Shown here in pieces: positions 1-64,000 of a stretch of DNA of 64,000 bases (positions are counted from its first letter, which is position 1; each line of letters starts with the position of its first letter). The notes under the pieces were generated by a model that searched no databases, had not been told where the DNA came from, and saw only the letters and a program-made list of their open reading frames with translations. Source of the stretch: Basidiobolus meristosporus CBS 931.73 (lineage: Eukaryota; Basidiobolomycota; Basidiobolomycetes; Basidiobolales; Basidiobolaceae); the NCBI GenBank assembly GCA_002104905.1, contig MCFE01000331.1, positions 29,075 through 93,074 on the forward strand, in the 5' to 3' direction. The position numbers and the translations under genes are program-made.

Positions 1-1445
1 TGGTTAACGCTGGAAGTGGTTGTGGCTAGCCTCGAATGGAGAAAGTACCTGTCTCGTTGCTAACGTTCTCCTCTTTCTTCAACATCCCACAGCAGCAAGA
101 ACGACAAGATGCTATGCAGTGCACCCAACCCCCCACCAGCTTATATATCCACGCACCAGGCCAAGCTTTCGTGTAGAAGCCAATCTTGTGAAGTGCCGTG
201 GTGCGAGGGTTTCCTTTCCTGGCGCTCTACTTGGAGACTTTCCATGGATGCCGAGGCCTAGTGGTACGGATTGGCCTAAACGATCTCAAGCTTAACTTTT
301 CTTCCTGAAGAGCAAATTACCTCCGTTCTAGATAAAATTAAGCACTCAGGTGATTGGAGGAAAGGTGGGGTTTGTTGGGACGAAGATAAAAATATCCCAA
401 GAGGCAGCCTCGTATTGGTTGGCCCGATCAGCCTGGATATCCAGCATCCGCCAAATACGGGACAGAACTATTGTCCATCGTCGCTTAATCCATATTTTGG
501 TGGGATGGAGATACGGTAGCTACCCTGGGTTCAACGATCGCGCATGAGCGCAACCCAACTATCCCTGAAAATCGAGATAATTGGACCCACGTAGGCCTAT
601 CCCGTACTGAACACAGTGCGCTACTTACAATCTGGTGGTTCCCAATTGGCGGATGGCTCCTACACCAATTAATACCAGAACCTCCACCACCCTCCTCTTG
701 CGTCTGGCATAAGGGCAATGGTGGGCAATGGTGGGCAGTGGTGGGCAGTGGTGGGCCATCGATGTGCGGTATGCTGGCCTGATCCAAACAGTTATCCCAG
801 GACGGACGTGATTGACGGCTGGATGTCCGGCTCAGCAGAGAGAGTTCGAGTCCAGAGGCCGCTGCAAAACAATGATGTAAGCATTACCTGCGAGGAGCCG
901 GTGTAGGCCCAAGGGGAGTCCGTTTTCCTTTTGCACGGTGCACAGTGCGCCTATCTGCCAACCAACCTCGAGTCGGATCAATTCTGAGACTGGATAAAAT
1001 TGGTGCATCCGAGCACTGTTTCACCGTGGTGGTTGTCTGGGAAGATTGGAGATATCAGCAGCCGCGAATTGGCCAGCAATTTGACCATTTATAGCTAAAT
1101 GTGGCTGGATTTCATGTCTCCCTTCTCAAGGGACCGCTGAATCCCAGTGCACCTGCACACTCCACCCTTGTTAGATACCTGGCAAACATCAGTGGCCCGT
1201 CAACACCGCCATATCATATGCGTATCAGAATCCGATCATAGGCACACATGGATTTCTTGCCCATTCGGGAAGATTTACTAGAATAGTAACCGCACTATCA
1301 ACGGTGGTCGTCTGTTGGCAGACACGCCCCTCAGATACATCAGAAAGCCGGGACATCGCTCAAGCAGAGCCTGTTACATAGAGATCATTGAAAGAAACAA
1401 ACCATACTACAAGCACCGATATCCATACATGAGCGAAGAAAGGGG
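1..1445. other. Gene-poor flank with no recognised gene
   Basis: I see no coding region that I can defend here. Short open frames exist on both strands, but they are low-complexity or start at non-ATG codons, and none shows a family motif. CpG dinucleotides are common, unlike in the transposon block further right. The only structured piece is a short tandem repeat near 714-756. The 3' end of the minus-strand Stc1-type gene abuts this stretch, so it probably holds that gene's 3' UTR and terminator. Nothing can be said about the remainder. Confidence 0.5.
714..756. repeat. 10-bp tandem repeat, about four units
   Basis: A decamer of the form GTGGGCARTG is repeated in direct order about four times. 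It lies in an otherwise unique-looking stretch. It is too short for a satellite and looks like a local slippage product. Confidence 0.8.
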
Positions 1446-1826
1446 TTACGAAGTATCCGCCTCATCTGAATGGGAAGGGTCAGATAAGTCCGTTTCGTCC
1501 AGAGGCCCCGATTCCTCCAGTATCTTCCAACAATCTATGCATCTCGCCATCTCACGAAACCTGCGCTGGTTCTTACGAAACTCGGCGAGGGGCTTCTCCT
1601 TTCCGCACACGATGCAGAACATACTGGAGCACACTCTCGCGGTGCACTTCTTGCAACTTGGGGGCTTTCGTTTGCCGCTGTGCCCGTGGCGGTAGTGTCG
1701 CGACATCGCCAATTGGGATTTGGAGAAATCGGCGGGTGGCTTGGTGAGTTTACAACAGAAGCAGTAGATGTGGTCGATTGTGGAGGAGGCTGGCCTCTTC
1801 TTGGTGCGAGAGTTGAATTTCCCCAT
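1446..1826 (-). CDS. Stc1-domain zinc-finger protein
   Basis: This 126-residue protein reads from an ATG at 1826. The frame stays open upstream, but only to a TTG, so this ATG is preferred. It matches the Stc1 domain layout: a first cysteine cluster at residues 22-25 followed by an 'FSKSQ' block, then C58/C61, C66, C71/C74, an 'FRKNQR' block and C96/C99, repeating the pattern Cys pair, K..F.K.QR, Cys pair. The tail is acidic and serine-rich. In Schizosaccharomyces pombe, Stc1 bridges the RNAi effector complex to the Clr4 methyltransferase complex; many filamentous ascomycetes have small proteins with the domain whose role is unknown. It lies about 430 bp downstream of another minus-strand zinc protein gene. 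The domain call is firm; a heterochromatin role is inference. Confidence 0.82.
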   Translation of the reverse strand: MGKFNSRTKKRPASSTIDHIYCFCCKLTKPPADFSKSQLAMSRHYRHGHSGKRKPPSCKKCTARVCSSMFCIVCGKEKPLAEFRKNQRRFREMARCIDCWKILEESGPLDETDLSDPSHSDEADTS

Positions 1827-2257
1827 CTTGACGGCTTCTTCGTGGTGATCGCTATTTATATCGGGTGCGCATTGATTCAAAATAACCTTTGCTGAGGTAA
1901 ACTAACTGATTTCCATGAGATGGGTCTTTATTGATACGTCTGCACGGATGCCATCTAGTTGGACATCACCGCAGTGTGTCACTGATCAACGATAATAGAA
2001 TATTTGATGCGGATGAGGGGTCCCAATCATCACACATTCTTTGCATTCCTTCGCTAGGCTTCTAGGTTCAGAGCGGCGAGTTGGGGAGGGGTCTGTTATA
2101 CACAGGGGCTGCGTGTATGGGAATAGGATGCTGCATGCTCCAGGAGTCTAGAACCGACGCTCATTGGTAAAGATTCCAACTGAACTTGACGTAAACAAGA
2201 TAACCATGATACAAGGCGGCCATGGACAACGGATGAGCGGCAATCACCAGAGGGTTG
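1827..2257. other. Spacer between two minus-strand genes
   Basis: This 431-bp gap separates the stop codon of the zinc-knuckle gene from the ATG of the Stc1-type gene. It should hold the terminator of the first and the promoter of the second. I see no further ORF with support and no clear core promoter element. Confidence 0.5.
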
Positions 2258-3965
2258 CTAAAACAAGTATTCGTTGACAAATTCAGTGGAGCCGGAGAGC
2301 TCGTCCAAGTCAACGATCCTCCTTGAGAAGACGTTCTGCGGTTTGTCGCAGTTGAGCCGGTGCCAATCAAAATGGTCGTCGCAGGCAACTGAGCCGGGCA
2401 TGTTTTTCAGGCCTTGGTGGGACCAGGTAGCGTTGATGATGTCATAATGTCGATGGAAAAACTTCTCCACGCATCCGGCGCATTGGCGTAACTCGTGGAC
2501 GTCCATCTCCTCGCAGCTTGGATTGCTACATTTGATCTGGGGCATGTTTAGTGGGAAGTAAAAGGATGCCCAGTCGAATCCAAACGTCGATTACCTGGCG
2601 GTGAAGCTTGAACGAGTAAAGGTGTCGATGCTCCGGGTTCTCAACCAGATGTTGCGCCAGATGGCCCTTTCCATCGCATATGATCGCACTGGGAACCAAT
2701 TAGTCGGCTACGTGGCAAGTTCACTGGAGGTGCTACTTACTTGCAGTCAAGACAGTAAACCAAATTCCATCGAACCCCACAATCGACGCACTTGGGGTTC
2801 TTTATTTTCCGGATCTCCAAGCAACTAATCAAGCCTGTATTAGTAGGTTCGCAAACGGCCAGCAAGCCTAATATACTCACCGGTGATGGTAATCTCGGAG
2901 TTTCTTCGAGTACACCTCTTTTTTCCCGGTTTCTTCGACGGGGACGTTGATGCAATGGATGGGCAGATGCCCTAGCTTCTTGCATTTCCAGCTGGGGGTG
3001 TAAAAACATTAGCGACGAGCAGTCCAAAGAAATCCCCTCGTCGGTTGAGAACATACCAAACTTCCCCGCCCAAGCGGTTCTCCCGATCTTTGTATTTCCC
3101 GGCACGGGCGTCCCAGATATCCCGAGTGGAAACCGCATGACTCGAACCACCGGCGGGCGTCGACTCGCGAGGAGACGCCGGGCTCTCTTCCGAGTCCTGT
3201 TGGCGATACCGTGCTTTTTGGGTGAAGTCGTCTTCCTCACTATCGTCCGAATACAGAGCAGCAATAGAGTTGATCCCGTCGTAAGGATTCGTTGAGTGAC
3301 TAGATTCGACTTGAGTCTCCTCTTCGGAAAGGGGGACTGTCTCTTCCTCCTCGCTCTCGTCGCTCAGAAGCCCGAAGTAGTTTCTGGGCTTTTTGCGAAC
3401 CTGCGAGGCTTCTTCAAGCTGTGGTTTGGTATGAGTCGTCCCGTGCTTTGGTGGGGCCTCGTAAACCTGATATCCAGGAAAGTAGGGGGTACTCTCCTCA
3501 CTGGCATCCCTACTAGCCGATATGGATCTTTTAGGTAGTGGGAGAGGTTGATCCAAGTCGTTTGAGGAGGTGTCGATCTCTGGATGAGCTGGCGAACGAG
3601 GTTTTGGGTCCTTCAGTCGGTAAGTGGTCTTTTTCTCTTCATCCTGAACCAGCGGGTTGCCTCTATCTAGAAGAGGATTAGGTTAACAGAGGTTCAACAG
3701 CTTCTGGTCGAGACTGACCGGCGAGTCCAGAAAAGTCCGTCTTTTCCCGTCAGGTACCTTGTTTCTGAAAATATCGATGGGCCACCTTTTTCTTCGCGTT
3801 ATCTTGTAACACGGTCCCGATGATCTCCCCCTGATCAAGTTGCTCTAGGGAGTTTTCTCCGTATGTACTGCCGTAAAGCTGGTTTGGGTCCACCTCTCCT
3901 GTGAGTATCTTGTAACTCTGGAGGTTTTTGAGGAGATTCTTCGCTTTGGTATCCCAACGACGCAT
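2258..3965 (-). CDS. Six-exon zinc-knuckle / cysteine-cluster protein, function unknown
   Basis: Exons on the minus strand are 3965-3758, 3666-3057, 2991-2881, 2824-2741, 2688-2595 and 2536-2258. All five introns are GT-AG and short (91, 65, 56, 52 and 58 nt), and the spliced length is 1386 nt, giving 461 residues with no internal stop. Residues about 90-250 are acidic, serine-rich and probably disordered. A CX2CX4HX4C zinc knuckle is formed exactly across the second splice junction (residues 273-286). It is followed by a dense Cys/His region (C311, C322/C325, C334/C337, C342, H347, H351) that resembles a UBP-type zinc finger, then CX4C at 372-377, C388/C391, H397/H399 and a final C-H-H-C group. 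I do not recognise the family; nucleic-acid or ubiquitin binding is only a guess. The 5' end is uncertain: an upstream ATG at 4069 could be joined by a 38-nt intron, which is unusually short. Confidence 0.72.
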
Positions 3966-5601
3966 TCTGGCGGATTGAGCACGTCCACTAATCCCCCGTG
4001 GTACATGATTACTTGGCCTTGGCCTTGGTCAGAATCTTGCCTGATCTCGTCTGATCCCGTTATCGACATCGTGAGGTTGGCCAATAATCCATAATAATCC
4101 TGATCCAGTGGTGCATATAAATCCGCACTTGTCTGGATTGGTTTTTGATTGGGCAGAGTATAAATTGCATGAACACTAACCCTTGAGTTTAACTCTGAAC
4201 CCTAACCCTATCGTGGACACACCGATTGTTCCATCATGAGCTTTCTATCAGCTGCGAGTTGATTGAAACAGGCTATGCAAGGGGTTGGGTGATGTAAATT
4301 AACCGCCATAGCCTCTAACCAAATCAACGGTCAGGTCTATACCGGTATTCGGTACCCAGGCTTCCCTCCAACACAATCCTATTGGTACGGTTGGTATGCT
4401 TGAGGTGCATAGGGGAGGGGTTATTGGGATTTGCCCTACAGGAGCTTAGGTGGCCTGTGTTGACTGAGTTCGCAAATGGTCGGGCGTTTCACGCGTCCAC
4501 ATGGTCTGGGATTCAATCAATATGTCTAATTGGAGAGCTCGACCAACTCCACTTGGATCAGGCCAGTGTACCATGGCGCACTCAGAGCCGACAGTTCATT
4601 CCTGTCCCCTGAAAGTAGTATGGGCGTTTCGCCGTAAAGGACTCGTTCGATATAGCCAACTCCCAACTCTTAAGGGGATCGGCTATTGGGATTGGTGGGT
4701 TTGACAATCAATTTTGTGGCATGTTCATTGGTACCATTTCTACCACTTGGCCTTGGTCTTGATTCTCCGGATGGGGTCGATCAGTCCGCTAACCAGAGAG
4801 CATTCTGCTTGGTGTGATATTTGCTCCCGGGTCTTATGTTGGACATATGCATTGCCGTCAGCACCCCACTTTGCAATGGATCATTTCAATTTCCGTTTCA
4901 CTTGGTAGGTTTGAGATCAATGAGTTTAACCTACCTCCGTGATTCCCCACCGCAATGGATGGATCATTCTAGATACTTTCTTATTTCTGCATGGACATGG
5001 CACCAGGTGATATTCTCCCCTGCTGGCTTAATCCACAATCCCCTATTACACGAACCGGCAAGATCCAATCCCAAGCTCCGGACATGCGAGTTTCCGTCCA
5101 CCAGAGTCTTACGTGAGCAATCCAATCGCAATCCATTTGGCCTGGAGATCCAAGGTGTATACCAGGCCGATACTTGGGAACTATTGAATCCCCAGTGTGA
5201 CGGAAGCCCCCAGACATGTTTCAGCATGCAATTCGCATTGATCAACGTGGTTTGTGGTGATAACTCAACCCGGAGCATCATGTAGGTGGTAGAGTTGCAA
5301 CTTATATGCATTTGGTAGCAATCAGCAGGAAGGGTATCTTAAATTCGTGCTTGGTCAGCCAGATGTCCAAGTTCTTACTTGGCTTGCGTAACCTAATTAA
5401 AATGGCTAGGCTGCTTGCTAATCTCTACTTTTTTGATATCTGCACTCCAAAAGATACCCTCACCTGGCTAACTCTGTTGCAACTTGCTAGTTTGGTGCCC
5501 AGAATCTTGATTATAATACTGTGGTCTCTAACAATGATTTTGGAGCTTGGCAATATTGGAAGCCATGGAAATAGCTGTTAAGACTGCTGTATGTTGCAGG
5601 T
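3966..5601. other. Upstream region and unassigned DNA
   Basis: The first ~300 bases should hold the promoter of the zinc-knuckle gene. Beyond that I find no gene I can support. The longest open frame (4836-5285 on plus, about 149 codons from its first ATG) has no recognisable motif, and another frame is open on the opposite strand, so it is probably chance. Two adjoining CCCTAA units occur near 4196-4210 but do not form a telomere tract. Base composition shifts from CpG-bearing to AT-rich and CpG-poor at roughly 5300-5600, which marks the left edge of the transposon block. Confidence 0.5.
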
Positions 5602-6105
5602 GTTTTAAAGTTTGTAATTACACCTAAATACTCCCTTACCTAGGTCACTTGGAGAGAGTTTTGGCCAAATTCCTTGTCAGAATTTACTTACAATGCTTTC
5701 ATCAAAATGTCAGACCCCCAGGACATGAAAGAATCTCAAAGCTGTCCAGATGGCCCCAAAGTTTGCACACATGCACTTGATCTTGTAAGATTTTTGGAGA
5801 TGTTGGAAGTGCTTGGGAGAACAAGTAGATTATGTGGCTTTCACTTAATGATTTACTGAATGTAATAGTAATAACTGTACTTTTACATGGTCTTGGCAAA
5901 ATAAACATACAGAATGTGCTTAAGAAGGACTCAATTGTTGCAAATTTTCAGCTTGGGCAACATTGCCACTGATCATGTTGTAAGTACCCTGTATGTTGGC
6001 AAACATATTCAGCATATACTCTTAAAAGGAATTTGGGCAAAATTCTTTGAGGTTTGTATACTTCTACAAAAGCAACCAAGTCAAGCAACTATTTAGGTGT
6101 AATTG
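5602..6105. repeat. Two opposed copia LTR pieces
   Basis: 5602-5783 matches the 5' half of the copia LTR seen intact at 13010-13359, in plus orientation. 5781-6105 matches the same LTR in minus orientation and is quite diverged in its middle. The two pieces meet head-on inside the LTR, so one LTR probably inserted into, or recombined with, the other. No coding sequence is attached. Confidence 0.65.
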
Positions 6106-6157
6106 CAAAGCTTAATACTCCCACCCCACTGAGCAATCTTATTTACTAGGCCTATGT

Positions 6158-6833
6158 TGTTGTAAAAACTTGTAACTTCATCTAAATACTTACCTAACTT
6201 AGTCACTTAGATCATTACCTACAAATCTTAGAGAATACTGACCAAATTCCTTGTTGGGAGTTACTCAGAATATTTTACCAAAATATCAGGTACCCAGAAC
6301 ATGAAAATCATCAATGTTGTCCAAACAGCCCCAAAATTTGCACACATGCTCATGAGACCTTGCTGCATCTATTTTTTGTGTTTTACACCAGGACCATGTA
6401 AAAGTATAGATACTACTTTTACACTTCATAGATCATTAAGTGAAAGCTGTTGTCAGAGTCTTGGAGATTTTGGAAGTGATTGAAAGAACAAGTAGATTCA
6501 GTGGCTTTCACTTAATAATACTTTTAGATGGTCTTGGCATGGCTAACATATAGAATTGGCTCAGCAAGGTCCCAAGAGCATGTGTGTGAAGCTTGGGGCT
6601 GTTTGGACAATATTGAGAATTCAAATGATCTGAGTACCTGATATTTTGGTGAGAATATTCTAGGTAAATCTCAACAAGAAATTTAATCAGTATTCTCTAG
6701 AATTTGTAGGTAAAAATCCAAGTGATTAAGTTGGTGGAATATTTAGGTGGAATCACAAAATTCTACATTGAAAACCACATAATCTACTTGTTTTTTCAAG
6801 CACTTCCAATATCTCCAAGACTCTTACAAAAGT
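6158..6833 (+). repeat. 5' LTR of copia relic C1, split by an inverted LTR
   Basis: The plus-orientation LTR starts with TGTTGTAAAA at 6158 and ends near 6833 with CTTACAA. It is interrupted at 6448-6770 by a second LTR of the same family on the other strand. Removing that piece restores one LTR of about 350 bp, the family's usual length. A degraded primer-site remnant (TATGAGCC) follows directly. Confidence 0.75.
6448..6770 (-). mobile_element. Solo copia LTR nested in another copia LTR
   Basis: This is a minus-strand copy of the copia LTR. It is flanked by the 5-bp pair AAAGC (6443-6447) and AAAAC (6771-6775), a target duplication with one mismatch. That size fits copia integrase. The internal region is gone, so it is a solo LTR left after LTR-LTR recombination. 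Confidence 0.7.
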
Positions 6834-6862
6834 CTATGAGCCTCAAGCTCTCACACTCTGTA

Positions 6863-7745
6863 ATGTCCACTGCTGCTATTATTGGACTTTTCCCCTCTGC
6901 TGTAAAGTTGGTGGATCTAACTATCAGGTCTGGAAGGTGAAGATGAAGTTGCTGCTACAGGAAAGTGGCCTTTGGGATACTGCTATAGGTGAGGAATGCC
7001 CTCCTAAAAGCTTGGGAGAAGGAGCCTCAAAGTACCAGAAGAAACAACAAAGTGTTTTTGCTGCATTTGCTTTGATGTTAAAGACAAATTGCTAACTCAA
7101 TGCTCCATAGCAAAAACAGCAAAGAATGCCTGGAAGGCATTAGAAGACACATTCCAGCCATGTTCAGCTGCTAAGAAAGTATATCTTAGAAGAAAATTGT
7201 TTATTACAAAAATGCTGCCAGGAAAAGATGTGAAAAATTCAATAAGCAGAATTATGCTGCTATGCGGTAGGATGAAATCTGAGGGCATGCCAACTACTGA
7301 TGAAGATTTAATAGTTATCATTTTGAATAGCCTGATAGCCAGGTTTCTGGGTCTTGAGTCAGCCCTGGAGTCCTCAACTGAAGATTTTGCCAGCTGCTGG
7401 ATGAAGAACTCAGATAATCAAGTGCTAACAACAAGTAAGAAGAATATACTGTAATGAGCAGTTATAACCAGCAATGAAGGAACCTAAGATACTTGAAAGG
7501 TAACAGCAATCTGCCTTGCAACTACTGCAAAAGGAAAGGACACCCATTAGACTGGTGCCTCAACAGGAAAGATAATCAGCAAAAGAACCCTGAATTAAGG
7601 AATGCTGCAACAACTGAAGATGGATTACTCATATCTGAACTATATATGACCACCAATAAGGACTCTCAGATGTAGGATATTGACTTTGGAGCATATCAAC
7701 ACTTCACACCCAAAAAAGAACTACAAATGTATGACCATGCTATTG
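6863..7745 (+). pseudogene. Copia C1 gag-protease remnant
   Basis: From an ATG at 6863 the reading follows Ty1/copia Gag. The N-terminal block matches C2's 'SNYQV.KVKMK', then comes a middle section of 121 open codons (7089-7454), a CCHC zinc knuckle C-N-Y-C...H...C near 7516-7555, and a damaged protease site reading D-F-G-A at about 7680 where active enzymes have D-S-G-A. Several stops and frameshifts break it. The sequence ends soon after the protease, where CACTA-like DNA begins, so integrase, reverse transcriptase and 3' LTR are all missing. It is clearly the same family as C2 at 13.0 kb. Confidence 0.8.
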
Positions 7746-7861
7746 CCATGGCACCTGATGGACTCATAGTAAATAAGTACTCTACCAGCAAATCCTGCTG
7801 GCCACTGATTTGCATCAATCTGAATCTGCTATCAATCCTATAGTATTAGAGCCCAAGTCTG

Positions 7862-8170
7862 ATGGTAAGCTCATCAATATCTGTGCCTAAATCATCATCC
7901 AGCCAGGATTGCTACCTGCATTCATTGCTGGATAAGTTTTGTATGCTCTCTAACAGGATCCTAGTAAATTCCCTTCATATCAAAGCACATATTCTTATCT
8001 GCATTGAAGATACCCAAGCCTTCAGCAAGTTAGCCAGCTTTTCTGGGTACAATGGATGGCATTGTTTTCCAGTGTATGAGATCCAGGGGATTTTTTCCAT
8101 AACTCACACAAATTATTATTATCCAAGCACTACACTAAGAACATCATTTTCTTGCAAAGAGAATGTATGA
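7862..8170 (+). pseudogene. Tnp2-type transposase fragment (X1)
   Basis: This 102-codon frame matches the Tnp2-type transposase read on the minus strand of X4. It carries the region with 'HIKAHILICI.DT' followed by 'LASFSGYNG' and a 'THTNYYYP' block. In fungal CACTA/EnSpm transposases these segments (GDTPA...GH/NA...C..C...YYYP) sit in the Tnp2 core. The catalytic neighbourhood is not complete here. The downstream C-terminal portion continues to 8353 in broken frames and resumes after the nested element at 11349. This fragment cannot make an active enzyme. Confidence 0.65.
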
Positions 8171-8979
8171 AAGTCAGCATGCATTTGCATCAAGAATATA
8201 ACCTTCAAGTCTGTGATGGGCGTGATGAGTTGACATATGGAGGACTGTCAATAAGAAATAGAAAGAACTGAGGACATATGTGCATATAGAGACACCTATA
8301 CCTTGGCACTATGAAGCTCATCAGCCCCAATGTGTGGGTTGTCAGTTATGTTATCCTATGAAAAATTATTGTATGATCCCAAAAGGCCATTGCAAATATC
8401 AGGTCCCATAACTAGGAGGTATTGATCCCATCAGGACACCATGCAAAGACCAATAAAAAATAATTGCACCCCAGATATCACAAAAAACTTGGTCAAAATT
8501 TTTCATGAAGACAATACAAAAGTGGCTTTTGATTGGTTCTCTTCCAATTTTCTCACTTTCTGATCCTGAACACTCTATCACCTCCTATATTTGTGTGCAT
8601 TAATTGGCTATTGCCCCTTTATCACACTCCTTACAACCCAACTCTACCGTTCCTCTTAATCTTCATGCATACAAATTGATTTATTTCCGTTGAACTTCAA
8701 TTGTACCTCAATTGCCAAATGTATAGACCTATATAAGTCCCTATATCATACACTAACATTAAGCCCAACCCCACACTCAACAAGTAACTCAGTTGATATC
8801 CACCACACAATAAGTATTACTTCTGTAATGCTTTTTTTCCATGACTTTCAAGCCCTATGGCTTTATGCCACTGTTCATTCACTGGTTCCCATATATCCTG
8901 GTTTTCAGCCTGCACTACAAGTTCTAGCTACTCATCTACCAATCTTTACAATAAATCCTTGCAATATTCAAGTGCTTTT

Positions 8980-10290
8980 TCTTGCGCACTGCTCTTGAAG
9001 AAGTGCTGCAACCTCTTGGTGTGCCTGTTAATGTTCCAAAATTCCACTAAAGGCATCGTGACAACCCTTTGGGTTCTGATGTTGTTACTTTGTCTGTCAG
9101 TAGGATCTCCACTCTGTCAACAATGGAGAATGTGAAGGCTGTGGTAGACAAATTGCCTATTGCTACAAACTCATCTACCTCACTGGAGTGCAACTCAACT
9201 GGCTGAGCTTCCAACTCTTGTTGAAACAGCTGTTTTCTTGTTGATGATTCTTCTTGGCTATGATGGGATTCAGTCTGTTCTGGGCTTACAGCATTAATTG
9301 ACAAAAACTGCAGCTTTTTTCTCACACTTCCCTGTGTCCAGCTTGGATAGACTTTTTCCCTTTACCTTTTCCTTGATCACTGCCTGGTCTTTTACTGTTA
9401 TTTAGACTGAGTACTTCTCAAGTGGAATTACCCTTTTTCCTTGGTAAACTTTGTGCTGGTGCATCAGTGTCTGCCTGCTTTTTCCTTATTGGCACTCTTC
9501 CAGCTACCTGATGTCCCATTGATGCTTATTTGGAGCTTTTGGCCCTGCTTGTAATGGGCTCTTGAGGATGCTGCTGGTTTTTTGCCATTGCACCCTTGTT
9601 CTTCTGCCTTTGATAGTTTCTGCTATTTCTGAGATACTTTCTTGGCATACCAGTGCTGGCCTAAAATCTATTACTTGTTTGAGTCCAGGATAATGCTCAT
9701 GAAATAAGTCAAGCACATTTGGCTTGGCCTTGCGTTCTAGATGGTTCCATGATATGCCAGCCTAAAGGTGTTGGCATGCTAGACTTCTAACAGCCTCTTG
9801 AATATTATCCCACTCTTCATTATTGCACTCAATGGCTACACAGATCTTCAATGTCTTTTGATTTTTATGCTTTGGGATAAACACTACATTATCTCCCTCC
9901 CATACTGTGTTAGGTTTTTCTGTGGGCATTAACTTTGGGCACTGTTGTTGTGCTTCAAAGACTGTATGGTGTTCCTCTGCTGTTACATTGGGAAATGGCA
10001 CAAATTCTTGGCTGTGACATTGAGATACTTGAGTTCCTTCTTTGCAGCAATGATACTGCTTTCTCCACCTGAGATATTGATTGCTCCACACCTTTTATCT
10101 ACAGATCCTCTTTCTGGACTATTTCCTGACTTAATGCTTTGGTATGAGCTGACAACATACTTGCTAATACAGATGGTGAAAATGTTATGACAGCCACTTG
10201 CTAGTCTTCCACTGAAGGTACTGCGTTTGCTACATTCCAATCTGCCTTAGCATTATGATCAGCTTGTGGCTTTGCAGGGATTCCCAATTG
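8980..10290 (-). pseudogene. Second gene of the CACTA-like family (X2 copy), broken
   Basis: This minus-strand remnant matches the plus-strand second gene of X4 (56233-57913). Conserved blocks are 'AMEH...SISQV', 'EHHTVFEAQQ', 'IECNNEEW', and at the C-terminal side 'LEAQPVELHSSEVDEF'. Frames change several times and stops occur, so no full protein results. I do not recognise the family. In plant CACTA elements the second protein (TnpA) binds subterminal repeats, which is an analogy and not shown here. Confidence 0.55.
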
Positions 10291-10950
10291 CCTATTTGAT
10301 TGAGTGTCTGAGGTATCTGCATAAGCATATTGCAAGATGTTTATGTTACCAGCAATACAAGGTATATAACAGCTTTGCAAGTTTCATACTAAAAAGCTGT
10401 AAAGTTGAGGTGATAGAAGTTTGTCAGTTGCAGCAGGTGTGCATGCTTCTAGAGGTTAGTAAGCAGGAGGCCATAGTATTTTTTGATTTGAACTATATGG
10501 TAAATACCCAAGATAGTAGTGGGTAAGCAAATAAGGAGGGGCAATTTTGCAGTGGAATATATGAATTGGGCAAGGGGAGGTAGAAAAAGTAAATACCATT
10601 TGGTAAATTGGTACAGTAGCATTATACAGACTAGCTGTGGGCTGTCATACTACTGTGATAATGCCATTAGAGGCTTGCAATGGGCCCATCAAAACACTGT
10701 CACATTTTTTGCCTTATCAGGCAAATGCATGTACTGGCCAGTTAGATCCACTCATATAGTTGTATAGCACAATAAGACTGCAACAATGCCATGCCACACT
10801 TGGTAAAGCACTGTTCAAACACCATTATGTTTTTAACTTTATATAACTGTAAAATTAGCCAAGTGTTGTTGTGGTTCCATCATAAGATTGTTTTAATGGT
10901 CATTAATTCCAAGTTGCTGGTACCATTGTGGTCTCTTGACAGGATCTTTA

Positions 10951-11298
10951 TGTTGTAAAGATTTGTAATTCCACTTAAGTATTCACCTAACTGAGTTGCT
11001 TAGATCATTACTTTCAAACCCTAGGGAATACTAACCAAATTCCTTGTTGCAATTTACCTAGAATATTTTCACCAAACATCAGGTATCCAGAACATGAAAA
11101 CTTGCAGAGTTGTCCAATCAGCCCTAAAACTTTGCATACATGTCATTGGGACCTTCCTTAGCCTATTCTGCATGTTTGTAATGCCAAGACCATGTAAAAG
11201 TATAAGCACTAAATTGACAATAATAAATCACTAAGTGAAAACCACATAATCTGCTATTTCTCCAAATCACTTCCAATATCTCCAAGACTCTTACAACA
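10951..11298 (+). mobile_element. Solo copia LTR with target duplication
   Basis: This is a 348-bp LTR of the same family as 13010-13359. It starts TGTTGTAAAG and ends CTTACAACA. It is flanked by CTTTA (10946-10950) and CTTAA (11299-11303), a 5-bp duplication with one mismatch. It sits inside the end region of X2, so it postdates X2. Confidence 0.85.
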
Positions 11299-12310
11299 CT
11301 TAATGGCTGATCTGGTTTGGATACACCTGCTGGACCAAATTATTTTTCTTAAGGTAATGCAAGATTGGGATGGACATAGCATACAACATATTCTGATGAG
11401 GACAGTTTTCCCAAAGTATATTGGGTTTCCCCTGGTTAAAATACAGTTGTGCCCCTTTCTATACAGAGTTCCTAAAGATAAGACCCAGTGTACACCAACA
11501 AGGAATAATAGAATCCAGCAGGGAAAAGAAATATATTGTCAAAATACCAATAAGCTTATATAGGATATTAACAAGGTCCCCACTGCAAAAGTGGCAGTAA
11601 CCAACTATGTGCTTGCAGGATATATATGTTGCCAGCAATACAAGGTAAATGTCAACTCCATAAGTATTGCACTGAAAGCCATAAAGTTGAGCTGATAACA
11701 GTGTGTCTATTGCAGTGGGTGTGTGCATATGTAGAGGTTACTAAGCAGGAAGCTATGGATTTTTGACTCAAACCATGTGTGAGATACTCATGGTAATAGT
11801 GGGCTAGCATAGCATGTGGGGTGATACTTCAGTGGAATATAAGAATAACACACAGAGATACACAAAAAGCCAACACCAGCTGGTAAGTTGGCATGAGAGG
11901 ATTATGCAGGACTAGCTGTAGGCCACTAATAGGATTATAAAGGACTAGCAATAGGCCAATATACCCACATTGTAGTACCAACAGAGGTCCTACAGGAGGC
12001 CATCAAAATACCAACAAGTTTTCTGCCATGTAAGGCAACTAGTTATATTTGTCAGTTAGGTCCACTCAGTTAAATGTAGGGGACATTATAACTATCAAGA
12101 TGCAAAGCAATTCTTGCCAAAAGAATGTTAAAATACTGCCATGTTTTTAACTTTCTTTGGCAATAAACCCAGCAAAATGCTACCACAATCCTGCTATAAG
12201 ATCCTGCAGAGGGTCAATAGTTGCAAGCTGCCAGCATTATGACCTCATCACTACAGGATCCCAATGGCTAATCTTGATTGACTCCACTTGTAAGACCAAA
12301 TTATTTTCAC

Positions 12311-13009
12311 AGAGCAAAGTTGTCCTTTCAGTGAAAGCTCAGAGATCACTTCCTGCAATACTGCTGGCCAAGAAAATTAATCTTACCACAGAAGGAGCCT
12401 CACCAATCAGAGAGCTTCTTTTAAGTCAATCACATAAGCAAGATAGCTCAGACCTACTTAAACACAATATGAAGAGCCCTGAGATTTAGCAGCTGACATA
12501 GCAACTAGAGACACTTTTCTTGCTTCTGGTCAGCAGAGCCCATGGGTAGCAAGCAGTAGTGAAAGAAGGCAAATATACAGGCTAATTGTGAAAGTCTACC
12601 AATCATTCCAAGAGAAGCTGCCAGGCTCTTTAGTCATTACTATCTGCAGGTAAGGAGCAATATAACTCCAAGAGATATCTAACCAGCTGTCATAGAGGCA
12701 AATTAGCAGCAGCAGTTGGCCAAGGTAGAATGAGTAAGCACTACAAGCAAATTACCTACAATACAAGAAAGGTACACCTGCATGAAGAAGGAGATCCAAC
12801 TACCTTGATCCAGCTTAAGTCCTGAACATTGACTATGAGAGTTCCACAGTGGCCCAAGACCATAGAGCTGCAACATATGCATCCCAGAGATGCCATCTTG
12901 AGAAAATGTCTAATCCAGGTCCATCACCAAAAGTACCAGAACTTGAGTCAGATGTCATAATTGCAAAGAGAGCTTCACCCCATCAAGCTTGCAAAAGTCT
13001 GCCAAGACC
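12311..13009. other. Unassigned DNA between X1 and copia C2
   Basis: No recognisable gene. A weak open frame that begins inside X1 (12157) runs to 12489 without known motifs; the remainder is full of stops in all frames. It could be the target into which X1 and C2 inserted, or an eroded element. I cannot say which. Confidence 0.4.
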
Positions 13010-13359
13010 TGTTGTAAAAGCCTGTATTTCCACCTAAATATTCACCTAGCTTAGTCACTTAGATCATTACCTTCATATCCTAGAGAATACTAACCAAATT
13101 CCTTTTCAGGATTTACTTAGAATATTTTCACCAAAATGCCAGGTACCCAGAACATGAGAATTCTCAAAGTTGTCCAAACAGCCCCAAACTTTGCACACAT
13201 GCTCTTAGGACCTTCCTTATTGTATTCTACATGCTTGTTATGCCAAGACCATGTAAAAGTATATATTACTACTTTTACATTAAATAGAGCATTCAGTGAA
13301 AACCACATATTCTACTTGATCTCCCAATCACTTCCAATATCTTCAAGACTCTTACAACA
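13010..13359 (+). repeat. 5' LTR of copia C2 (reference copy of the LTR)
   Basis: This 350-bp LTR begins TGTTGTAAAAG and ends CTTACAACA, giving the short terminal inverted repeat TGTTGTAA/TTACAACA. It is the cleanest copia LTR in the window and is followed directly by a primer site and gag, which sets the orientation. The other LTR of C2 is absent. Confidence 0.88.
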
Positions 13360-13372
13360 GGTTATGAGCCCC
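13360..13372 (+). promoter_or_regulatory. Primer-binding site matching the initiator tRNA-Met anticodon arm
   Basis: The 12 bases after the LTR, GGTTATGAGCCC, are the exact complement of the anticodon-loop segment GGGCUCAUAACC of eukaryotic initiator tRNA-Met. This is the known internal (half-tRNA) priming mode of Drosophila copia and related elements, and not priming from the tRNA 3' end. The match is seen directly; use of the tRNA is inferred. Confidence 0.75.
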
Positions 13373-13390
13373 AAGCTGTCACTCTGTGCA

Positions 13391-14262
13391 ATGTCTACTA
13401 CTGCTATTACTGGAATTTTTCCCTCTGCTGAAAAGTTGGATGGATCTAACTACCAGGTGTTGAAGGTGAAGATGAAGATGCTGCTACAAGAAAGAGGCCT
13501 TTAGGATATTATCATGGGAGAAGAATGCCCACCTAAATACATGGGAGAGGAAGCCTTAAAGTACCAGAAGAAAGAACAAAGTGCCTTTAACTGCATTTGC
13601 CTTAGTGTTAAGGACAAATTGTTAATTCAATGCTCAAGAGCAAAAACGGCAAAGAATGCCTGGAAGGCCTTAGAAGACACCTACCAGTCATGTTCAGCTG
13701 CTAAGAAAGTGTATCTGAGACAAGAGTTCTTTACTACAAAGATGCTGCCAGGTGAAGAAATGAAACATCTAATTAACAGTATTACCCTGCTGGTAGATGA
13801 AATGGAATCTGTGGGCGTACCAACTAATGATTAGGATGTGATAGTTGCCATTCTGAATAGCTTGACAGACAGGTCTCAGGGCCTTGTATCAGCCCTAGAG
13901 TCCAGAACTGAAGATTTGACCTTAAATTACATATATGGAAGGCTCCTGGATGAAGAATCAAGAAAATTAAGCGCCAATAAGAAGGAAGAAGAAAATGCTT
14001 TAATAAGCAATGAAAACCAACAAAGGAGGTACTCCAGACCCTACAAAGGCAGCAGCAACCTGTTTTGTCACTACTGCAAAAGGAAAGGACACACATCAGA
14101 CCAGTGTCTCAAAAAGAAATATAATCTGCAAAAGAAGTCTGTATATGGAAATGCTGCAACAACTGAAGATAGACTATTCACATCTGCACTAAATATGACT
14201 ACAAGCAAGGATTCTCTGACGTGGTATATTGACTCTGGAGGTTCTCAACACTTTACACACAT
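13391..14262 (+). pseudogene. Copia C2 gag-protease remnant
   Basis: The ATG at 13391 opens a Ty1/copia Gag: 'SNYQVLKVKMK' early, the UBN2-like middle (13514-13834), a CCHC zinc knuckle C-H-Y-C...GH...C at about 14070-14107, and a protease site 'WYIDSGGSQHF' at 14222-14254. In-frame stops at 13502-13504 and 13832-13834 plus a shift break it into three pieces. It stops right after the protease, where the CACTA-like X3 begins, so integrase and reverse transcriptase are missing. Together with C1 it lets one reconstruct the family order LTR, primer site, Gag, protease. Confidence 0.85.
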
Positions 14263-15343
14263 CCATTGTGCCCAAAAATGCCTGTTATCTTGCTGACAGC
14301 TGGTGTATCTCCAATAATAATATGCACTTGGATATGAAGGCCATTTAAGTAATCTTGCTAGAAAACATACAAAACTTGTCCACCAATAGCAACAGGTAGC
14401 TATCCAGGCTGGATGGTGAATTAGGCCCATATACCAGTGAGACTGCCATCAGATTTCTGCTATGATACTGTACAATTGGTAGCAGTTTCAGGTTGTAGAG
14501 AATTTGTGGCCAGCAGGATTTGCTGGTAGTGTACTTGTTTAATGAGAATTCATCAAGTCCAAAGCAGAGGCATGGTCATACATACCTTCAAATTAGCCTT
14601 TGTTTCTATCTGCTTATTATAATTGCCAGCAAACATATTGGATATATTAGCACTTGATTGATACTGAGTGCAGTACTTTACAGCTTCATAATATTTGTTG
14701 TACTGCATTAGCTGCTTTGGATGGAGTATTACTGGAATATATCTGCAGTGTGAAAAATGTTTTCCCCAACAGTGGTAAATTCCTGATAAGTTGGACACCT
14801 TGCCATGGTGGAATTTTCTGATTTGAGCACTACGCAGCTGTTAACACATACTGGTAACATGGTGGTCTCTGGGTCATATATTGCAAGCCATGTGACAATT
14901 GTCCATTTATACTATAAATATGGCAAGTTGCATCCCTGGATGATTTTGTTAAGATGTAGTATTAAATCCTTAAAGCCCATGTTACTGATATTAGAAGAAA
15001 TGTGCAAGTTCTTTAGCCACAATATTGTATCATTCACCAGTAGATGAAATACAGGGCTCACTTGACTCAATAAAGTATCATTGGATTTTTTTCCACAGAT
15101 GTTGTCTCATTGCATAATTGAATTTTGACAGGCTCATGCAGGGTGCTGTTGTTAGGAAAGATAGGCACACAATCCATTAGTGAGCCTGCTACCTCAGAGC
15201 TATCACTCTGAGTACCATATTCAGAAGGCTGTGGTGATCCTAAGTGGATGGCAAACACACCTGACTCAGCTTGTGCCAGGTGACAAGTACAGCCAGGTGC
15301 TGTTATAGAAGTATTAAGTGGCCAGTAAGAAATTGCTGATACA
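14263..15343 (-). pseudogene. Tnp2-type transposase remnant (X3)
   Basis: Read on minus this stretch follows the Tnp2 region of X4 through several frames, including the part that gives the 'DT.AVSKI' and 'GHNG'-like motifs near 14265-14430. Stops and shifts are frequent. The N-terminal continuation lies beyond the foreign insert, at 16935-17400. The C-terminal third is missing because copia C2 abuts it. No active product is possible. Confidence 0.6.
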
Positions 15344-16934
15344 GTACTATCAAATCTTCAGATTCAGCCAATTTACCTCTGCAATGAACCCTCTTGTACC
15401 CAATCTTAGAAAAACAAAATGCCAACCACTATAGCTTAGGTAACATCATGCTTTTATATAATCTTCCCAAATCCCATCCACAAATTAGTACTCTCAGGGC
15501 TATGGTGAGCTATTTAGCCACCAAATCTGGCCAGCTTGAAGATATTTACAATCATGAAGCTCCTTGACCCTTGCTTGCACCATGTCAGAATTAGATTCCA
15601 AAATTACACGCCTTAAAAAAATTTTATTATAACCATCATAGATCTGGGTTAGTTGAATCCAATCTGAAAAACAGTTTTGCTGTATTTGAAGTTATTGCCA
15701 AAGAATTGTATCCTGATAACATTTTGTATGACCTGATCTGCAAATTCCTTGCCAGCAATTTAGTATTTACAAATGCCCACACCAAAGGTGTGTGGTAACT
15801 TGAAAATGGCCTCTGGGAACTCTGCAAATCTGGCAGCAACCTCTGGACTTTTATATCCCAAAATTTCCCTAAACATGTAGAACTTGAGTTTGCCAACAGT
15901 AGGTGAACCCCTGAACAAACTACATATCTAAGCAAACTACATTTTAAAATAGGTTCTTGGAATTGTAAAAAATGTATTTTCAACAATGTAAGATATAAAC
16001 CTTTTGACAGTACATTTGTCAACAAGCTTAATTCCAAATCTTGTATTTTTTCTCTGCAAAATGGTGTTTACAATCTCATCAAAAATACCATTTGTGATGT
16101 CATTCCTGCCAATTATGTCTCCGTCCAGGCTTTAATCAATTGGTTTTCTCCCATCCCTCAACAAAATATATCTTGACCTATGGGCAATTAGGAGAAAAAT
16201 TTTCCCAAACCATATTTATTAAATTTTCTCATCATGACTTGTGCATCTTTCTTGAAAGGTTATAATTCCAACAAAATCTTCTACATCCGGAGGGGAAAGG
16301 GTAAAAATGCAAAAACTGCCATCCAGACATTGCTTGCAGAGACATTTGGGAATTACTGTGCTACTCTGCCAACTACCTTAATCACCTGCAGCAGTGGCTT
16401 GTCATCTAATGCCACACCTGACATGTGCCACTGAGAAGGTAAACCTGTAATGTTCTTACAAGAACCAAAGTCAGAAGAGAAAGTTAAGGGCAGTATTGTT
16501 GAAGAATTAACTGCTAACAACATAATATACATCGGAGAACTTTACAAAAAACCTTGCTCTATAAAATTTAAAGGTAAGATGCTTCTTGTAACTAATAATA
16601 TTTTGGATATTCCAGACATGGATGCAGCACTTAAATGTTGTACCATTATTGTTCCTTTCTTAAATACCTTCATGCCACAACAAGAGTGTGATTCTGCTGA
16701 GCAGAAGAAATATACCTATTTTGTTGAACCAGATGCCAACAAAATATTAGACCACTTATGTGACAAATTCATGTTGTTATTATTGTGTGAATATCCTAAA
16801 TATGTTAAGTATGGCCTTTGGAAACCACAAATTATTTCTGATACTATGGATACCTATTTGGTTGCTCACAACTATCTAGTTGTATTTCAACGTAAATATT
16901 TCAAGAATAGCACTGGTACTAATATGGAGGTATT
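15344..16934 (+). pseudogene. D5-like (NCLDV-type) helicase-primase relic inside a transposon
   Basis: The plus strand carries a decayed SF3-type D5 helicase-primase. From about 15660 there is an N-terminal D5_N-like region, including an 'ENGLWEL' block near 15800 and an 'NGVYNL' block near 16060. The helicase core follows in one frame from 16234 to 16977, broken by a single TGA at 16432-16434. The core has a Walker A-like G-K-G-K-N-A-K-T at 16294-16317, an acidic 'FLQEP' motif at about 16453-16467 and 'LLVTNN' (motif C) at 16582-16599. The Arg pair usual after motif C is replaced by Lys-Cys-Cys. D5 proteins unwind DNA during replication of nucleocytoplasmic large DNA viruses and relatives. 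The C-terminus is cut where transposon sequence resumes at 16935. Several upstream stops and shifts make it dead. Origin from an integrated virus or linear plasmid is inference. Confidence 0.75.
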
Positions 16935-17632
16935 TGAATGGTCAAATATGACTTGTGTGGCAAAACACTGGCAGTGATCCTTGTAATACTTCCTATGCTC
17001 TCTATGTGCTTCATGGCTGAGAGGCATGCTACAATAGCCACATGGTCTTTTTGCTCTTCTCTTATGGTGCTGAATCAGAGTAGTCTTCTCCATGGGGCAA
17101 ACAGTATGACACTCAGCAACATAACACAATCATATCACTTTTTTGTGAATACTCATCTGCATTTGAGACAGTCATGTATTTGAGACAATACACCTATATG
17201 AAAGGAAGAATCAGTGACAAACTGTCATAGTAAACATTAAAGATAAAGATCAGGCCCCACATGCACACATATATGCAACACCATTTCCCCATTGATTGGA
17301 CTCACTTTGACATATATACTGCCAACAAGTAAAGCAAAGTTGTCTGGTTCCCAACCAAACCCCACCACTGACAGCAGCAGAAGAATGGCTGGACAACAGC
17401 TTGCTTTGACTTTCAGTGCAATAAGTGGGGCTTCAATCAAAAAAAGCCCTGTGGACAGTAGACTTGTTCTGTTGGACAGTGCCACATTGTGCCAGCCTGT
17501 TTATAGTGCCGGATCAATCAGGCACTATCTGACACTATAATTTCTACCATAATGCCAGCAGTAGGTCATAGTTACTGGTAATTTTACTCAATCTTACTTA
17601 TGTTGCCCAGAGTAGTGCTTTCCTAGCTTTAC

Positions 17633-18517
17633 TTATGCTTAATAATGCTCCAGACACATTTCTCTCAGTAGATGTCTGGTTGTATAAATATACTATGGAT
17701 TGATAAGTATCTTAACTATTTTACCTATTCTGCTGTTTTCTCCTCTATATTACTTTCCTCTGTATTTACCTGCCAATATGCTGTATCACTTTGGATATCC
17801 AAATGTATGCTCTACCCTCACTCTGAAATGATTAAATATCTCATTGTAGGGCTTCTGCTTCCTGCTAAGCACACCATTCCTTGGCTTCCTATAAGCTGTA
17901 ATACATCCTAATCTCTGACAGTCCTCTCCTATATAAGCTAAGTCTGCCATACATTTCTCCCCTCTACAGAATTCTGGATGATTCTCTACCCAGGGTGCTT
18001 TGTCATGCCTACTTCCAGCAAATGGCCCACTAAACCAGATGATGTTAACCTCAATGTCAGACAGTGTGTGAAGCTTCACACAGTGTGCCTTGCACTTGCC
18101 AGAAGAAAAGTGTGTCTGCCCTCTAGAAGGTCTGCTAATTCTGATTGGGAAGGGGTCCAAAATACTCCTTATATGGAACCTGTTGCTGAACACTCTGGGA
18201 TATGGAAGTCTATTGGAGCTTCCAAACCTAGTACTCCAAGCTTGCTCTAAGTCATTCATATGCTCTGCAAGGTGGTTCTCCATTGCTGTCAGCTGGGAAT
18301 GAAAGTTTCTAGGACCTTTGTAGCCATGGATGGTGGGATGAAACCTTGTAGGGCAATAGTTTTTGTAATAGCAGAGAAGCTTAACAAGGGATCTCCTTGA
18401 ATAGATTGGGGTAGATGGACCATAGTACTGGGTATAGATCTTCTCTAGTGTGTCAAAAGGAGACCCAGCAGTTGTGATGGGATTGATGAGAAAAGACCAT
18501 TCAGATGAGAAAGTCAT
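17633..18517 (-). pseudogene. H1 DDE_Tnp_4-type transposase with nonsense mutation
   Basis: The ATG at 18517 opens 243 codons that closely match the intact H2 transposase. The triad is present: D in 'LDPFP', D in 'ADLAY' with the 'GSRHD' motif between them, and E in 'VEHTFGY'. Codon 244, AGA in H2, is TGA here. The remaining ~50 codons continue past the stop to about 17633. It is therefore truncated just after the catalytic Glu and probably inactive. It belongs to the PIF/Harbinger-like DDE superfamily; the exact family name would need a database search. Confidence 0.82.
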
Positions 18518-18875
18518 ATTAAAATTAGTGGAGGATTAGGCTGAGGTGATTTAAATTGATTTGACACAATCAGTATTATTTATTGATTTTCCATGCATTA
18601 TGATTAACTCTCCATCAATTGCCATGTATCCCATCATTATGTTGCAAAAAGCATCCTCAAACAATGAGAGGGTACTTTTATTGATGTTTTACTCAAAAGT
18701 CTATAATCAAATAGGAAATCTGCAATTCATGTGATCTGATCCGTGTTAATGCAGTCCAAGATGCATCATGCATAATATATGGAAAATTGAACAATCACAT
18801 TAGTTTTCATATATACTTCATATAAGACCAGGTTGATGCCATTACACAACTGTATACGTATCCAAATCTGTCACT

Positions 18876-20021
18876 ATGGTCCCTATACCAAGTCTCAGCT
18901 CATCTTTAGTTCAATCAAGACAAAATCCATCCCCCACCTCACAAGCGTGGTCCAGACAAGAAAAAGCAATGTTGGATCTGCTTGAGTTGTTGCCAAATGG
19001 TTGCAGTTTGGCCCAAGTCTCTATGGAAAGCCTTCATACAGATATTTGGGCGCTACTCATTAATCCAGCAGAACTAGATACCTTGGAGAGTTGACAGAGA
19101 TGGAAGAACCTGAGTAGAAAGCTGTGGCGTGAGTTCTACATCAAGATGCCAGCAGATGTATATAAGAAGATATATAACAAGACAAGTATTGAAATCAAGG
19201 ATGAGCTCAGAGTGAGTGGATTTGATGAGGAAGCTGTGTGGGAGATTTTGCATGCAATTTGCCCAGTACAGGCCGGACATATCTGTTTGTGCCTCAACTT
19301 TGGGAACCAAAGAGATTTTGAATGAGTTTTTGCCTCAAATGACTAATATATTACATGATGTATTAGTAGAGCTAAGTGGCTTCCAAGATCAATATACACA
19401 GGACCCATCCAGGCAATAGTTCAAAGTACTAGACAGAGGGTAAGTGAATACCTTGAGGAATCAGAAGGTGAGCTTCAAGAGGAAGAATACTGACTGCAAG
19501 CAACATTGTACAGATTGCGCCAGCACACCTTGCTGGATTCCTTACCATCCCTTACAACTTCAGCGCACTGGTGCACATCAGTCCAAACTACGCCAACACC
19601 CTTCCCAAGAGTGCCCTGCATTGACTCAATGAGTATTGGGTCAATGTGCACACTTCAGAGCAAAACCACCAGAACCCGCCAAACTGCTCAAAAAGACACT
19701 AGTCCATTGGAGCGGCCCAAGTTGCATCAACAAGCAGCATCACTTCAAACTCAGCCAAGGGCCATGCCAGCGCATCAAGTTGCATCTGTGTGTGCCATTA
19801 CACCTGACCATCAGCAAGTTTCTTCTGGTGAACTGACAGATGATGACCCACATGAAGTGCCTCCACCACCAGAGCCTTTGGCAAGTAAAAGAACGTGGCA
19901 GCACGTAGCACTGCAGGCCTGCTCAGTTGCATCATCCGGAGCAATTCAGCATGGCCAAGCTGCAGCATTGCACTCATTAACTAGGAGGCAAAATACTGAC
20001 TACAAATACACAAGTATCTAA
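18876..20021 (+). pseudogene. H1 second gene, unknown function, broken
   Basis: The plus strand opposite the transposase carries homologous coding in two or more frames. First comes a block with 'AWSRQEKAMLDLLELLPN', then 'KKIYNKTSIEIK', then a Pro/Gln/Ser-rich tail (19506-20021). The same order is found inverted in H2 (24958-23614), so it is a genuine part of the element. Harbinger elements often carry a second Myb/SANT-like protein that helps the transposase. The Trp-rich start could be such a domain, but I cannot confirm it. Stops and shifts disrupt it, or an intron separates the two parts. Confidence 0.5.
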
Positions 20022-20864
20022 GAGGATAGTCAACAAGAAAGTAGTTTAGGAGTGCAAAGTTAATCACTACCAGATGCTTCAGTAGTAATCCCTGTGAGAA
20101 AAAAGCCTAGGAGAAGATTATGCAATCAAATTGAACTGCTATTATTTGTAATGATCCAAACAACGCATTTTGTTTGCAACCTGCATCAAGCCATTGCAAA
20201 TCAGTGATCACTAAATTTTTGATATAAGCCATATCATGGTTGTCTCACATTTGGGACAGGACCCCTATAAATAAACACCCTGCATATGTATACATCATCT
20301 GTGGCACCAGTGCAGCCATTTGATCTGATTTGCACTCATACAATTGATTGCGTGCTAGCTATGACACCTTATCCAATCACTAGGATCAGGGATTTACTTG
20401 CTCAATGGGCAAAATGGGATATTTGATGGCAAATCAGGTAGCTTGTGTATTGATCAAAGAGCCAATTGGGGGCTGACAGCTTCAGGATACTTTTGGACCA
20501 ATTAACTACTGAGATACCATCCAATTGGAGTGATAGTAACCAGAATGGTAAGTATCAGTGTAACTTATAGTGCAATATGCATTTGTTTCCATTTACATTA
20601 AAGAAACATATCCAAATACTGGATTTTAGCAACCATAATAGCAGTATCCAATTGCGCATGTGATGCAAATATTACAAGTGGGTGCAATCATTCATGTCAA
20701 CCTCATTGTGTCAGATTGTGCCATAGTGTGCAAGATTGTCCCACATGGTGCAAAATCATCCAAGAGCAATCCTGCATTTTGGTAGCTACAATATTGTGCC
20801 CAATCATTCTCAGAGACTGCCAATTGTGCTGTGCACCCTGGCACAGTACAATGAAACTAGTCTA

Positions 20865-22884
20865 GTGTGCCCACCCAAGAGAATGATGTGGACTCCTCAA
20901 GGTCTCAGGCAAGTAGGCAATTGGGAATCTCTGCAGAGCCACAAGCTGACCATAATGCCAGGGCAGATCAGAAATTAGCTAAGCAGTACTTTCAGTCAAA
21001 GACTAGCAAGTTGCCACCCAATCATCACCACCAAATGTATTAGCAAATATGCTTTCTACTAACACAAAGCATTAATAACACAACCAGAAGCAGTTGCTGA
21101 TAGGATAGATGCAATGGCCCAGAGAAGTCAGGGAATAGTCCAGAAAGGGGATCTGCAGATAAAAGGTGTAGAGCAATCAATATCCCAGGTCAAGAAAGCG
21201 GTATCTTTGCTGCAAAAAAGGAACTCACATAGCTCAATATTGCAGCCAAGAATTGAGCTGTTTCCCAATGCTACAACAGAGAAACACCATACAGTCTTTG
21301 ATGCACCACCAAAGCACCTAGAGATAAAGCCTGCCAAAAAACCTATCACAGCATTGGAGGGAGAAATTGTAGTGCTTGTACCAAAGCCCAAAAATCATAA
21401 GACATTGGAATTTGTGAAGCTGTTGAGTGCATTGCTAAAGTGTAGCCTAATATTCCAGAGGCTGTTAGAAGCCTAGCCTACTAACACCATTAGGCTGGCA
21501 TTCTATGGGACCATCAGGAACTCAAGGCTAAGCACAATGCACTCAAGCATGGGTATTATCCTGGATTCAAACAAGCAAACAGATTATGGGCAAGCATTGG
21601 TATTGTAGGAGAGAATCTCAAGATTAGCAGAAATTGTCAAAGGAAGAAAAACAAAGGTGTGATGGCTAAAAGCCAGTGGCTTCCTCAAGAGCCTGTTACA
21701 GGCAGGGCTGAAAGCTCCAAGCAAGTGTCAAAGAGACATCAGGTAGCTGGAAAGTGTCAATAATGCTTAGCAGTCAGACACAGATGCACCAGTACAACAT
21801 TCATCAAGGAAAAGTGTAGTTCTACTCAAGAAGCTCTCAGTAAGAGGAACAGTGAAGGATATGGCAGTAATACAGGAAAAGGTAAAGGGAAAAAAGTCTA
21901 CCCAAGCCAGGACCAAGGAAGCATGAGAAAAAAGTGCAGTCCTTGCCAATGATTGCCATAAGCCTAGAACAGACTGACCCCCATTCTGGCCTAGAAGAAT
22001 CACCAATAAGAACACAGCTGTTTTAAAAGAGTTGGAAGCGCAGCCAGTTGAGCTACACTTCAATGAGGTAGATGAGTTTTCAGAGAAAGACAATTTATCT
22101 ACCACAGCCTTGACCTTCTCCATTGCTGACAGCGTGGAGATCCCACCATCAGACAAAGTAAAAATGTCAAGAACTCAAAAGGTTATCACAATGCCTTCAG
22201 TGGAATCTTGGGACATTAATAAGCACACCAAGAAGTTGCAGCACTTCTTCACAAGCAGTGGTCTAAAAAATTTACATGAATATTGCAAGGATATATTGCA
22301 AGGACTGGCAGATGAGGTGCCAGACCTTTTGGTACCGGCTAAAGACCAGGACATATGAGAACCAGTGAATGAACAGTGGCATAAAGCTGTAGGGTTCTGC
22401 CAAAGTCATGGAAACTGAGTGTTACAGCAGAAATACTTCTTGGGTGGTAGATTTTAATAGAGTTACTTGTAGAGTGTGTGGATGGGGTAGTGTAAGGGAT
22501 TAGGACTTTTATAGGTCAATATAACTGACAATTGAGGTAAAACTGCAGTTACAACAGAAATAAACTTAAATGCATAAGAAGTAAGAGATAGGGTTCAGTC
22601 ATGAAGTTAGGAAGACAAAAAAGAGCCAGTAGCCAATAAATGCACACAAACATAGGTGGTAATAGGATGTCTGGGATCAGAAAGTAGGAAAATTGGCAGA
22701 AAACAAATTAAAAGCCACTTTAGTATTGTTGCTATGAGAAATCTTGACTTATTTTTGTGAAATCTGGGGTTCAATTATTCTTTGACAGTCTTTGATGGTG
22801 TCCTAAGGGGATCAATACCTGCTAGTCATAGGAATTTTAATCTGTGATGGCCTTACATGGGATCATTGCAATATTTTTTTAGGG
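20865..22884 (+). pseudogene. Second gene of the CACTA-like family (X3 copy), broken
   Basis: This plus-strand stretch aligns with 56090-57913 of X4. Open pieces are 21114-21476 ('AMAQRSQGIVQK', 'SISQVKKAVS', then 'EKHHTVFDAP') and 22032-22358 (from 'LEAQPVELH' to 'PAKDQDI'). Between them, around 21480-22030, the frame is lost. The first piece has a heptad-like helical look. I do not recognise a family. The last few hundred bases to 22884 are the noncoding right end of the element. Confidence 0.55.
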
Positions 22885-22977
22885 GCTTCACATAGATAGG
22901 CCTGTAGGTTAGTATTTTGATTAGTAACTACATACACTTGAGACCTGCAACAAAGCCCAATGTTGGGATCTAGATAA
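22885..22977. other. Short unique spacer between X3 and H2
   Basis: These ~93 bases do not align with any other element in the window. They are the flank into which H2 inserted next to the end of X3. Confidence 0.4.
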
Positions 22978-23613
22978 TAGACTTGTTCCATTGTATTGTG
23001 CCAGGGTGCACGGTGCAATCTGTGGTCTCTAAGAATAATGGGGGCAATATTGTAGCTACCAGTAGGCAGGATTGCTCTTGGACAATTTTGCACCATGTGG
23101 GACAATCTTGCACACTATGGCACAATCCAACACAATGAGGTTGGCACAACTGGTTGCGCCCACCTGGAATGTTTGCATTACATGCATGATTAGATACCGC
23201 TATTATGGTAGGTAAAATCCAGTATTTGGATATGTTTCTTTAATGTAAATGGAAATAAATGCATATCACACTATAAGCTACATTGATACTTACCATTTTG
23301 GTTACCATCACTCCAATTGGATGGCAGCTCAGTGGTTAATTGGTCCAAAAGTATCCTGAAGCTTTCAGCCCCCAATTGCCTCTTTGACCAATACACAAGC
23401 TACCTGATTTGCCATCAAATATCCCATTTTGCCCATTAAGCCAGTAAATCCCTGATCCTAGTGATTGGACAAGGTGTCATAGCTAGCACGCAATCAATTG
23501 TATGAGTGCAAATCAGATCAAATGGCTGCACTGGTGCCACAAATGATGTATACATATACAAGGTGTTTATTTATAGGGGTCCTGTCCCAAATGTGAGACA
23601 ACCATGATATGGC

Positions 23614-24958
23614 TTATATCAAAAATTTAGTGATCACTGATTTGCAATGGCCTGATGCGGATTGCAAATAAAAATGCGTTGTTTGGATCTTTACAAATAA
23701 TAGCAATTCAATTTGATTGCATAATCTTCTCCTACGCTTTTTTCTCATAGGGATTACTACTGAAGCATTTGTCAGTGATTCACTTTGCACACCTAAGCTA
23801 CTTTCTTGTTGACTATCCTTTGGGCTACTTGTGTATTCATAGTCAGTATTTTGCATCCTAGTTGATGAGCATGATGCTGCAGCTTGGCCGTGCTGAATTG
23901 CTCTGGATGATGCAACTGAGCTGGCCTGCAGTGCTACGTGCTGACACGTTCTTTTACTTGCCAAAGGCTCTGGTGGTGGAGGCACTTCATGTGGGTCATC
24001 ATCCCTCAGTTCACCAGAAGAAACTCACTGATGGTCAGGTGTAATGGCACCACAGACGCAACTTGATGTGCTGGCATGGCCCTTGGCTGAGTTTGATGTG
24101 ATGCTGCTTGTTGACACAACTTGGCCCGCTCCAATGGACTTGTGTCTTTTTGAGCAGTTTGGCAGGTTCTGGTGGTTTTGCTCGGAAGCGCGCACATTGA
24201 CCAAATACACATTGAGTCAATGCAGGGCACTCTTGGGAAGGGTGTTGGCATAGGTTGGACTGACATGTGCTGGCACGCTCAAGTTGCAAGGGATGGTAAA
24301 GAATCCAGCAAGGCATGCTGGCGCAATCTTACAATGTTGCTGGCGGTCTGTATTCCCGCTCTTCAAGCTCACCTTTTGACTCCTCAAGGTATTCACCTAC
24401 CCTCTGTCTAATACTTTGCAACTGTTGCCTGGATAAGTCCTGTGTATATTGCTCTTGGAGGCCACTCAGCTCTACTAATATATCATGTAATACATTAGTC
24501 ATTTGAGGCAAAAACTCATTCAAAATCTCTTTGGTTCCCAAAGTCAAGGCACAAACAGATGCATCCAGCCTGTACTGTGCAAATTGCACGCAAAATTGTT
24601 CCTGCATGGCTTCCTCATCAAATCCCCTCACTCTCAGCTCATTCTTGATTTCAATACTTGTCTTGTTATATATCTTCTTATATATATATGCGGGCATCTT
24701 GATGTAGAACCTATGCCACAGCTTACTACTCAGGTTCTTCCATTACTGTCAGCTCACCAAGGTATCTAGTTCTGCTAGATTAATGAGTAGTGCCCAAATA
24801 TCTGTATGAAGGCTCATCAAAAACACTTGGGCCATACTGAAATTATTTGGCAAGAACTCAAACAGATCTGACATTGCTTTTTCCAGTCTGGACCACGCTT
24901 GTGAGCTGGGGGATGTCTTGATCACATGACAACCACAAACACCCATGCCAAGTTTCAA
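23614..24958 (-). pseudogene. H2 second gene, unknown function
   Basis: The order on minus mirrors H1. A block with 'AWSRLEKAMSDLFEFLPN' (24958-24749) is followed by an open 122-codon frame from an ATG at 24697 ('KKIYNKTSIEIKNELR', 'LGTKEILNEFLPQM') and a Pro/Ser/Gln-rich section down to 23614. Shared order in two inverted copies shows it belongs to the element. The solo LTR at 24914 cuts into its 5' side. Whether the parts were once joined by splicing is unknown. Confidence 0.5.
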
Positions 24959-25420
24959 CTTCCTAGCTCAATTTCTGAGAGATTCCCTCTGGAACCTTCT
25001 ACCACATTCCACAAAGTTCCTGACCATTCCAAACCATTGTTACACAATGGAACATTCCATGGAAGCTTCCCATTGTATTTTTCATAGTCCAGTACCATAT
25101 ATGGAAATACCGGGTCACATAATCAGGTGACCAAATTCATTTCCCTATCCTGTCTCAGCGCCTTGCCTTCTATATTATTATCCCCAGCACTGCTGCTGTG
25201 CCTCACCCCACAACCCCATTAGTATTAGCTAATATCTCTTGGCATCAGTATAGCCAAAAAGTATATATAGTCCATCTCCCCTTAGGTATTCCTCAGTCTG
25301 ATAAACACAGGTCTTGAATAAACAGCCTTGCCTTGAATCCTGTCTTGCCTTGATGATCCACATCTAAGTCCTTTCCTGCCATGCTCAGCTTTTCCTCCGG
25401 CCTTGTGTCTATTCATAACA
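24914..25420 (+). mobile_element. Solo LTR of a third family
   Basis: This 507-bp piece is absent from H1 at the same place. It begins TGTCTTGATC and ends TTCATAACA, and is flanked by GGGGA (24909-24913) and GGGGT (25421-25425), a 5-bp duplication with one mismatch. Inside are TATATATAG near 25263 and an AATAAA at about 25317-25322, as expected for an LTR promoter and poly(A) signal. Orientation is inferred from these signals. No internal region remains. Confidence 0.7.
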
Positions 25421-25538
25421 GGGGTGGATTTTGTCTGGATTGAACTAAATATGAGTTGAGACTTGGTATAGGGACCATAGTGATAGATTTGGATACTTAT
25501 ACTGTTGTGTGTTGGCATCAACCTGGTCTTATATGAAA

Positions 25539-26273
25539 TAGACTTGTTCCGTTGGATAGTGCCACATTGGGCCATGAGTGCCAAATGATGCCATAGTGTG
25601 CCAGAAAGGTCAAGTGAGCCTATACTTGGCCACAGAGTGTGAAACATAGCTCTGCATCTTGATGTAAAGCAGCCCCTGTGTTTCACCCATTGCGCAGGAG
25701 AAAATTCATTTTTTGACCTTTTTTTGTGGATCAATGTAGCTCAGGATGTGTAAGAGCACAGGAGAACTGAAGATATGCATCTGGTACTCAATACCTATGG
25801 CACTCTGAATCTAGCTCCTGTAGCTTGTATCATGTCACAAAAATGAATGGCACTATCTTGGTCCACTGGTACTGTCTGGCACTATATTTAAATATTAGCC
25901 CTAAAGTAAGATCTATACAAAGCACTTATAGTGCCAGACAGTACCAGTGGACCAAGATAGTGCCATTCATTTTTGTGACATGATACAAGCTACAGGAGCT
26001 AGATTCAGAGTGCCATAGGTATTGAGTACCAGATGCATATCTTCAAGCTTCTTGTGCTCTAACACTTCCTGCACAACATTGATCCAAAAAAAAGGTCAAA
26101 AAATGGATTTTCTCCAACTCAATGGGTGAAACACAGGGGCTGCTTTGCATGAAGATGCAGAGCTATGTTTCACACTCTGTGGCCAGGTAGAGGCTCACTT
26201 GGCCTCTCTGGCACACTATAGCATCATTTGGCACTCATGGCTCAATGTGGCACTATCCAACGGAACAAGTCTA
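25539..26273. mobile_element. Palindromic foldback element F1
   Basis: F1 is 735 bp. Two near-perfect inverted arms (25539-25886 and 25927-26273) flank a 40-nt loop. The ends read TAGACTTGTTCCGTTGGATA, like the ends of H1 and H2, so it is probably a nonautonomous relative moved by the H transposase. It interrupts H2 at a site that is uninterrupted in H1 (about 18822). There is no coding content. A single strand could fold into a hairpin of nearly 350 bp. Confidence 0.88.
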
Positions 26274-26571
26274 CTATATATGAAAACTAATGTGATTGTT
26301 GAATTTCCATATATTATGCATGATGCATCTTGGATTGCATTGACACGGATCAGATGACATCAATTGCAGACTTCCTACTTGATCATAGACTTGTGAGCAA
26401 AACATCAAAAAAAATACCCAGTCATTGTTTGAGGATGATTTTTGAGACATAATGATGGGATACATGGCAATTGATGGAGAGTTAATCATAATGCATGGAA
26501 AATCAGATAAATAAGGTACACTGTGCCAAATTGAATCAAATCATCTCAGTGCAATCCTTTCCAACTATAAT

Positions 26572-27456
26572 ATGAATTACTCAACTGAATGGTCTTTTCT
26601 CATCAATCCCATCACTGCCACTGGATTTCCTTTTGACACACTAGAGGAGATCTATTCCAAGTACTGTGGTCCATCTACCCCAATCTACTCAAGGAGATCC
26701 CTTGTTAAGCTTCTCTGCTATTACAAGAGCTATTGCCCTACAAGGTTTCATCCCACCATCCATGGCAACAAAAGTCCTAGAAGCTTTCATTCTCAGCGGA
26801 CAGCAATGGAGAACCACCTTGCAGAGTGTATGAATAACTTAGAGCAAGCTTGGAGTACTAGGTTTAGAAGCTCCAATAGACTTCCATATCCCAGAGTGTT
26901 CAGCAACAGGTTCCATATAAGGAGTATTTTGGATACCTTCCCAGTCAGCATTAACAGATCTTCTAGAGGGCAGAGGAACTTTTATTCTGGCAAGTACAAG
27001 GCACACTGTGTGAAGTTTCAAGCTCTGCCTGACATTGAGGGTAACATCATCTGGTTTAGTGGGCCATTTGCTGGAAGTAGGCATGACAAAGCACTCTGGG
27101 TAGAGAATCATCCAGAATTTGGTGGAGGGGAGAAATATATGGCAGACTTAGCTTATATAGGAGAGGACTGTCAGAGATTAGGATGTATTACAGCTTATAG
27201 GAAGCCAAGGAATGGTGCACTTAGCAGGAAGCAGAAGCTCTACAATGAGATGTTTAAGCATTTCATAGTGAGAATAGAGCATACATTTGGATATCTGAAG
27301 AGATTCAGCATAATGGCAGGTAAATACAGAGGAAAGTCATTTATAGGAAAAATCAGCAGAATAGGTAAAATAGTTAAGATACTTATCAATGCACAATATA
27401 TTTATACAAGAAGACATCCACTGAGAGAAATGTGTCTGGAGCATTATGAAGAGTAA
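26572..27456 (+). CDS. Harbinger/IS5-like DDE transposase, open reading frame intact (H2)
   Basis: This 294-codon frame starts at an ATG at 26572 and ends with TAA. The fold pattern is that of the DDE_Tnp_4 superfamily: 'LDTFPV' with D121, then 'YSGKYKAHCVK' (138-148), 'GPFAGSRHD' (164-172), 'MADLAYIG' with D192, the 'LSRKQKLYNE' block (217-226), and 'IEHTFGYLKRF' with E236. This gives the full D-D-E triad and the conserved HD pair. The enzyme would cut and paste its element through the TIRs in the nucleus. The N-terminus has no clear helix-turn-helix, so a 5' exon may be missing or DNA binding may rest on the second protein. Compared with H1 it lacks the nonsense codon. It is the best candidate for a functional DNA transposase in the window. 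Confidence 0.83.
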   Translation: MNYSTEWSFLINPITATGFPFDTLEEIYSKYCGPSTPIYSRRSLVKLLCYYKSYCPTRFHPTIHGNKSPRSFHSQRTAMENHLAECMNNLEQAWSTRFRSSNRLPYPRVFSNRFHIRSILDTFPVSINRSSRGQRNFYSGKYKAHCVKFQALPDIEGNIIWFSGPFAGSRHDKALWVENHPEFGGGEKYMADLAYIGEDCQRLGCITAYRKPRNGALSRKQKLYNEMFKHFIVRIEHTFGYLKRFSIMAGKYRGKSFIGKISRIGKIVKILINAQYIYTRRHPLREMCLEHYEE

Positions 27457-27594
27457 ATAGATCAAGTAAAGCATTACTCTGAGCAACATAAGTAAAATTG
27501 AGTAAAATTACCAGTAACTATAACCTACCACTGGCATGTTGGTAGAAATTATAGTGCCAGATAGTATTAGATCAATCTGGCACTATAAACAGGC

Positions 27595-27787
27595 TAGTAA
27601 TTCTACATAAAGTGAGGGATAACTTATGCAATAAGGTAGGCAGCTGTGATAGTCAGCCAGCTTATGGGATAGTACTGTTCAAGTAAGATAAATGGGATAA
27701 AACCAATTAAGGGTAGTAGAGATATAGGGAAGTAAAAAATATGGGAATGAGCACATCTGTTAGCGGGTGTAACAGTGACCCCACTAC
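27595..27787 (-). repeat. Possible LTR edge of an unknown element
   Basis: On minus this short piece begins TGTAGTGGGGTCACTGTTAC at about 27786 and ends where H2 is truncated. A TG start and a location between two truncated elements fit an LTR fragment. There is no second copy in the window, so this is tentative. Confidence 0.3.
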
Positions 27788-30578
27788 ACCATGTTGTTTT
27801 TCCCAGGGCAGTATACAATCTCCAAGTCAAATTGCTGAATGTATTCACTTCATATTGTCATTCTTCTAGAGAGTACCTTATGAGTAAATATATGCTTGAG
27901 GGAGGCATGATCGGTCTTCACAGTGCACTTGACTCCTTCAATATGGCATCTCAATGTCTTCAAGCAGTGTATTGTAGCAAGCATACCCTTCTCATGCATT
28001 GGATAGTTTTGTACTGCAGAGTTCAGTTTTGTGGATTCAAAGGCAACTGGTTAGTCCTTTCCCTTGTGTTCTTGGCTCAGCACTCCACCAATTGCATAGT
28101 CTGAAGCATTGGTGTGCAGAGTAAACTCTTATCTGAATTCAGGTATTTGTAAGCTTGGTAGCTTAGCAAGTTCATTCTTGAGTGTCTGAAAGGAAGTCTC
28201 ACAAGCTATGTCCCACTTGTAGGTATTTTCTCTCTTGAGGATATCAGTTAAAGGGGCTGCAGTACTTGCAAAGGGCTTGACAAATCTCTGATAATAGGTG
28301 ACCATTAAAAGGATTAATCAGAGTTCTGCTATGCTATGGAGCTGCTTTGGATTCTTGATAACTTCAACCTTCTTAGGGTAAAAAGCTACTCCTGTGCTAG
28401 CCACTATGTGTCCCAGATATTCAATATGTTCCTTGAAGAATTCACACTTGGGTAGCTTGCCATAAAGCTTGTTCTCTCTTAGCCTCTGCAAGACCTTTTT
28501 AATGTGCACCAAGTGATCCTCTTCTGTCTTACTGTATATCAATATATCATCTAGGTAGATTATCACAAACTTGTCTAAGTACTCCTCAAAGACAGTCTGC
28601 ATCAGGATTATGAATGTTGCAGGTGCATTGCAGAGGCCAAAGCTCCTGACTAAGTACTTGTAATATCCATATCTGGTCCTGAATGCTGTCTTGGGGATGT
28701 CTTCTGGCTTTATCCTAATCTGGTTGTATCCTGACATGTGGTCAATCTTGCTGAGTATAGTGGCTCCATTGAGTTGGTCCAAAAGTTCATCAATCCAAGG
28801 TATGGGGTACTTGTTCTTCACAATAACTGAGTTGAGGGCATTGTAGTCAATGGATATCCTAGATGTTCAATCCTTCTTCACAAAAGGTACTGGTGCTCTC
28901 CAAGGTAACTTGCTGGGTCAGATATATCCTTCCTCCAGTAACTGATTTATTGTCTCTTCATCTCTTCCAACTCCAATGAATTCATGCTACAAGGTGTCTT
29001 ACTCACTGGAGGGCTATCTCCTGTTTCAATGGCATGATCCACATCTCTGACAGGTGATAGGCATACAAGCTCATCTGGAAATACACTGAATATTCCTTCA
29101 AAAGAGTCTGGACCTTCAGGGGTACTGGAGTAGAGGAATCCTCCTGCAATGCCGCCATGAGGAACATCTGGGAGCCTTTTCTTAGTGCTCTACAGAACTG
29201 CGTCTTGTTAAGCTCACTTGTTTCACACACACTGATATTGACAAAGTTAAAATCCAGTCTGGCAGGTAATAGCTCATAGGTCTTGTTGTCCTTCTGGATC
29301 TGAGTAGCATGGGTTCTCCAGCTGATTGATGGACTACAACAAAATAGCCATGTATTCTTCAGTACAAGGTCAAACTTGCAGTTCCTAAATATATAGGCCT
29401 GTAGATCTTTGTTATAGTCATTGATATTCATCCTTACTAGCTGAGTAGTACAGTTGATTATGTGAGAGTTACCATCAGCTGTTGAGACTGAAGTTGACTT
29501 GGTGGGTTCCAAGTTGATTCCAGCTTTCAAAGCAAATTGCTCTGACATGTGCTCATGCAATGCTCCTGAGTCAATCATGATCTTGGCAGGTACTTCATTG
29601 TTTACTCCATTCAAGTATAATAGCTTTCCTGAGTTTGAGTTCATTTGGGATAGGTATTTTTCTGTCATATGGAAGGTGAGTTCTGAGTCTTCTTCAAGTT
29701 CATTCTCCCTATTATTGTACTCCAGGGCTTCAATATGGTTAAAGGTTCCTGATGGCTGGTGTCCATTTCTTCTCTGAAGGTAGTACTTTGCAATATCCCT
29801 GTTGGTGGCATAGTCCTTGATTCTTACGTTCTTCTGAGGTAGAATTCTTCTGTATGGTATCCATTTCTATTGGCACTGCTTCTGATTATCTTCTTTCATA
29901 GGGATAGTAGCCTCTCTGATTAGTCATTTTGGGCTTCCCAACTCCAAACATAGCTGAGTCATAGTCAATGGCAATCTTGATGGCTTCTTCAAAAGTCTGA
30001 GGTCTTTGATAATTCATTTTCAAACGTGTTCTTTTTTTCAGCCCATCAATAAAGTTTTCAACTTGATCCAGAGGGTCCATTCCTTCAATTTGTCCAAGTA
30101 GACATCAATATTCATAGATGTACTCTTGAACCATTCCTTTCTGTCTGAGTGTCTTCAACTTTCTTCTTGGTAGTGTCTGTTGGAATGGGGGTTTAAAGGT
30201 ACCCTGAATTTCCAACACAAACTCATCCCAGGTAGAGATTGTAAAGCATCCCATCATGGTGGCTGACCTGGTCTTTTTGTGGTACCACTGTAAAGCTGCA
30301 TCTGCCAGGTACAAGGCTGCATAATGTAACTTGCTTTCTGCAGCAATTCCCTTAGCCCTGAAAGCTTCTTCAATCTGGAAGAGCTAAGTTCCCAGGTTTT
30401 CATCAACTCTACCATGGTACTGATTGACCTTCACACTAAAGTTGCTTTTGACAGGGTTTTGCTGGCTTTGGGTCATGGTAGTCATTCTGTGTTGCTGCTG
30501 GCTAAGGATCTGGAGTAACTGTTGCTGCTGGGCCAGGATTTGCTGCATAGCACTCTTCCACGCTTGATTATTGGACAT
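27788..30578 (-). pseudogene. Gypsy G1 gag-pol remnant
   Basis: The Gag ATG is at 30578 ('MSNNQAWKSAMQQILAQQQ'), followed by a Gln-rich stretch. Gag continues in pieces (30314-30105, 30080-29886). A protease-region frame lies at 29668-29003, where the site reads D-S-G-A-L in place of D-S-G-A-S. Reverse transcriptase is open from 28821 to 28318 with the catalytic 'IYLDD' box. The end falls in RNase H near 27790. At least four frameshifts or stops separate the parts. The zinc knuckle segment is badly eroded compared with G7. Confidence 0.85.
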
Positions 30579-30618
30579 CTTGAGAGAGGCTTCTTCTTTC
30601 TTCAGAAGGGGAGTTTCT

Positions 30619-30636
30619 GGTTATTACTGCTACTAA
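30619..30636 (-). promoter_or_regulatory. Gypsy primer-binding site (G1)
   Basis: Directly inside the 5' LTR the minus strand reads TTAGTAGCAGTAATAACC. G4 has TTGGTAGCAGCAATAACC and G5 TTGGTAGCAGTGATAACC. The TGGTAGC start is what pairs with a tRNA 3' ACCA end. A near match to fungal initiator tRNA-Met is plausible but imperfect. Confidence 0.5.
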
Positions 30637-31004
30637 TGTTACAAGTTTGGTAAAAGAGTTGTAGAGGAATAGGGAGCTTAGCTAGTATTTCATTCACTAA
30701 AACTTGAACTGATTTTAATTAAGGTTTCAGCAGTTCCTTAAATATATTTTGTCAGATCAATTACTGACTAATTGTATTTCCTAATGTAGGCTGTGGCTGA
30801 TGACTCATTTGTTTACATCATCATCACCCAATATGATTGTATTTAATATATCTATTTCTGTCTGATAAGGATCTGCTGATTCACTTGCTGACTAATGCTA
30901 CTGATTTGATACATAATACTGATATGCTAATAAGCTAAACATATAACTAAATAATTTGACTAAAAACAGATCTAACTTAAACATTCAAGCGGTAGATCAT
31001 AACA
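30637..31004 (-). repeat. Gypsy LTR (G1, 5')
   Basis: A 368-bp LTR, TGTTACAAG...GATCATAACA on the plus strand, with terminal inverted repeat TGTTA/TAACA. It is the same family as at 43973, 46189, 50753 and 59953, but more diverged. Confidence 0.88.
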
Positions 31005-32174
31005 ATCCTAGCTAGCCCCATAAGTAAGGAAGGAAGCTGTGTATTGACTTTCAAGGAAGAACCCTATGTACCACCAAGAGTCAAAGGCCTATCTTAGGTA
31101 AATGGGCCAGAGCACAAGGACTAATTTTCAGTTTTGACACCTCTGAATAAAGACTGTGGCATATTATCCATAGGTAGTAGGAAGTGTTTGATTACTTCTG
31201 TTGTTGATAAATCAGTGTACACTGGGGTGTGTCTCATACAAAGAAAGGAAGAAGGTTTGTTTAAGCTTGGGTAACATAAAGCCATGATGGAGAGAAAAAC
31301 AGATGAATGAATTGCAAAAGTATACACTAAGAGTGGCAAAATTTTACCCCAAGAATCCTCATCTGCTTGTGCAAATTATGTGCACTATAGCCAGGGACTT
31401 CTGCACCATATCCTCCCTTGCAAAAGGAAGTATCAGAAATTTCAAATTGATCACCATTAACAAGTGAGATGGATGATCCATGATCCAAGACTATGGTACT
31501 ATTCCGGGTAGAAAATGGTGATACAGCAATACAATTTGAGAATGCAAATACAGGTATACATATTCAGAACATATTGCTTAGCTATGGAGAGTAAAGACTC
31601 CCTGATTAGCCTTGAAACAGAGTTTTGCCAACCTGCAACAACCAATGGACCACTGTACTGTTTTGCCACTAGTTGGGGCCTGGTTGAGCACTATACACAA
31701 TGTGCAATATTGCACAAAAATTCCAGTGCACTAACACTGGAGTAGCTCATTAAAAGTTTGATGTAGTGATGGCAAATATGATTTTCATCATACCAGGAGT
31801 CTTAGGCTTCAGTATATCAGAGGCATTATGTTCACTTCTTTGATAAAGTTAGCACACACTATCAATTGTTTAGCTCACACACTATGTAAGTAAGTTATCC
31901 ATACTTCAAGTAGTTGGGTGGCAATAATGCACTCATATAAGTCATCAGCCACAACTGTCAAATGGAGGCTTTCATGATCTACTAACCCATCAGGCTGGTT
32001 AATGCACAGAAGCTTTTCCTTCTTTTCTTTCATGAGTTTGGCCCTTGTATAGCTTGTCAAGTCATCAGTTGATATTATTAAATACTGCGCTTCACCTGAG
32101 GATAGATTCTGCAAAGGTCAACAACAATCAGAGTGAATTGATCTATTTTCTTCTTAATTCTTAACATATAACTG
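31005..32174. other. Unassigned DNA with a possible integrase scrap
   Basis: Most of this stretch has no recognisable coding content. On minus, 32114-31875 contains 'YLIISTDDLTSYTRAKLM', which resembles the integrase core start of another gypsy lineage (the R/T-DDL...A motif). It is isolated and does not match the gypsy family of this window. Treat it as a weak hint of a separate, eroded retroelement. Confidence 0.35.
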
Positions 32175-33086
32175 AGTGACCATGATGCAAGCAACTGAGT
32201 CATCAGCAGCAATCTACATAAAGAAACAAATTAATCAGCAATTCATCTGGCAAAAATGTGTATAAAGAGCTACTGGAACCCAAATGAAAATCAGTACAAG
32301 TTTTATTGAAAACAATACTAGCCAAACTTCCTATTCCTCAGCAACATTGATGTTAAGACTTGTAACAGCCATTAAGAACCTTCAATGACATCAAAGCCCT
32401 GGAGCACAGTAACATGGAGGACAAACTTGAAGTAGACTCAGAACTCACCTTCCATATGACAGAAGAATACTAGTCCCAAATGACCTCAGACTCAGGGAAG
32501 TTATAATATCTGAATGGAGCAGTTGACAGAGTACTTACTAAGATCATAATTGACTCAAGAGCATCACACAATCACATGGCAGAGCAATATACTGTAACAG
32601 CTGGAATCCAATTAGCACCCACCATATCTACTTCTGTTTGAGCAGCTAATGTGAACTCTCACATAATCAACCTTATTACTCAGCCAGTAAGAATGAAGAT
32701 CAATGACTATGAAGAAGACCTACAAGCATATATATTTTGGACCCGCAAGTTTGGCCATGCACTTGGAAAAGCCTTGCTACTTTGTTGTAATCCATCAAGC
32801 AACTGGAGAACCCATGCTACTCAGATCCAGAAGGACAACAAGTCCTATGAGTTATTACCTGCCAGACTGTATTTTAACTTGGTCAATTCTAGTGTGTGTG
32901 ATACAAGTGAACTTGACAAGACACAGTTCTGATGCAAACCATATTCCAGGAGTACTTGGACAAGATTGTGATAGTCTAACTGGACAACATATTGATATAC
33001 AGCAAGACAGTAGAACACCACTTGGTGCTCATTGAAAGGTCTTAAACAAGCTAAGAGAGAATAAGCTTTATGGCAAGCTATCAAAG
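32175..33086 (+). pseudogene. Gypsy relic G2, internally deleted
   Basis: 32175-32367 is the 3' part of a plus-oriented gypsy LTR ending AGACTTGTAACA. It is followed directly by the end of gag and the protease region. A good frame runs 32651-32932, matching residues ~208-300 of the G7 polyprotein, with a damaged D-S-R-A protease site just upstream (about 32553). At about 32932 the sequence jumps to reverse transcriptase near the catalytic box (Y-L-D-D is degraded), then ends at the next LTR. It is thus a heavily deleted copy. Confidence 0.75.
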
Positions 33087-33450
33087 TAATCTCCTGCTTG
33101 AATGTTTAAGTTAGGTAAGCTTTTAGTCAACTCAAATAGTTTTATGTTTAGCCTATCAGTGTATCAGTGTTATCTATCAAATCAGTAGCATTAGCCAGCA
33201 AATGAATCAGCATATCCTTATCAGACAGATGTAGATATATCAAATAGGATCTTATTGGGTGATGATGATGCAATCAAATGAGTCACAAGCCACAACCTAC
33301 ATTAGCAAATATAATTAGTCAGCAATTGATCTGCTAAAATGTATATATGGAGCTGCTAGAATCTCAATAAAAATCAGTTCAAGTTTTTGTGAATACAATA
33401 CTGTCTAAACTTCCTACTCCTCTTCAACTCTGATACCAAGACTTGGACCA
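33087..33450 (+). repeat. Gypsy LTR (G3, 5')
   Basis: This plus-oriented copy of the gypsy LTR is diverged at its start (TAATCTCCTGCTTGAATG where other copies have TTATGATCTGCCGCTTGAATG) and ends GACTTGGACCA. It may also have served as the 3' LTR of G2, since G2 ends at its left edge. Confidence 0.8.
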
Positions 33451-33468
33451 TTGATAGCAACAATAACC
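33451..33468 (+). promoter_or_regulatory. Gypsy primer-binding site (G3)
   Basis: TTGATAGCAACAATAACC follows the LTR at once and matches the site in G4, G5 and G1 with a few changes. Confidence 0.5.
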
Positions 33469-33603
33469 AGAAACCTCCCCCCTGAAGACAGAAGGGGCCA
33501 ACCTGCAAGATGTCTCAAGATCAAGAATGGAAGAATGCAATGCTGCAAATCCTAGCCTAACAGCAACAGTTACTCCAGATCCTTAGCCAGGAGCAGCAAG
33601 GAA

Positions 33604-34320
33604 TAGACTTGTTCCGTTGGATAGTGCCAAATGATGCCAAAGTGTGCCAGAGAGGCCAAATGAGCCTCTACCTGGCCACAGAGTGTGAAACATAGCTCTG
33701 CATCTTCATGCAAAGCAGCCCCTGTGTTTCACCCATTGTGTTGGAGAAAATCCATTTTTTGACCTTTTTTTTTGGATCAATGTTGTGCAGGATGTGTTAG
33801 AGCACAAGCAGATTGAAGATATGCATCTGGTACTCAATACCCATAGCACTCTGAATCTAGCTCCTGTAGCTTGTGTCATGTCACAAAAATGAATGGCACT
33901 ATCTTGGTCCACTGGTACTATCTGGCACTATAAGTGCTTTGTATAGATCTTACTTTAGGGCTAATATTTAAATATAGTGCCAGATAGTACCAGTGGACCA
34001 AGATAGTGCCATTCATTTTTATGACATGATACAAGCTACAGGAGCTAGATTCAGAGTGCCATGGGTATTGAGTACCAGATGCATATCTTCAGTTCTCCTG
34101 TGCTCTAACACATCCTGAGCTACATTGATCCACAAAAAAAGGTCAAAAAATGGATTTTCTTCTGCGCAATGGGTGATATACAGGGGCTGCTTTGCATGAA
34201 GATGCAGAGCTATGTTTCACACTCTGTGGCCAGGTAGAGGCTCATTTGGCCTCTCTGGCACACTATGGCATCATTTGGCACTCATGGCTCAATGTGGCCC
34301 TATCCAACGGAACAAGTCTA
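33604..34320. mobile_element. Palindromic foldback element F2
   Basis: F2 is 717 bp with arms 33604-33932 and 33973-34320 around a 40-nt loop (33933-33972). The loop is the reverse complement of that of F1. The ends read TAGACTTGTTCCGTTGGATA. The left arm is 19 bp shorter than the right because of a small deletion near its outer end. G4 and G5 have the uninterrupted gag sequence (CAAGGAATGACTACCATGG on the coding strand), so the insertion point is exact. There is no coding content. Confidence 0.9.
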
Positions 34321-36558
34321 ATGACTACCATGGTGCAGGACCAGCAAAACCCTGTCAAGAGCAGCAATTGAAGAAGCTTTTAAGGCCAATGGAATTTCTC
34401 CTAAAAGCAAGGTGCATTACGCAGCCTCTTACTCAGCAGATGAAGCCCTACATGGTACTACTGCAAGATCAGGTCAGCCACTATGATGGGATGCTCTACA
34501 TTCTCTGCCTGGAATGAGTTTGTGCTGAAAATTCAGTATACTTACAAACCCCACACCAGCGAATATTACTAAGGCAAAAGTTGAAGACACTCAGAGAGAA
34601 AGGAATTGTTCATGAGTACATATATAAATATGGATGTTTACCTTGACAAATTGAAAGAATGGACCCCCTGGTTCAAGATAAAAACTTTATCAATGGGTTG
34701 AAAGAAAGAACTTGCAAGGAAGTGAATAATCAGTGACCTCAAACTATTGAAGAAGCCATCAAGCTTGCAATTGACTATGATTCAGCTATGTTTGAAGTTG
34801 GGAAGCCCACAATGACTTAGCTGAGTGGCTACAATCACTACGAAAGAAGACAATCCAAAGCAGTGCCAATAGAAATAGATGCTATGCAGAAGAATCCCAC
34901 CTCAGAAGACAGTAAGAAGAAAGGAATTTGCTTTAATTGCCGCAAGCAAGGTCATATTGCAAAGTACTACCCTAAGAGAAGAAACAAACACCAGCCATCA
35001 AGAACCTTCAACCATATTGAAGCCCTGAGCATTGCACATGGAGGATGAACTTGAAGAAGACTTAGAATTCACTTTCCATATGACAAAGAATACTTGTCCC
35101 AGATGACCTCAAACTCAGGAGAGCTATAACACTTGGATGGATTAGTCAATGGAGTACCTGCCAAAATCATGATTGACTTAGGAGCATTGCATGAGTACTT
35201 CTCAGAGCAATTTGCTTTGAAAACTGGAATCAACTTGGAACCCACCAAATCAACTTCAGTGTCAATAGCTGATGTGAACTCTCATATAATCAACCGTATT
35301 ACTCGGCCAATAAGAATGAAGATCAATAACTATGAAGAAGACCTACCGGCCTATATATTTGGGAACTGCAAATCTGCCCTTGTACTTGGAAAAGCCAGGC
35401 TATTTTGTTGTAATCATCGGTCAACTGGAGAACTGATGCTACTCTGATCCAGAAGGACTATAAGGCCTATGAGCTATTACTTGCTGGACTGGATTTCTTC
35501 TTGGTCAATTCCTCTATGTGTGAAAAAAATGAACTTGCCAATACACGCTCTGTAGAGCACTTAAAAAGATACCCAGATGTACCTCATGGCAATATTGCAG
35601 GAGGACTCCTCTAATCCAGCACCCCAGAAGGTCCAGACTCTCTTGAAGGAATATTCAGATGTATTTCAGATGAACTTTTAAGCCTACCACCAGCCAGAGA
35701 TGTAGATCAATCCATTCAGACAGGAGATAGCCCTCCAGTGAGTAAGACACCTTGTAGCATGAAATCATTGGAGTTGGAAGAGATGAGAGACAAATAGATC
35801 AGTTATTGGAGCAAGAATATACCAAGCCCAGCAAGTCACCTTGGGAAGCCTCAGTACTCTTTATGAAAAAGGAGAGAACACTTAGAATGGGCTTTCACTA
35901 CAAAGCCCTCAACATGGTTACCATGAAGAATACTACCTCATACCTAGGATTGATGAGCTCTTGGACCTATCCCAAGGAGCAACCATATACAGCAAGATTG
36001 ACCTCATGTCAGGATACAACCAGATTAGGATGAAACTAGAACATGTGCCTATGACAACATTCCAGACCAGATTTGGACATCACTAGTGCTTAGTCATGAG
36101 TTTTGGCCTTACCAATGCCCCTGCAACACTCACAACCTTGATGCAAACAGTCTTCCAGGAATTCTTGAACAAATTTGTGGTAATCTACATGGATGACATA
36201 GTGATATACAGCAAGACACAAGAGGAACACTTGGTGCTCATTGAAAAGGTCTTGAAGAAACTAAGAGACCAAGCTGTACAGCAAGCTAGCAATGTGTGAA
36301 CTCTTGAAGGAATAGATAGAAAACCTGGGACACATAGTGATTTGCACAGGAGTGATGTTAGACCCCAAGAAGGTTGAAGTTGCTAAGAATCTGAAGCAGC
36401 ACCATAGCATATTGAAACTCAGATCACTCCTTGGAATGGTTTCCTATTATTTGAGATTTGTCAGTCCTTTGTTAGTTTTGCAGCCCCTTTAACTGATATT
36501 CTCAGTAAAGACAACACCATGAAGTGGGACATAGCCTGTATAACTGCCTTTCAGAAGC

Positions 36559-37254
36559 TGTGGTGGTGTAGAGGTACTCCTGGGAGAAGCTACACAACTC
36601 AAGGTGTGTGAGGTGTCTGATGGGTGCAATAATTCTTGGGTCTAAACTGCTGGTCTCTTGTTCAGTACGTCACCATGGCAAAAGCTCCAGCATCTCTAGC
36701 TTACTAGCGGCTATAGGTGTCTCCAATGGCCTCTGTGTGTCTTGTTCACTACCTTGAAAAGCTCCTTGATGGCAGGTCTAAAATATAACTGTAAAAGGCA
36801 GGTGCAGTGATCAACTGCAAATCAATAAGGGAGAAGTGTTGCTGATAGAAGGGATAATTTATTAATGAGGGATTGACCCTCCTTAAATACTTTTTGTGAT
36901 TGCCAAGTGATTACCAATGACAAGGTTCTAGAAGATTATATGCATAAATGGAACTCTGGATGACATCTCTATGAGCTAAAAACACTCCAAGAATGTCCTA
37001 GAAGGTTCTGAAAGGCACAGCACATCAAACCAATCAGGGATAGGCCTAATGTGGGTACATATACTGACCACAAAGCTAAATATCATCTGGAATAACTAAT
37101 GCAAATAACTGATCATTGTAAACATCATATGGCAATAATACTAATAAAATGGACAAAGAAGACTGGGATAATATAGATAAGATAAAATATGGATAAGTGC
37201 ATCATAATTGCCATATGAATAAACCTGTCTGAGAGGTATGTTTACCCCACCACA
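36559..37254. mobile_element. Solo LTR of a fourth family
   Basis: A 696-bp piece interrupts G3 and is absent from G1, G4, G5 and G7 at this place. It starts TGTGGTGGTGTAGAGG and ends TTTACCCCACCACA, an 8-bp inverted repeat with TG...CA ends. The flanks AAGC and ATGC could be an imperfect target duplication. There is no coding content or second copy here. Confidence 0.65.
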
Positions 37255-38254
37255 ATGCACAACAATGAGCTTGCTAAGCTGCCAAGCTTCAGTATTCCAG
37301 ACTTCAGAAAAGAGTTTACTTTGTGCACAGATGCTTCAGACTATGCAATTGGTGGAGTACTGAGCCAAAAACACAAGGGAAAGGCTACCCAGTTGCCTTT
37401 GAATCCAAGAAACTGAACTCAGCAGAACAATACTATCCAGTGCATGAGAAGGAGATGCTTGCTATAATACACTGCTTGAAGACATGGAGATGCTATATTG
37501 AAGGAGTCAAATGCACTGTCAAGACCAACTATGCCTCACTCAAGTATACATTCACTCAGAATGTACTCTCCAGATTAATGACAAGATTGGTGAGTACATA
37601 CAGCAATTTGACTTGAAGCTTTTCTACTGTCCTGGGAAAAAAACACAGCTACTAATGCTTTACCAAGACTAGAACAAGTTGCACAACTCAACTTGGTGCA
37701 TGAATCAGATTGACCTAGCCCATTACTAAAGTACTTGGAGGACCAAGCCATTTCTAATGAGGCGGATGAAGAGATCAAGACAATAAGCTGGGATGAAGCC
37801 AGCAAATTTGTAGTAGAGGATGAAGCACTCAACCAAGTTGTTGATATATGCCCTATTGCCTATTGCCCTAGTGTTGCTTGCCTAGATTCAATACATAAGC
37901 TACACAATGTATATGGATATCTTGGAACTCAAGGAACCTATAGCCTTGTTAAAGCCAGAGCATGATGGCCCAGAACAAAGCAAGACATTGAAAAGCCAGT
38001 GAACACATGCACAAATTACCAAATCAAGCAAAGCAAGCCACCGAAAATTGCTGGACTCTTTCCCTTGGAGCTTGTAAGGCCATTTGAAAAATGGAGAATT
38101 AACTTAATTGAAAGACAGCCAAACATCAGGAATTGCAACTGTTGGATCCTATTAACAACTGACCATGCCACCAAATGGACAGCAGCTAAAGCAGTACCTG
38201 TTGCCGGTGAACAAGAAGTTGCAAGTTGCATCTACCATGAGATTCTTCTGAAAT

Positions 38255-38439
38255 TTGCCATCTTTCAAGACAACAGAACCATCATGACTTTTAACTTTAA
38301 TAATGTTGGCATTTATAAGTCTAACAGTAGCATTGGTGCCTTTGCTAATAACATTGGCAAAATCATAAATTGGGTTGTCAGAAGGTCTAAAAGTAGGAGA
38401 ATAGTTAGCTTGAATAGAATATAATTTGGAGGAAGTCAT
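38255..38439 (-). pseudogene. Orphan ORF fragment, unknown
   Basis: An ATG at 38439 opens a frame of about 61 codons before the joint with gypsy G3 at 38254-38255; beyond the joint the frame runs on into gypsy DNA read backwards and is meaningless. The N-terminus has a mixed, protein-like composition (Ser, Asn, Ile, Lys, Val) and no repeats. I do not recognise it. It is transcribed away from the next orphan ORF, with ~160 bp of A/T-rich DNA between them. Its 3' part is lost. Confidence 0.4.
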
Positions 38440-38599
38440 AGTATACAGAAAAAAAAGAATGTTTGCTTAGTATAATACACCGGATTGACCCTCTCTCACT
38501 TTGAAGTTTTGAATAAAAAAAGAAATAATTTTTTAACAACAATGAGAAGAAAAAAACTCAAACAGAAAATATATATTTGTGTATCACAAGTGAGTTTGA

Positions 38600-39400
38600 G
38601 AAATTTTATCCAAGAACATTTCTTATGGAGTATGTTTTGTTCAAGAAGAGACATTTAGTAAGTATTTTGTGCATGCGGAATTTGTGTCAACAAAGTTTAT
38701 AGAGATGGAGATAAAGAAATTGGAGGAGGAAAGTGTGACAATACTGGATAAGATTAGAATGGCATTTAAGATATTAAAGGGTTCTAAGCAAGAGTTGGAG
38801 AACAGATTGGAGAATACTAAGGGAGGATGTATAAGATACATGGACCAAATACACCAAGTGGATGACAAGACTGTGATAGTCCTGCCAAAAGCAATGAATG
38901 GGGGTAAATCTAAGAAAGCGTTAACAAAACTGTTGAATGATGCGGTGAACCAGTTAAAATTTAATATTTTATCTGTAACTTAAGCAATGCATGTTTATGA
39001 TATTTTTGTGTCAAGAATTAGATATGGGATAACAGAAGTAATATCTAGTATAGAGATACATTACAACAAACATCTAAATAAGTTTACATATACAACAGAT
39101 TCAGATTTAAAATATGATAACATTGGGTACATCACAGATAAGTTGGATGTGACATTAAATGGTATGGTGAAGGTGGTGATAGTGGATATAAACAAAGGAG
39201 AGATAAAGTTTATAGCATTGGAAAAGGTTTTAAAATTGCTGAAAGTGGAGGATAAAGATGACTTGATAAAGACAGCAATAATAGCTGGGGTGAGAGCAAA
39301 TACTGGTTTGGGGGAGTCATTTTTGTGAAGAATATTGGATGATGGGTATGAGCAAGAGGAGTTGGATAGGCTCATGGAGGAGAGTAATTTAAAGTGATAT
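38600..39400 (+). pseudogene. Orphan AT-rich ORF, two in-frame stops, unknown
   Basis: One plus-strand frame stays protein-like from about 38600 to 39400 (about 265 codons), broken only by TAA at 38981-38983 and TGA at 39326-39328. No in-frame ATG is clear before 38705. Composition is rich in Lys, Glu, Ile, Leu and Asp with A/T-ending codons, unlike any element nearby. A likely helical segment with Leu and Lys/Glu is at 38705-38830. The opposite strand also has an open frame (39061-39495), but it is Ser/Phe/Asn-rich and looks like a shadow. There is no family match. A plasmid or viral source is possible, by analogy with the D5-like insert, but not shown. Confidence 0.45.
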
Positions 39401-39544
39401 ATGAAGAAGTATGAAAGTTTTTTTAACCCAACGTTTCTCATCTTGACAAAACTTTTGCCGTAAACATTTTTGAAAAAACTTTTTTTATATGGCAACTATA
39501 AAGGTTAACAAAAGATACAATTTAAGTATCTAATGTAGATTTTA

Positions 39545-39771
39545 GTTACCTAATGTAGGTTGTGGCTGATGACTTATTTGATTGCATCATCATCACCCAA
39601 TGAGATCCTACTTAATTTATCTATTACTGTCTGATAAGGATCTGCTGATTCATTTGCTGATTAATGCTACTGATTTCATAGATAATACTGATATACTGAT
39701 AGCCTAAACATATACTAATTGATATGACTAAAAACTGATCTAACTTAAACATTCAAGTGGCAGATCATAAC
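39545..39771 (-). repeat. Truncated 3' LTR of G4
   Basis: This matches the right two thirds of the gypsy LTR, from CCTAATGTAGG to AGATCATAAC. Its terminal base is changed to G. Confidence 0.8.
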
Positions 39772-39782
39772 GTTCTCCCCAA

Positions 39783-42700
39783 CTAAAGTTGAGAGGGGTC
39801 TCCTGAATGTCTTTTCTTGTGATTCCAATATCTTGATGGTTCAGTATTATCAGCAAGTCTTGCAAGCTTGAGTCTGTCCCTATGCACTAAGTGTTCCCAG
39901 ATATTGCCTTGTTTGTCCACCAGTTGGTAAGTTGAAAATGGACATTCTCTGATGATCTTGAATGGTCCTGTCCATTGTGGCTCAAACTTCTTCCAAGTGC
40001 TATTTCTTAGCAACACAAAGTACCCAACTGTCAATGCTTCTGGTGCTATAGTCTTAAAAATCTCTGCTTCATCTTTTCTGCACCTTGAGATACTTTGGTC
40101 CGTGCCTCTTGACGTCTTTGTTCTAGTTGCTGGAGTCTACTTGGCTGACTAAGCTCATCTTGTAAGGCATCTGTAAGCTTGGGTTGTGTGAGATCTCCTG
40201 GAATCCTTGGTTCACATCCATACACTAAGTAAAATGGTGATTGCTGGGTGGTGTTGTGTACTCTGACTCTGCATGCAAAGAGTGCCTGGTCTATATACTC
40301 ATCCCATCTACTGACAACATCATTTGCATACTTGGTCAGCATTTTTCCAAATAATCCATTAGACCACTCAGTGACTCCATTAATTCTTGGGTGATATGCC
40401 AAGGTTTTCAAGTGTCTCATCTGCTGCATTTCCAGGTAAGCCTCTAATGTCATTGCCATAAAGTTTGCACCTCTATTGGATAAGATCTCCACAGGGCATC
40501 CAAGCTTCATCAAGATCTCATGGTAAATTAAACTTGCAACTTCTTGTTCACTGGCTATTGGTACAGCTTTAGCAACTGGCCATTTAGTGGCATGGTCAAT
40601 TGCTACTAGGATCCAATGGTTGCATTTCCTGGTAGTTGGCAGTCCTTCAATAAAGTCAATTCCCCATCTTTCAAATGGTCTTACAGGCTCCAAGGGAAAG
40701 AGTTTGGAAATTCTCTGTGATTAGCATTGGTTGATTTAGCAATTTGGGCATGTTTTCACTAGCTTCTCAATGTCTTGTTTCATTCTGGGCCACCATGCTC
40801 TGGCTTTCACAAGACTATAGGTTCCTTCAATTCCAAGATGTCCATATCCATTGTGTAGCTTATGTATTAAATCCAGGCAAGAAACATAAGGGCAATAGGC
40901 AATAGGGCTTCCATCAACAATTTGGTAGAGTGTTTCATCCTGTACTACAAACTTGCTGGCTTCATCATGGATTATCTGCTTGATATCTTCATCTACATCA
41001 TTAGGAATGGCTTGGTCCTCCAAGTACTTTGGTAATAGGCTAGGCCAATCTGATTCATGCACCAAGTTGAGTTGTGCAACTTCATCTAATCTTGATAAGG
41101 CATCAGCAAACATATTGTTTTTTCCAGGGCAGTAGACAATCTCCAGGTTAAATTGATGAATGTATTCACTCCATCTTGTCATTCTTCTAGAGAGTACCTT
41201 CTGAGTAAATATATACCTGAGGGAGGCATGATCAGTCTTTACAGTGCATTTGACTCCTTCAATATAGCATCTCCATGTCTTCAAACAGTGTATTTTAGCA
41301 AGCATATCCTTCTCATGGACTGTATAGTATTGTTCTGCTGAGTTCAGTTTCTTGGATTCAAAGGCAACAGGGTAGTCCTTTCCCTTGTGTTCTTGGCACA
41401 GCACTCCACCAATTGCATAATCCAAAGCATCTGTGCACAGAGTGAACTCTTTTCTGAAGTCTGGTATTCTTAAGCTTGGCAGCTTAGCAAGTTCATACTT
41501 GAGCCTCTGGAAGGCAGTCTCACAGGCTATGTCCCACTTGTAGGTATTGTCTTTCTTGAGGATATCAGTTAAAGGGGCTGCAATGCTTGCAAACAACTTG
41601 ACAAATCTCCAATGATAGGAAACCATTCCAAGGAATGATCTGAGCTCTGGTATGCTATGGGGCTGCATCAGATTCTTGATCACTTCCACCTTCTTGGGGT
41701 CTAAGTTACTCCTGTGCTAGTCACTATGTGTCCCAGATATTCTATGTGTTCCTTGAAGTATTCACACTTGGGTAGCTTGCCATAAACCTTGTTCTCTCTT
41801 AGCTTCTTCAAGACCTTTTCAATGTGCACCAAGTGATCCTCTTCTGTCTTGCTGTATATCAGTATATCATCTAGGTAGATTATGACAAACTTGTCTAAGT
41901 ACTCCTGGAAGACAGTCTGCATCAGGGTCATGAAAGTTTCAGTGGCATTGGTGAGGCCAAAACTAATGACTAAGTATTTGTAATATCCATATCTGGTCCT
42001 GAATGCTGTTTTAGGGATATCTTCCCGGTTTCACCCTAATCTGGTTGTATCCTGACATGAGGTCAATCTTGCTGAAAATAGTGGCTCCATTAAGTTGGTC
42101 CAAAAGCTCATCAATCCAAGGTATGGGGTACTTATTCTTGACAGTATCTGGGTTGAGGGCTTTGTAGTCAACGCACATCCTAAGTGTTCCATCCTTCTTT
42201 TTCACAAAAAGCACTGGTGCTCCCCAAGGTGACTTGCTGGGTCTGATGTATCCTTGCTCCAATAGCTGATCAATTTGTCTCTTCATTTCCTCCAATTCCA
42301 ATGGACTCATTCTGTACGGTGTCTTGCTCACTGAAGGGCTTTCTCCTGTGTGAATGGCATTATCCATGTCTCTGACTGGTAGTAGGCTTACCAGCTCATC
42401 TGGAAACACATCTGAATGTTTCTTCAAGAGAGTCTGGACATGCTGGGGTGCTGGGGTAGTGGAATCCTCCTGTAATACTGCCATGAGGAACATCTGGGTA
42501 CCTTTTCTAAGTGCTCTACAGAACTGGGTCTTGCTATGTTCACTTGTCTCACACATACTGGAACTGACCAAGTTGGAATCTGGCCTGGCAGGTAATAGCT
42601 CATAGGTCTTGTTGTCTTTTTGGATCTGAATAGCATGGGTTCTCCAGTTGATTGATGGATTACAACAAAATAGCCAGGTTTTTCCAAGTACAAGGTCAAA

Positions 42701-43915
42701 CTTGCAGTTCCCAATTATATAAGCCTGTAGGTCTTCTTCATAGTCATTGATCTTCATTCTTACTGGCTGAGTGATACGGTTGATTATGTGTGAGTTCCCA
42801 TCAGCTGTTGAGACAGAAGTAGATTTGGTAGGTTCCAAGTTGATTCCAGCTTTCAAAGCAAATTGCTCTGACATGTACTCATGAGATGCTCCTGAGTCAA
42901 TCATGATCTTGGCATGTACTCCATTGATTACTCCATTCAAGTATAATAGCTTTCCTGAGTTTGAGGTCATCTGGGATAGGTATTCTTCTGTCATATGGAA
43001 GGTGAGTTCTGAGTCTTCTTCAAGTTCATCCTCCATGTTACTATGCTCTATGGCCTCAATACGGTTGAAGGTTCTTGATGGCTGGTGTCTATTTCTTCCC
43101 TGAGGGCAGTACTTTGCAATATGTCCTTGCTGGTGGCAATTGAAGCAAAGTCCTTTCTTCTTACATTCTTCTGAGGTAGGATTCTTCTGCATAGCATCTA
43201 TTTCCATTGGTACTGCTGCTGACTGTCTTCTTTCATAATGATTGTAGCCTTTCAGATTTGTCACTGTAGGCTTCCCAACTCCAAACATAGCTGAGTCATA
43301 GTCAATGGCAATCTTGATGGCTTCTTCAATAGTCTGAGGTCTTCAATAATTCACTTCCTTGCAAGTTCTTTCTTTCAACCCATCAATAAAGTATTCAACA
43401 TGATCCAGGGGGTCCGTTCTTTCAATTTATCCAAGTAGACATCTGTACTCATAGATGTATTCTTGAACCATTCCTTTCTGACTGAGTGTCTTTAACTTCC
43501 TTCTTAGTAGTGTCTGCTGGTGTGGAGGTTCAAAAGCATCCTGAATTTCCGGCACAAACTCATCCCAGGTTGAGATTGTAGAGCATCCCATCATAGTGGC
43601 TGACCTGATCTTGTTGTAGTACCACTGTAAAGCTGCATCTGCCAGGTAAGAAGCTGCATAATGCAACTTGCTTTCTGGAGCAATTCCTTTAGCTTTAAAA
43701 GCTTCTTCAATCTGAAAGAGCCAAGTTCCCAGGTTTTCATTGACTTTGCCATGGTACCAGTTGACCTTCACACTAGAGTTGCTTTTGACAGGGCTTTGCT
43801 GGCTCTGTGCCATGGTAGTCATTCCTTGTTGCTGTTGGCTCAGATCTGGAGTAACTGTCGCTGTTGGGCCAGGATTTGCTGCATGGCATTCTTCCATTCT
43901 TGATTGTCCAACATC
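39783..43915 (-). pseudogene. Gypsy G4 gag-pol remnant
   Basis: Pieces in reading order: Gag (43972-43427); zinc knuckle, protease (D-S-G-A-S) and RT start (43288-42011); RT with '[10 protein letters not shown]' (41931-41701); RT end, RNase H and integrase zinc domain (41689-40736, ending 'KTCPNC'); integrase core with 'GIDFIEG', 'LSNRG' and 'VTEWSNG' (40693-40046); C-terminus with 'WTGPFKII' (40034-39783). The second catalytic Asp (LSDRG) is Asn here. Four or more frameshifts or stops separate them. The order is Gag-PR-RT-RH-INT without a chromodomain. Confidence 0.9.
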
Positions 43916-43954
43916 TTGAGGGCGGTTTCTTCTTTCTTCAGGGGGGAGGTTTCT

Positions 43955-43972
43955 GGTTATTGCTGCTACCAA
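43955..43972 (-). promoter_or_regulatory. Gypsy primer-binding site (G4)
   Basis: The minus strand reads TTGGTAGCAGCAATAACC right after the 5' LTR. This is the cleanest version of the site; TGGTAGC...GCAA resembles the complement of a fungal initiator tRNA-Met 3' end with mismatches. Confidence 0.55.
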
Positions 43973-44338
43973 TGTTACAAGTCTTGGTATAAGAGTTGTA
44001 GAGGAGTAGGGAGTTTAGCTAGTATTGTATTCTCTAAAACTTGACCTGATTGTTATTGAGGTTCCAGCAGCTCCTTATACATTTTGCCAGATTAATTGCT
44101 GACTAATTGTATTTCCTAATGTAGGTTGCGGCTGATGACTCATTTGATTGCATCATCATCACCCAATAAGATCCTACTTAATATATCTATTTCTGTCTGA
44201 TGAGGATCTGCTGATTCATTTGCTGACTAATGCTACTGATTTCATAGATAATACTGATATACTGATAACCTAAACATATACTAATTGATATGACTAAAAA
44301 CTGATCTAACTTAAACATTCAAGCGGCAGATCATAACA
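43973..44338 (-). repeat. Gypsy LTR (G4, 5')
   Basis: A 366-bp LTR with ends TGTTACAAG and GATCATAACA. It carries two diagnostic variants, GGTTGCGGCTG and CTGATGAGGATC, shared only with the LTR at 46189. Confidence 0.92.
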
Positions 44339-46188
44339 ATGGCCTGATATTCCTTAGTCATGGCAGATTTCCAAAACTCTTTCTGGGGGCTATTTAGGAC
44401 TTCTTTTACATTACAGGGCTCATCAATATGGACTAATTAGGCACAGGCTAACTTAGTACCATCATTGATATGGTATTTTGGACTATTTCTTGTCCATTTG
44501 GATCTCCAGGAATTGGATACTGGAATGTTCACTCCTGGAGTATTCTTGGGCACTGCTTCAGGGTGAACCATGGCTATAGAGTCCTCTTGAGTGACAACAA
44601 TTTGAATGTTTTGCTCTGACTCAATCCTAACAATTGATGAACTTGTGGTTGGATTTTTGTCATCATCTGTTGTCATTTTTTGTCAAAATCTTGAACTTTC
44701 ATCAAACAACACATATATGGACCTTATCAGATTCTTTGCTATGGTGTTGTTGAGCTTGTATGCTGTACTCTCATTGCAGTAGCCCAAAAATATACATTTA
44801 TACTTTTTTCCCAAGATTGGACTAGTTCCTGGGCAGTTTCTTAGCAAGTACTGTGCACCCAAATAATCCTAGATGCCCTGCATTTGTTCTGCATCCATGC
44901 AATGCTTCACATGAAGTAGATATATGAAGTATTTAGTTATAACACCTATTTCTAAAGTATACAGCAGTTGCTACTGATTATATAAAACTATCATAGAAAA
45001 ACTGCTAATTATGGATCATAAAACTTGCCATATGAGTTATGGATCTGTTTGCACATTCTACTTTTCCATTTTGCTGTGGGGGTATGGTACAGTAGTCTCT
45101 TGCTTTATTCCATGAGTTTTGCAGCAGTGAAATAAGAATTTGGAGGTAGATTTTCCACCATTGTCAGAGTGTGTTTCCTTTCTTTCACCATTTCTCTCTC
45201 CATCATGGCTTTAAACTCCCTGAACTAAGACAAAGTTTCTTCTATTCTCCCCATGAAGTAGACCCACATGTATCTTGTATAATCATCAATAAGAGTAATT
45301 AAATACTTCATCGCACCAAAGAATAACTTTTGTGCTAGTTCACACAGACCTAAGTGAGTAAGGTAAACTTTTTCTCAGTTATGATTAGCACAGAGCTCCT
45401 GAATGACTTTCTGGCTTGTTTCCCATTTTTCCAGGCTTCACAGAGCTTCATATTTGCCAGGGGATTCTTTTTTACTCCACAAATTAGCCAATCTTTAGTC
45501 TTTTTGTGCAGATAATCAGAATTGATGTGTCAAGATCTCCTGTGCCAAAATTTTAGTGTTTCTCTATCAGATTTATATATATTGGCTGCCAGATATGATA
45601 GAATTTAAGTCAACTTGCACATATTCTGATCTCTGATACCCAAAGCAATATCAGCACCATTTGATCAGTGATCTTGCATTCAGAATTGTCAATGTTGATA
45701 CTGAGTTCTTCTGCTGTGGCTTTGCTTACAGAGAGTAGGTTCTTGGCTATTACTGATGCATAGAGTACCTCTCTGAAGGTCAATGCATGACTTCCCTCAC
45801 TGCTTCTAGGGTTTACTAGGATAATTCCATTTCCCACTGTAACATATGCTTTATTGTCACCCATGAAAACCTTCTTGATTGGAATTTCTTGGTATTGGGT
45901 AAAATGATCTTTTTGGTGTATAAAGTGTTGAGATGCCCCAGAGTCAATATACCACCCCAGATAATCCTTGTTTGCAGTCATATTGAGTACAGATATGAAA
46001 AGTCTATCTACTATCAGTGCTGCATTTCCATATTCAGGCTTTCTTTGCTGAATATCTCTCTTTTTCAAGCACCAGTCTGATGAGTGTACTTTTATATTGT
46101 AGTAGCAGACCCTTTGACTGATATCTTTCACTACAGCAACACCCTTTAGTGGATCATAGCCTGAGAGACTGTCTTTCAGATGCTCATA
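44339..46188 (-). pseudogene. Copia fragment C3 (gag end to RT start)
   Basis: On minus the order is: zinc knuckle remnant (Y-Y-N-...H...C) at about 46100; an intact-looking protease site 'WYIDSGASQHF' at about 45920-45950; integrase remnants with 'SDNGG' near 45165 and 'PYPHSKMEK' near 45080; a linker frame (44676-44437); and the start of reverse transcriptase with 'EFWKSAM' near 44365. Both sides are cut by gypsy LTRs. It belongs to the same copia family as C1 and C2 by the Gag/protease block. Stops are common. Confidence 0.8.
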
Positions 46189-46554
46189 TGTTACAAGTCT
46201 TGGTATAAGAGTTGTAGAGGAATAGGGAGTTTAGCTAGTGTTGTATTCACTAAAACTTGAACTAATTGTTATTGAGGTTCCAGCAGCTCCTTATACATTT
46301 TGCCAGATTAATTGCTGACTAATTGTATTTCCTAATGTAGGTTGCGGCTGATGACTCATTTGATTGCATCATCATCACCCAATAAGATCCTACTTAATAT
46401 ATCTATTTCTGTCTGATGAGGATCTGCTGATTCATTTGCTGACTAATGCTACTGATTTTATAGATAATACTGATATACTGGTAACCCAAACATTTACTAA
46501 TTGATTTGACTAAAAACTGATCCAACTTAAACATTCAAGCGGCAGATCATAACA
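46189..46554 (-). repeat. Gypsy LTR (G5, 3')
   Basis: A 366-bp LTR. It shares the diagnostic variants GGTTGCGGCTG and CTGATGAGGATC with the LTR at 43973 and differs there from its own partner at 50753. Confidence 0.92.
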
Positions 46555-46564
46555 TTCTCCTGTA

Positions 46565-49500
46565 CTAAAGTTGAGAGGGTTCTCCTGAATGTCTTTTCTT
46601 GTGATACCAATATCTTGATGTTTCAGTATTATCAGCAAGTCTTGCAAGCTTGAGTCTGTCCCTATGCACTAAGTCTTCTGGTATATTGCCTTGTTTGTCC
46701 ACCAGTTGGTATGTTGCAAATGGACATTCTCTGATGATCTTGAATGGTCCTATTCATTGTGGCTCAAGCTTCTTCCAAGTGTTGTTTCATAGCAACACAA
46801 AGTTCCCAACTGTCAATGCTTCTTGTGCTATAGTCTTATCAAATCTCTGCTTCATCTTTTCTGCACTTCAGATACTTTGGTCTGTGCCTCTTGACGTCTT
46901 TGTTCCAGTTGCTGGTGTCTACATGGCTGACTGAGTTCATCTTCTAAGGTGTCTGTAAACTTTGGTTGTGTGAGATATCCTGGAATCCTTGGTTCACACC
47001 CATACACTAAGTAAAATGGTGATTGCTGGGTGGTGTTGTGTACTCTGACTCTGCATGCAAAGAGTGCCTGGTCTATATACTCATCCCATCTACTGACAAC
47101 ATCATTTGAATACTTGGTCAGCATTTTTCCAAATAATCCATTAGACCACTCAGTGACTCCATTAGTTCTTGGGTGATATGCCAAGGTTTTCAAGTGTCTG
47201 ATCTGCTGCATTTCCAGGTCATCCTCTGATGTCTTTGTCACAAAGTTTGCTCCTCTATCTGATAAGATCTCCAAAGGGCATCCAAACTTCATCAGGATCT
47301 CATGGTAAATGAAACTTGCAACTTCTTGTTCATTGGCTGTTGGTACAGCTTTAGCAACTGGCTATTAGTGGTATGGTCAATTGCTACTAGGATCCAATGG
47401 TTGCATTTCCTGGTAGTTGGCAGTCTTCCAATAAAGTCAATTCCCCATCTTTCAAATGGTCTTACAGGCTCCAAGGGAAGGAGTTTGGCAATTCTCTGTG
47501 ATTAGCTTTGGTTGATTTAGCAATTTGGGCATGTTTTCACTAGCTTCTCAAAGTCTTGTTTCATTCTGGGCCACCATGCTCTGGCTTTCACAAGACTATA
47601 GGTTCCTTCAATTCCAAAATGTCCATATCCATTGTGTAGCTTATGTATTAAATCCAGGCAAGAAACTTAATGGCAATAGGCAGTAGGGCTTCCATCAACA
47701 ATTTGGTAGAATGTTTCATTCTGTACTACAAACTTGCTGGCTTCATCACAGATTATCTTCTTAATCTCTTCATCCACCTCATTAGGAATGGCTTGGTCCT
47801 CTAAGTACTTTGGTAATAGGCTAGGCCAATCTCATTCATGCACCAAGCTGAGTTGTGCAACTTGATCTAATCTTGATAAGGCATCAGCAACCCTGTTGTT
47901 TTTTTCAGGGCAGTAGACAATCTTCAGGTCAAATTGCTGAATGTATTCACCCCATCATGTCATTTTTCTAGAGAGTACCTTCTGAGTAGATATATACTTG
48001 AGGGAGACATGATCAGTGTTCACAGTGCATTTGACTCCTTCAATGTAGCATCTCCATGTCTTCAAAAAGTGTATTATAGCAAGCATCTCCTTCTCATGGA
48101 CTGGATAGTTTTGTTCTGCTGAGTTCAGTTTCTTGGATTCAAAGGCAACTGGGTAGTCCTTTTCCTTGTGTTCTTGGCACAGCACTCCACCAATTGCATA
48201 ATCCAAAGCATCTGTGCACAGAGTGAACTCTTTTGTGAAGTCTGGTATTCTTAAGCTTGGCAGCTTAGCAAGTTCATACTTGAGCGTCTCAAAGGCAGTC
48301 TCACAGGCTATGTCCCACTTGTAGGTATTGTCTTTCTTGAGGATATCAGTTAAAGGGGCTGCAATGCTTGCAAACAACTTGACAAATCTCCAATGATAGG
48401 AAACCATTCCAAGGAATGATCTGAGCTCTGGTATGCTATGGGGCTGCATCAGATTATTGATCACTTCCACCTTCTTGGGGTCTAAGTTACTCCTGTGCTA
48501 GTCACTATGTGTCCCAGATATTCTATGTGTTCCTTGAAGTATTCACACTTGGGTAGCTTGCCATAAAACTTGTTCTCTCTTAGCTTCTTCAAGACCTTTT
48601 CAATGTGCACCAAGTGATCCTCTTCTGTCTTGCTGCAAATCAGCATATCATCTATGTAGATTATGACAAACTTGTCTAAGTACTCCTGCAAGACAGTCTC
48701 CATCAGGGTCATGAAAGTTGCAGGAGCATTGGTGAGGCCAAAACTAATGACTAAGTATTTGTAATATCCATATCTGGTCCTGAATGCTGTCTTAGGGTTG
48801 TCTTCTGGCTTCACCCTAATCTGGTTGTATCCTGACATGAGGTCAATCTTGCTGAAAATAGTGGCTCCATTAAGTTGGTCGAAAAGCTCATCAATCCAAG
48901 GTATGGGGTACTTATTCTTGATGGTAACTGAGTTCAGGCCTCTGCAGTTGATGCACATCCTAAGTGTTCCATCCTTCTTTTTCACAAAAAGCACTGGTGC
49001 TCCCCAAGGTGACTTGCTGGGTCTGATGTATCCTTGCTCCAATAGCTGATCAATTTGTCTCTTCATTTCCTCCAATTCCAATGGACTCATTCTGTAAGGT
49101 GTCTTGCTCACTGGAGGGCTTTCTCCTGTGTGAATGGCATGATCCATGTCTCTGACTGGTGATAGGCTTACAAGCTCATCTAGAAACACATCTGAATATT
49201 TCTTCAAGAGAGTCTGGACATGCTGGGGTGCTGGGGCAGCGGAATCCTCCTGTAATACTGCCATGAGGAACATCTGGATGCCTTTTCTAAGTGCTCTACA
49301 GAACTGGGTCTTGCTATGTTCACTTGTCTCACACATACTGGAATTGACCAAGTTGGAATCTGGCCTAGCAGGTAATAGCTCATAGGTCTTGTTGTATTTT
49401 GGATCTGAATAGCATGGGTTCTCCAGTTGATTGATGGATTACAACAAAATAGCCAGGTTTTTCCAAGTACAAGGTCAAACTTGCAGTTCCCAATTATATA

Positions 49501-50710
49501 AGCCTGTAGGTCTTCTTCATAGTCATTGATCTTCATTCTTACTGGCTGAGTGATACGGTTGATTATGTGTGAGTTCCCATCAGCTGTTGAGACGGAAGTA
49601 GATTTGGTAGGTTCCAAGTTGATTCCAGCTTTCAAAGCAAATTGCTCTGACATGTACTCATAAGATGCTCCTGAGTCAATCATGATCTTGGCATGTACTC
49701 CATTGATTACTCCATTCAAGTATAATAGCTTTCCTGAGTTTGAGGTCATCTGGGATAGGTATTCTTCTGTCATATGGAGGGTGAGTTCTGAGTCTTCTTC
49801 AAGTTCATCCTCCATGTTACTATGCTCTATGGCCTCAATACGGTTGAAGGTTCTTGATGGCTGGTGTCTATTTCTTCCCTGAGGGCAGTACTTTGCAATA
49901 TGTCCTTGCTGGTGGCAATTGAAGCAAAGTCCTTTCTTCTTACATTCTTCTGAGGTAGGATTCTTCTGCATAGCATCTATTTCCATTGGTACTGCTTCTG
50001 ACTGTCTTCTTTCATAATGATTGTAGCCTTTCAGATTTGTCACTGTAGGCTTCCCAACTCCAAACATAGCTGAGTCATAGTCAATGGCAATCTTTATGGC
50101 TTCTCTGATAGTCTGAGGTCTTCAATACTTCACTTCTTCACAAGTTCTTTCTTTCAGCCCATCAATAAAGTATTCAACTTGATCCAGGGGGTCCATTCTT
50201 TCAATTTATTCAAGTAGACATCTGTACTCATAGATGTATTCTTGAACCATTCCATTCTGTATGAGTGTCTTTAACTTCCTTCTTGGTAGTGTCTGTTGGT
50301 GTGGAGGCTCAAAAGTATCCTGAATTTCCAACACAGACTCATCCCAGGTTAAAATTGTAGAGCATCCCATCACAGTGACTGACCTGATCTTGTTGTGGTA
50401 TCACTGTAAAGCTGCATCTGCCAGGTAAGAATCTGCATAGTGCAACTTGCTTTCTGGAGCAATTCCTTTGGCTTTAAAAGCTTCTTCAATCTGAAAGAGC
50501 CAAGTTTACAGATTTTTATTGACTCTGCCATGATACCGGTTGACCTTCACACTAAAGTTGCTCTTGACAGGGCTTTGCTGGCTCAGCGCCATGGTAGTCA
50601 TTCCTTGTTGCTGTTGGCTGAGGATCTGGAGTAATAGTTGCTGTTGGGCCAGGATTTGCTGCATGGCATGCTTCTATTCTTGATTGTCCAACATCTTGAG
50701 GGTGGTTTCT
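46565..50710 (-). pseudogene. Gypsy G5 gag-pol remnant
   Basis: The Gag N-terminus lies at 50752-50552 and is Gln-rich. The zinc knuckle '[14 protein letters not shown]' and protease D-S-G-A-S are in one frame (50067-49204). RT continues 49351-48482 with 'IYIDDMLI', so the YLDD box reads Y-I-D-D. RNase H is at 48470-47955, integrase core pieces at 47474-47292 and 47292-46852 ('VTEWSNG'), with the C-terminal 'GPF' region eroded near 46750. The break between PR and RT is a single-base loss at about 49395 (CTTGTTGTATTTTGG where G4 has CTTGTTGTCTTTTTGG). At least five disruptions exist. It is very similar to G4. Confidence 0.9.
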
Positions 50711-50734
50711 TCTTTCTTCAGGAGGGAGGTTACT

Positions 50735-50752
50735 GGTTATCACTGCTACCAA
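50735..50752 (-). promoter_or_regulatory. Gypsy primer-binding site (G5)
   Basis: The minus strand reads TTGGTAGCAGTGATAACC immediately inside the 5' LTR. Confidence 0.5.
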
Positions 50753-51120
50753 TTTTACAAATCTTTGTATAAGAGTTGTAGAGGAATAGGGAGTTTAGCT
50801 AGTATTGTATTCACTAAAACTTGAACTGATTTTTATTGAGGTTCCAGCAGTTCCTTATACACATTTTGCCAGATCAATTGCTGACTAATTGTATTTCCTA
50901 ATGTAGGTTGTGGCTGATGCCTCATTTGATTGCATCATCATCAACCAATAAGATCCTACTTAATATGTCTATTTCTGTCTGATAAGGATCTGCTGATTCA
51001 TTTGCTGACTAATGCTACTGATTTGATAGATAATACTGATACACTGATAACCTAAACACATGCTAACTAATTTGACTAAAAACTGATCTAACTTAAACAT
51101 TCAAGCAGCAGATCATAACA
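50753..51120 (-). repeat. Gypsy LTR (G5, 5')
   Basis: A 368-bp LTR with the outer TG changed to TT (TTTTACAAATC...GATCATAACA). It carries the common variants GTTGTGG and GATAAGG. Confidence 0.9.
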
Positions 51121-53195
51121 ATGAATGAACTTACTAGGTTGCCAAGCTTAAGAATACAAGACTTCAGAAAAGAGTTTACTTTGTGCACAGATGCTTCAGA
51201 TTATGCAATTGGCAGAGTATTGAGCCAAGAACATGAATGAAAGGGATACCCACTTGCTTTTGAATTAAATAAACTGTTCTCAACAGATCAGAACTATCCA
51301 TTGCATGAGAAAGAGATGCTTACAATAATACATTGCTTGCAGACCTGGAGAAGCTACATTGAAGGAGTCAAGTGCACTGTGAAGACTGAACATGCCTCAC
51401 TCAGGTATATATCTGCTTGGAAGGTACTCTCCAGAACACTGACAAGTTGGGTGAATACATTCAGCTATGACTTGATGTTTGTCTACTGCCCTGGGAGAAA
51501 CAGCACAGTTGCAAATGCCTTATCCACAATAGAATAAGTTGTTTAACTCAACTTGGTGCATGAATCCAATTGGCCTAGCTTATTAACAAAGTACTTGGAG
51601 GACCAAGCCATTCCTAATGAGGTGGATGAAGGGATCAAGAAGATAAGCCAGGATAAAGACAAAAAACTGGTAATACTTGATGAAAAACTCTTCCAAATTG
51701 TTGATAGATGCCCCATTACCCATTGCCCTTGTATTGCTTGCCTGGATTTAATATATAAGTAACACAATGGATATAGAAATCTTGAAATTGAAGGAACCTA
51801 TAGCCTTGCCATAGCTATAGTAAAGTGGCCCAGAATGAAACAAAATATCAAGATGCTTGTGAAAAAATGCTCAAATTGCCAAGTCAATTAAGGTCAACCA
51901 CCAAGAATTGCAGAATGGCTTCCCTTGGAGCCTGTAAGACCACTTTGGAGAAAGGAAGCTGACTTTATTTGAGGGCTGCCAACCACCAGAAATGCAACCC
52001 ATGGATCTTAGATGTAATGAACTATGCCACTAAAAGGCAAGTGGCTAAAGCTGTACTTGTAGCCAGCAGACAAGAAGTTGCAAGTTTCATCTACCACATG
52101 ATCTTTACAAATCTTGGATGTCCTGAAGAAACTTTATATGATAGAGGAGCAAACTTGATGGCAAAGACTCCTGTAAAAATAATTTGATCCCACAGGTATA
52201 TTCAATCCAGCTCAGCTGTCAGGATCCCATTAAGAGACTGTCATAATACCAGCAACTTGGAATTAATGACCCTCTTAACAATCTTTTGATGGGTTTACAA
52301 TAATGTTTTGCTAATTTCACTACCAAATAAAGTGATAAAACTTGACAGGGTTTAATTGGTGCTGTGACAATAATTGCATGGTATTGTTGCAGTCTTATTG
52401 TGCTTCACAACTATTGTGAATGAATCTTACCAGCCACAACATATAATTGCATTATATGGCAAGAAGCTTGATGGTATTTCAACAAGCTTACAGCAAGACT
52501 CTGATGGCATTATATTGGCAGTATGGTGGCCTTCAGCTGGTTCTGTACAATGCTACCATACCAATTTACCAAATGGTATTTACTTTTCTACCTCCCCTTG
52601 TGCAATGCATATATTCCACTGTAGAATCACCCCACTTTATTTGCTTAACCACTACTACCTTGGGTATTCCACATATAGTTTGAATCAAAAAAACTATGGC
52701 CTCCTGCTTACTAACCTCTACAAACACACACACTACTATGGTGACTCCCCATGCTCTCTAAACAAAATCAACCTTGGAGAAGCAAGTTAGTCAAAGAACT
52801 TTGGGGACAAAGCTCCCTCTTAACCCTTGGGATATGTGAGTATTAAATGTAGTACCCACTCATTGCCCAAGAGTTCCCCCCAGAGTCCTAACCAAAGTCC
52901 CCCAGTATCCTCCCTATGATTCCTCCAGGCACCCTCCCTCCTATCCCTGCCCTTATTTAGTTAGAACACTTACCATAACAGGAAGGTGTTCATACCCCTA
53001 TTTTATAGCACATTGTCTATTATCTAAGCCCCCCAAGTGATATATATATACATATGCAATTGAACCAAGTAAAAGTACAACAGGATTTGGATGGAATAAA
53101 CGCAAGTCTGTATTACCTTGCTACCTTTTATAGAAGCTATTCTGAACCAAGTGGTACTGACTTGACCTACAAGCACTCCCACTCACAAATTACAG

Positions 53196-55671
53196 TCAGT
53201 AACAACCCACACCATATACCTTGTACAGCTGGTGGCATACACATCTTGCAAACATTTGCTTAGTTGCAGCCACTTCTGCCATGAATACCTCCTTAATATC
53301 TGCAAAGAGCCTCATGGTATTTAGCCAATATATTACTTCTCCCTGCTGGGCCCCAGTCCCTCTCATAGGCATGCTCTGACATTTATTTGTGGGAATTCTG
53401 TACTGAATGATGTCAAAGTTGGCTTGTGACCAAGAGAAATCCAGCATACCTAGGTAGAGTTATCCTAATAAAAATCAGTACCTGTTGCACTCAGCCCAAC
53501 TTTGCATTACTGAACTGATTACCCACACATTGGGGCTGCTTATCTTCTTTATGACATAGGCATAGGTGTCTCCATGTGCACATTTGTCCTCAGTATTTTC
53601 CAACTCTTCATGGCTGTCCTCCATGTGCTCACTCATCACATCCATGATGGACATGAGGGGAACACTCTAGATGAGATTGGGATATGGTAGTACCTGAGAC
53701 TTGATCTGTGTCCTATCTCCCCACACATCTGCTCCATAGGAAACTCCCAAAAGGTGAAGCAAGGCCCAAAATTTCTGACACATTGTGCGGAATGGAATAG
53801 AGAATGGATGCAGTTGCAGCAGAGATATACACATTCAGCTTTATGATTGTAGTATAGCCTCTCAAATCCTGTTACAAACTCCTTGCACAACAGCAATAGA
53901 TGCATCATGCTGGCATTGGTGATCTGCTTTGGATAAACATTCCTACAATGTCCACATATGACTCCCAGTGCTTCCAATGTATTCTTGGTAGGAATGGGTT
54001 CAGAACACCACTTGAATAAATACATATCCAGTTCATCCAGTTGTTGCATAGGCGTATGAGTATTAATTGGCACCTGTGAGAAGTACTTAGGGTAGCAGAT
54101 ACTCTGCAATATGTTGCCAGTTCTTTCAAATTTCTCCGGTATCTTGAAGGGCTTATTTAGCTTGAAATGCTGCATGTACCACTTGGTCATCAGTATAGGG
54201 ATATTGTTGAAATGCAAATGCATGGCTCCCAGTGGACAGCTTTTGCTCCAACAGATACCCTCTATTTTAAGTATCTCAGGCTTTCAATTGATTCCGTATT
54301 CCAGCCAATGGCTTATAGCTTGCCAACTTTGCTGCAATTGCATGCTGACCCCTGTATGTTCTCTCTGTGGGAAGATGATGTTCTTAGTGCTGGTGTTTGG
54401 GTAATAATAATGTGTGTTAGTTATGGAGTAAATCCCCTGGATCTCACACATTCAACAGCAATATTGCTCAATGTGCCCATAAAAACCTGCTATCTTGCTG
54501 ATGGCTGAGGTATCTCCAATGTAGATAATAATATGTGCTTTTGCATGATAGCCATTTACTGTTATCCTGCTGGAAAGCATACAAAATCAATCCAGCATTG
54601 GATACAGGTAGCTATCCAGGTTAAACAATAATTTAGGCCCAGATACCAGTGAGACTACCATCAGATTATTGCTCTGATACCGCAAGATGGGGGTAAATTC
54701 AGATTGATGAGAATCAGTGGCCAGCAGGATTTGCTGGTAGAGTACTTGTTTAATGGGAATCCATCAAGTGCTAAGGCAGAGGCATGGTCATACATACCTT
54801 CAAAGTAGCCCTTGCTTCTTAGCTGTATTTAATGTTTGCCCTGAACATATTGGATATGTTTGTGCCTGATTGATACTGAGTGCGGTACTGTATAGCTTTG
54901 CAATATTTATTGGACTGCATCAGCTTCCTCAGATAGGGTATGACCAGAATATATCTGGAGTGTGAACAATGCTTCCCTTAGTGGTGGTGGATTCCTAACA
55001 ATTTGGAGATGTTCAAATGTAAGCATTTTTGGATGTGAATGCCATGCAACTGTTAACACATGCTGGAACCAGGACAGTCTCTGGATCATATGCTGCCAGC
55101 TGCATGATGGTTGTCCACATGTACCTTGTACATGTTAAGTTGTATCCCAGAATGATTCTGGCAAGAAGTAGTAATCAATCCTTGAAGCCCTCATTACTAA
55201 TATTAGTGGAAATATGCCACTGCTCTGGCCACAACATTACATCATTCACCAGTAGATGGATTACTGGGCTCACTTGGCTCCATAAAGTAACCTTGGCATT
55301 TGTTTCAATGAGTATTGTCTCATTGCATATAGGATTGGACTGAGCTCATATATGGCACTGTTGTTGGAGGAGATAAGCTCACAATCCATCAGTAAACATT
55401 CCTTGTCAGCGCTATCACTCTGCATGCCATATTCAAAAGGCTGAGGTGAGCCTAAAGGCATCACAAACTCTACTAACTCAGTTTGCACATGGTGGCAAAG
55501 ATGCCCAGGTGCCAATAGAACTATTAACTGGCCAGCAAGATAATGTTGGTACATTAGTGACCAATGAATGGTCAAATATGACTTATGTGGCAAAATGCTG
55601 GCTGTAATCCTTGTAATACTTCCTATACTGTCAGCATGCTTCATGGTTAAGAGGCATGCTACAATGGCCAC
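53196..55671 (-). pseudogene. Tnp2-type (CACTA/EnSpm) transposase, broken
   Basis: The longest open part (54223-53636, 195 codons) carries the C-terminal hallmark of fungal Tnp2 transposases: 'CNCIHSLFHSAQCV' followed by 'GPCFTFWEFPMEQMCGEIG'. Upstream in a shifted frame are 'HIIIYIGDT.AISKIAGF' (about 54545-54480) and 'HYYYP' (about 54410), the Tnp2 core landmarks. N-terminal pieces lie up to 55671. Frameshifts separate all three parts. The transposase would act on the TIRs of this family, but no copy here is intact. The family call rests on motif order; I could not test it by search. Confidence 0.7.
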
Positions 55672-56232
55672 ATGGTCTTTTTTCTCTTCTCTTACAGTGT
55701 TGAGTCAAAGAAGTCTTGTCCATGGGGCAAACAGTTTGACCTCCAACAATGTGACGCTATTATATCACTTTTTGGTCAATACTTATGTGAGCTTAAGACA
55801 GTCTTGTGTATGAGACATTGCACCTACATGAATGTAAGATTCAATGCCAACTTGCCATAGTGAGCATTATAAGTAAAGTTGTGTCACCACATACACATGG
55901 ATATGTAACACTATTTCCCCTTTGGTACAGCTCACTTCCATATATATGCTGCCACAAGATAAAGCAAAGTTGTATGATTCCCAACTAAGCCTCACCACTG
56001 ATGGCAACAGAAGAATGGTTGGACAACAGCTTGCTTTGACTTTAGTGCAACAAGTAGGGCTACATCCAAAAAAAGCCATGTTAACAGTGTGCCTACTGAA
56101 GGTAATAATGCAAACTCCTCAGGCTCTCAGTCAAGTAGGCAATTGAGCACATCTGTGGAGCCACAAGCTGACTGTTATGCTCAGGCAGATGAGAATGTAG
56201 CAAATGCAGTACCCTCAGTTCAAAACTAGCAG

Positions 56233-57913
56233 GTGGCCATCAGAACATCACCACCACCTATACTAGCAAGTGTGTTGTCAGCTCATACCAAAGTATTGAT
56301 GAAGCAATCAGGTGCAGTGGCTAATAGGATTGATGCAATGGCCCAGAGAAATCAGGAAATAGTCCAGAAACAAGATGAACAGATAATATGTGTAGAGAAA
56401 TCAATATTGCAGGTGTAGAAAGCAGTATCTTTGCTGCATAGAAGGAACTCAAGTAGCTCAATGTCACAGCCAAGAATTGAGCCATTTCCTGATGAAACAG
56501 CAGAGGAACACTGTACAGTCTTGGAAGCACAACAAGAGTGCCTAAGGCTAAAGCCCACAGAATAACCTATCACAGCATGGGAGGGAGACATTGAGGTGTT
56601 TATACCAAAGTCTAAAACTCAAAAGGCATTGAACATGCTCAAAGCAATTGAGTGTAATAATGAAGAGTGGGCAAATACTCTAGAGGCTGTCAGAAGTCTA
56701 GCATGCCATCACCTTGAGGCTGGTATACAATGGGACCATCAAGAACTCATGGCCTAGCAGAATGCACTTGACTTGTTCTAGGAGCATTATCATGGATTCA
56801 AATGGGCAAACAGATTTTGGGCCAGCATTGGTATGCTAAGAAAGTATCTTAAGAATAGTAGGAATTATCAAAGGCAGAAGAACAAGTGTGCCATGGCTAA
56901 AAACCAGCAGCTTCCTCAAGAGCCGGTTACAAGCAGGGCAAAAAGCTCCAGACAAGCATCAAAGAGATATCAGGTAGCTGGAAGAGTGCCAATTAGGTAC
57001 AAGAAGGCAGATATGGATGCTCTAACACAACACTAATCAAGGAAAAAGCATAGTCCCACTCAAGAAGCATTCAGTCAAAGTAGCAGTGAGGATCAGGTGG
57101 TGATAAAACCAGCAGCTTTTAAAGGAGCCTATCACAACTGCTATTGAGAGCTTGAAACAAGCAGAAAAGAAAGGTCAGGTTGCCAGAGGAGTGCCAGCAA
57201 GAGACAGTCAGGCCAAGACCAATGAGTTATAGCAGAACTCATCAAGGAGAAGACGTAGTTCATAACAATAAGCACTCAGAAAAAGTAGCAGTGAAAGACC
57301 TGGCAGTGATAAAAAAAATGGTAAAGGGAAAACTGTCTACCCAGGACTGAGACAGGGAGGCTTGCAAGAGAAACTGCAGTTCTGGTCAATTAATGCTGCA
57401 AGCCTGGAACAGACTGAATCTCTTCACAGCCAAGAAGAAATTCCATCAAGAAAACAGTGGTTTTCACAAGAGTTGGAAGCACAGCCTGTTGAGCTACACT
57501 CCAGCAAGGTAGATGGGTCTGCAGGAAAAGGCAATTTGTCTACCATGGCCTCCACATCCTCCATTGCTGACAGAGTGGAGATCCCACTGACAGATAAGAC
57601 TACAATGTCAAGAACTCAAAAGACTATCACAATGCCTCCAGTGGAATTTTGGAACATTTATTGGCACACCAAGAGGTTACAGCACTTCTTCAAGAGCAGT
57701 GCTCAAGAATATGCACCTAAATATTGCAAGGATTTATTGCAAAGACTGGCAGATGAGGTACTAGATGTTGCAATGCCAGCTGAAGACCAGGATGTGTTGG
57801 AACAAGTGAATGAACAGTGGCATAAAGCCATTGGGTTCCCACTAAATTGTGGAACCAGAGCATTACAGCAGAAATACTTATTAAGTGGGGGTTTTGATGG
57901 AGTTACTTGCTGA
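56233..57913 (+). pseudogene. Second gene of the CACTA-like family (best copy)
   Basis: Open parts are 56233-56418 ('AMAQRNQEIVQKQDEQI', probably helical), a middle with 'IECNNEEW' and 'QLPQEPV' (56833-57036), and 57362-57913, 183 codons ending 'KYLLSGGFDGVTC'. At least three stops interrupt it. The same order occurs in X2 and X3, so it is an original gene of the family. It lies back to back with the transposase. I recognise no domain. A TnpA-like accessory role is an analogy only. Confidence 0.55.
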
Positions 57914-58998
57914 GTGTGAGGCTGGGCTTGATATTAATGTAGGGAGTAGGGACTTGTATATGTCAACACAATTGGCAATTGAGGTACAATTGAAGTTTCA
58001 ACAGAAATAAATCAATTTGTATGCACAAAAAGGAAGAGAAATGGTTGAGTCAGGAAGTAAGGATTGTGAAAAAGAGGCAATAGCTTATCAATGCACCCAA
58101 ACATAGGAGGTGATAAAGTGTCCAGGATCAGAATCTGAGCAAATTGGCAGGGAACCAATCAAAAGCCACTTTTGCACTGTTGTGATGAAAAACCTCACCA
58201 AGTTTATTGTGAAATCTGGGATGCAATTATTTTTCTACTGTCTCTGGATGGTCTCTTGATGAAATCAATACCTATTAGCTACAGGACTTCAGCTTTGTGA
58301 TGGCCTTTTGATGGGATCATTACAATAATTCTACATAGGGGACACTGGAAGCTTACCTGGATATGCAGTAGATCAAACACTTCAAAACCTTGGCATATCA
58401 CCCTAGATCCAATGGAGTTACTGATCAGTTCAATAGATTATTTACAAAAATGCTGACCAAGTATGCAAATGAAGGTGTCAGTAGGTGGGACAGGTGTATA
58501 CACCAAGCACTTTTTTTCTGCAGAGTTAGAGTGCACAACACCCCACAAGTGCCATTTCCACTTGCTGTATGAATGTGAACCAAGGATCTCAGGAGATCTC
58601 ACACCACCAAGGCTTATAGATGCCTTAGATGGTGAGCTCAGTCAGCCAAGTGGACAGCAATAACTGGAAAAAAGATGTTCAGAGGCACAGACCAAAGTAA
58701 TCCAAAGTGCACAAAAGATGAAGCCAAGATATGATAAGACAATATCTCCAAAAGCATTGACAGCTGGGAACTTTGTATTGCTGAGATATAACAACTGGAA
58801 AAAGCTTGGGCCACAATGGACAGAACCATTCAAGATCATCAGAGAATGTCCATTTGCAACCTACCAACTAGTGGACAAACAAGGGAATATCTGGGAAAAT
58901 CTTGTTTATAGAGACAGACTCAAGCTTGCAAGACTTGCCAACAGCACTGAACCATTAAGATATTGGAACCACAAGAAAAGAGATTCAGGAGAACTGTT

Positions 58999-59952
58999 GT
59001 GTTGTATTATGATTAGTTTGGGGCTTGTTCTACAATGTAGAGGCTAATCAACAATATACAACAACTTCCAGTATGCTAATACTGAAATAGTTTATTGGGA
59101 GTTTGATATACCAATAGAAGATATAACTTTCACTAATTTCCTCAATCTTAGGCTCAAAATATACTGTAGGCAGTGTTTATCACTTCTACAGCAGTGTTCT
59201 GACCTTCTGTCAACTAATGGGCTTATTGACTTTTATAGTAACTTTTCCTTATTAGGAAGTCACTTTCCTTTCTGAGAGAATATTTCCTAATATGGAAATT
59301 CTGACCTCCCTTTTAACCTAAAGGGGTGTGTTGTAGAAGTCTCTAAAGGGGTCTTTAGACCTAAAGGGGTGTCTAAAGGGGTGTGTTTAGAGTCAAGGGG
59401 CTTCTTGTAGTGGTCTCTAAAGTGGACTTTACACTAAAGGGGTACCTAAAGGGGCTTCTTTAGAGTAAAGGGGTTTCTTAAAGGGGTCTCTAAAGGGGTC
59501 TTTAGACTAAAGGGGTGTCTAAAGGGGTGTCTTTAGAGTAAAGGGGTTTCTTAGAGGGGACTTTTCCAACAGAAAAGTGGTAGTTTCTTGTAGAACTTAG
59601 ATTGGATTCTTGTGAGCTTTGCAGTCTCTTTACTGATGTAGTACTGATCAAAGTCAGAATACTCAACAGTGCAAGTGATGCAGGGGAAGTCTTATAGCCT
59701 TTAAACTTGTAATTGTAGTGTGGAGATTCTGGAAAGAGAGGCTCTCGCTTTATTTTTCAGCTGGGGAAGTCATATATATGAAAATTTTGAAGGATCAAAG
59801 TTTTTGGGCAATTGCGCAATCGATACACGTGATACAAAGCTAAAATTTTGCAGTGTTGCAGATCGGACATAGGTGCAGCACCTGTGAAAATTTCACAATA
59901 TTGGATTGGCTGGTTTGAAAGTTACATGCAATCAAAGTCACCATAGTAATCC
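58999..59952. other. Spacer with palindrome and G-rich repeats
   Basis: No gene is seen. 58999-59068 contains a partial inverted repeat (TTGTGTTGTATTATGATTAG against CTAATCAACAATATACAACAA). The middle is a G-rich minisatellite. The last 200 bases regain some CpG (TTGCGCAATCGATACACGTG) and look like low-copy DNA in which G7 inserted. Confidence 0.5.
59317..59559. repeat. AAAGGGG minisatellite
   Basis: Twelve exact AAAGGGG words occur within about 240 bp, mostly as CTAAAGGGGTGT or CTAAAGGGGTCT, interleaved with CTTTAGA. Spacing varies between about 10 and 40 bp. Runs of four G on one strand at short spacing could form G-quadruplexes. Confidence 0.85.
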
Positions 59953-60320
59953 TGTTACAAGTCTTGGTATAAGAGTTGTAGAGGAATAGGGAGTTTAGCT
60001 AGTATTGTATTCACTAAAACTTGAACTGATTTTTATTGAGGTTCCAGCAGCTCCTTATATACATTTTGCCAGATCAATTGCTGACTAATTGTATTTCCTA
60101 ATGTAGGTTGTGGCTGATGACTCATTTGATTGCATCATCATCACCCAATAAGATCCTACTTAATATATCTATTTCTGTCTGATAAGGATCTGCTGATTCA
60201 TTTGCTGACTAATGCTACTGATTTCATAGATAATACTGATATACTGATAACCTAAACATATACTAATTGATTTGACTAAAAACTGATCTAACTTAAACAT
60301 TCAAGCGGCAGATCATAACA
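59953..60320 (-). repeat. Gypsy LTR (G7, 3')
   Basis: A 368-bp LTR, TGTTACAAGTC...GATCATAACA, with inverted ends TGTTA/TAACA. It contains only one CpG. It serves as the reference for the family. Confidence 0.93.
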
Positions 60321-60332
60321 TTCTCCCCTACT
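60321..60332 (-). promoter_or_regulatory. Polypurine tract (G7)
   Basis: The minus strand reads AGTAGGGGAGAA directly before the 3' LTR. This is where plus-strand DNA synthesis of the element would be primed. G4 and G5 have altered versions at the same place. Confidence 0.75.
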
Positions 60333-63300
60333 AAAGTTGAGAGGGTTCTCCTGAATCTCTTTTCTTGTGATACCAATATCTTGATGGTTCAGTATTATCA
60401 GCAAGTCTTGCAAGCTTGAGTCTGTCCCTATGCACTAAGTCTTCCCGGATATTGCCTTGTTTGTCCACCAGTTGGTAAGTTGCAAATGGACATTCTCTGA
60501 TGATCTTGAATGGTCCTGTCCATTGTGGCTCAAACTTCTTCCGAGTGTTGTTTCTTAGCAATACAAAGTTCCCAACTGTCAATGCTTCTGGTGCTATAGT
60601 CTTATCAAATCTCTGCTTCATCTTTTCTGCACTTTGAGATACTTTGGTCTGTGCCTCTTGACGTCTTTGTTCCAGTTGCTGGTGTCTACTTGGCTGACTG
60701 AGTTCATCTTCTAAGGTGTCTGTAAGCTTTGGTTGTGTGAGATCTCCTGGAATCCTTGGTTCACATCCATAAACTAAGTAAAATGGTGATTGCTGGGTGG
60801 TGTTGTGTACTCTGACTCTGCATGCAAAGAGTGCTTGGTCTATATACTCATCCCATCTACTGACAACTCCATTTGCATACTTGGTCAGCATTTTTCCAAA
60901 TAATCCATTAAACCGCTCAGTGACTCCATTAGTTCTGGGGTGATATGCCGAGGTTTTCAAGTGTCTGATCTGCTGCATTTCCAGGTAAGCCTCTAATGTC
61001 TTTGCCATAAAGTTTGCACCTCTATCGGATAAGATCTCCACAGGGCATCCAAACTTCATCAGGATCTCATGGTAAATGAAACTTGCAACTTCTTGTTCAC
61101 TGGCTATTGGTACAGCTTTAGCAACTGGCCATTTAGTGGCATGGTCAATTGCTACTAGGATCCAACGGTTGCATTTCCTGGTAGTTGGCAGTCTTCCAAT
61201 AAAGTCAATTCCCCATCTCTCAAATGGTCTTACAGGCTCCAAAGGGAAGAGTTTGGCAATTCTTTGTGGCTGGCCTTGATTGATTTGGCAGTTTGGGCAT
61301 GTTTTCACTAGCTTCTCAATATCTTGTTTCATTCTGGGCCACCATGCTCTGGCTTTCACAAGGCTATAGGTTCCTTCAATCCCAAGATGTCCATATCCAT
61401 TGTGTAGCTTATGTATTAAATCCAGGCGAGCAACATAAGGACAATAGGCAATAGGGCTTCCATCAACAATTCGGTAGAGTGTTTCATCCTGTACAACAAA
61501 TTTGCTGGCTTCATCACGGATTATCTTCTTGATATCTTCATCCACCTCATTAGGAATGGCTTGGTCCTCCAAGTACTTTGGTAATAGGCTAGGCCAATCT
61601 GATTCATGCACCAAGTTGAGTTGTGCAACTTGATCTAATCTTGATAAGGCATCAACAACCGTGTTGTTTTTTCCAGGACAGTAGACAATCTCCAGGTCAA
61701 ATTGCTGAATGTATTCACTCCATCTTGTCATTCTTCTAGAGAGTACCTTCTGAGTAAATATATACTTGAGGGAGGCATGATCAGTCTTCACAGTGCATTT
61801 GACTCCTTCAATATAGCATCTCCATGTCTTCAAACAGTGTATTATAGCAAGCATCTCCTTCTCATGAACTGGATAGTTTTGTTCTGCTGAGTTCAGTTTC
61901 TTGGATTCAAAGGCAACAGGGTAGTCCTTTCCCTCGTGTTCTTGGCTCAGCACTCCACCAATTGCATAATCTGAAGCATCTGTGCACAGAGTGAACTCTT
62001 TTCTGAAGTCTGGTATTCTTAAGCTTGGCAGCTTAGCAAGTTCATTCTTTAGTGTCTGGAAGGCAGTCTCACAAGCTATGTCCCACTTGTAGGTATTGTC
62101 TTTCTTGAGGATATCAGTTAAAGGGGCTGCAATACTTGCAAATGACTTGACAAATCTCCGATAATAGGAAACCATTCCAAGGAAGGATCTGAGTTCTGAT
62201 ATGCTATGGGGCTGCTTCAAATTCTTGATTACTTCCACCTTCTTGGGGTCTAAGGTTACTCCTGTGCTAGTCACTATGTGTCCCAGATATTCTACGTGTT
62301 CCTTGAAGAATTCACACTTGGCTAGCTTGCCGTATAGCTTGTTCTCTCTTAGTTTCTTCAAGACCTTTTCAATGTGCACCATGTGATCCTTTTCTGTCTT
62401 GCTGTATATCAATATGTCATCCAGGTAGATTATCACAAACTTGTCTAAGTACTCCTGAAAGACAGTCTGCATCAGCGTCATGAATGTTGCAGGGGCATTA
62501 GTGAGGCCAAAACTCATGACTAAGTACTCGTAATGTCCATATCTGGTCCTGAATGCTGTCTTAGGGATATCTTCTGGTTTCACCCTAATCTGGTTGTATC
62601 CTGACATGAGGTCGATCTTGCTGAAAATAGTGGCTCCATTAAGTTGGTCCAAAAGCTCATCAATCCGAGGTATGGGGTACTTATTCTTGACGGTAACTGA
62701 GTTCAGGGCTCTGTAGTCAATGCACATCCTAAGTGTTCCATCCTTCTTTTTCACAAAAAGCACTGGTGCTCCCCAAGGTGACTTGCTGGGCCTGATGTAT
62801 CCTTGCTCCAATAGCTGATCAATTTGTTTCTTCATTTCCTCCAATTCCAATGGACTCATTCTGTAAGGTGTCTTGCTCACTGGAGGGCTATCTCCTGTGT
62901 CAATGGCATGATCCACATCTCTGACTGGTGGTAGGCTTACAAGCTCATCTGGAAACACGTCTGAATATTTCTTCAAGAGAGTCTGGACCTGCTGGGGTGC
63001 TGGGATAGAGGAATCCTCCTGTAATACCGCCATGAGGAACATCTGGGTACCTTTTCTAAGTGCTCTACAGAACTGGGTCTTGCTAAGTTCACTTGTCTCA
63101 CACACACTGGAATTGACCAAGTTGAAATCCAGCCTGGCAGGTAATAGCTCATAGGTCTTGTTGTCTTTTTGGATCTGAGTAGCATGGGTTCTCCAGTTGA
63201 TTGATGGATTACGACAAAATAGCCAGGTTTTCCCAAGTACAAGGTCAAACTTGCAGTTCCCAAATATATAAGCCTGTAGGTCTTCTTCATAGTCATTGAT

Positions 63301-64000
63301 CTTCATTCTTACTGGCTGGGTAATACGGTTGATTATGTGGGAGTTCCCATCTGCTGTGGAGACTGAAGTTGATTTGGTAGGTTCCGAGTTGATTCCAGCT
63401 TTCAAAGCAAATTGCTCTGACATGTACTCATGCGATGCTCCTGAGTCAATCATGATCTTGGCAGGTACTCCATTGATTGCTCCATTCAGGTACAATAACT
63501 TCCCTGAGTTTGAAGTCATTTGGGACAAGTACTCTTCTGTCATATGGAAGGTGAGTTCCGAGTCTTCTTCAAGCTCATCTTCCTCATTATTGTGTTCATG
63601 GGATTCAATATGGTTGAAGGTTCTTGTTGGCTGGTGTCCATTTCTTCTCTGAGGGCAGTACTTTGCAATATGTCCCTGCTGGTGGCAATTGAAGCAAAGT
63701 CCTCTCTTCTTGCATTCTTCTGAGGAGGGATTCTTCTGCATAGCGTCTATTTCCATTGGTACTGCTTCTGATTGTCTTCTTTCATAATGATTATAGCCTT
63801 TCTGACTAGTCACTGTAGGCTTCCCAACTCCAAACATAGCTGAGTCATAGTCAATGGCAATCTTGATGGCTTCTTCAATAGTCTGAGGTCTTTGGTAATT
63901 GACTTCCTTGCGAGTTCTTTCTTTCAACCCATCAATAAAGTATTCAACTTGATCCAAGGGGTCCATTCTTTCAATTTGTCCAAGTAGACATCTGTACTCA
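60331..64000 (-). CDS. Gypsy Gag-Pol polyprotein, intact frame, 5' end outside window
   Basis: The frame is open from the window edge to a stop at 60331. Counting from the Met at 63966, it has 1211 residues: CCHC zinc knuckle (91-104); aspartic protease DSGAS (174-178); reverse transcriptase with 'IYLDD' (513-517); RNase H with 'CTDAS' (661-665), E704-region and D729-region; integrase zinc domain H855/H860...C890/C893; and integrase core D921, D981 and E1017, followed by a GPF motif (about 1140) and no chromodomain. The Met at 63966 is internal, because Gag continues upstream in frame; in G1 Gag begins with a Gln-rich N-terminus. A single Gag-Pol frame is known in several fungal gypsy elements. 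The protein would copy the element in virus-like particles and integrate it. It is the only complete pol in the window and the likely source type for G4 and G5 relatives. Confidence 0.93.

Follow-up and report, generated by a model that had tools for sequence, protein, structure and literature searches.

The split repeat copy at the left of this locus raises the question of how part of a helicase-primase gene came to lie inside a high-copy repeat of Basidiobolus meristosporus, and from what source the gene was derived. The window, meaning the whole 64,000-nt stretch of DNA that was analysed (G000:C571:29075-93074), belongs to an assembly of 89.0 Mb in 1311 contigs. A 5.8S/ITS stretch read by eye and an ATPase nearest in PDB to plasma-membrane ATPases of fungal origin tentatively suggested the same host. 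Comparison of the window with itself identified a repeat, X, present as the two copies X3 (14264-22876) and X4 (54469-58340), that probably extends farther left than these bounds. X3 is split by a 1.59-kb insert at 15346-16934 (earlier given as 15344-16934), whose joints were judged by eye and whose edges carry an uncertainty of a few bases. The left X3 flank (14264-15346) aligned to 54469-55556 of X4 with 75% identity and the right flank (16935-17459) to 55565-56088 with 81% identity, leaving an empty site of 8 bp (55557-55564) in the sister copy. These alignments and the empty site bear out the first-pass annotation, made from the letters of the sequence, in that a piece absent from X4 splits X3; the small loss of X4 sequence at the joint was found as well, at about 8 bp rather than the proposed 11 bp or so. 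The identification of X as a CACTA-like transposon was not confirmed. No CACTA was found near the right end of X at about 58340, the left end not being fixed, and a search of 50 ORFs from related loci listed 25 families without a CACTA-type transposase. The features of the locus are as follows.

14264-15345, plus strand: left portion of X3
15346-16934, plus strand: inserted fragment of a predicted D5/P4-type helicase-primase, truncated at either end and interrupted by 8 in-frame stops
15388-15795, plus strand: N-terminal frame pieces (15388-15564 and 15595-15795), no family match, DNA relative on contig C447
15907-16173, plus strand: middle piece, D5_N-like by eye only
16192-16431, plus strand: Walker A piece with the loop GKGKNAKT at 16294-16317, matching phrog_1156 (E 0.0027) and TIGR01613 (E 0.001)
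16435-16934, plus strand: Walker B, B' and motif C with the following region, LLVTNN at 16582-16599
16935-17459, plus strand: X3 immediately right of the insert
17494-20863, strand not given: second transposon nested in X3, with a frame resembling DDE_Tnp_4 elements of related loci
20864-22876, plus strand: remainder of X3, with the decayed frame common to X copies
54469-58340, plus strand: sister copy X4, with the empty site at 55557-55564

The plus-strand frame from 15346 spans the insert and is broken by 8 stops, compared with 26 and 48 in the other plus frames and 27, 22 and 41 in the minus frames. Over 5000 first-order Markov simulations the lowest count in any of six frames was 11, so that none came down to 8, and in five X4 stretches of insert length no frame held fewer than 16 stops. 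The frame was searched as separate pieces. The piece from 16435 matched NCBIfam TIGR01613 at E 1.4e-7, phrog_7601 at 1.1e-6 and primase PHROGs from 4.1e-5; all TIGR01613 scores, including this one, fell under the curated cut-off of that family (108.7 bits, compared with 46.1 bits for the best piece). Pfam searches of the D5 pieces returned DUF5906 alone, below cut-off, and the pieces at 15595-15798 and 15907-16176 gave no Pfam match above cut-off. The Walker A-like loop and the motif C named in the first-pass annotation are both present by eye, the latter as the motif C-like LLVTNN, with alanine in place of the classical Walker A glycine in all three copies that keep the P-loop (the window, C497 and C1194). 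Two arginines that are near-invariant in relatives are missing from the window piece, and the piece at 16435-16934 ends short of the natural end seen at C497. We conclude that the insert encodes part of a predicted SF3 helicase of the D5/P4 type. The protein search thus upheld the D5-like helicase that had been proposed, through TIGR01613 and the phage and plasmid primase PHROGs, and not its D5_N region, since PF08706 found no match genome-wide with its control positive in three genomes. Decay may mask this region from profile searches.

Parts of the D5 gene were found at seven places in the genome (the window, C497, C447, C516, C745, C1194 and C857, the last over 52 bp), and no copy undamaged over the full gene was among the genome matches. 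The best-kept copy, on C497, is 66% identical to the window piece over 164 residues and matched TIGR01613 at 2.9e-12, again below cut-off, and phrog_864 at 6e-16; tblastn with it returned 40 phage records, the best being a phage primase (2e-10). On C447 the 5' part of the gene lies at X position about 57893 of a different X copy, which is split by a nested transposon of its own. Overlaps of a few bases were seen by eye at the joints of both the window and the C447 inserts. C516 and C745 look like one copied event, as the same 3' end is joined to X near 54482 by an identical joint. The ratio dN/dS between the window and C497 pieces was 0.24 (bootstrap 0.14–0.39; 157 codons), compared with 0.55 for the repeat-encoded frame of X3 and X4 and 0.52 (0.33–0.83) for a polymerase relic and its counterpart on C1116; in a second D5 piece of 65 codons silent changes between the window and C497 were saturated. 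The two D5 copies therefore diverged while the protein still mattered, and divergence under constraint fits separate integrations from related viruses. Two frames on C1194, of 1495 and 1627 aa, looked viral and were rejected as Ty3-type retrotransposons.

The sister copy on C497 ties the D5 gene to other DNA through a repeat. An array of 108-bp units lies behind the C497 D5 gene (L002:2788-3652), and 108-bp repeats also follow a polymerase gene on C1116 (L135:4518-7447). Matches to this repeat, part of them short stretches, occur on 16 contigs, and the unit may have separated genes in the virus. Contig C1116 is 33.3 kb long and was read at 1-17999 and 31830-33329. Upstream of its 108-bp repeats it holds an open B-family polymerase frame of 884 aa that matched PF00136 and PF03104, with no match to the protein-primed type PF03175 at E <= 0.01; the nearest PDB match was eukaryotic polymerase delta. 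A helicase end on the same contig matched NPHI_C at E 0.0014, below cut-off, additional genes encode a HIRAN protein and a MutS, and related frames of no assigned family are also present. Taken together, the genes of C1116 resemble those of a giant virus. D5 was not among the matches on C1116, and none of its frames tested had a match elsewhere in the window. Probes for X, Tnp4 and Ty3 found nothing within the first 18 kb. The last 1.5 kb is without a long frame, its CpG falls from 0.85 to 0.37, and it had no match among 57 loci (343,483 bases compared).

The MutS of C1116 has domains I and III in one frame and domains IV and V in another, overlapping frame, the change of frame being either true decay or a base error. 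It also gave an HNH match at E 0.009, below cut-off. PMC3166940 records MutS proteins with a C-terminal HNH domain from nucleocytoviruses, from epsilonproteobacteria and from octocoral mitochondria, and there the octocoral mitochondrial MutS7 is reported to be without domains II and IV. The MutS7 label is not secure for the C1116 protein because its domain IV match lies slightly above cut-off.

Polymerase relics bearing stops were found on nine contigs (C573, C415, C1157, C377, C1248, C442, C757, C127 and C759), and on C573, C377 and C1157 the decayed polymerases adjoin 108-bp repeats. Weaker polymerase matches on C578 and C538 may be host enzymes. The relics on C573 (L137:4195-6118) and C377 (L138:3954-5848) lack the same stretch and have similar repeat surroundings, so that one of the two is probably a copy. 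Polymerase-like relics occur at five places over about 41 kb of C757 (118415-159592).

The relics and C1116 differ in decay. CpG observed/expected was 0.10 in the insert, 0.00–0.04 in X and 0.06–0.08 in three polymerase relic stretches, compared with 0.97–1.38 in the coding parts of C1116, where CpG is undepleted and the frames are mostly open where read. On C497 the value was 0.29 for the D5 piece and 0.91 for the repeat flank. The window fragment is thus old and has decayed jointly with its repeat, and C1116 was spared that decay. CpG in the window is 0.17 overall and 0.81 in its gene-like left 5 kb, a pattern that looks as if the repeats were methylated.

The virus group was approached through fold, database and marker-gene searches. 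The structure model of the window piece is weak (pLDDT 59) and was built with 33 phage-type relatives. At E <= 0.001 the model gave 20 viral fold matches, of which 13 carry the names of nucleocytoviruses, 3 carry phage names and 4 are unnamed; the first is a Solumvirus and the third Pithovirus LCDPAC01. In PDB the first fold matches were the SaPI5 primase-helicase and the ASFV PrimPol, none at E <= 0.001. The modelled fold thus leans to Nucleocytoviricota, with no family proven. The D5 relatives found by sequence alone were phage-type. A viral contig collection scanned with the D5 pieces of this genome gave no match, and the single match of a DNA motif scan of viral contigs was attributed to chance by its translation. 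A PDB profile mixed with phage sequences matched the SaPI5 primase, ASFV C962R and poxvirus D5, a result that leans on its phage rows because fungal-only queries found no D5 relative in PDB. Of the other viral core genes that the first-pass annotation had proposed to seek, C1116 carries the B-family polymerase, the weak NPHI_C match and MutS; capsid, A32 and VLTF3 profiles found nothing over cut-off in the genome, the capsid and VLTF3 negatives being no proof of absence as zero control genomes were positive. Sub-cut-off matches were obtained for VLTF3 (E 0.217) and A32 (E 0.416), the former, with one stop, at C1254:9336-9581.

The insert is, in our judgement probably, an old and non-functional D5 fragment of an endogenous nucleocytovirus-like virus that was joined into X3 as filler DNA. 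The insert itself, the empty site, the helicase homology, the sister fragments and the shared-repeat link to C1116 are the observed parts of this explanation. A giant-virus origin is probable on account of the 108-bp repeats shared with C1116, the polymerase relics and the fold matches of the weak model, which nucleocytoviruses lead. Viral DNA would have integrated more than once, or have come from several related viruses, and would then have broken up, some pieces being copied together with repeats. The D5 fragment, cut at both ends, would have entered X where a double-strand break was repaired by end joining, the joints overlapping by a few bases and X losing about 8 bp. The repeat would then have been a passive carrier, while CpG loss and stop codons decayed the fragment alongside it. 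The order of events, the end joining and the virus group are what we infer here. The earlier suggestion of filler DNA at a break remains the simplest reading for a decayed D5 piece inside a high-copy repeat. The host lineage has probably encountered large DNA viruses on several occasions. A more specific history, in which one nucleocytovirus family that is still around entered the lineage repeatedly, the old integrations now being shredded filler inside an abundant repeat and C1116 either having integrated very recently or belonging to a virus that the sequenced strain carries, is put forward tentatively and is rather doubtful as a whole.

If the D5 gene belonged instead to a fungal mobile element, be it X or a larger transposon, X3 would have kept what X4 lost. 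D5 pieces do abut X at four loci (the window, C447, C516 and C745), with X sequence nearby at C497 and C857. However, a 501-bp probe over the site was crossed without the insert by all 39 other scored X copies, in a census of the best-scoring 40 of 1819 candidates that is biased toward unbroken copies; the pieces meet X at differing positions (55556, about 57893 and 54482) with differing cut points; and the repeats behind the C497 gene are tied to polymerase relics and not to X. We consider this origin unlikely. Errors of assembly at the joints, which the repeat-dense region might invite, are very improbable, as the strong CpG loss is common to insert and flanks and the C447 piece sits in another X copy with its own joints and nested transposon.

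The remaining alternative concerns the source, which might be a primase gene of phage or plasmid type, or else a linear plasmid of the cytoplasm. The best sequence matches are indeed phage and plasmid P4-type primases, and the P4 family (TIGR01613) is a significant match from the same SF3 helicase group; yet the D5 pieces score under the cut-off of that family and keep other genomic company. Phage-type best matches are also to be expected if the compared collections are as poor in giant viruses as they seem, and the fold matches lean to nucleocytoviruses despite the phage-type relatives in the model. The NPHI_C, HIRAN and MutS neighbours fit such a source ill. A linear plasmid is further disfavoured because the linked polymerase on C1116 is of the PF00136/PF03104 type and not PF03175. 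This source is therefore quite unlikely, and of the past contact with a large DNA virus or a linear plasmid that had been suggested, the virus is retained as probable and the plasmid is not.

A 2020 survey by Gong et al. reportedly described endogenous NCLDVs in several fungal phyla, including a pithovirus-related group, and may already cover this host. The present loci were not found in the literature searched, that survey being outside the search, and none of the 25 papers listed out of 776 combined Basidiobolus with giant viruses. Nucleocytoviruses endogenous to early-diverging fungi have been reported before (PMC5294986, PMC10640383). The former reports genes of NCLDV type in Gonapodya, Rhizophagus and Allomyces, among them a D5 gene in Allomyces. 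The present case is alike in having nucleocytovirus-type D5 or polymerase genes in an early-diverging fungus, but those lie in gene-bearing islands, whereas here a broken fragment lies inside a repeat and the polymerase relics are repeat-linked (PMC5294986). The latter describes a giant endogenous viral element related to Asfarviridae in Rhizophagus irregularis, which likewise is nucleocytovirus DNA in a fungus with scattered polymerase genes and with no capsid gene detected. That element is a single 1.5-Mb block, in contrast to the short, decayed and scattered pieces found here together with a 33-kb contig whose frames are mostly open (PMC10640383). As of 2023, according to the same source, no fungus-infecting dsDNA virus was known (PMC10640383).

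Relics at differing decay, together with one far less decayed segment, amount to a layered record of infection in which C1116 offers a concrete place for seeking a recent one. Viral gene fragments hidden within repeats, as in X3, are pieces that whole-gene searches would overlook. As a minor observation, a single 5.8S match, at C1281:18244-18397, was reported when 39 of 2563 candidates were scored; within about 1 kb to either side of it lies DNA unlike rDNA, and the match may for that reason be a displaced piece of rDNA.
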